Origin: Rhea pennata
Lineage: Eukaryota > Chordata > Aves > Rheiformes > Rheidae
Length of the DNA: 64,000 nt
Assembly: GCF_028389875.1 (NCBI RefSeq)
Contig: NC_084671.1
Span: 1,744,501 to 1,808,500, forward strand
Direction of reading: 5' to 3'
Numbering within the stretch: the stretch's first letter is position 1; each line of letters opens with the position of its first letter. Position numbers and translations under genes: made by a program. Positions 1-64,000 of the stretch are shown here, piece by piece. The notes under the pieces were generated by a model that was given only the letters and a program-made list of their open reading frames with translations, made no database searches and was not told where the DNA came from.

Positions 1-1267
1 GTTGCCCTCTCCCCTTCTTGTTTCTGAAGCACTTCTACAGATACCACTGTGAAGTCGATCAGATAGTACAAATGGCTCCTGCTATCAGCATAGATACTGT
101 AGTTCACTGCTACCACCCTCTGCTAAAACCACAGCTCCAGTTCCAAAGCTCATCATCCCACTACCTAACCAGTGAACATGCTTTGAAAATACAATTTACA
201 AAAAAAATGTATTGCTCTCCTTAGTGCAAAATGCTATATGGTTAAAAAAAATCTGTAGGAAGTTCTGCCAAAGTTAGAAAGCTTCATATGACTGGCAATT
301 CCTTTCTCCTGAGACAACGAAAACGAGGAAATGCTGAATATTCAGAGGAAACCAGATTTTCGGAAGCTTGCAGCCGTTTTAAATATCTGTTACTGACAAA
401 TTTTACAAAAGAAAAATAGTTCAAAGATATACGAGAAGCCACAAGCTTCTAGTATAAATAAAGACAGAAGGTATAATGGTGGGGAGGGGGGAGGAAAGAG
501 ATGGAGAAAAATAGGTTAGAGATGCAAAGAGCTATGCAGGGTCAAGCAAAAGATGCGCTAAGTGTGCGATTGGAAATAATACTGTCTTAATTCCAGATAT
601 GGCCAGAGAGGACTCTTACCAGCATTACAGACATCTGTATCGGATATGGAAAGACCATCTGCCTGGCAATAAGCAGCAGGAATATTTTGTCCAGAGAGAA
701 GCACTGCTCTTTAATCTGGCAGCTACAATTGTGGCAGGGACACCCAGAATCTCTGCCATCCACCACTGCATGCATCCAGTTAGGTTGCAGTTATCGCAAA
801 CAGGTCAGGAGAGCCACCAAACAGAGTAGGAATAATACTTTGCACTTTTATTGGAGAATTTCAAAGTAATATTCAAAAACCAAGCAATTCAGCTTCACAA
901 CATATCTATTATATATATTATTAGAGCAACAGTCCAACAATTCAGCCCTTTGTTACAATCATTTTATGAAATGACAGATGCTGAAAAGAGGGAGCAAAGT
1001 CATTTGCACTTCTGTCTATGCTACAACATGCAACCAGAAAAGTTTATGCTCCCACCAAGTTTCTTTCCCTGCAGCATGCTACGATATGCTGGAGGACTCC
1101 TCTCACTTTAATTTATCAGCAGCCATAGACAGGAATGTCTTCACAGTGAAACATACACATACAAAAAAAAAACATTTTCAGTCCAGTTTTTTGTAAGTAA
1201 AAGTATCGACCAATCCTCTGGTGGAATAACCTTCAAATTTTCAGAGACCAATGGCTGCATGCCAAAG

Positions 1268-1268
1268 G

Positions 1269-1312
<44 letters not shown>

Positions 1313-1359
1313 GTATGTTTTTATATATACATATACACACATATATATACACACACACT
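1268..1359. repeat. Compound (CT)n-(TA)n-(CA)n microsatellite
   Basis: About 26 bases of pure CT are followed by alternating TA, TATG and CACA blocks. It is simple-sequence DNA in a non-coding region. Confidence 0.9.
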
Positions 1360-2454
1360 TTGAACAGTATCCACAAAACAAAGCAACTATCAAATGAAAA
1401 GGTTAGCCACAGTTAGATCAGAAAAACAAACTCCAAAACAGAAAAAACAATTCTTAACATGACAATTTTTCATGAGACACAGTTACTGCATCTGCAAGCT
1501 TGGGCTTCTTTTTTATTTCACTAAGGCAGTAACAGTCACCACAATATTGCTAAGCTTTTAATCTGGTCTAAATTCATACAGATTTAGACTTAAATGCCAT
1601 GCAAACCTAGACTTTAAGGGTCCCACATATCATATGTGCAAACCTCCACTTTAATCAACATTAAATATCTACATTAATCAAATATAAACATTCTTCGATA
1701 AGCATTGCTAAAGTTACATCTATAGAACAAGTGCGTAACAGGCAAAATATCCATTAGCCATATCAGATAAGAGATTCATAGTGTTGATATGAAAAGAATT
1801 TCACCCACAAATTGGCATTGCTCTTGTAATTAAAAAAATATAGATATAAAGCAAGTTATTTTACAAATATATGCATACTTCCTAGGATTTAAAGCTATCT
1901 TGTGATACAAACAAAAAAAAAGGAAAAGATAACAACAAAACTGCACACATTTTTCAACAGCAAGTACTTACCAAATATCAATACTTTTTTTCTGCTAGTG
2001 ATATTTATAGGTAACAGAAGGTAAAAACACCTAGTATCTGATCCTTCTCTTATTCCTCTAGGAATTAGTTGGGTAAATAAAAAACAAATTTGTTTTGGTT
2101 ATTTTTCTGCCAGATCAGTTCCCTAATCTAATTTGCTATGAGGCTACCAAAACAGCTGTGCTGGCACAACAATGCTGGCAGTAAAGGTGACCAGGTTGCT
2201 TAAACCAGCTCAGTAGAAAAGAAATTTCCTATGGATTTCACTGGGACCAATCAGAAATTGTTGAAAGTCAAGGTTGTCTATCCAAGGCAAAAAGATCACA
2301 AGAGAGTATAGGTTTAGGATATAGATCTAACATAGAATTGCATGCTAGTTTAGGCATGTCAAGTTACCTGATACTGCACACTAGTATTTTGGTTATTTCT
2401 CTGTCAAAGCATTAAACACATCTTTGCAAGATGAAGACAGACTCTGACGACAGT

Positions 2455-2458
<4 letters not shown>

Positions 2459-2484
<26 letters not shown>
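2459..2484. repeat. Poly-T tract
   Basis: An uninterrupted run of 26 T. No processed-gene body or target-site duplication is visible beside it. Confidence 0.85.
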
Positions 2485-2486
<2 letters not shown>

Positions 2487-5400
2487 GTGTTTCTATTAGT
2501 GCTTCCAAGAGTTGTATCCAAATCTTTGTAAATTTTACAGCAATTAGCAAACCAAAAATATCATCATCACCACTTGTTGCCTTCTGCCATCGGTATTACC
2601 ATGTCAGATCACAGCTCTTCATCATCCCTTACTAGCTGGATGCCTTGTCTCAGTCCCAGCACTCTCTCAGGGGTACTCAGGAAATAGCACCTGACTGCAC
2701 AGAGCCAGTGCCACGGATGCAAAGAGCAGCTGGCTGCGGCTGCTCCCATGTACCTCAAGGTGCACGTCTCCCAGATATTGCACGTGCTGATATGAGAGTC
2801 GGTCTAACCCTAATAGCATCTAATCTGGACCAAGCTAGAGGACTCAAGTCCAACCTGCCCCATAAATTGCCCTTTCAGGTTTCAGAAGGGTCAGCTCCGC
2901 TATGCCACATTACTCGCAGCGTTCAGCTCACAGTTACCCAGTTCCCACTCCTCCCCCTCATTTAGCCCACCCAATGCAGGCAGGAGGCCAGTCAAGTTGT
3001 ACTGGCCAATATAATGGACATCTTTCCAATCTGTCCTATCCACAGCTAACAAACAGCAAAGCTCAGTCTTCCCATGGCTGCTAATGCTGATGGAACTTTT
3101 GTTTCAAGTCATTTCTCTGCTCCTTCTGGGAAGTCATGAAAAGCGTGTGTCAGCACAAGTAGCTGCTGAGGAAGGCATTAGAAAGGATTTGAACCGACTC
3201 CCCATGGCAACAAACCCTGAAAGGGAATTAGCATTTGCTACCCATTCCTCAAGAAGAGGTTTTATTATTTCCAGGACGGCAGCATGTTGCTGCCTCTATC
3301 ACTTAGCAGGCATTGCCTCAGAGGACACTTGCCTCACACACTCTGCTTTCAGCAGAACAGTTGTCCCAGTAGATATTAAATTGATAGCAGGAGTAAATGT
3401 GCACAGAAATTTTCCTTACAAAGTGTTCCAGTCTTCTACATACCTTTCAGTTGCTTTTGCTAGCTCTCTGTACACAAACTTACCAGATAATTCAGATCTT
3501 TTGTTGATTTTGAGGCTCAGAAGTTTTCGAACTCCAGAGATGTTCAATGCAATAGTCTTTCTACACTGACGATTTTTATATAGAGAGAAATCACTTTATC
3601 TCAACTGGTAATGTTATTATTTTTGCTCATCTACAGTGCATCTTCAGATTCTGTAGCCTTGTATATTTTGTCCACTTTGTTCCATGGGACAAACACCACT
3701 ACTCCCTTCAGAGTAAGGGTGCAAGGGGTGCAAAGCAAGCCCATAACTGTCACCGTTAAGGGTCATCCATGACAATAGTTTGTGCTTCTATATTGCACCT
3801 GACACCACGTTCTGGCCCCTTTTCTTTGAACAGGCAATAACGCAAGAGATTCCCTAGACACAAAAGCACAGTGAACCCATCCTCCTGGAAGGAAAACTGA
3901 TATTGCTCAGTCACTTAGTAGTTTCTCTTCGGTTTCCAATATTGCAAGGAGAGATTCTGCTAAAGAGAAGCAATAGACAAGTGTGGGGTTTGGGGGGACT
4001 GGTTTTTTGTTTGTTTATTTTTAAAATTAAATCTGGATGCTAACTCCCAGTGAAGTTCATGCACCAGGGGGCCAGGCAGCTAGCCTGCCTTCTTACATCC
4101 CTTTCTGGAATTCTTCCTAGGTTCAAGGTATCTTCAAGAGCTTGCACATAACTAGAACTGATTCAGTCATAAAAACATTTCAAAAGAGCCCTGGCAAGGG
4201 ATACACAGGCCTGTACTTAGGTATAGCATGCTTCCTCCCTCCCTCCATGATGCCATAGGTCAAACGCTATTCCTCTAAGTTTTTGGTTCTTGAGAGGTCA
4301 CAGGAGGGCAGAAAATCCCTTCTGCTAAATTATTTCAGTACCACAAAACTTGACAGTTTTTCATGTGGTAACTAGATACCATAACTGCAGTGGAAACCAC
4401 ATTCTCTGAAGGTACGGTGGCTTTCTAAAGCTACCAATGCATTTTAACCGGTATCACTGAAGCCCGTTAGAGCCTCTAATGCCCCATCAGGGTAGAAGAA
4501 TTCTAGTCCCCCAACAGGTCAGAAACATATTACATGCAATGACAGATCACCATCCCATACAAACTGCCAATTACTGCTCTTCTCAGATTTTTCCAAACTC
4601 AGAAAATCTGACTAAAGCTATATGAAATCTTTCCACTTTCAACATCAGAAAAATTAGAAAAAAACCACCACCAACAAAAAAATCTGCCAACTCCACACTG
4701 CTAAATATGGCAGTGCAGATATTGAGCAGGAAACCAAGGGCAAACTATCAAAAGTACCAGCAGAAGGAGACCTCTGGTCATTCAAGAACACATCCAACAC
4801 TGCGTTTAGCTGAAACGCTGCTTAACATTGCTTTGCCCTGCACATCTCTCTATAGTGTAAAATAGGAAAGGCAAGCGAATCTCTCTCACAAGCATTTTAG
4901 AGAATCGTTGTTAAAAACATCATCAAGGGCATCTGAAAATACCTGGCACAAACTTTCAGATCTTTTCTCAGCAGCTAAATGGTGCACCAAAGCAAGGATA
5001 TCATGGAAACTAACAGGAGGTATAAGCTTACTTTGTTCTTACTGATCATTATTTTGGAATCATCCTCTGTTTGCAGAAATTAAGATAAATATTTCTATCC
5101 TGTAAGTGCTTTTGCAGCTTTAAAAAGAACCTGACTTCCTCAACAGGCCAGCAGAAACGCACCCTATAGAAGACAGGTAGTAAACTGTACCCAAGACCTT
5201 GCTTGAGAGCATTCATCTCTAACCAGGAGGAATAAACATTTGGTAATTTGGACATGTTAGTAATTCTCAGACACACTGTTAATATGATGAGACCCTACTA
5301 TTTAAAATGGAGAACACTGCTTCAGTTATTTCTGTACTTAAAATTGTTACTATAATTTATGAAACTATGGCTATTGCTCTGCTGCAGCACGGCACAACTC

Positions 5401-8400
5401 AGTTTGATAAAATATAAAGATAAAAATAAGGTGCCTGAAGGGGGTTATGCCAACATCGCCATGTACATGTTGTGTGACGTTTAGCTACTTACTGACTGAG
5501 GTGCAGTCCCCCAGGGAATAGATTCTTCACACCACAACAAGACCTTTTGCATTTGTCATCAACTGATACAGCTGATACTCACCAACATTATTATTCATTT
5601 TTCTCTTGGGAGGGCCACTGTCAAGTTTGCTGTGAATCAGTCTGCCAGTCACCTACAGATGGAACTGAGCTCAAGCAAAGAATAAAGACTACAGGCACCA
5701 TGGTCTTGTTCAGGCTCAGCAATGCCCATTTTGGATCTGAGCAGTTACAGCTGACACAGCCAGTAGTACTCCATCTCAGCCACACATTTGGTCATGCTTG
5801 GTGCACACGGGTAAATGAACTTTCTGTCATTCCCAGTAAATCAAGTCTGTAACTGAGTGTGGACTACTTCACATAACAGCTTGTCTTCACTTGAAATTTC
5901 TTGCAAGTAACCTTGCATTATTTCAAGTTGAAGAGACTCGCACAGACACCTTGCTGAAAATGATGCACTGCTTTAGTGCATATGACCAAACTCATTTGAA
6001 GCAGGTTTACAACGCTCAGCAGTGGACCTGGGCCACAAGAGGGGCACACACGTGGCCCTCCCAGCATTGCACGCCTGGCTTTTTCTATTACTGCAACAAG
6101 TGCCTTCTTCCAAAATACTCTCAGCAGCTCTGCCCACCTTTCTTGCATACACACTATTACACTTACTCCCACAGCCTTTGTGGGAGTCTCAGAAAGTGCC
6201 TCTGCTTAGTGGCAGTTATTTTTTATCATCTTCTGGATCTCCCAAACTGCCTTTCAGCATCCCAAATGTACACAATACTACAGCTACTCAGGTAGAACTA
6301 AACAGTGCTACATAACACCAACCAACCAGGAAAAGACTTCTTAAATCAGGAAAACAGAGGGCAAGCCCAGACCTCTGGAGCATCTGGACAAAAACCACCC
6401 TCCTGACAATTTGATCAGTCTGCACAAATGTTGGTGAGCCCCAGCAGCGCTCCACAGGGAGCGCCTTCTGCTTCTGGACTTGGAAGGAAAGACAGATGTA
6501 TCCTTAGCACAGCTCAAACCGCAGGGGTTCGGAGCAATTCATCTCACAGCATTGCTCAGCCCTGCTCTATGGCCTGAGGGAAACGCACTTTTCTGATGGC
6601 TCTACTACTACTCCATAGTACAATAGCCAAGATAGTTGCCTAGAATATGCTCTGCATCCTACTATACCAAGAGAAAACACCGTAACACCTTCACTCATTC
6701 CAACGCATTCAAGTGAATTTGAAGTACTAATGAGTGAAGCTTCTGCAAAGCCCCGCAAGACAATTATGCCTTATGGTCTTACTCCCATTGAAGACTCTAG
6801 CAGTAAAATCTGTCCTATCCAAGGTAACACAGGAGGTTTCTAGAAGACCTGCAAACAGACTGCTGCCTTCAGAATTTAAATTTAGTTATTTTTTTTTCTT
6901 AACTGCTGGACTTCCTTAAATTTAAGGAAGAATTGTAAAGTTGTGGCACTGCTTTGCCATCTAAGTTATCAGTTAAACTGCATCAGCTCTTGGGGGCTTC
7001 TCAAAAAAATAAATCACTCCTTCTCCCCAGAGAAATGCTTATTCAGATTTCATTAAAGGAAAAGCTTTTTATTAATAGAAAGATCACTTCGTAGGTGCAA
7101 CAAAAATACTCAGCTTCTGTGTAAAGCCTTTCTTGGAAATTGGGGAAAACAAAATATTGAATAGAGGACTACATTTGGAGGTGAATACTACTACACATAA
7201 AACAAATTTTGTCCTGTATTTTGCTGCTCATCGTGAAACTGTTTTACTGCTATGGGTATTTGACAGTGTTTTAAATGCAAATTGACTCTGGCAAAACTGG
7301 GATCTGTTCATAGCGGGTGGCCTCTCCATTGCTTCTATAGAGTGAAAATTTTATTTCCTTTTGGGAACACTGGTGATATTGATCAAAGTCATTGTGGGAC
7401 ACCCACCTTAAAGGGTGAAAGGACAGAAGCAGTAAATCAATTCCCTAGGCAACCTCCCAAGCTGAGCCAGTATTGTTAAAATAATGAGCTGTGCACCACT
7501 TGATCCAAAACCACCAGCTGATCCCCATTTTAATAGACAATAGCATAAAACCAGAAAATGTTCTGTAATCAGCCCCACTTTTAATGAATCATGTATATTC
7601 AACTGATAAAGCATTTTGCTCTAACAGCATACTTAAAACAAACAGCCCAAGAAACTGCATCTTTCAGAGTTTGAGGTTTGAGGGGGGAAAAGAAAATACT
7701 CCCTTATTTCAGGGAGTTACTGTTTAAAGAAACAGGAAAATATTTAACAGTGTGCACTCTGTTGTCCCTCACTCCTGAAAAGTCTGCTTTTTTTGTTTGT
7801 TTGTTTGTTTAAATATACCACGATATCTTTATTCCTTAATTTAGGTATGTTGTTGCAGGCTTAGATCCTTTATCTTCTCAGTCGATGTTGTTTGCAGATA
7901 TTCTTTCTCATTTCAGAACAACACGCTCCTGAATCATTTTCTCCGAGCTTTACAACATACTGGCCAGAAGTCCCAAGGACAAGTAAACCAGGAGAGCCCA
8001 TAGAAAACAGGCAAACATTGTACCTTACAACTCTGGAGCTAAAGCACACTTTAAACAAAGAGCCTATGACTAGTTCATCAGATAAGGCTTATATCTTTCT
8101 CCGTGGAATTTAATAACACTTCTGAAAACACTTTTTAGTCAGCTAAAATTAAGCAACTGGATGATTCTAGGAGCTTTAATGGTAACAAAACATAGGCGAA
8201 ATGTAAGTCTTCAGCTGATCGTACTTTTTTCCTTAGAGACAAGCAAAAAAAAAAAAAACCACTCATCGAGTAGAATTTTTCCCATAAAACAAGGTGTTTT
8301 ATGGACAATCCAGCAAGAACCCGTCCATTCTCAAACCCCACCGATTACAGTTTCTAACAGGGCTGGGACCAGGGTGCTCTCTGCAAGTGTCACACCGCAC

Positions 8401-8423
8401 TTCAGGCGATGTCTTCCACTCAC

Positions 8424-8482
8424 CTCAGCAGGGCCAGGATTTCGTGATAAATGTCATTTAACACAACTTCTGACCAAAATCT
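8424..8482 (-). other. Exon-like segment, 5' of the inferred PLCH1 intron (unproven)
   Basis: On the minus strand this 59-base segment is preceded by a long pyrimidine run (CT repeat, then about 21 T, then CCCAG) and followed by a near-consensus donor, GTGAGT, at 8423. One reading frame is open throughout and translates as FWSEVVLNDIYHEILALLR; the other two contain stops. I do not recognise the peptide. The acceptor-like run is a microsatellite and could mimic a splice site by chance. It may be an alternative or 5' UTR exon of the gene promoted at 8850-9620, or nothing. Confidence 0.25.
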
Positions 8483-8485
8483 GGG

Positions 8486-8532
8486 AAAAAAAAAAAAAAA
8501 AAAAAAGGAGAGAGAGAGAGAGAGAGAGAGAC
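8486..8532. repeat. A(21) + (GA)n microsatellite
   Basis: A run of 21 A is followed by about 12 GA units on the plus strand. Read on the minus strand it is a very long polypyrimidine tract ending in CCCAG. Confidence 0.85.
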
Positions 8533-8849
8533 CCCCCCACAGAGCAGTGGGCACCCTCGGTTCCCCCGGGCCCTCGGCCGCGCCGGGCGCGGTACCTGCT
8601 CCGAGTCTCCTCGGGAGGCGGGACAAAAGCAGCCTTCTCCCCACCGCAGACGGGGAAAACCACCGAAAATCGGTATTTCCTCACTCGCTATACGGCCAAC
8701 GAAATAAACCCAGCCAGCACGCAAGTTTCGCCTTGCGAACGCTCAGTTCGCGCTTTAAAAGATGGCATTAAAAAATAAAAAAAAAATAAAAATAAAAATA
8801 AAAGAGGGGAAAAGAGAAAAACTGTTTAACAAAGTCACAGGAGAAGTTT

Positions 8850-9620
8850 AAGGCGAGCCGAAGCGGCGGCGCGAGTCACCAGCCCGCCTCCCCCGGCGCC
8901 CGGCTGCCCCGGCGGCACGAGATGGCGCCGCCTTTGTGCGGCCCCGCGGCTCCGCGCCGCTCCGCGCCCCCCGCCCGGGGCCGGCCCCCGCCGCGGCCGC
9001 CCCGCGGCCCTCGCCGCGGCCGCTCGTGCAGCGCCGAGCGCCTGCGCGCCGGCAGAGAGCGCGGCGGCGCGGCGCGGCGCGGCCCCCCGCGCACTCACCG
9101 CGGAGCTGAGCGGAGCCTGCGCGGGTCTCGCGCCTCAGCCGCCGCCGCAACCTGCGCTCCCGTTCAAACGCTCGGCGCTGCCTCGCCTGCCCCGCCCCGC
9201 CCTCCGCCGCCGGCCGCACGGGAAACCCGGAGCGGCGACCCGCCGGGAGCGGAGCCCCTCGCCGGCCGCGGCGGCGGGAAGGGGCTGCGGATCCAGCGCC
9301 GGGTTTTGCGGCGGCCCTCGCCCCGCTCCGGGCAACCTGCTCCATTGTGCGCCGCTCGCCCGCGGCGCGGCGCGGCTGGCGGCTCCGCGGCGGGGCCGCG
9401 CCTCGGCCCTGGCGCGCCGGCGGGGCCTGCGCCAGGTGCGGGGCGGCCTCCGGGCTTTCACCTGCCTCTGTGCCGCCGGCGGGCGCCGTGGAGACGCGGA
9501 GGCGCCAGGGGCAGCAACGGTCGCGCACCTGCCGCGGGGCGGGGCGGGGCGGGGCGGGCGGCGCCGCCCCTGAGGGAACCCGAGGGAACCGCCCGCGCCC
9601 CTCGGTTACCGAGCAAATCG
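8850..9620 (-). promoter_or_regulatory. CpG island promoter, probably distal PLCH1 promoter
   Basis: This is about 770 bases of extremely GC-rich, CpG-dense DNA inside an AT-rich setting, with GC boxes near 9537-9560 and an NRF1-like GCGCCTGCGC around 9037. On the minus strand there is a strong splice donor (CCGCG followed by GTGAGTGC) at 9099/9098, as expected just after a non-coding first exon. Gene order (PLCH1, C3orf33, SLC33A1, all one strand, then GMPS) makes PLCH1 the likely owner. The many long open frames here reflect base composition, not coding sequence. Confidence 0.6.
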
Positions 9621-9649
9621 TGCAACACCACGGAATTTCACCGTTTCTA

Positions 9650-12390
9650 GAAGTGCTCTGCCTGTTGTTTGTCTTTCAGGGGGTTCCCTCCGGGCTGCCG
9701 GAGATGCTGCGACAAGGGCCGAGGCAAGCGGTTGTGTGGCCGCCTTCTCTCCGAGCGGGCGGAGGTCTTGGCGGTGGTCTGGCGAGAAGGAAAAGATTGG
9801 GTTTTACTGATTTTATTTCCCTTTAGAAAAAAAAATCTATGGTGAACTTTAACAACCATCATCTACGTTAGCTAATGGAACATAAACGCAGTAGCACTGA
9901 TAACTGCTGCTTGTCAGACTTTCCTGAAATACAATATATCAATGACCACTTAAAAGCTTTTGGTTTCCTTCTGACATGGGGGAACGCTACCTTTCTGATG
10001 AAGGTGGCTAATTCTAAAAAACTCTGTTTTCAGAAACATAATTTATTTAATGTTTAATGATGTAGTTGGTGACTGAGAAGTCTTACCTCGGAATCAACAA
10101 ACTGATATGGGGAAAAGAGGAAAAATACAGGGATAAACGAGAGCTCTGGTCGGAGAGAGGTGACCTTTTGCTGCCTCTTCCCTTCCAGCTGGGAGCCCTC
10201 CATAGAGGGACCTTCTGCAGTGGCAGCACCTTGGGCCGGAGACGTTTACCACAGTGCACAGCGAGGGCCCCCACGCCCTGGGCCTCGGCCGAGCTTCGGT
10301 GTTTCGTCTCTCAGGAAAGGACATTAAAGGGGCAGAGATTTCTGGTAGGCTTCTGGAAAAGCTGGTAATGTTTATGGCAACCATTTGCCTTAAACGCCGC
10401 GGTGGCAATAAAAAGCCTGTGCAACCCGTAAGATATTTTTCTTAGTGGGCCATTTGGAGGCATCTCCTTTCACTCTAATCTTTTTAACAAGTTGGCTTGC
10501 TCACAGTGTATTCAGAGTTGCAAGGGCCAGGGCGCAAGAGCTAAATAGTTTTTCTTGTTCTTACTCTAATTTCCAATCACACAAGAATTGCATCCTCTGC
10601 CTGGAAATATCCTTACATGCATTGCTGCTATGGCAGCTGAAGGAATCAGATAGCGCTCCTTAAAGGCAGAATAGGGCACAATTATATAATGAAGAACAGT
10701 GTTTTTTCTTCCTTGACCTCCCAGTCAGTTCCATCACTTGGATCTGTAAAGCTATTTGCTTCTACTTTTGTTACTGGTTTCTGAATAGACAGGCTTCCCA
10801 CAGAGAAAAAATATGCAACCTTTCAAGATTTGCACAGATGCAGATCAGTTTTTTTTTCTAAACTGAGTTTTGTTTTAAACAGATAAGCCCTGAATGATAA
10901 TAAGAAAAGTAGCATTAACAAACAGCTACAGGAGTTGAGCTTTATAAGTGGACTTGTCAACAGGATCCCAAATCCCTCAGCATTCAGTTACACTTTTTAA
11001 GGCTATTGTTGTCCATTACAGCACTGATCACTTAGATTGAGCTAATTTCATGGATTTTAATTATGGAACTATATTAAAGGCACACTATCTAAAGTTTATG
11101 TTATAAAAGTTTACATTATAAACAAACATGAAAATAGATGAAAGGTCTGAATTTAAAGAATTAGATTCCTTCCCATAGGCCCTTTTAAAAGTATTTCTGT
11201 TAAGCTTCCTCAATGCCATGAATACAGGGGCAGGGACCTTCAAAATTTACTTCAAACTAAGGGAAGGCTTTCTCTGCAGAAAAGATGAAACAAATGTATT
11301 GCCACCTTTAAAAAACCCTTCATAAGCCATAGCCTAAAAGAATGAATACTGCAATTTACTGGAAAGAAAAATCTCTAGGGATTTGTTAAACTACATGAAG
11401 GGTTAAAAAGGACTAAGAGGCAAGACTGTGACTGACCAGACTTAGTTCACATTAACCCATACCTCACCTCTGCCTGCTAAAAATGTAGCATGTAATTTCC
11501 TTATTTTCTTCTTTCAGCTTTAAGGTGTATTTTTGTGATAATCTCATATGATACATCTATAAAACAAAAGTGCAAGGTCCAAGTAGAGATATCTTATAAA
11601 ATATTTGATGATTACAGCAAGAAGTTACATAGAAAAGGCTATATCTAACTGGACAATTTTGCTTAGTTTGAAAAAATCTCTTTTCACTTGCCAGATGAAG
11701 AAACACGGACATGTATAAGCAACCATGAAGAAGTGGGATTGTTGCTGGTACTGAACATGTAGTGTGGAGTTAAAAGTGAACTTTGCTACAGGGTTTGGCT
11801 TAAGAGGAGGCTACAACATATTCCTCGATCCTTTACCATCTGTATGACTTTTATGTCCAAATAAGATAGCAATGATTGGCAAAGTCCTTTAATGTACAAT
11901 GCATAAAGCTAGATGTTCAAGACTTTTTCTTTAAACATGAACAAATACCTGGCTGACAACCTCCATCAAAGCCCGCTTCTGTCTGTAGAGCGGCTTCCCC
12001 TCTCCCCATTGCATCTTGCCCAAATGAGATCTATGCAGCAGGTACTTCCAGCTAATTTCCCTGTGCTTTGCGAAAGAGTCACATCCCCAAGAGGGCCAGT
12101 GAACAAAAGTAATAAATGCTGATGTCTGCTCACACCCAAGGAAAAGCTTCAGGATGGCAGGATTCACAATTCTGCCATTGTTACCAGCAGAAAAAATATG
12201 CATAGCAACTAATGTCAGACAAATAGTGTCCAGTTATTAAGTTAGGTTTTTATATTGCAATCTTCTCCCTGATATTTGGCTGCTAAGGTAATATAGAGGA
12301 AAAAAAAGAATTCTGTAAAACAGTTCACTTTAGATAATCATATGGACTGTGAAAGATTAAACAAAGACCAAGTGTTTGGTATACAAAATG
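9650..12390. other. Intergenic region between the CpG island and the C3orf33 3' end
   Basis: The sequence is AT-rich, with no exon, RNA gene or recognisable transposon seen on either strand. A modest GC rise at 10150-10320 has no coding signature. Confidence 0.6.
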
Positions 12391-12394
12391 TGAC

Positions 12395-13315
12395 AATGGA
12401 CATAAATTCAATATTTATTCTGAGAATATTTACAAAATAAATAATAATAAACTTATATGCTTGACACTCATTTCAGAAAAAAACAAACAAGAATGAAGAC
12501 ACCTTTTTAGCACAGTATGGTCCACCTTCTCAAATTTCATCTTAAAGTTTTCTTTCAGTCTGATTTTAATGTTTATAGAACCACAAGGGAAAAAAAAAAA
12601 GCTTAAATTTCTCCCCAGATGTAAGTATAAGATTCTGCAACTCAAAGTTAAGATTATGTTCTACAAATTGGAACTACTGACATTCATTTCTATTTAATAT
12701 ACTTCAAGCAGATTTTTTCCAAAAAACTTCTGTTGCTACAAACTTATCAGCTGATCAGCTGTAACAAATTATCTTTTCTCTTGTTAACAATGCAACTCAT
12801 AATTTAAGATGAAAGTTTTTTAAAACATAAATTATACTCAGAAATGGGATAAGAAGAAATTTCAAACAATATACTGATATGCAAATAAATCCCCAAACTC
12901 TGAAAAAAGCTAATTAATAATTTCAATTTTCAAACCAATGCCTGTTAAATTATGACATGTAACAGATGTAGAACATTGTGAACTAAGATTTCCCATCTTT
13001 TAAAAACTCAACTGTCAGCTGCTGTCACCACAGTTAACACAGCTGTGCAGTTATTCAGCAGCTGGAAAAGTGGACTAATTTAGGAAATTGCTGTGGAAAA
13101 GCTTAGCTTAAGAACATTTTAATTTGTATACTGAATGCTTCTCAACTTCAAGGCTATACAGTTATAATACGCCTTCAGGTGACTTTAAGGCTTTTCTCTT
13201 TAAGACAGGACTCCCAGAATTACAGGACTGTTTTTTTTTTTTTCCATAAACACCTTATACAAAGCATATAACATAAAAAAATGGCACTTTTCCAAACAAG
13301 TTGCCCATTCTACCT
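12395..13315 (-). other. C3orf33: C3orf33 3' untranslated region (extent inferred)
   Basis: AT-rich non-coding sequence runs from the stop codon to the AATAAA candidate at 12414-12419. The end is an estimate. Confidence 0.4.
12414..12419 (-). terminator. Candidate polyadenylation signal of C3orf33
   Basis: The plus-strand TTTATT reads AATAAA on the minus strand, about 900 bases beyond the C3orf33 stop. It is the only canonical hexamer I noticed between the stop and this point. Transcript ends were not checked. Confidence 0.4.
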
Positions 13316-13582
13316 TTAAATATAGCTTCTTAACCAGTTTGCAAATTGTTTCAGAGTCTGCACAAATTTATTGTTGCTTATATGATCTCTTATTTTTTCA
13401 AAGGAGCTTTCTTCTTTCCATATTCCTTTGTTTTTCTTCAAGGCCTTTAACTCTGCTCGAAGCAGTCTTCTGTGAAGTTTCCAGTACAGATGAGAATCAT
13501 GATGTAGTCCTTCAATACGTGCTGTTCTGCCAAGCCCTTGTCTCAAGATCTCTTCATTTAAGCACATACTGAGAAATCGACC
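13316..13582 (-). CDS. C3orf33: C3orf33 terminal coding exon 5 (residues 153-240, stop)
   Basis: It opens GRFLSMCLNEEILRQGLGRT and contains a Lys-rich ELKALKKNKGIWKEE block. It then diverges from mammals and stops at TAA (13316-13318). It is charged and probably helical at the C-terminus. Confidence 0.92.
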   Translation of the reverse strand, partial: GRFLSMCLNEEILRQGLGRTARIEGLHHDSHLYWKLHRRLLRAELKALKKNKGIWKEESSFEKIRDHISNNKFVQTLKQFANWLRSYI

Positions 13583-15351
13583 CTATAAGAAGGCACAGTA
13601 AATATGACATTTCTTCACAACTTGTTATCTCTTTCTGCTAGAGTGTAGATTTAGTCAGAAGTATCTAGTTCATGTTTAAAATATACTACCAATGGAAGAC
13701 ATTTATGAGAAAACATTTGATGGACTAAATATTAAGCTGACCCAAACTACACAATATAGCTTAGCACTAGCTGTTAGAGAAATATATTTGTTTCAGGAAT
13801 CAACCCACAAACATACACATCTTGAAACTTGTTTTAAAAACATTACATTGTATTTGCAATTTTAAATAAATAGTAGCAATATTCTTTGTATGTGCCAAGA
13901 TAACTTAGCACAATCACAGACTTAAAACTGTAGATTTAAAGAAAAAACATTTTTGTTACTGTATTTACCTTATTTACTAAAACAAGGCACTCAAGTGCCA
14001 ATTCCTGTCTTCCAAGAAGTTGGAACCATATCATTTGCGAGGGTTTCAACTCTTCCTGTAACCAGACCATGCCACTCGGAGTCAAATCCACTCCAGCCAG
14101 TCTTATCAGCAAAAGACTGTTTGACTGCCCTGATTGTATAAAGAGATATCTTTTTATACTGCACATAGCAGTAAGAAGAAAGTTCATGCTCTGCACGGAC
14201 TGTCAGCTGTTGTTAATAAGTTTACTCCCATGGATTCACACCACATTTCAGCTTTAGTTCCCCAAAGTACTATTCAATTGCAACTGAGAATTCAGCCTTT
14301 TGTCTCCTTCAGGAAAAATTGTTGTAATTCAAGACTGTGTAAATAGTTTTATTTTGTGTACAAATAGAAAGGTCTGTTTTCATGAGCAGTCACCATTATT
14401 TTATCTGAATAGACAGATGAAATAGCCAAGAAGCATTAGCACCTTAAACAACTGCAGGTTTTTGCAAAGTGAACATGACTACACTACTACACTCAGACTT
14501 GATAGGCAATGTCTGAAAAGTCACTGAAGACTTGTCTCTTAAAAGTAGGTTTCCATGTGTACTGTCAGATCTTCATATGTAAATAAAAATATAATATCAA
14601 TAGATTACTTTGCCAGGAATGAGACTAGTTAGGCAAACAAATGATTTTCGTTCCATTCTATGAACTGTCTATAGGCTTGAGCTTTTGCTGCCAAGAAATC
14701 ATCATGATAATGATGCTATTAATGAAACTATTATATTGGCAAGTTCTTTTATACAGATATTTCTCAGTCTTTCCTATTCTCAGTTTCCCATCTATAAAGC
14801 AGGAAAAAAAACAAAAGACAGAACCAGAACTGCAACTTAACCCTCTCTCAAGCTTAGCACTATTTTGTGTGTACACAGAATACTTTGTTTCCTAATGATT
14901 TCTGCTCATCTATTTCCAAGAGTTTCATTTACTTAAAAATGCTAAACTTAAACTTTAATAACAATTTTAGTGTTTCAGCAGTATTTTTGCTAGCCTAGTA
15001 GATGATAGTGTATTAAGAACAACTTTTCATTATTATTATTGTTCTCCATGTAAGTTTACTTACATTTTCTCTGTATTGATGTAATAAAAGGAATGCTAAT
15101 GGGAATGTGCTCAACTTCTAGACCTTTCTCAGTTACTTGATGTATTTTTCCCCGCAATTTCACATTCTTCTCTATAAATTCCACAGGTATATCCAACACA
15201 CTTGTAAACTTTGTTGTCTATTGATGGAAGGAAGAGCAAGACAAAGCCTTCAAAATGTAAGGCAGTTACGATCACATTAAATAATCCACCTTCTTTTAAA
15301 AATAATTTGTCAAATTACAGATTTGCTGTTGCACAAGTTTTTTTTTTTTAA

Positions 15352-15385
<34 letters not shown>

Positions 15386-16931
15386 ACTCATCAGCTGTAA
15401 GACCTGTTATGTCAGTATTTCCAGACACTTAGCAATGGTCCCTGCTTTACAGTGTTCGCAACATTAGGGATTACCATGAAAGGAAATTTTGGAAAAAGAA
15501 CAGAAACCGACATTTTATGAGCAATGCATATTCAAGTTCACCTGATTCACCACAGAAAGAATGAGTGCTTTAAAAGCAGACTGACTGTTGACAGGATACG
15601 GATGAAAGAAAGCCAAGAAGTTTTCAAACACACTAGAAAAGAACAGACATACTGAAAACATGCAGGAAAAAACACTACTATTAAGATTAAAGACTTGCTC
15701 AACAGTAGCACTATAGTAATGAAGAAGATGATACTTGATTTAGGGGATGGAGGGAGAAGGATAGGCACTAGATAGCATGAACCTTACATTTTAACACGTT
15801 ATATTTTAGAGCCCCCACTGCAAGAAGCCTTTTGTAGAATACCAATCTGTTTATACGTAAATATAAAAGAACAGATACCGCGCACACAGAAGTCAATGGT
15901 GTATCAGTTCTTTAAAAAGATCTTAAAGTATAATTGTAGGGTTTTTTCTGTACGCTATTTATTCAATAAACTTTTCTATTGTGGTCTGCAAAGTCTACCA
16001 CTAAGAATATCAAAAATTAGGTGGCAATTGGAGGCTTGACAAACAGAAGCAGCTCAAATCCAATCTAATTTGCACTGGAAAATCCAAGAGCCTGGTCAAT
16101 ATATCCACAAGTCCTTGGTTTTGAAGAAACAAAAAACCACCGTTAGCACTGTGTAAATATTTAAGTATCTAAGTTAATGAAGAAAGCATTATTCATAGTT
16201 CGGGCTTTCTGGTAAATTTTAAGTTATCAGCTTTACACATATGATTTCTCATAGCAAAGTGTCCCTGGAGTGGGAAGGAAGGAAGATCAGAGCACCGCCG
16301 CCCTCCCACAGACGGGCAGGGGTGGCGCCCTGCAGGCAAGGGGCTGCTCGCCGTGGCGCTAGCACCGTAACTTCATTACGTGTATCGAATTGATCGCTAT
16401 TTTTAAGAGCGAAGGAAGATTTAGGGCCACGTTTAAAAACGCTTGAACAAACGGACTTGCGGAGAAGGGAGGCAGAGAAGCCGCGGCTATTTTAACCGCA
16501 ATCGGAACACGCGGCCCCCAGGAGAGCGGAGCAAGCACGCGGGGTGCCCGCGCCGCTGCGGCTACGGACGGGAGGCGGGCGCGGCGCGGGGGCCGCCGCG
16601 ATCCAGGCCGCGGGCTGCCTCCTAACGCCTCCGCGGCGCGGGGGCCGCCGCGATCCAGGCCGCGGGCTGCCTCCTAACGCCTCCGCGGCGCGGCGCGGCG
16701 CGCACTCACCAGGCGGACGCTCCTCGCCAGCACGAGCAGCCCGGCCACGGCCAGCCCGGTGCTGAGGCTCTGCGGGCAGAGAGAGGGCAGCGCCGTCAGC
16801 GCCGCGCGCGCCGCCGCCTCCCCCGCCCCGCCCCGCGCCGCCGCCGTTACCCGCACGAGCCCCAGGTGCGCGTCCGCCCACTCGGAGAGCCGCGACAGGG
16901 CCTCGCCCGCCGCGCCCCGCCGCTCCGACAT
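13316..16931 (-). CDS. C3orf33: C3orf33 ortholog, five coding exons, 240 aa
   Basis: Exons in transcript order are 16851-16931, 16710-16769, 15064-15217, 13969-14129 and 13316-13582. Their lengths sum to 723 bases and join in phase to 240 codons plus stop. The product matches the vertebrate C3orf33 family: an N-terminal WADAHLGLVR motif, one hydrophobic segment at about residues 29-45, a PVEFI..NVKLRG block (about 59-71) that belongs to a nuclease-like OB-fold region, a LAGV...WLQEELKPSQ block, and LNEEILRQGLGRT near the C-terminal third. Human C3orf33 (AC3-33) has been linked to ERK/AP-1 signalling, but its biochemical role is poorly known. The start has a purine at -3 and lies inside a CpG island. 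The C-terminus is shorter than the human protein and diverges after the GIWKE motif. Gene identity is secure; function is not. Confidence 0.93.
13969..14129 (-). CDS. C3orf33: C3orf33 coding exon 4 (residues 99-152)
   Basis: This 161-base exon completes the split Trp codon. It encodes LAGVDL...WLQEELKPSQ and WFQLLGRQE, strongly matching the human protein. The acceptor is ATCAG and the donor AAG/GTAAAT. Confidence 0.92.
15064..15217 (-). CDS. C3orf33: C3orf33 coding exon 3 (residues 48-98 plus one base)
   Basis: The acceptor is CAATAG and the donor GTAAGT. The 154-base exon encodes the DIPVEFIEKNVKLRG block and the IEHIPI-like stretch that identify the family. It ends with one base (T) of a split Trp codon. 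Confidence 0.92.
15344..15383. repeat. T-run / 31-A homopolymer in C3orf33 intron 2
   Basis: A short T run, then AAC-type bases, then 31 consecutive A. No retrocopy body is visible. Confidence 0.8.
16581..16684. repeat. Perfect 52-bp tandem duplication in C3orf33 intron 2
   Basis: Two copies of a 52-base GC-rich unit lie head to tail (16581-16632 and 16633-16684), with the start of a third. They sit about 25 bases inside the intron from the exon 2 donor. The copies look identical, so the duplication is recent or homogenised. Confidence 0.9.
16710..16769 (-). CDS. C3orf33: C3orf33 coding exon 2 (residues 28-47)
   Basis: This 60-base exon encodes SLSTGLAVAGLLVLARSVRL, the single hydrophobic (membrane or anchor) segment. 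The acceptor is CCCGCAG and the donor is an optimal GTGAGT. It is separated from exon 1 by only 81 bases. Confidence 0.9.
16851..16931 (-). CDS. C3orf33: C3orf33 coding exon 1 (residues 1-27)
   Basis: It starts with ATG at 16931 and ends in phase 0 before a GTAACG donor. It encodes the short N-terminus ending in WADAHLGLVR, which aligns with the human exon 1 end. Confidence 0.9.
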
Positions 16932-17300
16932 GGCCGCCGCCCCGCGCGCCGCCCCGCCCCTTAGCGCATGCTCAGCCCCGCCCCGCCCTCCGCCCCGCCC
17001 CTCAGCGTATGCTCGGCCCCGCCCCGCCCTCCGCCTCGCCCCTTAGCGCTTGTGCGGCCCCACCCCGCCCCTCAGCGCATGCGCGTCCCCGCCCCGCCCT
17101 CCGCCCCGCCCCTTAGCCCTTGTGGGGCCCCACCCCTCCCCTCAGCGCATGCGCGTCCCCACCCCGCCCTCCGCCCCGCCCCTCAGCCCTTGCGCGGCCC
17201 CGCCCCCCGCCCCGCCCTTCAGCGCATGCGCGCGCGCGCCCGCCCCCTCGCGTGGCGGCGAGATGGCGCCACCGCCCGCGGGGGGCCGCAACACGGCGTT
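16932..17300. promoter_or_regulatory. C3orf33 CpG-island promoter built on a minisatellite
   Basis: Directly upstream of the C3orf33 ATG lie about eight diverged GC-rich repeats starting near 16961, 17002, 17043, 17072, 17113, 17142, 17183 and 17219, with spacing alternating around 41 and 29 bases. Each carries GC boxes (CCGCCCC). Three carry the exact palindrome GCGCATGCGC (17074-17083, 17144-17153, 17222-17231), the core recognised by NRF1. A YY1-like GAGATGGCGCC at 17260-17270 lies on the plus strand. No TATA box is seen. Confidence 0.75.
16961..17230. repeat. GC-rich minisatellite, 41/29-bp alternating units (about 70-bp higher-order period)
   Basis: Repeat anchors TTAGCG/TCAGCG/TTAGCCC recur at 41, 41, 29, 41, 29, 41 and 36 base spacing. 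The copies are diverged, so this is an older array than the duplication at 16581-16684. Confidence 0.85.
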
Positions 17301-17309
17301 AGATTATCT

Positions 17310-20300
17310 CAAGTAATAACTAAAGAGTGCAGAACCTTGTTTTTTTTAAGCAAAAAGAGAACTTGCATCCAAGCAGCACTCAGTTTCGAAGCATCCCGTT
17401 GATTCCGCTAAGCGAAAGCGCTGTCTGCTCTGGCGGACGTCGGGATTCCCACGGCCTCAGGCGCTCGTTCCCTGCTCGGGAAGGTGCTCTGCAGCCTCCC
17501 GGGGCTCCCAGCTATCCGTCCAGTGACAGAACTCTACTCCTTCCTATTTTATCAGAGCAAAGACCATCCGAACACCATCTCCGATCAGTCAGTTTAATAT
17601 AGCGTTTATAATCATGTAAAATTACATTGAAAAAACCCTAGAGGACAATGAGACATAACAGCCTTATGGAAAACCTGTAAGAGTTGACGACAAGCACTGA
17701 TAAATATTCCAATGTCTCTAACAGAGAGAAAACATACAGATAGTATTTTAAAGTAAGAATTTTAGGATGTTGTGATGGGTATCAGACCGACAGCAGCAGT
17801 GTTTGTACGCTGCAGCAGAAGCAGGTTCCCCGAGGGCTGGGCCGTCCTCGGCTGCTCCCTCGCGGTGACGCAGGAGGAGGGAGCAGCAGCGTAACCGCAC
17901 TGGACGTAACCCGCCAGACCTCGCACCCTTCGCCTCACACGCGCCCTTTCGGGGCACTGTCGTCACAGGATTGAGTGCTGGAGAAACAGGACCTGCCTCT
18001 GAAGCAAGTCTTGGGAAACATCAGGAAGTCGCATTCGAGAGGGCAGGAGGTGACGACTCCCGTGCACGAGGCTGCGGCCAAGTAACGGAGCCGTCTCCTG
18101 CCCCACTGCCCCGCAGTCCCACCCTTGCCCTGCGTTTGGTCTCACTCCACACTGATCCTGCTCAGAAAATTAGACCAGGGAAAACCCCTTCCAAAAGAAA
18201 GAAAGAAAGAAAGAAAGAAAAAAAAAAAAGGTCATTTCCACCATTCCCCTCCTTCCAGCACGACCCGCAGCAGGCGCGGTGGGCCGCCTCAGGAAGTTAA
18301 ACTGGCAGAAGATGCGGCCAGGGAGCAGAGGGCAGCAGGACCATGTGTTCGGCGGTGGTTAGCCAGTGCACCACCAGCGCTGGAGCACCACGCTGCACCC
18401 CGACGCTGAACCAGCACCAGGAGAGGAACTTGGCCACGCGAGCACTCAGGCACTACGCACTCCTGAAGTCCCCCATTCTCTGAATGTATCGGGGAGAAGC
18501 CTATGTTCATGCATGGCCACAAAGTCCCTGTAGCAATTAAGCAATCTGTAACACTAACTAGTGCAATCTATTTTCTCCAGTTCCTACTTTATAACAGATT
18601 GTCCAACTAGAGGTTAAGTTCTGACATTAAAAATTATTCAAGTCTACAATAATCCTAACCCTTCAAAAGGGGAAATCATTTCACTTTAAAAAATAAGGTA
18701 AATCTGTGTCAGGGGGAAGACAAAAGATTACTGGCTCATTTCAGCAAGCTGCTGGTAGAGTTGTAGCATTTCTGACTTGTGTTATAAAATAGCAATACCG
18801 ATAGTTTTAAACTAAGTTTCTCCGGCTTGAAAGAGGAATCAAACAATTGTACAATTTATGATTTTGGATTTAATTTTGATATTGCCAAATTAATTTATCA
18901 AGCAATTCCAAATGCAGCTTTTTTTTTAAATTAATAACAGGTCATGTTGGCACATTCAGGAACAGTAAAACAAAATTACAACATAAAAAGCCAACTGTAA
19001 AACATCTATGAATTTAATTTCTCATATTCCACAGTCTAAGTTTTTCCCTTGAAGTTAGCAAAATCAAAAAAATTCCAAGCATGGACAACTATTAAAATAA
19101 GTGGCAGGTGGTTACAATAAATTCAGACTTTAAATGTAAGATACATACTTAATCCAGTGGTGATGATCTGGCCATGACTGAAAATAAATATTTATGTTTG
19201 ACTACAAGTCTGATGTATTATTTCTGTGCTTATCCAGAGGATAGAAATAACTTAATTGGAAGATGACTCAGTTTGGGAAACAAAAATGCTTAATGAAAAC
19301 TGTGCTTTTAGCTAGCTTTTTTAAATTTCTGTTCAAAACAAAACAAAAAATGCCAAAATATTGTTGGTACGCTGCAACCACAGATCACAGCTGGGGAAAA
19401 TCTGCAGCTCAGTTTTGCTTTCGGGGCATGACAGAGGGAAAGAGGAACAGTCTTTGGTACTCAAACAAGTACTCTGTCATACTGCTCTTTTCGGGACACT
19501 TTACTCCTTAAGTCATATAGACTCTTTATACACCCATGTATCTCTTCCAGCTAGTCACAAGTTAGTTGTTTACTTTTTTCTAAAACAAATTCCCCTTACA
19601 GCTTGGAACACAAAGCTCAGGATGCAATACTTTCAATGTCATCAAGAAAAGAAATAAAGTGAACCTTATTTCTACCTTTCCTAGGTACTTTCAATTTTTA
19701 GATAATGATGTGCCATACCATCCAACAGAATATACAAGTGCCCCTTCTCTAGGCCTACAGTATGCTGTACATCACTAAGGCACTCAGGAGGGAAGTCATT
19801 TTTGATAAATGCAACAGGAAAGTTTCTACCATACAGCATCAGGAATGAATTTCTATAGCAGCTCTCCCATAGGATGTAGCTTGTTTGCTTCACGTAGCAG
19901 TAAGCTGTATACCGACTCACTGGGAGTTTGGCAAGTTTGTCATCACCAAATTACTTCCAAAGGCACTGATCATCTCTTCTTACCCCTAGCTGGAATATAC
20001 ATATTTTTTTCCATTCACTTAATTTGGATGTTCAATGTTAATGACATACAGGAACAAACAGTACCACTTCACACCCTCAAAATAACAAATGCTTCCAGGA
20101 CAACTGCATGCCCACTCTTTCTGAAGTCAGTGTTTTCTATGCTAGCTGCTACACTACCCAGTTTGCCTCTTCAGGATTTAAGCCTTAGAGTATTGTGCGT
20201 TACTCTTAATTTAAGTCCTACCCTACACTGGTTTTTCTTCAAAGTTTATCCTGAATGTAAATCAAAATGTTTTGAAGCAGAGGAAATAAATTAAGTGTAA

Positions 20301-20895
20301 TTTTGTTTATAAAAATATTTTCTTATAAATCTTTAAAGCTTATAAAAGCCAGAAAATACATTTAAAAGAATCTTGAAACATTATTTCATCCTTTGAAGTG
20401 TTTACAGTCCATAAAGTGAGAAGAAAAAAGCTACATATATTTTATCTTCCCACAATTCATCCAGTATAACATGCTTAACCTGTAAGTCAAAATGCCTCTG
20501 ACATCCTTCCCCAGGTCAACTCACTGTGCTAGATCACTTCTCTTTGAAAAATTAAGAGCTGGAAATTAGCTGACAATGTTGCTGTTTAGATACACACAGC
20601 ACTCCTCCATAGTTACTATATGGAAATTCTGATGTCAGTTGCATCAGCAACCATGACTCTGAAGCTAGAGCACAGACATTACGTAGTATATAGGTGCCAT
20701 TCTTTTCATGGTTACCTTCTGAACATATGTTTTCATATTGAGAAGGCAAGTGGTACATATACCACTGTCTTGGCCACCCATTTTTCAGCAATTTGGCATT
20801 TAAAAATACCTATATTCCTGTTTACTGATTATGGGATATGTCTTTGTAATAAAAACTAAAATGACCTTGCTAGTCCATCCAGTATTTAAATTGCA
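17310..20895 (-). other. SLC33A1 3' UTR plus short intergenic gap
   Basis: From the SLC33A1 stop at 20896 down to the C3orf33 promoter there is no further coding exon. The part from about 18530 to 20895 is AT-rich and would suit a long 3' UTR. I found no AATAAA on the minus strand here; ATTAAA variants occur (for example 18869-18874 and near 17590), so the transcript end is unknown. The part from 17400 to 18520 is distinctly richer in GC. Confidence 0.5.
18197..18230. repeat. (GAAA)n microsatellite with A run
   Basis: Five to six GAAA units run into about 12 A. It is simple sequence only. Confidence 0.85.
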
Positions 20896-21063
20896 TCAGT
20901 TGGTCCTCTTGCACTTCCATGAAGACTGTCCTTCATCCTGCAGCTTTTTAAATTTTGGCCCAAGTAGGAACCACCAGCCAAAACCCAGAATGACACAAAC
21001 CACAGATTCCACGTAGTAACCATCCAAGGTAGTAACACAGGAACCACCAGCTTTTGTGCAGAG
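20896..21063 (-). CDS. SLC33A1: SLC33A1 terminal coding exon 6 (residues 491-545, stop)
   Basis: It encodes LCTKAGGSCVTTLDGYYVES, the last hydrophobic segment with GFGWWFLLGPKFKKLQDEG, and ends KCKRTN then TGA. Confidence 0.96.
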   Translation of the reverse strand, partial: LCTKAGGSCVTTLDGYYVESVVCVILGFGWWFLLGPKFKKLQDEGQSSWKCKRTN

Positions 21064-24000
21064 CTGAAACAAAGAAGCAGGATATTTGTTGTAGAGTTGA
21101 TACATTAACTATTTCCTGGGAGATGCAGAAACACATACTTTCTAGGAATATGCATTAGACTATTCATTGTTTTTAACTTGATTTTTATGAGTTACAACTA
21201 AATATATCTGGTTAGTCTTCCTTGTTTCTTATACAGTTAGTAGGAGAGGATTTCAAGCTTACTATTAGTATGGAAAGTAAAATGCTCTAGGACATGGTTT
21301 GGAAGCAGAAGCACATTGGCCCAAGGGACTAATACTAATAAATACAAACTCCCAGCTGTCCTATGTTGGAGAGGTGCTGCAATCACCATTAAACCCATGA
21401 AGATTTGTGTTTTAGCTATCCAATCATTTCTGTGGAAATTACACCCCTGCATCTCACCACACTGAATCTGCAAATGGATACTACAGTACAAGCCTAGCTG
21501 CCCACAGTAGGCATCAGACTACATGCCCGAGGTATCTTTTATTACCCAACATGGGCATTTACAGGAATGAGTATATCACGCAATTCTTTCTACTATTGTT
21601 TAGCTTTCAATCAATTCTGGTATACTCTCAAGATAAAGGTAAACCTTGGAACTGAGGCTCTGCCAGCATTTTCATTACTCAAACATGTCAGGTCAGATCA
21701 AGAATAAGGAGGGGTATGTGTGTGCCTAACACTACCAACTGTGAGGATGTGAAAAAAAATCAGGGGAGTGAACTGAAGGAAGGATGAACTGAAGCTGAAC
21801 AGAAGCCAAGGCACTGGGAACCTGGTAAGCGACAAGCCAGCATGAAATACGCAGAAAAAGCACATTAGGTGGAAGCAGTTTTCCTTCTGCAAGTACTAAA
21901 CTGTAGTGCCAGTTCAAACAAGTCACATTTGACTCCTAGAACACTTTGTGTATTTAGAGGACCTCCACATCCCAAAGAGTCCTGTAAACACATAAGAGCA
22001 CTCAAGAGCAAAGTCTCAATCATGAGCAAGGAATAAATATTTCCACCCTTCAAGACAGTCATGTTAAAATTTCTCACAAAGAGGTGAATTTGAAACCTTG
22101 CTTTCCATGTAGCTGTGTCCTGTTGTTTGAGCTGTGTATAGTAGCACAGTATGTTCTCTGTTCTCTTCCACAGGGCTCCCCAGAACTGGGAGCGCAGCCA
22201 GTCTCACCGTTCAATTTCATACCGACAGTGAACACCAAAGACAAAGAAAGCAAAGTACTGTCACAATGAAAAGTGCAAGGTATCAGGATAGGAAGCCTTC
22301 AGAAAGGGACAGAAAGAGTACAAGCAAACAAAAACCCAAACCATCAAGAGAAAACAAAACCACCACCACAAAACTTCAGGGACTTTGGGCACAGAGAGCC
22401 TGCCAAGAATAGAGCACCTAATCACACAACTCCAAACAGAGGAAAGTTTACTCAGAAATATAACTACAGCCTCCAGGTACTACAGAAAATGTGGCAGCAG
22501 TGCAGTGCTTCTACCACCATCTCAGCTAAGAGGAAGGGAAAGAAAAAAAAAAAAAAAAGAGGGGAGGAAGGGAGCACACACACCACACAGCATAATTACT
22601 CTGCAACTACAGATCTTTGGTGAATGTTAGGTATTTAAAAGTATGCAGAATACAGACTTAGTTTTATTGGACAGAAGAATTAACTCAATTAGTAGGAATT
22701 TTTAAGCATGAACTATGCACTTTGAGGGTTTTCAAAGGTGAAAATACTAGAAGGCATTGTATTTAGCAGTAATTGAACTGAGACCATAACAGCCTCCCAA
22801 CTTACTTCTGCAGCAACTGTAGTTCCACAGGTCTGTTCCTGGGCCCCTACACATTCTTTCACTGTGAGTGGATCCACAAGCCAGAGTGCAACAGTGGAAG
22901 GCCAGTTCCCTCCCAGATTCGACACAGTATTTAGGAGCGTCATGTAGGTTCCTCCGATCAGTGGATCACTAACTTTGGCATTGAAAGCCATTATTGCAAC
23001 GTACATGCTATACAGTGTTATCTATGGAAGGGGTAACAAAGCCACAAGAAAGTAAGATCTCAGTTACGAGCAACTAAAACTAAAAGCCCTAACACAAAAA
23101 CTCTTAAAAGAGATCACTTGTAAAGTTAACTGAAAAAAAATAGTCTCAACAGTTTAAAATTGCACAATAAGGACATTACTTTTATAGTCTGTCTCTATAT
23201 AATACCAAGAAGCCTTGCTGTTTGTTTCAGCTCATACCAAAATGGACCCAGCCTCAGGTTCTAAGAAATCACTTTAGTTATCAAATTAAATTGCAATAAG
23301 GTGAAGTAGCCTATGCAACACTTTTGCATTAAAAAAAAATATATATACATATATATATAAATATATACACACACACACACATATATATACACACATATGC
23401 AAATACAACTTTTAAGACATTTTATAAATTTTTATTCTGATCTAAAGCCTTGTTTGGATTGGGCTTTTGTTCTCCAGGCCTTTGGATAAGGTCCACTATG
23501 ATGTTCTAAATAACTAACTTAAAAAAAATCGAAACTAAATGAGGAAACTCATACAGCACAGCAAATCAGTCTTAACTTTAACTAACAAAAGCATTTAACA
23601 GCATTTATTGTCCTCCAGTTAGCTGATACGAAATACCCTCCTGTCCCTCTCCCCTTCTCACATGCAGTATACATTACCTGATGTAAAGCATAGCTCAACA
23701 ATACTACAGCATAGTAGTACATAGGAAATCCTCCTTCATGTTTTACTTTAGGAGTCCACCACACCAAAAAAGCAAATTCCAGTCCAAGCAGTAACCTGCA
23801 GGAATAACAAAGATAACGATTTGTAATTTTGCCCATGTGTTTCTGTACTTTGACATAAAGCAGCTATTAAGCATTTGTGCACAGACAACACATTAAATTA
23901 GTTTAGAAATAGATTATATCTTAAAACAGTTGGATATCCGACAAGCACACACACACCAAAAAAAAGAAAAAAAAAAGAAAAGAAGAAGAAGAGAAAAAAC

Positions 24001-27000
24001 CAACACCACACACACACTTTATACCAAAACAGTTGTCTTCCATACCAACAAAATTCACTGCCAGGTCTCCTATACTAGCCTCTTCCCTTGCCCCTTAACC
24101 CTGAACTTTTGAAGTCCTCTTTAAGTAAAAAGCAGCAAACAAGATACCAACAGAATACATCTGGAACAAGATCTACTTAACTTTGTTAGAAAAATGTAGG
24201 TAATTGTAGAAGAACACAGTAAATAGCTAAGTTTTATAGATAATGCTATTTTTCAGCAAATCTATGTCTTAGGTAATTTTCTGGATTAGTTAGTTTTACA
24301 CTCCTATGGAATTTCATAGGCAAATTCTTATATTGCCAAACTCCTATATAAAACAATTAACACCAGAAAATGAAATGTCTCCTTGTCTGCATTGCCCTAA
24401 TTCAGCTTCTTCTGCCCTCAAGTATCTGAATAATTGTTCCCCCCCCCTTTTTTTGATTTGACTTGTCAACATGTTCTGCCATTCTTACATTAGGAAACAC
24501 ATTAAACTTTACAGATACAGTCCCAGTTCTAGTTAGAACAGTTTACGAATAAGGTACTAACACCACTAAGTAAGAGCAGCAGAGCATGGCCCTAATGCTG
24601 TCATCTACCTATCAGAGAACACTGCACATTCTGCTTTTACATGCATTCCCACATGAATCATCCTCAAGCCACAAGGAACAAAGATAAAACTTATCATGAG
24701 AATTCAAACATGTTCTTTCTTCTGCATGGAAGTTAAGGAGACTACAGAAGAAATCCTATACATAATCTGAACAAACAAAATATTTTATTTCTGTAAAACA
24801 CTTTGTTGTTTTTTTACCTAAAAGGCATAGCTTTGTAAAATGTGTTCAGTGGTTGGGGGCCTGCTGTATATTTGCTGATAATCAGAGGCAGTATTATCTG
24901 TAAAGGAACCATTGGAACTGCTAGCAGAGCCAAGTGCTCTTTAGGTACTCCCTCTTCCACCAATTTGAGTCCTGTTACAGCATCTGCTGCTGAAAATCCA
25001 ACCTGCAATATAAGTTAAACAAAATAAACTGGGGAAAGCAGTGACAGTTTGGCTAGCAGTTCAGCTTACTTGATATTAAATACATGGAGAAACACAATTG
25101 AAACATTTCCATATCAGTCCTGCAGCATGTTCTGCACTCATACAGTATTTTTACCATTAGTGCCAGAACTACACCAAGAACATTAAACATAACAATAACA
25201 ACCACATCCATGCCTTAAACACCCATTGGTATCTGTGACTGCCATCTTGAAACCATGGAAACTTAGTCTGCACAGAGCTACAGACACTGGGAATAAGATT
25301 TAAATGAAAAGCAGCAGTTTGTATCCTTTTAACTGCAGATTACACCAACAGCCTGGATGTAGAGATGCATGTTTTACATAATTTGAATACCAGACTGCAT
25401 TCAAACTTCTCTTTAATATGCTTAACATAAAATGGCTCAAACAAGTATTGTCTACTGTACAACCCTACTTAGCGCAACAGTATGAGCAACTACGCTCAAG
25501 CCTCACATGAAAATTTGGAAGTCTGATGACCACCGCTGACAAAGGCAAAAAGTCACATCACAAGGACTCCCTTTCAGACTCTCCTGCCATCACCAGCTCA
25601 CAATTCATAAGTGTATTTACTTACTTTTGCTGTGAGAATCAAGAGGCAGAAAGTGAGAACTGCTGGCATCTTGATTATTGAGAAGAGCAGCTTGTATGTA
25701 TCAGTGATACCTTTTGTCTCTTCTTTTGTTGGTGTTAATTCTTTGTTCTCCTTTTTCAAAAGGGCAACCAGTGTAGTGGTAATTAAAAAGACAGCTCCCC
25801 AGAAAAAAAGGAAATCTGAAGGAAAAGAAAAAAAATTAACCACTACTATAAAGATTTTATTAACAGTTTACTGATTATCAAAAATGCACTTATTTTACAA
25901 CAATATAAGTCCATGGCCTAGCAACTGAATTGCTCATTGACCTTCCTAAAAACATAACAAAACCAAAACACACACAGAGCTACATACAATAACTGACACA
26001 GCCTCTCTCAGTCCCATGTGTTTGCTCAAGATCTTACACAGAAGAAAAATGGCAGACTTAGCTAGTTCCCTAATGTTTTGCACATTACTACAATGAGCAC
26101 AGAGAAGGAAGCAGGAAGGAAAATGAAAGCTTTGAGAAATAACGTCCACTAAAAGCCAATAAAGGAAAAAAAAAAGTTTAGCAGTTAAAAGACAGGATGG
26201 GAAGAACTTTGAAGAAAGAAGGCATTCACATACTCTCCAACTAATTTACTAAGTAGTCACATAGCTGTTTTGTGCCTCAATTCCATACTCGCAAAACAGT
26301 ACTTATCTACTATACAAAGGCAACAAAGATTTACATTCACGAGTGTAAAGACATTCTGATCAGGTTTCCTACAGAGCTGTCAAGTACAGAGTCACTCAAG
26401 TACTTCTGTGTTAAGTGGATTTATATTCGCTAACTGCTGTATTTTAAGTAGACATAATATTTGCTAAACATTAGGTTTTAAGCCAGCAGTAGCAATATCT
26501 ACACCAGTATTCCATGGTAAGTACTTTCTGAATTAGTGTTCGAGTTAGATTAAGATAATCCTAACCCCTACATCTAAGAAAGATGGAAGAAAAAAAAACT
26601 CACTAACAGGGAGAGGGTAAGACAGAAATAGTCTTTTATCTTCTTTATTAGGAGCAACTCCAGACGCCTCAAGACAATTGAAAGTAAGCAGCAAAAGCTG
26701 ATGAAAGGGCAAAGATAACAGTTTAGCCAATTATTAGCTTCTTATTCACAGGAACAGGACAAATACAACATGGAAGAAAGCAATGAAAGATTACTTTAGC
26801 ATTCTCAGTGTGAAAGAAATGGCATTTCAGATTTTTGTTGCTTCCAAATCACTTTTCTCTTTTCCAAGTATTTTAAAGGTGAGAAGATCACACAACCAAT
26901 GCTATTAGATTGCTCTCTTTTTAGGAAAAGAAATAGATACCTTGAACCTATCTTTCAGAAATAAGGCATCATTTTCAGAGTCATACTGATCAAAATTACA

Positions 27001-30000
27001 CAACATAGGCAGGAGCCGCACTGTAATAATAGCACTAAACATGACCATCGCAGTGATAAACCAACAGTGCTACAATTGCAACAGAAATAGCTTTGAACAT
27101 CATCACATGAATATTTCTAATCAGCTCAGCCCTGTCAGCCTGCAACACAGTAATGGCTGGATTAGCTAAGAAAGACCACACACAAAAAGAGTCCAATAAA
27201 AAAAAATCCAAGATTTTTAAAAAGTTTTAGACAATTTATGTACAAATAACACATTCTTCCATTCAAAAACAGAACAAGGGTCCAGTAACAGTCTACTAAC
27301 TTCAAACTTCTTTTGTGATAGTTTACACAAGGAATTTCTAGCACGAACAGTTTCTGGTGCCACCATTACTGCCCATTCCCCTATCCCCGTATCATCTCCG
27401 CTGCTATGGTACTGCCAGCTGCACAGACCAATATGCCTTTGGGTTAGATCAGAAATATGACTGGGCTGGAAAATAACCAGGGAAGAGGTTTATGTGCGGG
27501 TTATTTCAGCACTTCAGCTTTAGTAACACTACAGCCACACATCTCCAAGGAGAGAAGGATGCGCCACAGCCACTAACGCAGGTAAGCTGAGGCTGCCTTG
27601 AAAGGGGCCAGCATCTTCTGCCAGCACTCACACTTTACTCCTCAGCTTCCTTCATACCAGAACTTGTATTCATGCAACAGCATGACAAACTGGATAGGAA
27701 CCAACCAACCCAGCCAACAACTTGAAAATAAAAAATTAGAAAGCCCCTCCTTTGCACAGCAAAATGAGAATGCCTCATACACACTCACACAAACTGTAAG
27801 CCCAATGAAACTTCTCATTTTTTTCCCCACTAGAACTTTACCTTGAAATAATGTAACACAGAATTTGTTTTGAATAATAGTTTTACATTTGTTCATATTA
27901 CCTCTCCAAGTTTAACAGAGAAAAACTAATGTTGCTGCCTCTCGACAACTTTAAGCTGACTTGGGATCATGAGGTTTTAACTTACTCTTCTCTAGCACTG
28001 GCACTCAGCCCATGACGAAAGGGCTCAGAGAGCTACGCTGACAGAAAACTGCTCATCTTTTCACACTGCATTTACTGCTGCTTTAACTGCCTGAACCAGC
28101 TCTCCATGAATTCTGACGATAACCAGCACTAGGACAAGACATTGCCATTTCAGTGAGATGGTTTACAATACTGCTCCACAGCTGATTCAGGGCAAACATG
28201 GGCACAGTGAACTGTGGCACAGGACCAAGTGGAGAGGGTAACAAATTTCCAAAACTGACTTGGCTTCCCAAAAAAATAAAAACATATCCTGCAAGTGTAG
28301 TGCCAGAGTTATTTGCTTTTCTTACTCCACACAGGTTAGTACTCTAGGAGAAGTTAAACATGTTGCATCGGTGGTGTTTTTTTTTTTTTGTTTGTTTGTT
28401 TTTGTTATTTTTTTTAAGGTATGGTAATAACAGATGCGTTTTTACTAATAGTACTGAATAAAACAAATTAAAAAGTTCCACTGTTCGGGTTGCTCCTAAG
28501 TGAAGCAAGACCAAGTTCTTAAATACACCAGTGAGCTGCAAATTGCAGCAGTGAGAGACATCAGCCTGCCACTGCAGCAAGACAGGAGAGACAAGCCAAC
28601 ACTGATGAACTACACGTTAGGGGAAAACTTAAGAAACAAAGCAATAAGCCACTGGGGTTAACTTGAGGACTGCTCCACGCTTCCCAACATACAGAGAAGA
28701 CACAGGATTATTAACAGGAAGAAAAGAGAAGGGCTAGTTGTTAGTAACTGTAGCAGTTGCATAGATGAAATAAACACAACAGTCTTGGAAAGTCAAGTCC
28801 TCACTTATCAAAAAAATAGGCACAGGCAAGAGCAGGCTAGATTTTATATCTCAATTCAACTCAATTTTGGTATGCCCTTTCCCTTTAGCAATACAGGCAG
28901 AGGGATTCAAGTATGGATGGGGAAAAAAGAAACTAAAAAAAAATAATATTTTTTTTCACTATTAACTATGGCCAGTTGAAAACCAGAAATGGTTTTCAGT
29001 CCACTGCCAGTTTTTCAATCCTCCTAAAAGTTTATCTGGCCACATCCAAACTTGCACATTTTAAGGATCTTCGAGGCAATATCTCGAGTATCAGTAATGA
29101 CAAATAACCTTTCTAAAGGAGAAAAACTTCAAAACCGGCCCTGAACTAAAACTTAGTTAGGATCTGATCAGACTACATTTAGTCCATAAATGAAAAAAAA
29201 AAAAAAAAAGACTCCTCTCCTCTATCCCACCCCCACACTCCCCAGCCCCTTAGTTTAAGGGGAAAGGGCCTTCCTTTGGAAACTGGCAGCACAACTAACT
29301 CTGAACTCTTGACACTTCTATTTCTGAGAAGAATACTGGCTTAGAAGATTCAGTTTTGTTGATTTCCCCTTTCTCCCAGAAGAAGATGCTCTTAACAGGC
29401 CTCCTTAAAAGGCAACAAAGCTGTTACGCTTTTTTTAAAACCAATAATCTATCCTGTGGCAATTAAAAGAAAAGCTCAAGCCTCTCCTAAGGGTCAGCCG
29501 AGAGGAGGACAGGGCCAACTGCCCGCTCCCCGGAGGCTGGGGCATGTGGGCTGCCGGGGGCTCCGGGGCCTCCCCGGGGCAGGGGCACCACAGGCTCGAA
29601 GCTGGGAATCCGGCAGCACAGCACCTGCGAGGGTGACGATTCCTCGGGGCTGGGGCTGGAAGCGCAGGTACTTGTTGCAGAAGGAGGCCGACTCGAGGGC
29701 GAGGAAGAGGACATTGCCCAGGAAGTAGCCGGCCGTCTGCCCCACGGAGTTGCAGGTGGAGGCGTAGCCCACGTTCTCCCGCGACAGCATGGTCAGGGCC
29801 CAGCCGTCCACCGCTATGTCCTGCGTGGCCGCCAGGAACTCGAAGAGGAAGAAAGCCACGGTGAGGGCCACCACGTCGGGGCCGCGGCCCTCCCCGTCGC
29901 CCAGCAGCAGGTCCACCCGCGTGGACAGGTAGAGCATGAAGAGCCCCAGGACGTACTGCGTGGGCACCAGCCAGGACTTGCGGCGCCCGAAGCGCCGCAG

Positions 30001-30384
30001 GTAGACGGCGTCCACCAAGGGTGCCCAGAGCAGCTTGAGGCTGAAGGGCCAGAAGACGAAGCTGAAGAAGGCCTGGTCGGTGTAGCTGGCGCTCTTGCTC
30101 TGCAGGATGAGCGGCACGCTGCCCGCCAGCCCCAGCGGGATGCCCTGCAGCACGTACAGCACCAGCAGCAGCAGGATGCTGCCCAGCTCGGCGCGGCAGC
30201 CCCGCGGCCCGCCCGGCCCCGGCGGCGGCAGCAGCAGCGCCTCAGCCTCGGGCTGCCCGCGCGGCGCCCCGTCACCGCAGAGCCGCAGCGCGGGCGGCGC
30301 CTCGCTCCTCACGTCCAGGTACTCGTGGCCGCCGCCGGCCCGCCGCTGCCGCCCGCCCTCCTTGGCCGTGACGGCGGGGGACAT
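20896..30384 (-). CDS. SLC33A1: SLC33A1, acetyl-CoA transporter of the ER membrane, six exons, 545 aa
   Basis: Coding exons in order are 29625-30384, 25625-25815, 24818-25002, 23678-23795, 22806-23021 and 20896-21063, totalling 1638 bases with every phase consistent. The product aligns end to end with human SLC33A1 (AT-1, 549 aa). It moves cytosolic acetyl-CoA into the ER/Golgi lumen, where it feeds lysine acetylation of secretory proteins and sialic acid O-acetylation. It is a major-facilitator-type protein with many hydrophobic helices. The variable N-terminus (1-64) is followed by LGSILLLLVLYVLQGIPLGL, and WPFSLKLLWAPLVDA holds the Ser (115 here) equivalent to human Ser113, mutated in spastic paraplegia SPG42. 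TQDIAVDGWALTML and GYASTCNSVGQTAGYFLG are also intact. The C-terminus ends WKCKRTN. The chosen ATG has a strong context (GCC before it) and is the first in-frame ATG. Confidence 0.97.
22806..23021 (-). CDS. SLC33A1: SLC33A1 exon 5 (residues 419-490)
   Basis: A 216-base exon with YVAIMAFNAKVSDPLIGGTY and NLGGNWPSTVALWLVDPLTV. The segment after VKECVGA is less conserved than its surroundings. Confidence 0.96.
23331..23400. repeat. TA/CA microsatellite in SLC33A1 intron 4
   Basis: Alternating (TA), (AC) and (ATATAC) blocks form simple-sequence DNA. Confidence 0.85.
23678..23795 (-). CDS. SLC33A1: SLC33A1 exon 4 (residues 379-418)
   Basis: A 118-base exon with LLLGLEFAFLVWWTPKVKHE and YYYAVVLLSYALHQ. 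The acceptor is CCTGCAG and the donor GTAATG. Confidence 0.96.
24818..25002 (-). CDS. SLC33A1: SLC33A1 exon 3 (residues 318-378 plus two bases)
   Basis: It encodes VGFSAADAVTGLKLVEEGVP and the PMVPLQIILPLIISKYTAGP helix region, close to identical to mammals. The split Arg codon is completed by exon 4. Confidence 0.96.
25625..25815 (-). CDS. SLC33A1: SLC33A1 exon 2 (residues 254-317)
   Basis: This 191-base exon encodes DFLFFWGAVFLITTTLVALL, a loop with KEETKGITDTYKLL, and the PAVLTFCLLILTAK helix. The acceptor is CTTCAG and the donor GTAAGT. Confidence 0.96.
25816..29624 (-). other. SLC33A1: SLC33A1 intron 1
   Basis: A 3.8-kb AT-rich intron. I see no extra exon, RNA gene or recognisable transposon. 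A T/TTTG-rich run lies at 28377-28420 and an A run at 29193-29210. Confidence 0.7.
29625..30384 (-). CDS. SLC33A1: SLC33A1 exon 1 (residues 1-253 plus one base)
   Basis: This 760-base, very GC-rich exon lies inside a CpG island and carries nearly half the protein. The N-terminal 60 residues (Gly/Pro/Arg-rich) are poorly conserved; from residue 65 on it is highly conserved. The donor is TCGCAG/GTGCTG. Confidence 0.96.
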
Positions 30385-30526
30385 GGCGGGCGGCGGGGCG
30401 CGCTGTGCCCGGGCCCCGCGGACCGGACCGGACCGGACCCGACCGGGCCGGAGCCGCGCACCCTCCGGCCGCCGCAGGGCCGCCGCCGCCACAGCGCGGC
30501 GCCGCCCCTTCCGCCCGCGCGCCGCG

Positions 30527-30545
30527 CGTGGCTCCGCCTCATTGG
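30527..30545 (-). promoter_or_regulatory. ER-stress response element (ERSE), exact CCAAT-N9-CCACG
   Basis: Read on the SLC33A1 strand, CCAAT (30545-30541), nine bases, then CCACG (30531-30527) match the ERSE consensus exactly and in sense orientation, 143-161 bases upstream of the ATG. In the known system NF-Y binds CCAAT and ATF6 or XBP1 binds CCACG. Confidence 0.7.
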
Positions 30546-30557
30546 CCCGCGGGCGGG

Positions 30558-30565
30558 TGACGTCA
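30558..30565. promoter_or_regulatory. CRE palindrome TGACGTCA
   Basis: A full eight-base ATF/CREB site lies 12 bases further upstream than the ERSE. Binding is inferred from the motif. Confidence 0.6.
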
Positions 30566-30719
30566 GGCGGGGTGGCCGTTGGGCGGCCGTTAGGCGGGCG
30601 GCGCGAGAGGCAGCGGCGGCGGCGGGGCTGTCGCCGGTGCCTAAAGGCCTCCAGGAAAAGTAAGTGCAGTGTGTAGCCGCAGCCACGCCTGGAGGGGGGT
30701 GGGGGGGATTTGGAAGCAA

Positions 30720-30941
30720 TCCGGAATGCAGCTTTGTTGTTAATCCACGAATAAGGGCCGCGTCACCTGCGGTACGCCCACCTCATGCCGGGGGATAGCT
30801 GTCACGCACGTCGTTTGCCGCAGAGAGGACAAGCCAGTTGAGACGCCAGAACCACGGGTGTTCTCCCTAAGCCCTACAAGCGCTTGATGTAGCATGCTGA
30901 TAGGGAAGGAGGCCCCAAACGCTCGTAAACTCAGTAAATTC

Positions 30942-30975
<34 letters not shown>

Positions 30976-33560
30976 CATTCCATGAAATAATAATCGTGCT
31001 GAGACTAAGGCACAGCTACCTCTAGAGGTGAAAGGGAAAACTACCCGGTTTGCATGAAAAACGGAACTCCTGCCTTCCTCTGGTGCGGGTCTGAGCCGAA
31101 GGGGGTTAAAAAAGCTGCTGCTGTTGAGCATGTGTTGTATCAGGGCTCTGATAAACATACACAAAATTCCCTGTGGATGCTTTTAGCCGTCCTTCAGCGA
31201 GTGTGCACTCACTGTGTTATAGCCTGGTAAGCAATTATGTTAACATAACTCTGGAGAGATGAATAAGAAAAGCCAAATTTTTAGCTGGCTTGGTGTCCTG
31301 TATTAACAGGAAAAACAGAAAGAGTAAAGCTACAGTAATTAAAAGTTATCCTTTTCTCTATTTTATCCAGTATTTATATAGCTCCATAATAATTAGACTC
31401 TAAGAAACACATGCCATCTTGTGTTTTTCACTCTTCTTTTGGCTGTTTGCAATGCTTGAAGTATTCTTACTGTTCCTCAGTTTTTTATAAATTCTTGAAA
31501 GACATAGCCATAATATGGTTATAATATTCAGGAAAAAAAGTGCAGCAATATTGTCCTTAGGATAGAAATTATAATCTGACAATGCTACTAGATACTAGTT
31601 TGTGATTTCATATTACCTTAAATCTTATACCTTTCTCTACTGTCATCTCTTTAAATGATATGAATAATAATTTTAAAATTTCCAATAGGGGTTTAAAAAA
31701 TATTTGGAATCATTACAATAATAAGATTTAGTTGCCTTCCTCTGTGTCTTTTAAAAAGTTTCACCTGAATAGAAGGCACACTCTACATCATGAAGACTGA
31801 CATGCAGAAAAATGCTTGTTGATTTTTCAAGTGCCAGTTTCTGCCTTTCTTCATTTTTAGCTTTAAAATGGACTCAAATTAAACCTGGAGCTGAAATGTC
31901 ATAAACTGATTAATGGACACAGATACTGTGTTAGCTTGATGTGATGTGCACTAGGATATGTGAAACATTTATTTTAAGCTCCTAGGAACTGGCCATAAAC
32001 TCTTAAGAGCTAGACAAATGTCCTTGGTGTTAAACATGTACAAATCTGCTGACTTGAGATCTGAAGAGGGAAACCAAAATGGAAGTGAAACTGTTGTACC
32101 TTTATTTATTCCAATGTTGTACAATTGCTAGGGCGTACACAAAAACTGAATTCAGATTCTGACTTTAAAAGCATGGCATATGCTAGAGGTGATAAATGCA
32201 TTTGCTAGAACATACCTACATGTCTGATTTTGCAAGGAGGTGCCGTATGATTTTTTTGGAAAATGGTGAGTAATGTTGATGCATATACTGGGTTCACTGA
32301 AATGCACAAAGACACAAAGGTGTTTCCTTCTCAAATATCAATTCCATAAACAGTATTTAGGTAATTCTAAGTGTGTACAAATCAATAGCAATATTTAGAT
32401 AATTTGAAGCATTTATATAATGTATATATAAAAAAATATATTGTGCTAAGCTCTGAAATTAATAGTATTTTTACCATAACACTCATTTACTAATACACTG
32501 CAAATACTATTACCAGTGGGTTACTACTGTTTTAAAATAAGAAACAACATAGCTCAAGCATGTACAGTAAGGACAATTTCACTAATAGAGTTCAGATGCT
32601 ATATTAAAATCCCAGGTATAAAAAACATTTTGGCTCAACACAGCTACTTAGTGCACTAATTTGGGGATACGATTTTGTATGTTATGTGACAATAGTGTCA
32701 ATAAACTTTCTGGAAGCACAAACAGCAGCATTCCTGCCTTGGTTCCCACTAGCCTTGATCTTGTATACTATAGCACGTGGTCAACAAAAATGTTGAAGTA
32801 TATAAAGCACTCATTATTATAATTTTTGCGGATTGATTTTTTTTTCAGTTAGCAGAAGCTTCCTTTTTGAAGTGTCTTCTTGTAGTTACAGGAGAGACAT
32901 TGAATTTAAGTAAGGAATACAGAAGGGAGAATAAAGATGTTATGCTGTAAAAGCTTGGGAGAGCTATATTACTCACAAGAAGTAAAGTCAAGGAGGAATT
33001 ATAAAGGTCAGCCCAACTGAGAATCAGCTTTTATACTTCATGTATTCTGAAATGTATTGCAGATATGTGCTCATCCTGTCTTGCACAGCATAACATCATT
33101 CCGTTGCCACGGCTCCTACGTGCTGCCACAGTACAAGGAAAAAGTAAACATCTAGAAACCTTAATACTAAAACAGCTTAGGTTTGTTTTCTGTATACATA
33201 ATAAGGGCTGAATTCTGCAAGTACTTACATACTGTATTAATTTAAGGGCATTTAAAAGATCAGGGCTTAATGGTGAAATTTTAAAGCCTGTGATCTTGAG
33301 TGCAAATCCTGCCAGAAACAGTCACATCCTTTTTTCTCTTTGCTACCATTAATTATCTCCTTTACATTCTGAGATGCTAATGACAGATGCAAGCTTAAGT
33401 ACACGCATAAGCATTTGTTGAATTGGGGGGTTGATACCTAAGGAAGAGGAAGTTCCTATTAAAAAATGGGGATAGACCATGTTGAAAAATAAGAACTTAC
33501 TTTCACAAGTAAGTTACCAATAAATGTCGAAGTACTTTTTCAGCGTGAACAGGCAAAATC
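30720..33560. other. Intergenic region between SLC33A1 and GMPS
   Basis: About 2.8 kb of mostly AT-rich sequence separates the two divergent promoters. No exon or RNA gene is seen. It holds a 29-base T run (30945-30973) and one copy of a short sequence that recurs at 38591 (see 30815-30867). Confidence 0.6.
30815..30867 (+). repeat. Copy A of an unidentified ~52-bp repeat
   Basis: It shares nearly all positions, including CAGAGAGGACAAGCC and CCAGAACCAC, with 38591-38642 in the same orientation. The flanks do not match. The family is unknown to me. Confidence 0.6.
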
Positions 33561-33599
33561 GATCCTCTGGGATTCTATGCATTTTCCCGAATTCCATGA

Positions 33600-34560
33600 T
33601 AGTACCACACCCTACTTCCCGGATGTCTGCGAGCGGGGTCGCTTCTCTGCCCACAGCAGAGGACCGGGCGCCCGCGGCGCGGCCTTGCCTTGCCGGGGCG
33701 CGGGGCTCGCCGTCCCTCGCCTTCCCCTGCCGTTAGCTGCGCGGGCGGAGGAGGCGACTCTGGCCGGAAGAGACGGTGGTTGCGCGTCCCTGCGCGCCGC
33801 AGAGCGAGGAGTAGCGGGCCGGAGCGCCGCGGCGCAGGACTCGCCTCCCGCCCGCTCCCCGGAGCGCGGCGCGGCGCGGTGCGGCGGCCCCGGCGCTCGG
33901 CGCGCTCCGCCCCTTCCGCCCGCCTCGCCGGCGGCCACGGCGCGCCCGGGCCGTCCGCAGCGGCGGGAGGCGGGCGCGGGGCGGCGCCGCTCCTCCCAGC
34001 AGCGGGGGCGCACACGGGCAGCATTAGCTCATCGCGGCGGCGGCCGCGGCGCCTCGCAGCCTTTTCTTCCCCGCCGCCGCCTCAGAGCTGCCCTCCGCTC
34101 GGCCGCGCCGCTCCCCAGCAGCCTCCATGGCTCTGTGCAACGGAGACGCCAAGGTCAGTGCCGCGGGGCGCCGCGCCGCCGCGGCGGGACGCCGCCGGCC
34201 CGGCCCGGCCCGGCCCGCCGCGCTGCCCGGCGCTTTGTGTTTCTGGGGCGGCCCCGCCACCGGCGCGGCCCCGCTCCCCGCGCACATGGCGCCGGCCTGG
34301 CCTGCGCCTGCCGCGGCGCGGCCGGGCTGGGCCGGGCGCCCCCGCGGCATCCGCGCCGCCTCGCGGGGCCGCTCGCCGGGGCGGCGCCCGGGGGCCGCGG
34401 CGCCGTGGGGCCGCGGGCAGGTGTCGCCGAGCGGGGCCTGTGCGGGCGGCAGCGCTGCCCCCTGCGCTCGGGGAGCGCCGGGCGTCCCTGCTCGGCGCCT
34501 GCCCGGGGAGCGAGGGGTAAGGGGCTCTGCATGGCAGCGCCGCAGTCTTCCGGTAAGAGC
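33600..34560 (+). promoter_or_regulatory. GMPS: GMPS CpG-island promoter and 5' UTR
   Basis: About 950 bases of CpG-dense DNA flank GMPS exon 1. No TATA box is seen and there is no ATG between about 34020 and the GMPS start, so the proximal 5' UTR lacks upstream ORFs. The start site is not mapped. Long open frames across the island are compositional. Confidence 0.7.
34127..34153 (+). CDS. GMPS: GMPS exon 1 coding part (residues 1-9)
   Basis: It encodes MALCNGDAK, followed by donor GTCAGT. The ATG has G at +4 and is the first in the proximal 5' UTR. Phase 0. Confidence 0.95.
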
Positions 34561-35711
34561 TCCCGTGCCTTTCCGAGTGCTCGTCTGTCTCTTCCCCTTC
34601 TCCCGCCGAGCTTTATGCTCTTAAGAGTTACTGAGTACCTCCGGGTTTGCTTGTTGTAGCTTTGTTTTCTTGTTAGTAAAAGCACAATTAAAAATCACAA
34701 TCGCTCTAAGTAAATTTCTTTATTTTCACAATATTGAATTTCGTAGCGTTTAAAAAAATGTTGGCTCATCGTGTCATTGAGTCTACACAGGCAGTGATCT
34801 GTTCAGGGTTTTTTTGCCTGTGTGTCCTGTGTATTTTCAACATAACAGCTGAAATATGGTCCCCTTGGGATGTAGGGGGGTAAGAGCAATACCTTTCCTA
34901 ATAGTTAACCGTGGTGTTTTGGCATTACATTGTAATATGAACTGTAAGTCATTCAGCCAACTTTAAAGCAAAGTTGGTTTACTTAATTGCTACAGAAGGC
35001 AACACGTTTCCACATGAGAGATTGGCTGGAACTGGAATAAGCCTTTCCTGACTAGCTGAATCCACACAAGAGATGCACTATATTTTTTTCCTCATGACCC
35101 TCAGAGATCACATTGCTTGCTCTGCTTCTCTGCTTATCCAGTTTTTAGTAACAGTGGCAAAAGAGATTTACATCAGTGTGCTAAAGTCAGCTTTTTGCGC
35201 TAGAGTGGCAAAAGAACTTGTATATGTTTCTGAAGTAGAAGTTTTGTCTTAACTGAAGAAGTGTAAATTCTGAACAGAAGTTCTGTAAGTTCTCTCAGGC
35301 TGTTTCTATACTTTCGATACAAAGCTGTTGTTCTAGACTTGTTATCCAGCTTAAAATATAACATGATTTTGACTCTTTTTTAGGTGCTTAGTTGGTCAGA
35401 ATTAAGGTTTTCTAACATACCTTTTCCTGGCATAGAGAAATTCTTTTGTGAATGTGATTTTCTTGAGGGTTTCTACTTCTCTAGGATTGTAAAAGCTAAT
35501 TGACTCTGAGTGTTATGACATGGAGTTGGTCTGCCTTTTCCTGTGAGAAAATAGTTTGTGTGTAATGAGTGGTTAATATACAGGGCCAGATCCTACTAAT
35601 CCAGCAGCATCAGATAACTGCTACAGTCTCATTAGCCATTGGAAATCTGCATGCGATGTATATATATTAAAGTTGATTTGAGATAAGAGATGAGTTGGTT
35701 TGATTTTTCTT

Positions 35712-35748
<37 letters not shown>

Positions 35749-38700
35749 GCTATCTCAGGGATGTCCTGAATCTGAAACAGTTACACTCTGTAAAAATACG
35801 AGTAAGTGTTCTTATACCTGCTTAATTTTAATACCACAGGAAAACAATTAAACTCTCATAAAACCTATGCAGGTTTGAAAATGTCCGATCAGAACTTCCT
35901 GTTGAGGCTTACCTTCATAGAATCATAGAATCAGTAAGGTTGGAGGGGACCTCTGGAGATCATCTAGTCCAACCCTCAAACGAGTGGCCCATACGGGGAT
36001 CAAACCCGTGACCTTGGTAGTGTATAAAATGTTGAAAAATTCACTGATTCTGCAAAAATGGACTGCTAACAATCTTGCAAAACTTAGTTTAAAGTACTAC
36101 CAAGGTACACCAAGAAATAAGATATGCTATGTCCTTAACTGGTAATTCAAGTCTGATGGCAGGTCTCATAGCACAGTTAATTACAGAACTGAGATATATA
36201 TATATATTTTTTAATGACACTAAAATCAACAGTGGCAACAGAAACTTTTTTTTCCCTAATGTTACTAAGTAGTAATACTTGAATGAAAGATGTTTACAAG
36301 TGGTAATATCGTTTAAATATGATCTGATTCTGAACTTCAGATCTCAGCATTCAATGTTTGTATGGTCTGAGAAATGCCAGGCAAATGAAAGTCAGGAGAT
36401 GACATTATTTTGTTAGTGTAATTGGTTTATTTAGTTCATCAGTCATAGATAAAATGGAAGTCTTTCACATATGGTGGTTTTTGGTGTTTTTCATATGATA
36501 TAAATTAGCTGAATATAGACTTTCTTCCCCTTCTTTCTTAGGATATTTAAGTCCCACTCTGTATTCCTTAGTCTTTGTTTTCTCAGGAGATCGGAACGTA
36601 TACTGTGTTTGTCTACTGTGTCCTAATGTTTGAGTCACCTTGGTCAGTTTTCAAACCAGGTTTGACAGTTCTCAAAAGTGGTAATTTCTACATTTTTTTT
36701 GTGTGTGAAAATAGACAGCTGTGGAGATGACAAGGGACCCTAGTTATACCCCTATTGAGGGAAAATGAGCTTTTGTTAGAAATCAGTTTCCAACACCTCT
36801 TCTTAGGGAGGATTCTCTGGTCTACATAAATTCTATTCCTGTTGGAACTGCTCGTCATCTCGTGTCCTCTTCGCCTTTCTCCTGCCCTGCACAAGATACA
36901 CAAATGCATATATTAAACTGCCATGATGGCTGCATGTTAACAGCATCTGTTTCTGTCTTTTATTAAATAAAGTTGCCTTATTAACTTTGTATTTGAAATT
37001 TCTAGTTTTGGACCTGTGCCTTTAAATAAATAAAGCCAGATCCTGTCTTGACTTACTGCCTTTTTCCTTCCTCCTCTTCTATGTGATTTATGGTAACATT
37101 TCTATTGGACTCTATTCAGTGTTGAACTTCATTACAGTTTAACTCAGAACTGAAGTATGAAAACCACAGCTTTTTGCTAGTTGCAGGAAGACTGCACATG
37201 GCATCCCTCGCCTCTCGTAGCGCTAAGGCACATGTGTGGCCCGATGTGGAGAGGCATGCCTTGGGACCGCACATGAGTCCCTTCTGTGGTAGGACAACCT
37301 GCGTGCGTTAAATCATGGGATGCGTGCTTGTTTGGACATACGTTGGGCATGTCTTGCAAGGCCATCTCTGGGACAGTAAGTGGTATCCTGTGCAGTAGCA
37401 GGAGCAAATGGTTACAGCCTGTAGTTTGCTCCAGGCCTGCCCCTGAGGGACCCTGGGAAAGGGAGCAGCAAGTTATTAGGCCGCTACTTGTGAGGGGGAT
37501 TTTTTCTGGTAAGAGACATTCCCTGTAAGTAGATCTGCATTGCTCAAGCAATGCAGTGCTTTTACTGGATTTTAGCCCAAATGCCCTTAGCATCATCTGA
37601 TGAAAAAAATGAACTATGGTTAGACTCTGGCTTCTGTATTTTGGGAGGTGAAAATGAACTCCCAGCAAAACACTGGCTGTGATCTATTACTTGAAGCCTT
37701 AAACAGCCATCTTCCAGATACATGCAATTGCTTGAAAAGTAATTCTCCTAATATTGGTACAGCTATCTGTAAAAGAGTTTCTCAAATCATCATGCGAAAT
37801 GATTCTATACTTTATATAAAAGTGAAGAAACAATAAAAGTGCAACAAAAGGACAGAGATGCCACTCTGTGGAAGCTGCCAGCCGGCTTTGCTGGAGTTGA
37901 GTGCTGATGTTTGGATTTAAACTGTGATGCAGAGGTTTGTCAGGTTCATTCCCATGATAAAGGGGTGTATGTTAATGTACTGTTCTCCCTGAGCAGAACT
38001 GCCAAACGTGCAATTTCAAGGTGCAGACCTACTTGTACTTTCTTATGCAGTGTTTCTCAAACTCAGACCAAACAACTTTGAGCTCCTTTTTATTCATGTG
38101 TATGTGTTCTCATACAGGTTCTTAAAGGTGGTCTGCAGCCTGGGAAATGCTAGGTTACGGTGTGTGAGTATCACCTCTCACCCAGTGTATCTGAAGGAGA
38201 TTGGCTGCATCCAACTGGTGTCTTACCAGTTGACACAAGTAGAAGTAGACAATAATAGATGCTAAACTGAGAGGACTGTAGGGCTTTGTCCCTACATATC
38301 AGGAGCCACAGAGCACTGCAGCAATCTGATTTAAGGCTTTTAAGACAAAACAGCACTACAGGGAATAGTGTTCACCACAAGGCAGGATCAGGAGAGAACA
38401 CGAATGTTGGTTTTTATTGCAAGAGCTTAGGATAATTTAGAAATTGTTAGATGAAAATGTGCAGAATTGCTGTAAAAGTGAACTTCTCCTTCCACTGGAC
38501 AGGAAAAATATTTTGGGCATTTGAAGGGGAGTTCCTTTAGTGTTCTGTTTAGAAGTCTGTTCTGCTCTAAGGCTGGTCCTTATTGATATATTGCCTCAGA
38601 GAGGACAAGCCGCTTGAGACACCAGAACCACAGGTGTTCCCCATGGGAAGTAGAAAAACCTTATATTCTAAAGCTTACATTAATTATAGAATGTAGAAGT

Positions 38701-41700
38701 TTTCAAAGACAGTTGTCTTTGAGACCTATTGTGTCACAGTAACTGAGGCAGAAAAATTCAAAGACAGCCTTTGCTGTGTGTTCGTTGGGAAAAATCTGCC
38801 CCAGCATGGCAGTGGTGATGCTTTCTGTCCAGAATGACCTGTGCTTGATTTTTATGTAACTATCTGACTCTATCAATATGCTGAGGTTTGCTGCAGGCAG
38901 TGTCAACTTTCTTTGGTAACCTGAGCAGCGGCAGTGGCAGCCTCTTCCCTTTGTGCCATGTGCTGAGGACAGTGTTGCCTGCTACAAATATGACTTCTCT
39001 GTTGCATCAGATTGTAAAGCAAGTCTAATATGCCACATTTAAAACGTTAAATGGTTATAAGCATAAAAATGTTTTTTGAGGTAGTGTTGCCAAAGTAAAA
39101 CCCTTTCCAGTTTTTCTTTCTTCAAATCTAAATTGGCAAAGAAACAGTGCAAGTTGTAGGTCAAGAAAAATAGCCTCCACAGTAATTTCATTAGCAGTAC
39201 TTTTATTTCCTTTTCTTTTTCTTTTATTTATTTATTTATTTTTTCCCTGGCACTCATTCTCTGGTGTTTTACAGTGTGGCTGAGTTCACATTCTTCCATG
39301 AAGATTCCTCAGTAAGGGCACTATCTCGGAGTAGCCACCTGTTCTCACAGTTTCTTTTTAAGAAACCAGAAACTTGTTCATGTCTTCTTCTAGCCCTATT
39401 TGTTTAGAAGAAGTTGGCCAACCAATTCAAAAATGATGGGGATCAAAGAGCACAATCACTTGGACTTTGGTTGAAGGGAATCTGGTTGAAGTAACCTCAA
39501 ACAAAATTGATGTGCAATTTGTTAGAGTACTGTATTCAAAAGACCTTTTAAAATTATTTTAGCAGCTGCATTTGTTCTGAGTTTTTCCTTTTTGCCCTCT
39601 CCAGATGATAATTTCCAGTGAAAGCTCAGAGTATGCGGCAATGTGATAGGGGAAAAAACACGTATTTCTACTGACTTTGGATTGTCCTTTGCTTGAGATA
39701 AAGGCACGTGTTTTTCTTTATCATATTGTATGTTAGGCTTTATATGAAACTACAAAACGTAAAAAGCAGGTATGGTTGTATTGGTGAACAGAGCATATTG
39801 CTTCTTGTTAGTGGGAAGCTCTGCCTTTACTGACTGTTCTTTTGGTTGGCCTAATTTTGACCAGGTTTGTAGTTTTGGAGGGAGTCATGTTTGTGTGGCT
39901 GCTTGGGAGGGATGTGCTGCATTAATGCATAGGCGCCAGTGCTTATGCTGAGCTTTATAAGCTTGAAGATTTCTCTGTTTTAAAGTTTCTCTGTGACTTT
40001 TTCATTTTAATTATAAATAAATGTGTGTGTACTCTTAACAAGCTTTGCAATTATTAGTAATTTAAAGGGACTTGCCTTAAACTCCTCATTCTGCAGTGTG
40101 TTACCATAAGATGCTTATGTAAGTAATGTTCACAGCTGGAGAACGCTGGAGGAGAGCTCAAGGATGGCCAGCATCACTACGAGGGAGCTGTAGTAATACT
40201 CGACGCTGGAGCACAGTATGGAAAAGTCATAGATCGTCGAGTGCGTGAGCTCTTTGTTCAGTCCGAGATCTTCCCTTTGGAAACACCAGCCTTTGCAATC
40301 AGAGAGCAGGGGTTCCGGTAGGTAATTGTGTGTGTATCTGTGTGTTTTGAAGTTTTTCCCTTATTTCAGCGTAACAGTATCTGTGAATACCAGTAACTGT
40401 GCTAATATTTGTATCTTTAGCGTGTTCACAGAAATAAGACTTGAGTGTTGCTGGGGAAACTATTGGCAACAAAATTTATTTTGGATATTTTCTTCTTGCT
40501 TTGATGTCACTTTAATCGTTTTCTTTTGCAAATTTAATTTTAAGAGGTTGCTTTTGAAATACATATCTACAAAAATTCAGATGATCACCCTGCTTTAGCT
40601 GTTACACCATAAGATAGTTCACTTGAAAAACAAATTTTGTGAGTTAAAAGGGGTGCTTTTTTAAATTTATCTACAGGTAAATTAATTAATTAAGTAAACT
40701 TATTAATTTGCTTGCTAGAGACATTGTGATCTATTGTTCTGACTTGTTTCTGGGAAGCAAACTTAAAAACAAAAAGGAGAGAAGAAAAAGCAAAAACTGC
40801 TGTGCATTGTTTGCAGCAAGAAAAGATCTTCCAGTTATTTAATGCTTTGTATTTTTATTCCCTTGTTTTATTAGGCTTACCAAGGTATGCCTCTGTACGT
40901 GAGGAAAATAAATGCCCTGAAGTCTGCAAAGCATCATGACTTAGTTGTCAGTTCAGTAAAACTAGTAATACACTGCATGTGTGCTCATTGCTTCTGTGTC
41001 AGACAACAGCTGGTACAATGCTTTTTGTGGAATTGTGTTTTTGTAATCACTGATTACTAGTAAACCAGGAAATGGCATATTTGAATGAGTCAAACAGCAA
41101 CTTACTGAACTCTTCTGAAAGTGTAGATAACATAGAAAACCCAGGAACTCCTGAATCTTAGGTGGCTGATGTATGAATAATTTCTCTTTCAGAACACTTC
41201 TGAAAAATAGCTTGCTTGTGTTAGGACTTGTTTATAGTTCTCCCACAATCAAGTATTTAAAAGATGGGTGTATTCCTGCGTAAGAATTGCTGCATCTACT
41301 GTTTGTTATTTTTTCATATGTAGTGTAGTGCTAATGACAGAGTCTCAGACATGCACTGTATCAATATTGGTTTGTAGTGGGAAGATTTTATCTCTTTCTA
41401 TTTACAGTTGAAGATTTCTTCAGAAGTTCTCAATAAAAACTGTTGGACTTGTCATTCAAATAATTGCTCTCTCAAATGTGGCAAAACAGTTCCATTCAAA
41501 AGGTCATTTTTCAAGGCTAAGATAATGAGTGCAGCTTATCCAGATCAGTCAATAAGCTTTGTAACCACAGTCTCAATCAGTCAGTTGCATCCAGGAAAGA
41601 TCAACAAATATGGAAACCAGACATCTGGTGCCTTCATTTAATGACTTTTGTAAAAATGAGTTAATGGTTCTACTGCAACATCTTGTGTGCACCACATATC

Positions 41701-44700
41701 ATCAGAGTAGTCTGGTTTGCATGTTGCAAGTCTTCACATCTAGAATTAAAATCTAATAGGCTTAGAAGGTGTGCCGTGGTCTGTGTGAAGGTCGAAGATA
41801 CTCATGAAAATTGAAACTTTTGCAAAGTTGTATTTAATTGTTGTATTAAAAAAAAAATCTCAATTTCTACAGATACAGAACAATCTCTAGTGACAAGTCT
41901 CATCTAAATTTGATGCAAGTGTTAGCCATTAACCCAAGTTGCCTGATTTTGAGCAGAGAAGATTCTTTAGTTGTGGGTTCAGGTGGTGGTCTAAGAATTG
42001 ACACAATTCTGAATTCTGACATGAATCCTGAAGTTGGTTTGTATATCAATGAATGTATTTTACTGTAGGTGTTTTGATGTGGTTCCTGATGTTCACTTAA
42101 GCTATTATAAATAAGCTTTCCAAAGTTAGTTTAGGTAGTTTTGGAAGTGGTTTAAGCTAAACCAGAAAAAAAATGTATTTGTATCAAAGCAAGAATGCAT
42201 ACAAGAAGCTATATGGTGTTTCAATAAAGCTTTCAGAGTCTGCATCCCATACTACTCAAATTTCTGATGTGGACAGTTAAGAGGATGCATGTTACAGCTT
42301 AGGCAGTTCTTTCCCTGCCCCTTCCCCCTCCCTCCACCCAGTATCTTCTCTGCAGTACTCAGGGAGATTGGATAACCTTTGTGTAGTCCGTGGAATCTTA
42401 ATTGGTATGGAAAAAGCAAGTTTAAATCAGTCATCTTTTATAGGACAGTGTTTAATTATTTTGACTTCTGCAACCTGAAAGACTTATAAGATGTGGCTTC
42501 ATTTCCTTTATTTAACTTTAAATAGTGTGCTGTACATATGGCACTTAATACCATATAGAGAAGCATTTGCCTATTAGAAGCAATAATAACTACAGGCCTT
42601 AAGATTTTACAGACTCTTTCTAGCAGCTTCTGAGTTTAGGAAATTCATCATGTGTGTCTAAGGCTTTTAACAGAATTGACCCTATGTGTATAACAGGTTT
42701 AGTTGTTATGGTAAAGGTTGGATGTAAAAAGACACGTATGTCAATGGCTTATTTATTGCAAAGTTCATCTGTAGATTCAAGTGTGAAGAAATAAATGCTA
42801 TCTTTCTAAAACTGTAAACCACTGTACTCTGGTAGAGTAGCTGAGGAATGCAGCTTTTTCCCCTGGGTTGAAATGGAGGATGGTTGCATTGAGCACCAAA
42901 TGCAGCCCTAACAGCCAGGCTTTTTCCTTTGCCTACCACAACCCGAACCAGCACCGCTGGTGGTGGTGGCGGCAGCTGCTGCTGCTAAAGGTTGGAAGGA
43001 GCAGCCCCTCTTAGCAGTGGCAGCTACTCCTTGTGTGGGGCTGCAGCAGCAGTCCCATCCCCTTGTGGCAGGTATGGGAGGATGAGCTGGGAGATGGAGA
43101 CGAGCAGCCTTGCATGGTCATGGCAAAAAATGAGATCTAACTGTATGCCAGTTAGTGCAGGTGCCTTCCCTGACTGCAGTTAAGAGATGATTTTGTGTAT
43201 GTAGGCTTGTTAACACTGGCAAAATGTAATCATGTAGTAACAGATGTAAGTGCCTGACCCATTTCTGTTGGTTAAAAATAATAATAAAAAGAAATCTTTT
43301 GCCAGTACTTGCATGACAGGCACTTTCATAATGCTAGAAAGTTTTATTAGATCCATTTAGTCCCATTCTCCCTCCCCCCATTTTGCATTTCTCACTTTGA
43401 ATAACAGATTTACTGTTCTCTGTGAAATAAACAGTACGCTAGTCCAAGGTCTGGTACACTAATGTTCAATGCTGGGCCTAGGCCAAAAAACATTGCTAAA
43501 CTAACCAATACTTTTGCAGTTCAGTATCTTGCAAATCATTATGGTTTGCAAGTGCTGTCTCTTCCTCTTTGAAGAGATGCAATCTTTTGTTATAGCATAA
43601 AGTATTAATTTCAAACCTTACGTGCTTTCATAAGTTGGGCTTTCGGGTCACAAGCTGTGGCCAGTGCCATCTTGCTTTGTAATCAACACAAATTAGGGGC
43701 CATTTTTTCAACAGCTCTAGAAATTCAGGAACCTGCTTTTAAAAGCATCTCTCTTCCAGATGGTACAAAGCTCATGAGAGGTGTGTGTGTGTACATGTGT
43801 GCGCACCTGCACGCACGTATACAGCTAATAGTCTGCATTCTGTACTAGCCATCTCACTTCTCACATAGCCAACACCTGGCTAGGAGTTTAAATTGCGATT
43901 GCATTTCAAGGTGGCTTATATTTGATTAGACTGATGAAATACTTCTCTGGCAAGTTGTTGTTTTGTAACTAGTTGTAGCATAGCAAAGTTAAAACATTTT
44001 TAGTAGAAATTGAAATGAAATTCTAAGTGTTACAAGACTCGATGTCAATGTTTAAAAATAGTTTTAAAGGTATGAAACATGTTTGAATTCACTTTATTTA
44101 AATAATCTTTTGTCTGCAGAGCTATCATCATATCTGGAGGACCAAACTCTGTATATGCAGAAGATGCACCATGGTTTGACCCAGCAATATTTACGATAGG
44201 AAAACCAGTCCTTGGAATTTGCTATGGCATGCAGGTGCTGTTTAGAGATATGTTTACCTGAGGGAGTCTTTTAAGTCTTATTTCTTATATTAACTGAAGT
44301 TAAACTGTTGAAGGACTAGCTTTTCAGATATATGCAGTATGCCAAATATGTAAGGGTATTTTTAAGTGCTAATTGGTAAACAGAGCATACTATGTATTCT
44401 TGGTTCTGCCATATAAAGAACATAAAAATGTTTTTCTCTGTTTAACTGCTGCTAATTTTGAGTAACACTGCCTTTTTTTTGTCATGCTAAATGTACTGTG
44501 GCACTCGTTCACTAATTCTGTCTACTTGGTATTGGAAAATGTTCCCTTCATGTAAACAAATGAAATAGTTTGTCCCTTTGTTTTTCAAATGTAAAATTTT
44601 TCTAACATAGTTCTTAACAGCTCTTAAAAAAAAAAAAAAAAAAACTTTAGATTTCACTTAAAATTGGCTGGTGACTTTGTAGCAATATAGTAGATCCAAA

Positions 44701-47700
44701 CTGAGTGAAAAAACCCTTTCAGAGGAACAAAGGACAGATTAGATACATGACTTCTGCTTGTGCTTTTTTTGTTTTTTGTTTGGCTGGGTCTTTTTTCCCC
44801 AGGTTTAGCAATTTTATAAGCCCTCAGAGTGCTGAATAATGATGGAAAAACTTCTTTAGCAAGGCTGATAATAGTGGAAACGATGTTGGCGCTGATCCTT
44901 CTAAAGGGAAACGTGTGCTGTATTAAAAAGGGAACTCTCCTAAATTGTCCCGCAAATCAAATAGCACCCTAAAGCAGGATAGCTCCTCAAGCCTGGCTTT
45001 ACAAAAGTGAATCAAATATGTGCATTAACAGACTTCTGCTTCGCTATAAAAGATTCAAATCTGTCAAGCACAGTAAGTATTTCAGATCTAGTTTGGCAGT
45101 AGTTCTTAAATCTCTGAAACTTAAAGCAGTAGGAAGGAGAAACTCTAAAAATGTTTAAGTTATCGGTTATATTTGTAAGGAAAAATTCCTTGCGACTTTT
45201 GAAATCTAAAATTCAGATACTTCACTTTGTGGTTTGGAGTTGGGCTTTAGAAAGAAATAACCTGGATGAGAATTGCTCTATTCTGATTAAGCAAGGGTTA
45301 AATAAGAGTCTCCGTGGGCATGGAAATAATGCTAAGGAAACAGACTAATGTTTTCAACTTTGTCTCCAGAGGTAAGTAGCCAGAATTTGAGTTTATCTGA
45401 TGTGAGGGCACTTTTTGTTTGCTCAGCAACTTTCCTATTATTATGACAGCTGGCCCTAGATACTCAGCTGATTTGCAGAGTGTCGTTTGTAAGTGCAAGT
45501 ATATGTACATAATTGAATATGCGTAATTTGGCAAAACTCTACCAGTTGCCTCTATTTGTAATCTCTATTTGTTATTCATTGTCTGCAGCGGTGGTTCTCA
45601 GCTATGCTGACAGAAGACCAGCAGAAGAGAATGAGCTTAATAATGCAGAACAACAATTAATTTTGAAGAGAACTCTTACCGTTTTGCAAAATGTTGTACT
45701 AAATGAGTGTAATCACGAAAAAACTAACTTGATATGTATTGGCAGGCAAGATCTGTTGTCATAGCTGTCAGGTTGAAGAAATAGGGAGAGAGAGATATAA
45801 AGATTAAAGTGATACTAAATTGTGTGGTGCTTTTTTCATGCTTTTTTTTTGTTTGTTTGTTGTTTTGACAGATGATGAATAAGGTATTTGGAGGTACTGT
45901 GCACAAAAAAAGTGTTAGAGAAGATGGAGTGTTCAGCATTACTCTGGATAATACATGTTCACTGTTCAGGTATATGGATATTTTAAATAACCAAAATAAT
46001 ATTGGAAATACCATTCTGGAATTGATGGCTGCATGAGCAAAAGCTTATTTTAAAGAAAACAGTGAGATTGCACCCACAATCATCTGATAACTTCTAATAA
46101 AACCTTTACAGCTGTGTTCATGAATAGGCAAGTTATGTATTTAGACAAGTACTTGGGCATATCTGCTCAGTTGACAAGAAACACAGATATATTTGTTTGG
46201 AATATAGCATAAATCCTGTATTTCAAAATAAGAAGTGTTTAGTGAGACACCATTAAATGTTTTGCAATGCATGAATTTCTGTGTTAAGGAAGTTCTTGAA
46301 TCATTCTGCTCTGCAGTGAGTTGACTGATGACTGTCCAGATCTTTGAAAGGTAATAGAAAATCTGAAACCATTGAGAAACGTATTGCCTACCTTTAGTAT
46401 TGCTTTGTGATGCTCTATAAAGCCTTTTTTTATTTTTATTTATTTATTTTATTTTATTTTTATTTATTTATTTATTTTTTAATTTGTCATTGCCTCTTAA
46501 GGTCCTTGCTATAATCCTAAGAGTTTACTTGTCCCTGGAGTTCCAGTTTAAATGACCTTTTCCAGTGGAGCCATTGTAGAACTTTATACCCAACTGTAAA
46601 GTACCCTGACTTGTCCTGAAAACATTTGCTTAAGAAAGCTTCACCTCTTTGAAAGAAAAGTGTAGGGTACTATTCTTCTTTCCCTTCATTCTAAATTTCA
46701 AAAAGGGCATTTTTTTAATGCTGAGGTGTCAGAAGAACATTCTGAATTCAGATAAATTATGCATTTTGCATGACAGATCTTTTGTAGAAGAACTTATGCA
46801 CCTTCCAGTGAAGAAGTCTGAGTTGAAGAGAGAACTCCTCCTAGGAAGGAAATCTTGCATGTTTTTAAAATGGGCTTGACGGTTTGAAATGCTCTTTTAT
46901 TGGGAACCCTGGGACATCTATTGGAAATCTTTGAGACGGTTACCTGAGTTCTGGAACGTACCTTCACAAAAAAATATATGCTTTAGCACTAGGGGAGGTA
47001 TTTGATACTGGAAGTAGATGGATTTTTTTTCTGATACTGCTTTGTAAATTGTCATGTATCGATTTACGGTAGGAGACCATCTAATCGTCTATTCTTAAAC
47101 TATTAAAATTCCTTTACCTGAAGATATTCATATCCCAGAGTGCCTGTTTTTTTTATCATGGCTTGACAAACCTGTTTCTCAGAATAGTACTTCACAACCC
47201 TTTCTGTAGCTGGACCTTATTGCTGTCATTGTCACTATGTGTCTCCCTCTCCAGGCTGTTGGCACTGTTGCAATGGAAACTGGCCTAAAAAAGGAAACAG
47301 AACTTACTAGGTTGGGCTGTGTTCTACTTAAAATGGCACATCTCTCTCTCTCTCTCTCTCACACACACAAAGGCACCTGTCCAATTGGGAATGAACATCT
47401 AGAACAACAATCAGTCTAAATCAATACATATTCAGTCAGAATCGCAGAAGTTGAGGAGTGCTGGGAAAATTTCAGTATAGTTTGTCACTTTTATAGTGCA
47501 CAATACAGTATTACCTATTTAAACCTGACCATAGGTAGTTAGATCTTTGTTTGTTTGTTTTTCTTAATTGATTCTAGTTTTTAATTTTGTGTAGGGGCCT
47601 TCAGAAGGAAGAGCTTGTCCTCCTCACTCATGGAGATAGTGTGGATAAAGTAGCTGATGGATTCAAAGTTGTTGCGCAATCTGGAAACATTATAGCAGGT

Positions 47701-49455
47701 ATTTATTTTATACTGAGACTCCCTTGATAGTATTTGTTAAAGGAAAGAAATATGGCACACGGTGCTTAATTAAAACCAAATAGGAAACAAATATTTCAAT
47801 TATTTACCTGCAAAATAAATAGAACTGTTTTAAACAACGCTGTGTTCTTTGTGTTATGCTGTCATGCTAATAGGGGAAAGAATAAAATTACATGAAAAGG
47901 AATAGTTTTATTTTAAATTAGTTGCTTAAGAAAAACTTAGCTTGATTTTTATGCTTTTTCTACCATTCTGAAGTATATGCATATCATTTCTCTTAGGAAT
48001 AAAATATTCTGTGTGTGCTTACAACTAATGAATAAATGTTCAACTGATCAAAAATAACTGTAGTACTGAAAGTAATGTTTCAAACATTACACATTGTCAC
48101 AGAAGAAAGTAATATAGGACCCTAGAATTTAGTTTTTGAAAGCTACTCAAATTATTGAACTCCAACAGGGTCTTCGAGTCATCTGGCCTCTCCTAGGAGG
48201 TAGGAGAGGTAGAAAAGCCTTAAGTTGACTGAGCCACTTTTTAAGATCTTAGGCTACTCATCTGGTTTATTTTAAATCTTTTGAAAAAAGCCTAAGACCA
48301 GCACCCGTATTTTGCAGACTGCTCTTAAACCAGACATGTAACTAATTTGAGTAAAAAACTTGCTTTTGAAAATATTTAAAGGTACCTTTATTGTTATGGA
48401 AAGATTATTTTCAAAGTGTTGTTAAGATTAAACAGAGCATTTTCTATATTCTGGCTTGTCTTCAAAGGGATCTAAACCTCATTCCTATTCAGGTCATTCT
48501 ATAAATTGTTTTGCTAAGTAAAAATTGTACCAAGTAGGAAAGCCTCACCAAACCTTTTATATCTTTACCTCTATCTTGTGTAGGTATTAGAAGTAAATTG
48601 TACCTTTCCTATCTAGCATTTTGCTATGTCATATCCTTTGGCTCTTACAGAAGCCTGTGGATCCCTGTGCCTTTAACTGATGGACTGCTAGTAGAGTGAA
48701 AGCCAAACTTTCAGTAGTGCAAATAGTGAGGCAGTGTGCTGGGAGTCTAACATGGGTCAGTGGTATTAGACAGTGTTCCTACTATCTTTTTTTAACCACA
48801 GTCTGATGCTTTAGTGTGAGATCAGAGACCATTAGAAATGGGAGAGGTAGTATTTAAACATAAATTTATTCCTGTAGTTACATAGTTGGTATGCTAAACC
48901 AGTGCAACCCTTTTAATATGGATGCTGTGTGGCTAGTTTGTGTACAAAATGAGCTTTTTAATAGGTAATTGTCTGCTATTTATTTTGAATGGTATGCATT
49001 TTACCAAAGTATTGATTGTGGTACAACATTAGGTGTTAACCTGGCTGCAGGGTTATATGAGGTATGATGCGGTGAGGAAAGAATGACTATAATCACTCCT
49101 TTTTTGTTTTTAAAATGTTTTCCTAGGATGTCAGAGTGTTCTTCTTGGTTCTCAAGAGTTCTTATGTCCTAGATAGGAATGAGGTTACTGTTTCATTATT
49201 TAAACCAATATCTTCAATTTTTGTTAATGATCTGTGCCAAAAATGCATCAGAACAAATTGTGCAAAAAAGTTCACTTTGCTGTCACATCATGGTTGTATT
49301 GAAAAAGCTGCAGAAAAACTGTGTAAAATGTAAACTCATTTTTCAGATTAATTGTATTAAAAGGGCAACTTTAATGTTTTCTATTAAAAATCTCCAAAAA
49401 ACTTCAGAGACAAGGAGCATTAGAGTGACAGTTGGATGATAAGATAAATGCAGTA

Positions 49456-49486
<31 letters not shown>

Positions 49487-52150
49487 GATCTCTCAGTAGC
49501 TCTGCTAATTTGTTCTTAAAATCTTTCTATTTCATGAAAGTGCTAATTAATGGCTAAATGGGAGTGAAATTCTTAAACTGATTGTGGCTGAATGTTGCCC
49601 CCCCCCAATCAATCGCTCTCCTTACGCAAAAGGAGTATATTATGCACCAGTGATGATTTAGTACTTGCAAAGAAAAAAAGCATCAGGAAAAGATTTTTTT
49701 TTTTTTAAATAACCACTCAATCTTAAACGAACAAGTAGTTGGAGTATGTCAGTTATGAACTAAGTATGAGCAGTGGCTGTGCTTAGGGCCAGAATGAATT
49801 GCTGTTTTGCCTGCTATGTAACTATTGGGAAGCCGTCCTGAATACGGACATTGAAGAGCCTTGCAGTACAGCCATGTGTAAATGTGGCTGTGGTACTGAG
49901 TCCACGCTTCGTGCAGCACTTCCTCCATTCGCGCGGCGTAGGCTCTCATTCTGCATGGCGCCGCACGTGAAGCCAGGTCGAGTGGATAGCTGGAAGACGC
50001 AGGTCTGATGGCCGAAGGCGGCAAGTTCTTGCTGCGTGAATTAGGAGGCAGGCAGTGCTCTGGACCAGAGGCAATAACCACCTGCGTTGCCTCTTCCCGT
50101 GAGCTGCCTGGGCTAAGGCAGCCAGCACCGGAGAAGTGGTGGGGAGCAGCCTGCCAAGCGGCCGCGGCGGGCTGCGTTTGCCCTGTGCTCGGGGCTGCTG
50201 GGCTCCGTCTAGCTGAGGGCAGGGCATGGCTGTCTGCGCTTGCTGCTGCTTGCCCCAGGCAGCTGCCACCTCTGGAAATGCTCTTCGCTGCTCCCTTCAG
50301 AGAACCAAGCGAGGTAGATGAAGTCACCAATTGTTCAGGTGCTGCTTCTTTGAGAGGATTTTGCTTGCCAGTTTTTTCTCTAACTTCAATTAGATAGCAG
50401 TCTAAAATGGGTAACTTGGGTTTTTTCTTCCACCCCTTCACGGGAAAGGAGATGAGGAACATTTTTGTCACTTTTCAAAAACATGGTAGAATTGCATAAT
50501 TTTGTAAACGTGCCCTCAATTTGTAATACATGCTGAATTTAAGTGTAAATATCTTAACTGAGTAAAAGGATTATCTTAGATGTCTCTAAGGATCTTGAAT
50601 ATATCCAGAATGTTATTAGGCTATTGAAGGATAATTTTGGATCTGTTTTTTAAAACTTGTATTTTGAATTAATCTGCCAACTCAATACTGAGTATACAAG
50701 AGAAAAAGTATGTGCTTGGGTTTATCGGATATATATTTCACTTCCAATTTTTTGTAATGCTCATTTCCTTGCATCTATGAAGGTATAGCAAATGAATCTA
50801 AAAAGCTTTATGGAGCACAGTTCCATCCTGAAGTTAGCCTTACAGTGAATGGAAAAATGATCTTGAAGAATTTTCTTTATGACATTGCTGGATGCAGTGG
50901 TACCTTTACAGTGGAAAATAGAGAACTTCAGTGTATTCAAGATATTAAAGAGAAAGTGGGTTCATCAAAAGTTCTGGTAAGTAGCTTGAATGGAAGTTGA
51001 AAGGTTAGTTGCAACAGGCTGACGGGAAGGCTGACACTTGCAGTTACTCTGGTTCATCTGAAAACTGCAGAATTATCATGTTTTGGGTAATACAGTAAAC
51101 GGGTGGTTTTAGAAAATTTGTGTTCATTGCACAGTTGGGTTGACATACTATTTGACTTCTCATTTTCTTCCAAATCGTTGATTATAAGTCAATAGCCTGT
51201 TTTGGTCCTCATTATTGCATCTGAATTACAGTTAACACTCTTTTCCCCCTCCCACCAAAGGGCTGAACAGATTTAGGATTTCTCCCTTTTTTTCCCCTCC
51301 TACTTAGGTTTTACTCAGTGGAGGTGTGGACTCAACAGTGTGTACTGCTCTCCTGAATCGTGCTTTAGACCGAGATCAGGTCATAGCTGTACACATAGAT
51401 AATGGATTTATGCGTAAAAGAGAAAGTCAGTCTGTGGAAGAAGCACTAAAAAAACTAGGAATTCAAGTTAAAGGTACTGTAATTTTTATGTATGTTTGAT
51501 ACCAGTAAAAATGGTGTGGCTAGTCTCCTAAAATGCACGTCTAACATCATTTCATTGATTTGAATCAACTTTACAGTTCAGATTTGCATACCAAAGCATA
51601 GTTGCCAATTTGCAATGATCTAGATTTGTTCGCAAAATTTTAAGACTAAAATACTTAGCTTAACTTGTATGATGATTGGAGTGTATCATGAACTGACCTA
51701 TCTCTTCAGTTGCTGAGATCAGATCACTGTTGTTAAGGCACCATGAAGCAGCTCTTTCGGCTCATTGGTGCCTTTTCTTCTGCTGATGGATAAGTAACTC
51801 CTTTCAGCTGCTCCAGAACTCATCTGATGACTAGGGCTTTTCTGCTTGTCGTTTCTCTTTTTAAACTGTGAGCTCACTTGGGTGCTTGAATAGTATTATA
51901 ACCAAAATTCCCTTTCTGAGGCTTTTCTGCTCTCCTGGCTTCATGTATTTTATGAGGGTATTTTAGTTGTGTTTTTGGATAACTTGATGGAAAGCAGTCT
52001 TATGATTTCAAGCAGTACATTTTGAGAGTGCAGAAGGTGCCTTATCTTCACTGATAAGGATTAGGGGTTTTTGATGCCTGAGTAGGTCAGAGAAGGCAAA
52101 CTATATATGTTTGAGTTGTGCAGACAATGGGACCTTTATTATACAGCTGC

Positions 52151-52190
<40 letters not shown>

Positions 52191-55100
52191 TTTTGTAAGG
52201 CTGTGTGTGAATACTGTTGTCTAGTGTTGTGGGGGTTTTTCCTACTGTTTTTTGTTTTGGTCAGGAAGCATGGTATTAGATGAGCAATGCAATCCATTAG
52301 CCTGCCTGTATGAAACAGTGCGGAGAGCTTTGGTGTTAGCATCTTGCAGATTTGACTACAAAATCCTGATGCAATAAATCTAGGCTTTGTTCTGTACATA
52401 CTGATTGATTTTTTTTTTTTAATGAAAAAGCTGTGCCTTATTCTTGCATTTTGTAGACTAATATAGCTGGACTATGGCAGGTTGCCAGAGTAACAAACTA
52501 AGGAAATCCATTCACTGGAAGAGCTCATCCAGTATGTCCTGGATTTCAGTGCTGGTAAAAAGATGCCAAAGAGCCTTCTAGCTGATCTCTGTATTGAGAG
52601 TGTCTAAATTAAGAAGCATAAAGTACCATAAGTAAATAATACATTATTTCATTTTTGGTTGCAGAAGGGACTTGGGGAAATAGCATCCTCTAAACTAACT
52701 GTATAAATAAAGCAAGTAAATTTTATAATCTATGAAGGGAAACAAGAACTGAACTTCTATTCTGTTACCTAGCTTTATAACATGAAAAATAATTGCCCTG
52801 TAGAATAGGTTAATAAGAGAAATAAAGTACTTTCATTGCAAATAATTCGTGAGTTATTGAATAGACTAATCAAATGCAGTTAATAGTTAACTGACTTGAA
52901 TTAATTTTGAAACAGTAGAGTAAAACTTATTTTTTTGCAATCTTACTTAATTTCTATTGGCTTTGTCAACAAATTCCTGTAATCTCGTGCAGTGGTAAAT
53001 GCAGCCCATTCATTCTATAATGGTACAACAACTCTGCCAATCTCTGATGAGGATAGAACTCCACGTAAAAGGATTAGCAAGACCTTGAATATGACTACAA
53101 GTCCTGAAGAAAAGAGAAAAATTATCGGTGACACCTTTGTTAAGGTAATGCTTAAAATTCTTTGCTTTTTTAAGTGATAACAACTTCTAAATAAATTTCC
53201 TGTCTTGGCCTGTTTCATTCTGACATCGCTGAGCACATAGAGCTTTACATGGGTCATACACATTGTGGATGACATAACAAACTGTTGATACCTTATCTGA
53301 AAGAAGCTTAAAACTTTTGGAAGTCAACCGATGGAATAATGTTACCAACATTTTACTAGATACATTTTCATTTTTAGATACAATACAGTAATTGGTGATT
53401 CGGTTCAGTTGCATAACCTTTCAAGTAACGTTCTTTTACCAAATTGATAGGTGCTGTGAATTTTGACATGTTTCTGTTCCTTTGCTGAAGATGCACAATT
53501 TTTCTTTTGTCAGCTATCAATATGGTCAAGCAAAGAGACTGTACCTTTCTAGGACTAGCGATATTCCTGTATTCTGAAGATACTGTTTACATATTTAGCA
53601 AAATATGGGATTTTAGGCATCCTTCAGGAATAGGCTACTGTTAATGATGAGTCTTCCTTGTTTATTGCTCATGCTTTTAATGCAGTTCAGTTGCATTCTT
53701 GGTGCAATTTGTTACCTCCCCTCAGAATTTTTGTAACTAAAAAAGTAAATCAGAACACTTTTCTGTTTTCTTTCCATCTTACAGATTGCCAATGAAGTTA
53801 TTGGGGAAATGAATCTGAAACCTGAAGAGGTTTTTCTTGCTCAGGGTACCCTCAGACCTGATCTAATTGAAAGTGCTTCCCTTGTTGCAAGTGGCAAAGC
53901 TGAAGTCATCAAAACTCATCATAATGACACAGAACTAATCAGAAAGCTACGAGAAGAGGTAACTGAAAATGAGGATACTGAGTGTATCCTTCTGTTTGTC
54001 ACAAATGTGAAGCTGATAGTGAAACAGAAGTTACTCAGTTTTCACAAATAACTATCCCATCTTGATGGGACCCTATTCTAATGAGGCCCTTTAGATTCTG
54101 TTGTAATGTATGTTTTAATGTATTACACTTCTTAGTTGCTAGGTTCAAAGAGTTGTTAAAATGATTTGAGTATTGGCCAGCATTGATTATTAGGTAAAAG
54201 TGTCAACAGATTGAGTCTAGTTTCATTTGGGGTGAACACCAGTAGTCTAAACTGAAAACTGTTTCCTCACATTTTTTTTCTTTTTCTTTTTTTTTTTTTT
54301 TTTAGGGATAGAAAAGATTCACCTATTTTAATAAGGAAGCCAAAACAATACCAAATGACTTGAGTAGAAGACTAGTTTAAGACTTTTCAAACATATTTAG
54401 TCTGGTTCAGTTTGAATTCACTATGTAATAGATCACTTTTATTCCTTCTGTTATATCTTGTCATGAAGACTAGATAAGGGGTAACCTTTTCCGATGGTAC
54501 TGATGGTCAGATCTCGCACATTACTATAACAGAAGGATAGCTTCAGTCATCTCTCTAAACAGGAGCTGATTATCATTTCACTAAAGCACTGTCACTGCTC
54601 TTGCCTGAACCAGTAGTGTTCAGCATTATGATCATAGTATTCTACTCTCTCTTGAGATAGAATGAGAACAATGCATTTAAATAGGTTGAAATGTAGGGAC
54701 AGTTCCTTCAGGTACCCACAGAGATCTTATGCAGTCTCTGTATGAAGTTACTAGTTAACCATTACTGATAATTGATCAGATTACAAAAGCCAGTATACAC
54801 TGATGGCACACAATCTGCTTGAAGTTGTCATTTTACAAACTCGCGTGTCTTTCTGAAATGGCCCAACATGGACATCTGTAGATGAAGACTAGCAGATTGA
54901 AGATGATACAAACATGGCAAGTTCTTAAGTATTAGCATGTGATGTAAGTGATTAGAAGAGGCAAAATTGGCCAATATTAAAATAATAAGTTCTTTATCTA
55001 TATTTTGAAATATTCTTAAGAAGGAACCAACAAATGTTATATAATGCCCTGTTGGAAGGTGTTCAGTTACTAGTGAGTGCTACATAAGCAATAAACCATA

Positions 55101-55484
55101 GGACAAAAAGTAATTGTTAAAGATGCACACTTATAATATTCATTATTGTACAAAATATTTTCAAGGTTTTTAGATCACTTTGTCTAGTGAAAAGAAACGG
55201 CTGAATTTCTGAAGATATTCACAGCTAGCCTTATTTACAGCTATACTCACACTGATTGAGCCATTTGTACTTCTGGCACAAACTTCAATTTCCTTGTCTT
55301 GTCCACTGTCCTCTAACTGTTATACAAGCATATATTCACATGTCCTTTTCTTTCTAGTGTTTATGCAAGTGTTGGCAGCTGATGCTATAAAAAGCAGGCC
55401 AATTTGACTGCCATAACCTAAACGTTTGAGGCTTTACTAGAAAATTATTTGAACACATAGGCTAGAGGGTAAACTTGCTAATTG

Positions 55485-55540
<56 letters not shown>

Positions 55541-58500
55541 GGTAAAGTAATAGAACCACTGAAAGACTTCCACAAAGATGAAGTACGAGTGCTAGGGAGA
55601 GAACTTGGTCTTCCTGAAGAGCTGGTTTCAAGACATCCCTTCCCAGGTATGGGAGGGCAGTGTATGCTATTTAGTGAGAGATTATAGATGACATTAATAC
55701 TGTTATTAACCATGCACATTTATTTAACCTTCAAAATACATGTATTTTGGATCATAAAAACCTTGTGTGTAAAACATGGAGCAAAATCAGTAGTTTTGCT
55801 TAAGCATTTTTTTTTCCAGGAAAAGAGACTGGAGAACAGCTGTATTACTTAGTGATTAAAAGAAAAGTTTTATAATTGAATTTTCTTCTACTTGTATTTC
55901 TTTAGTTGTATAAGCCAAAACAAGATTTTAACAGTGAAGTGCAGCTAAATATTGTCTCAGCAGTTAAATGTATTTTACTTCAAATACTAGCCTGTCATTC
56001 TATGGGGGCATTTGCTGGTTTCAGAATAATTGCATGGAAAATAACAGCAAGAATTCTTGACCAGAAAACAGCAAGTTATATAATACAACAAAGTCCAAAT
56101 CCTTTTAAGAAGGACATGTTTTTCTGTAGATGTTTTAAAAAATTGACCTGCAGGGTGTGCAGTAGTCACTGGCAGAATGCATAGGCTAGTCTATTAATGC
56201 ACAAGCATCACATAAAACGAAACAAACTGGTGTCTTGAGACATTTCCAGCAAGTTGCATGTAATTCTGTCTTAAGTAGCTAAAAAGTTAAACAGCCTTCA
56301 GGGGTCTTTGAAAACAGTGAAGATTTGATGATATAACTTTCATCTACATTGCCTAGTAAAGGCAAGAAGGATGGCAGGATTTCATTATTGCTAACTGCTG
56401 CTTTAAACAACCAGCCAACTTAAGATATAGATAATTAAATCTACTGATCAGAAATACTGCTTCAGAATAATTTGCTTGTATCTTTTTGTCTTGTGAAGTG
56501 CTAAGGGAATTTAAATATAGATATAACGGCAAAACAAACCATATTTAGTGATGAACGTGGAGTTCCAGATGCTGTTACTTTTTGTTTGTTTGTTTGTTTG
56601 TTTGTTTTAATGAATGTCTGCTTTCATGTTATATAATATAATGCTTTCTTAACTTGACATTGCAGGTCCTGGTCTGGCAATCAGAGTGATATGTGCTGAA
56701 GAACCTTATGTGTGCAAAGACTTCCCTGAAACAAACAACATTTTGAAAATAGTTGCAGACTTTTCTGCAAGTGTTAAAAAGGTAATAACATTATTAGATT
56801 CTAATAAGCATGAAAGTAGTATGAATGTTCTGTATTGGTCTGCAATGAGGTTTAAACTGCTAAATGTTTAAAATTATTTGTGTGGTCTTTAAGGAGTAAT
56901 GAATTCCAGTACAGTTCACTTGAAGCCATTCTACACAATACAGTAGAATTTTTGGAGCCATATTCAGTTGTGAGTGTTGGCTGACTTATAGGAAATGGAA
57001 GTTTTGTACAGATGAGGTTTTATGGAGATACTCAAATCAGGTAGTATCAACAAAAGATTGTTGCTTCCTGAAATAATTGTAACTTTCTAGGATTGCATGT
57101 GCTAGCAATCACTGAGTGCCTAGATGAAAGAGCAAAAGTGAGAATTCCTTCCTTGCTAAGTGTCCTAAACAAAAATCTGGAGTACTTGATCACTAGTGTT
57201 TAACTCCTAGCTGTTACGACCATCATGATTACCTTGAGCTCACTTAGGCTTAGCTGAAGGGGGCTGAAAAATCCTTAGCAGAGACCTGCTGGGTCAGAAG
57301 TTCAAAACAACTTTCAAAACTTTTCAAAGAAACACTGAAGTGTATGGTGTTCCTGATCATCATCAGGCTATGAAAGGGAGTATTTGCAGAAGTTTCCTTT
57401 AAAGCATATTAAATTGTAGTGTATCGCAGCAGGATATTGATTTATTCTGTATCTGAAACAGTGTTAAGATACGGCTGTGTGAAAGAGAATGAACATAGAA
57501 GAGCCTCACCTCTTACCTTGGAGAGCTTCAGCTTCAAATACTTGCAGCCTAACCAAATAAAAACTGATTTTACTCAAATTTAGTTGTTTACTAAAAGGTA
57601 TTTTATAAATAGTTTAAAGGTGTAAATGTGGTCTAAATTTAAGCAACCAGCAGTTTAAGTGATGGCTTTTTTGTTTGTTTTTTGTTTTTATTTTTTGGGT
57701 TTTTTTTTTTGCATTTTATAAGTTTTGTTTCAGTGGTTGGGGGGCTTTATTTTAATTAAAAGTTATTTTTCTGCATCGTTTTACAGCCACATACTTTGTT
57801 GCAAAGGGTCAAAGCATGTACAACTGAAGAAGACCAGGAGAAACTGATGCAGATTACAAGCCTACATTCACTGAATGCCTTCTTATTACCAATCAAAACT
57901 GTGGGAGTGCAGGTAAACGGATTAATACTAGGGATGTTAAATTTATTCCTAGCAGTTTGGCAGGCTGTAATTAAACATAGAATCAGTACTGTAAGAGTGA
58001 AAATAAGGGGCTTGCCTTGAGAAAATGAACTTCAAAAGACTGTGCTAACCATGTTACTTTAATTTGTCACTTCGGGTAGTGCAAAAGTCTCGAGGCATCT
58101 GAAAGCAAACTTGAGTAAATGTAGGTATCATGCCAGGTATCATGTTTGAGGACATCAGGTCACCTGAAATAATACACGCTGAAGAATGCTGGTCACTTCT
58201 ATCACAGGCAGTTTCTTCAAAACTTTGATCTGGTAGGCCTTTGCTGTAATCTCCTTGGCCCTTTCAAGAATGAAGAATCTGAGTCTAAGTCAGTCAGAAA
58301 AGCTACTTTCTACACGTGAATCATACCTGTTGCCTTTTCCTGTACTTTGTACTATATCCTTATCCTTGAGAGGAAAGGAACCAGAGAAATAGAAATAATT
58401 CAGGATATGGGAACATTTGAATCTTCACAGTGGCATATTGTTTTTTTTTTCCTTTTAGTCCTTTTCTAATGCTATGGGAATTTCTGTGGGTTGTCCTTTG

Positions 58501-61500
58501 AATTTCATATTTTTCATTTGTATTCACTAAACATTGAGCTGGCATTTTCATGGTGCTACATATGATAACTTAATGATCCCTTGAGTAGTCAAGAAGACAC
58601 TTCGTCACTTACCCTCTTCAGATTATTTATTGATAATTTGAGGGCAGGATTGAGCTCTATCCTCTGGAAACCTTATGCATATCCATTCTGAAAGCTTTCT
58701 TATTCTTTTATACACTTTTGTTAGCTCAAGGGAGGTCTTACTTCTGATTCTGTTTTCTGTTGTGATTTTTTTTTTTTCCTTCTTCGGTTGATATTGCTAA
58801 GTATACAGACTTCAACAGATTAGTGTCTATTAAATATTGACACAAAGTATGGTGTCTGTAGCTTACAGCTTACAAGATGAACAAGAAAGTATTGTAAATT
58901 ATTTTGGCAGCAAATTTCAAGTTAAACTTTTTTTTTCCTAGGGCGACTGTCGTTCATATAGCTATGTTTGTGGGATCTCTAGTAAAGATGCTCCACACTG
59001 GGAGTCTCTTATGTTTCTTGCCAGACTCATACCACGCATGTGCCACAATATAAACAGGTAAGTATTCTCTGTTCAGTATTGAATATCTTTATTTCTAATG
59101 ATCTATTTGATGTATGGAATGTAATACTTGTGCATTCTAGGCTTCTTGTATTTAATCCACGGTATAACTTTTTTGTATTTTGGACAGATGTATTATAAAG
59201 AGGTTACAAACACACAACACACCAACATTTAGATTTATTTCTGGAGTTGCTAACTTGAAAAATAATTGGATGGCCTATCTCCTCATTTTGATCAGATAAA
59301 AGCCAGTGCAACTTAAGCAGAGTGTTACTTGTCAGGTTGTATAAACCTATTACTGAACTGTAATGTCATGCAGTGTGGAGAGTTTTTGTGTGTGTCCAAA
59401 AAAAAGATTACAGGGAACTGTTAGCTCTAATGGCACAAAGAAAAGTTCCAAATCGAGGCAGTGCAACCTTAACTAAGCTCTCTTGTGAATAGAGTGCATC
59501 TTCTGGTTATCTGGTTGCATAATTTTTCCAGCAGCTGAAGTTTCTTTGAGATGAAAACAAGGTTTTATACTGCTGAAAGTTAGTTTAGAGGTTGAGAGAG
59601 TTGCTGGAAGCTGTGGGAATTTGGATGCCATTCTGGAGAATGGATATCCTCCTTGCCTGACTGTGAACTTTCTAAGACAAAACTGTTTGTAATTCTTTAA
59701 AGCGAAGTTACTTCTACAGCATAAGCGACACCTATTGAAACAGGTAGTGTTCTTAATGTGAAATCTTATATTGCAAGATATTCCTTTAAGGACCATAGAA
59801 TCAGTAAGGTTGGCAGGGACCTCTGGAAATCATCTAGTCCAACCTCCCTGCTCAGCAGGGTCACCTAGAGCATGGTAGACAGGGTTGCATCCAGGCGGGC
59901 CTTGAAGATCTCCAGAGAAAGAGACTCCACAACCTCTCTGGGCAACCTGGTCCAGTGCTCTGTCACTCGCACAGGGAAGAAATTCCCCATCACGGTCAGG
60001 CGGAGCTTCCTGTGCTTCAATTTCTGCCCACTGCCTCTTGTCCTGTCTCACGGGACAACTGAAAAGAGTTTGGCCCCGTCCCCTTGACACCCTCCCTTCA
60101 GGTACTTGTACACACTGATCAGACCCCACCTCAGTCTGCTCTTCCCCAGGCTGAAGAGGCCCAGCTCTCGCAGCCGTTCCTCGTAGGGCAGATGCTCCAG
60201 CCCTCTGATCATCTTTGTAGCCCTACACTGGACTCTCTCCAGCAGCTCCATGTCTCTCTGATACTGGGGAGCCCAGAACTGGACATAGGACTCGAGAGGA
60301 GGCCTCCCCAGGGCTGAGGAGAGGGGCAGGATCACCTCCCTCCACCTGCTGGCAACACTCTTCCCAGTGCACCCCAGGAGACCATTGGCCTTCTTGGCCA
60401 CAAGGGCACATTGCTGGGTCATGCTCAACCTGTCATCCACCAGCACTCCCAGGTCCTTCTCTGCAGAGCTGCTCTCCAGAAGGTCAGTCCCCAGACTGTA
60501 CTGGTGCCTGGGGTTATTTTTCCCTAGGTGCAGGACTCTGCACTTGCCCTTGTTGAACCTCAGGAGGTTCCTCTCTGCCCAGCTCTCCAGCCTGGCCAGG
60601 TCTCTCTGAATGGCAGCACAGCCCTCAGGTGTTTCAGCCACTCCTCCCAGCTTGGCATCATCAGCAAACTGTGTAAAATGGAACAAGAGGCCTGCAATCA
60701 GAGTTGCTTGCGCAATTTTGAAAGTATGTGTTTAATTTACAGCATTGCTGTATTCTTTAACCTATTTGTAGATTTAATACTACTATCCTGTTTATATCAC
60801 CTCTCTAGGAGTTTGACAGTACTGGGATATGTTTTTCAGATTTTTCATTGATATTTATAGGGATATTGAAGGGAGTTTAGGAAGCTGGCAGTTTGAGTTG
60901 TGCAGTGAAATAGTTGATCTTCTTCCGAACTATGCCTGCAGACTTTATATTACAAACAAAAATCTGGAATATAAAGCTTGCGTATTTTCCTGCTTTGTAT
61001 TTTAGACAAGTATTATTGGTTTGTATTTACAGACTTTTAAGTAACTCGTATGAATTTGTCATATTAAATAAAAGTCTTTTTGTGAGGCTAGTCGGACCAT
61101 ATTATACTTTGCTCTTTTTACTGCAACATATAAAACACAGTGAAGGAGATTAAAAAGATAAAGCTCATGTGACTAATTTGAATTTGGAAGTTTAGTATGG
61201 ATGTTATAAATGTATAAATCAGTGTTAATGGCCTGTGATGAAAGTACAGCTATTTCTAAATAAGGAGGAGTATTTTGTTTAGTGATATTTTTTTGGTATC
61301 TCCACAGGAGAGGAGATAGAAATTGTAAGCATTTATTAAGTAGTTTTCTTAAAATAATCTTAACTTTAACTGACATCAAAGTAAAATTTTTAAAAAACAC
61401 CCTCTGTGATACGACTGAGTTGTCATTTCTGTTTTTTAAAGGATTATTCTTTTGAATAAGTAACGTTGAGGCTATTGCTAGTCTCTAGGAAACCAAGATA

Positions 61501-63844
61501 AATTAATACATTTGACTTTCAAAGCTGATACAAGCATGTTATGTTTACAGAATATATGCATTAAATTATATAAAGTTCTAGTTATTGAATAAGTAGCAAA
61601 ATCCAATATTACGTTTTTTGGGTTTTTGTTTTTTTTTTCCCCTGGTTCCATTATCTTCATTGCAGCACTGAAGATACAGTCTTTAGGCAATCTGCTTTAC
61701 TACACATACATAAAATATGTTTTTCTACTATCTGGTTTGTTTTCCAGAGTTGTGTATGTGTTCGGTCCACCAGTCAAAGAACCTCCTACAGATGTCACAC
61801 CCACTTTCCTAACAACAGGAGTCCTCAGCACTTTACGACAAGCTGATTTTGAGGCTCACAATATTCTCAGGGAGTCTGGTAGGTATTTAGCCTTATCCCA
61901 TAGACTAGATTCATGTTCCAAGATTCCTGCAAGCCTAACTGGATATAGTTTATAGTAGTCAAATCAGAATCTGTAACGTGGCTCTTGGATATCTCCAGAA
62001 ATTTATTACTTCAGTGAGATGACAGGCAAGAGCCTTTTTCTTAAAGTTCCTGAGTCTGATAGCTGAAAGACAGGAGTTGCTAGACTTTCTGCTAGCAGAA
62101 TTGATTTTAGGTTTTAAGTTTGTAGTTCTTCACAAAGTAACTGAAAATAACATCTTTCTCACAACAGGATAAAGCCTCTTCATAATTAACTAAAAGCTTC
62201 TCCTGTAGTACCTTCCACTTTTAGATAACACCTTCGTCTGGTAGGGATTAAGGTTTACTTATGACCCTTTGCGCAGCTCTGAGGTAAGATGTAGCACTGC
62301 AGTGCAAGAGTGAACCAGAATTAATGTTAGCCAGCTGAAAGTCAGCAAAATTATTTTTCTTCCATGATGCTGTGAGTCATCAGTATGTACTTGAAGTTAA
62401 TAAATTATATATAGAAATTTGATGCACTTTCAAAGGGTGTGTTGGAGGGTGTAAAGAAACCCATATACAAAGTTTCTAATGGTGATAATGCTCATTATCT
62501 GTGACCAAAGTGCTTTCATATTTTTGAATTTAAAGTGAAAGCTGTATTTGTAAACTGAACCCCTTCGAGCTAGCACACAGTAATATTTTAATCCCTTGAC
62601 ATCCAGGGAATACTCAATTCTGTGTGATAAATTACAAAGAGTGAGTCTGGGAATATAGTAGTTATGAGGTGCAGGTTTTTTTACTTAATCACATTTGAAG
62701 GTGGGATGTGCATGGAAATGGTTCATCAGATTTGCTTATATTTTGTATAAATAAAGTTATGAAGTATAGATCTGAAAATTTCTGAGAAACTTCTCTCTGA
62801 AAATTACAAATTCTGTTTGCAAGGCTGTATTACCATAGTTTGTAGAAAAATAGCCTCAGAATGCTTAGGATAACACTGTCATTGTTAAATTTTAGGTTTT
62901 GATCTTGCTGAGTTTTGGTGACACTTACCGTTTGATTGAATGATTCATTCCCCAAAATAAGCCTTGAGTTATCATTTAATGAAGTGACTCCCTGTACTCT
63001 TACTGTTCACCTTGCACCAAAAGCTTGGGCTAGAGGAAGCGGAGGGATGAGACTAGTCAGTGGTAGAGTGGTTCTGCAGTTTGCCATACCTGAGTCTCAA
63101 ACTTCTAAATAATTTAAACAGTGAAATTTGAGGTTCTGTGTATTGGTTTTCAGAAGGACATATTAGGAAAAAAAGCCACATGAGACCACTTGAGATAATG
63201 GTCTGGAGTTGCCGAAACAACGCCCAGCAATTCAGATGTCGAATTCAGATTAAATATGTCAAAGAGACCGAGATACTTTCTCTGGAAGTAACAGTGAGAA
63301 TAATTAACAGTTAAATTGCCCTACCAAGAGATTCATTGTCATCTTGATTTCTCTTATGAAGACTAGAAGTGTCTCAAAGATGTGTGTTCATGTGATTGAC
63401 TATTTTTGATATGAGGATAGATGAAATCCGGTGATTGTATTGTGTGGGAAGGAAAGTAGATCTTAAATTGCAATCAGTGAATTACAGGAATTGAGATTAT
63501 CTGGTTTTGTTCTGCATGCCCATAAATGATGATGATGATTGCAAGTGGCAATTTGAGTGGTTTAACTGCATAGGCCAGGAATCACATAACAAGTATAGGT
63601 GAGAAACTCCATAAATCTTTGTCATGTTTATGTTTAAAACCAAAAATACTTGCATTGCTGCTTTTCTGAAGGTTATGCCGGAAAAATTAGCCAGATGCCA
63701 ATAATTCTGACACCGTTACATTTTGATCGAGACCCCCTACAGAAGCAACCTTCATGTCAAAGATCTGTGGTTATTCGAACTTTTATTACTAGCGATTTCA
63801 TGACTGGTATTGCAGCAACTCCTGGTAATGAGGTTCCAGAAGAG
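34127..63844 (+). CDS. GMPS: GMPS, GMP synthase (glutamine-hydrolysing), exons 1-15, residues 1-660, 3' end outside window
   Basis: Fifteen exons (listed separately) join in phase to 660 codons and match human GMPS (693 aa) with no gaps. The final exon (about 33 residues) lies beyond the right edge. GMPS converts XMP to GMP using glutamine and ATP, the last step of de novo guanine nucleotide synthesis, mainly in the cytosol. The glutamine amidotransferase domain (about 27-215) has the nucleophile Cys104 in GICYGMQ and the His190/Glu192 pair in QFHPEV. The ATP-pyrophosphatase domain starts with the P-loop SGGVDS (244-249) and includes [12 protein letters not shown]. The C-terminal XMP-binding and dimerisation part begins around [12 protein letters not shown] (433-444). 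All catalytic residues are intact. Introns are long and AT-rich; two carry CR1-related insertions in antisense. Confidence 0.98.
35714..35745. repeat. Poly-T tract in GMPS intron 1
   Basis: A run of 32 T. No adjacent retrocopy is recognised. Confidence 0.8.
35916..36020 (-). mobile_element. tRNA-Ile/CR1-tailed SINE fragment (TguSINE1-like), 5'-truncated
   Basis: Read on the minus strand, the right part (36020-35985) resembles the 3' half of a tRNA-Ile: CCAAGGTC, then the T arm with B-box-like GGGTTTGATCCCC, then the acceptor-stem side ending GGGCCA. A short linker follows, then a CR1 3' tail ending in two ATTCTATG octamers. The tRNA 5' half with the A box is missing, so it is truncated and not a functional tRNA gene. 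It lies antisense in GMPS intron 1. Confidence 0.75.
38591..38642 (+). repeat. Copy B of an unidentified ~52-bp repeat (GMPS intron 1)
   Basis: The partner of 30815-30867. About six mismatches are seen over roughly 52 bases and the similarity stops abruptly at both ends. Confidence 0.6.
40136..40317 (+). CDS. GMPS: GMPS exon 2 (residues 10-69 plus two bases)
   Basis: The acceptor is TTCACAG and the donor GTAGGT. It encodes the start of the amidotransferase domain, including [20 protein letters not shown]. Confidence 0.97.
40318..44119 (+). other. GMPS: GMPS intron 2
   Basis: A 3.8-kb AT-rich intron. A GCT/GGT trinucleotide-rich patch lies at 42948-43060. I see no exon or recognisable transposon. 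Confidence 0.65.
44120..44234 (+). CDS. GMPS: GMPS exon 3 (residues 70-108), catalytic Cys
   Basis: The acceptor is TCTGCAG. It encodes [18 protein letters not shown] and [12 protein letters not shown] with the amidotransferase nucleophile Cys104. Donor GTGCTG. Confidence 0.97.
45872..45969 (+). CDS. GMPS: GMPS exon 4 (residues 109-140 plus two bases)
   Basis: A 98-base exon encoding [19 protein letters not shown] and the following strand. The acceptor is TTGACAG and the donor GTATAT. Confidence 0.97.
46426..46484. repeat. (TTTA/TTTTA)n simple repeat in GMPS intron 4
   Basis: About 55 bases of TTTA and TTTTA units form simple sequence. Confidence 0.8.
47595..47698 (+). CDS. GMPS: GMPS exon 5 (residues 141-175 plus one base)
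   Basis: It encodes [20 protein letters not shown]. The acceptor is GTGTAG and the donor GTATTT. Confidence 0.97.
49458..49486. repeat. Poly-T tract in GMPS intron 5
   Basis: A run of 29 T inside the intron, about 300 bases left of a GC-rich block with a long antisense open frame. Confidence 0.8.
49749..50471 (-). other. GC-rich intronic block with a 240-codon antisense open frame, unidentified
   Basis: Within AT-rich GMPS intron 5, about 600 bases rise sharply in GC and CpG content. A minus-strand frame stays open for 240 codons, ending at the left edge of the block. The translation (opening [20 protein letters not shown]) matches no family I recognise and is Ser/Ala/Pro-rich in its middle. 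It could be a transposon or LTR remnant, a retrocopy, a regulatory element or chance. Poly-T at 49694-49706 lies on the side where a minus-strand poly-A tail would be. Confidence 0.3.
50783..50976 (+). CDS. GMPS: GMPS exon 6 (residues 176-240), catalytic His/Glu
   Basis: It encodes [11 protein letters not shown] with His190 and Glu192 of the amidotransferase triad, then [13 protein letters not shown] linking to the second domain. The acceptor is ATGAAG and the donor GTAAGT. Confidence 0.97.
51308..51473 (+). CDS. GMPS: GMPS exon 7 (residues 241-295 plus one base), P-loop
   Basis: It encodes [20 protein letters not shown] with the ATP-pyrophosphatase P-loop, and [20 protein letters not shown]. 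The acceptor is CTTAG and the donor GTACTG. Confidence 0.98.
52154..52194. repeat. (TA)n microsatellite with T run in GMPS intron 7
   Basis: About 17 TA units then 8 T. Confidence 0.9.
52993..53144 (+). CDS. GMPS: GMPS exon 8 (residues 296-346)
   Basis: It encodes [20 protein letters not shown] and [15 protein letters not shown], matching mammals almost exactly. The acceptor is CGTGCAG and the donor GTAATG. Confidence 0.97.
53785..53958 (+). CDS. GMPS: GMPS exon 9 (residues 347-404)
   Basis: A 174-base exon in phase 0 at both ends. It encodes [20 protein letters not shown] and [17 protein letters not shown]. The donor is GTAACT. Confidence 0.97.
55486..55537. repeat. GMPS: 52-T homopolymer at the GMPS exon 10 acceptor
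   Basis: Fifty-two consecutive T end three bases before exon 10 (T run, then AAG, then the exon). It doubles as the polypyrimidine tract of intron 9. Confidence 0.9.
55541..55646 (+). CDS. GMPS: GMPS exon 10 (residues 405-439 plus one base)
   Basis: It encodes [20 protein letters not shown] and [14 protein letters not shown]. The acceptor AAG directly follows a 52-T homopolymer. The donor is GTATGG. Confidence 0.96.
56579..56608. repeat. (TTTG)n microsatellite in GMPS intron 10
   Basis: Six to seven TTTG units. Confidence 0.85.
56666..56781 (+). CDS. GMPS: GMPS exon 11 (residues 440-478)
   Basis: It encodes [20 protein letters not shown] and the start of the C-terminal domain. The acceptor is TTGCAG and the donor GTAATA. 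Confidence 0.97.
57787..57912 (+). CDS. GMPS: GMPS exon 12 (residues 479-520)
   Basis: A 126-base exon, phase 0 at both ends. It encodes [20 protein letters not shown] through [10 protein letters not shown]. The donor is GTAAAC. Confidence 0.97.
58942..59057 (+). CDS. GMPS: GMPS exon 13 (residues 521-558 plus two bases)
   Basis: It encodes [20 protein letters not shown] and [14 protein letters not shown]. The acceptor is CCTAG and the donor GTAAGT. Confidence 0.97.
59058..61747 (+). other. GMPS: GMPS intron 13
   Basis: A 2.7-kb intron, one third of which is the antisense CR1 copy. The rest is AT-rich with no recognisable feature. Confidence 0.7.
59794..60672 (-). mobile_element. CR1 LINE, 5'-truncated 3' part, antisense in GMPS intron 13
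   Basis: Read on the minus strand, the copy starts just at the reverse-transcriptase FADD catalytic motif (FADDAKLGG). It continues through a typical CR1 C-terminal RT/thumb region ([30 protein letters not shown]) for about 207 codons, then meets a TGA at 60048-60050 and shows a frame change beyond it. The 3' UTR ends with the CR1 tail and one ATTCTATG octamer. Truncation, stop and frame change show it is a dead copy. Its tail matches that of the SINE at 35916-36020, suggesting a CR1-X-like subfamily. Confidence 0.9.
61748..61878 (+). CDS. GMPS: GMPS exon 14 (residues 559-602 plus one base)
   Basis: It encodes [20 protein letters not shown] and [15 protein letters not shown]. The acceptor is TTCCAG and the donor GTAGGT. 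Confidence 0.97.
61879..63671 (+). other. GMPS: GMPS intron 14
   Basis: A 1.8-kb AT-rich intron. I see nothing in it beyond ordinary intronic sequence. Confidence 0.65.
63672..63844 (+). CDS. GMPS: GMPS exon 15 (residues 603-660), last in window
   Basis: It encodes [20 protein letters not shown] and [20 protein letters not shown], ending EVPEE at the GTAATA donor. The remaining terminal exon is not in the window. Confidence 0.96.
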
Positions 63845-64000
63845 GTAATAAGAATTTTTGTATTTGTTCTTTCTAACATAATCTGTCATTGTGGAAGGCG
63901 TGTTACGGTTTTATTCCCTCTTTGGTTCTTGCTTACTTGTGTCTTGAATTTGATCTTACAATGAAAAAGAGACAAAAATTACAGTATTGGTTAGAAGGAA

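Follow-up and report, generated by a model that had tools for sequence, protein, structure and literature searches.

The closest described systems are the mammalian ERSE-I promoters, for instance those of Hspa5, Hsp90b1, Calr, Ddit3 and Xbp1, which carry an exact CCAAT-N9-CCACG near the gene start according to the accessible part of PMC8301375, where Hsp90b1 is also listed among the ERSE genes. In the grammar set out there, NF-Y occupies CCAAT and ATF6 or XBP1 occupies CCACG. ATF6 needs NF-Y on CCAAT in order to bind CCACG; XBP1s binds such elements independently. The human XBP1 ERSE is placed at +33 to +51 in the same source, indicating that an ERSE can also act just inside the transcript. 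Excerpts of further papers place ERSE sites upstream of calnexin and TRA1 (PMC545785), report XBP1 ChIP sites in human plasmablasts that include a CCAAT subset forming an ERSE (PMC7471511) and describe a hamster BiP reporter that carries one ERSE-I (PMC13090131). Like these promoters and the BiP reporter, the SLC33A1 promoter of Rhea pennata contains an exact CCAAT-N9-CCACG, which the first-pass annotation had read as an ERSE of NF-Y with ATF6/XBP1, in agreement with the accessible sections of PMC8301375. It differs from the mammalian ERSE-I promoters in that the element is known here from sequence alone and the stress response is predicted. The same gene and pathway are reportedly linked in mammals by Pehar et al. 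2012, whose title is said to place SLC33A1 (AT-1) downstream of IRE1/XBP1. We regard the SLC33A1 ERSE as a new predicted case of a known class, and as an ordinary member of it.

Layout of the SLC33A1 promoter

In the window, i.e. the whole 64-kb stretch of DNA that was analysed, the minus strand reads, in order, TGACGTCA (30565-30558), a 12-base spacer, CCAATGAGGCGGAGCCACG (30545-30527), 142 bases and the SLC33A1 ATG (30384). The second of these motifs is an exact ERSE-I on the minus strand (30527-30545) with GAGGCGGAG as its N9, and it is the sole exact match in the window. Its CCAAT box (GGCCAATGA, 30541-30545, minus strand) is a predicted NF-Y site with no other CCAAT within 29651-30800, and its CCACG (30527-30531, minus strand) is a predicted ATF6/XBP1 half-site under the grammar in the accessible part of PMC8301375. 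The two halves have the same orientation and are nine bases apart. TGACGTCA (30558-30565), 12 bases upstream of CCAAT and close to the gene start, is a full palindromic CRE and likewise the only copy in the window. An ERSE next to a full CRE at 12-base spacing on the SLC33A1 strand had been claimed before, and the motif scan confirmed it. The claimed position upstream of the ATG also stands, but the distance, then given as 143 bases, comes to 142 when counted between the final CCACG base and the start-codon A. Neither the UPRE nor ERSE-II, searched as TGACGTG(G/A) or ATTGG-N-CCACG, has a match in the 64-kb window.

The ERSE lies inside a CpG island (30051-30800) that spans the promoter and the start of the coding region. 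A GC box, GGGCGG, is found on the plus strand between the CRE and the CCAAT box (30551-30556), and two more are located on the minus strand downstream of the ERSE (30511-30516 and 30502-30507). The coding part of exon 1 (29705-30384, minus strand) was scanned as 226 residues, which align with the acetyl-coenzyme A transporter 1 in PDB, residue 1 on residue 1 (E 1e-99). Exon 1 on its own also matches Pfam PF13000 (Acatn, 181.7 bits), so that the identity of the gene as SLC33A1 is borne out. From what is known of the family, we take its product to be an ER membrane transporter. With the same exon as query, a scan of bacterial and archaeal genomes returned five bacterial loci, and the viral contigs scanned contained no relative.

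No TATAWA occurs on the minus strand within 30385-30600, and the initiator patterns that were tried have no match between the ERSE and the ATG; thus, the SLC33A1 promoter is apparently without a TATA box. Transcription most likely starts within the GC-rich 142 bases between ERSE and ATG (30385-30526, minus strand), which would comprise the start region and the 5′ UTR. A potential uORF of 77 codons (30309-30542, minus strand) begins with an ATG that overlaps the CCAAT box and runs out of frame across the SLC33A1 start. This arrangement weakly favours a transcription start downstream of the ERSE, and the uORF may be relevant only if transcription starts upstream of it. The probable 5′ UTR also holds a short CGGAC tandem repeat of 6.8 copies at 30419-30452 (30419-30456). 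Just past the CRE, on the side facing away from SLC33A1, GGGCGGCCGTT is repeated 2.5 times at 30570-30597. Elsewhere in the window, near 60293, there is a reverse-transcriptase ORF, presumably of the CR1-like family, as would suit a bird or reptile.

In the likeliest reading, which builds on the grammar in the accessible part of PMC8301375, ATF6/XBP1s on an NF-Y platform would drive SLC33A1 under stress. NF-Y would occupy the CCAAT box, cleaved ATF6 and/or XBP1s would join it upon ER stress on CCACG nine bases away, and SLC33A1 transcription would rise. The CRE 12 bases upstream would bind CREB/ATF-family factors and contribute basal or cAMP-linked output; alternatively, it may help to recruit further bZIP factors. 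Taken as a whole, the apparently TATA-less CpG-island promoter of SLC33A1 probably contains a functional stress-inducible ERSE-I (NF-Y/ATF6/XBP1) together with a CRE.

Local chance and genome-wide background

Chance occurrence in the promoter was assessed by dinucleotide shuffles, 4,000 per region. With 500 bp of promoter, 4 of the shuffled sequences contained an ERSE, 5 a CRE and none both. The corresponding figures were 17, 16 and 0 for 1.3 kb, and 0, 1 and 0 for 317 bp. Shuffling of the whole window gave a mean of 0.03 ERSEs, with at least one copy in 3 of 100 shuffles, and a mean of 0.18 CREs, with at least one copy in 17 of 100. Given the single CCAAT of 29651-30800, the probability of CCACG at a fixed offset from it is 0.0021-0.0028. 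When the spacing was relaxed to CCAAT-Nk-CCACG with k from 0 to 60, the window yielded three matches, one each at k = 7, 9 and 19. Its other three CpG-rich regions (8801-9750, 16401-18100 and 33551-34650) contain no ERSE and only one CCAAT, which is located at 17709 between island segments. An ERSE together with a CRE at SLC33A1 is unlikely to reflect local chance. Against this count the choice of the motif after the sequence was read, out of many possible motifs, the CREs that arise in shuffles of the whole window and the two further matches at relaxed spacing.

On the scale of the 1.269-Gb assembly, exact ERSEs number 397 and the N8 version 336, i.e. N9 is just somewhat commoner than N8. Since the ERSE string alone is no rarity in the genome, the weight lies on its context. 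The class to which the SLC33A1 site belongs, CCAATGR-N7-CCACG, has 73 copies. Part of the N9 count comes from repeats: the 88 loci that we examined reduce to 74 distinct matches. Contig C142 harbors 12 near-identical repeat copies with an exact ERSE, and near 208.65 Mb of C1 there are 8 exact ERSE copies spaced 5.1-5.7 kb, both of which inflate the genome-wide counts. A CRE followed by an ERSE within 30 bases (CRE upstream) is found once in the assembly, at SLC33A1. This rarity is no proof of function; both elements contain CpG, and CpG is scarce in vertebrate DNA. Counts of the reversed patterns exceeded those of the motifs, with 435 and 424 versus 194 and 203 for the ERSE and 4 and 2 versus 0 and 1 for CRE-N0-30-ERSE. 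The reversed pattern is without a CpG where CCACG has one, and this control was hence set aside.

CpG-rich ERSE loci in the same genome

Of the 397 exact ERSEs, we took the first 100 in the list and examined 88 of these, all on C1 and C2; a locus was called CpG-rich if GC exceeded 0.55 and CpG o/e exceeded 0.6 in about 520 bp. Five of the 88 fell into this class. From a second list, CCAATCR-N7-CCACG, 30 of 43 copies were examined; seven were CpG-rich, four of them already among the first five, and one further locus (L070) was just below the threshold with an o/e of 0.59. Besides SLC33A1 there are thus eight distinct CpG-rich loci, four of which could be named: HSP90B1, a CRELD2-like gene, a DNAJC3-like gene and TBCC; HSPA5 was not among them. 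The ORF listing gave no gene name for L019/L045, L022, L052 and L068, of which two belong to the first five and two were added by the second list, and Pfam returned no match for six of seven ORFs at CpG-rich loci, an HSP90B1 exon among the six.

HSP90B1, whose first exons match endoplasmin in PDB, and the CRELD2-like gene belong to the first five loci and resemble SLC33A1 in having an exact ERSE in CpG-rich DNA, 298 and 233 bases, respectively, from the likely start codons. They differ from it in that TGACGTCA is absent within 30 bases upstream of their ERSEs, and at the CRELD2-like gene the orientation of the ERSE is opposite to that at SLC33A1. This gene has several exons, one of which contains Pfam DUF3456; a PDB search with one exon gave weak unrelated matches only, and judging from its peptides the gene is presumably CRELD2. 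Its ERSE (L013 and L038, C1 near 20.345 Mb) points away from the gene, as in a shared bidirectional promoter. Another of the five precedes what we presume to be a DNAJC3-like start, for which neither Pfam nor PDB gave a match. TBCC, which came from the second list and was named by Pfam, has a CpG-rich exact ERSE shortly upstream (L051, C3 near 27.53 Mb). It is a tubulin-folding gene for which we know of no ER role, and its ERSE is either a false positive or marks an unexpected UPR target. Among the eight loci, UPR genes were recognised once by database match and twice by presumed identity, in one of these two cases with Pfam support. With three UPR-type loci and the non-ER gene TBCC in this set, a CpG-rich ERSE is a fair but not certain sign of UPR control. 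The regulatory reading of the SLC33A1 element gains support because some CpG-rich ERSEs in this genome mark known UPR genes; TBCC does not add to it.

Weighing these observations, a working ERSE at SLC33A1 is supported by the exact N9 spacing at the only CCAAT of 29651-30800, by its rarity in local shuffles and by the unique CRE-N0-30-ERSE. It is weakened by N9 strings being no more than somewhat commoner than N8 strings (397 versus 336), by repeats, by TBCC and by the naming of just four of eight loci. A rival reading is an ordinary constitutive housekeeping promoter, in which NF-Y, CREB/ATF and Sp factors would drive steady SLC33A1 expression and CCACG at N9 would be coincidental. CCAAT, CRE and GC boxes would be enough for such a promoter, exact ERSEs abound in bulk DNA (397, against 336 for the N8 version), a non-ER gene has one in front of it as well, and the motif was selected after the sequence had been read. 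Yet coincidence has to place CCACG at exactly N9 from one given CCAAT, at the low probability stated above, in front of a gene whose product is presumably an ER membrane transporter, and UPR genes stand out in the small set of CpG-rich ERSE loci with a gene name. We consider a purely constitutive promoter possible, if rather unlikely.

The element might also serve a bidirectional promoter, in which a divergent plus-strand transcript from near 30,600 shares the CRE/CCAAT core, so that any stress response may concern this transcript or both. A GTAAGT on the plus strand (30660-30665), a splice-donor-like site about 95 bases from the CRE and within the same island, suggests a divergent transcript. 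The CRE is palindromic, and the ERSE beside the CRELD2-like gene of the same genome points away from that gene. Moreover, GMPS is arranged head-to-head with SLC33A1 on the plus strand, with the start codons 3.7 kb apart; the MALCNG at 34127 looks like its start, and of its exons at 40202 and 51320 the one at 40202 matches GMP synthase in PDB (E 4e-27). However, each of the two genes has its own CpG island, and with an island and a start codon of its own at 34127, GMPS makes a second gene at the SLC33A1 promoter unnecessary. We consider a bidirectional arrangement improbable, and a stress-inducible ERSE-I serving SLC33A1 is the reading that we prefer.

SLC33A1 and the unfolded-protein response

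The first-pass annotation had proposed that the unfolded-protein response drives ER acetyl-CoA import through this promoter. Motif, spacing and position in the CpG island hold, but the proposed end point has been weakened. In the accessible part of a preprint (PMC12934820), inhibition or loss of SLC33A1 activated IRE1/XBP1s and raised ER GSSG while ER acetyl-CoA import was unchanged, and export of oxidised glutathione by SLC33A1 was supported; such export is also stated in the title of a second preprint (PMC12889552). Both concern the cargo and leave the promoter reading unaffected. In the accessible part of PMC13090131, SLC33A1 was reported in 2026 as required for ATF6 activation: its loss in hamster cells impaired ATF6 processing and derepressed IRE1, and the authors call the substrate uncertain. 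In human plasmablasts, SLC33A1 was bound by BLIMP1, and the same passage is silent on XBP1 binding to SLC33A1 (PMC7471511, in excerpt). Differences between human and mouse in the transcriptional regulation of AT-1 were raised by the authors of PMC8881600 in the section at hand. The accessible parts of PMC6156544, PMC4032616, PMC6645673, PMC6718414, PMC12435581, PMC8392065, PMC7820588 and PMC4229964 contain nothing on the SLC33A1 promoter. More generally, in partly accessible literature, with subscription journals mostly outside coverage, we found no report of an ERSE in the SLC33A1 promoter or of its induction by ER stress.

As SLC33A1 is reported to be necessary for ATF6 activation in the accessible text of PMC13090131, the ERSE could close a regulatory loop. 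ATF6, together with XBP1s, would raise SLC33A1 via the ERSE, and SLC33A1 in turn would be needed for ATF6 processing and would restrain IRE1. In this role SLC33A1 would tune the gain of the UPR, moving it away from the IRE1 arm and towards the ATF6 arm, and would determine ER redox or the supply of acetyl-CoA; the CRE would let cAMP preset the gain. We put this loop forward as a speculation that is more doubtful than the promoter reading from which it departs. By itself, the SLC33A1 element adds another ER gene to those with an ERSE; its value lies in the inexpensive way it offers to test a loop between the UPR, SLC33A1 and ATF6. If functional, it would be a direct cis-element that connects an ER transporter of debated cargo, acetyl-CoA or oxidised glutathione, with the unfolded-protein response.
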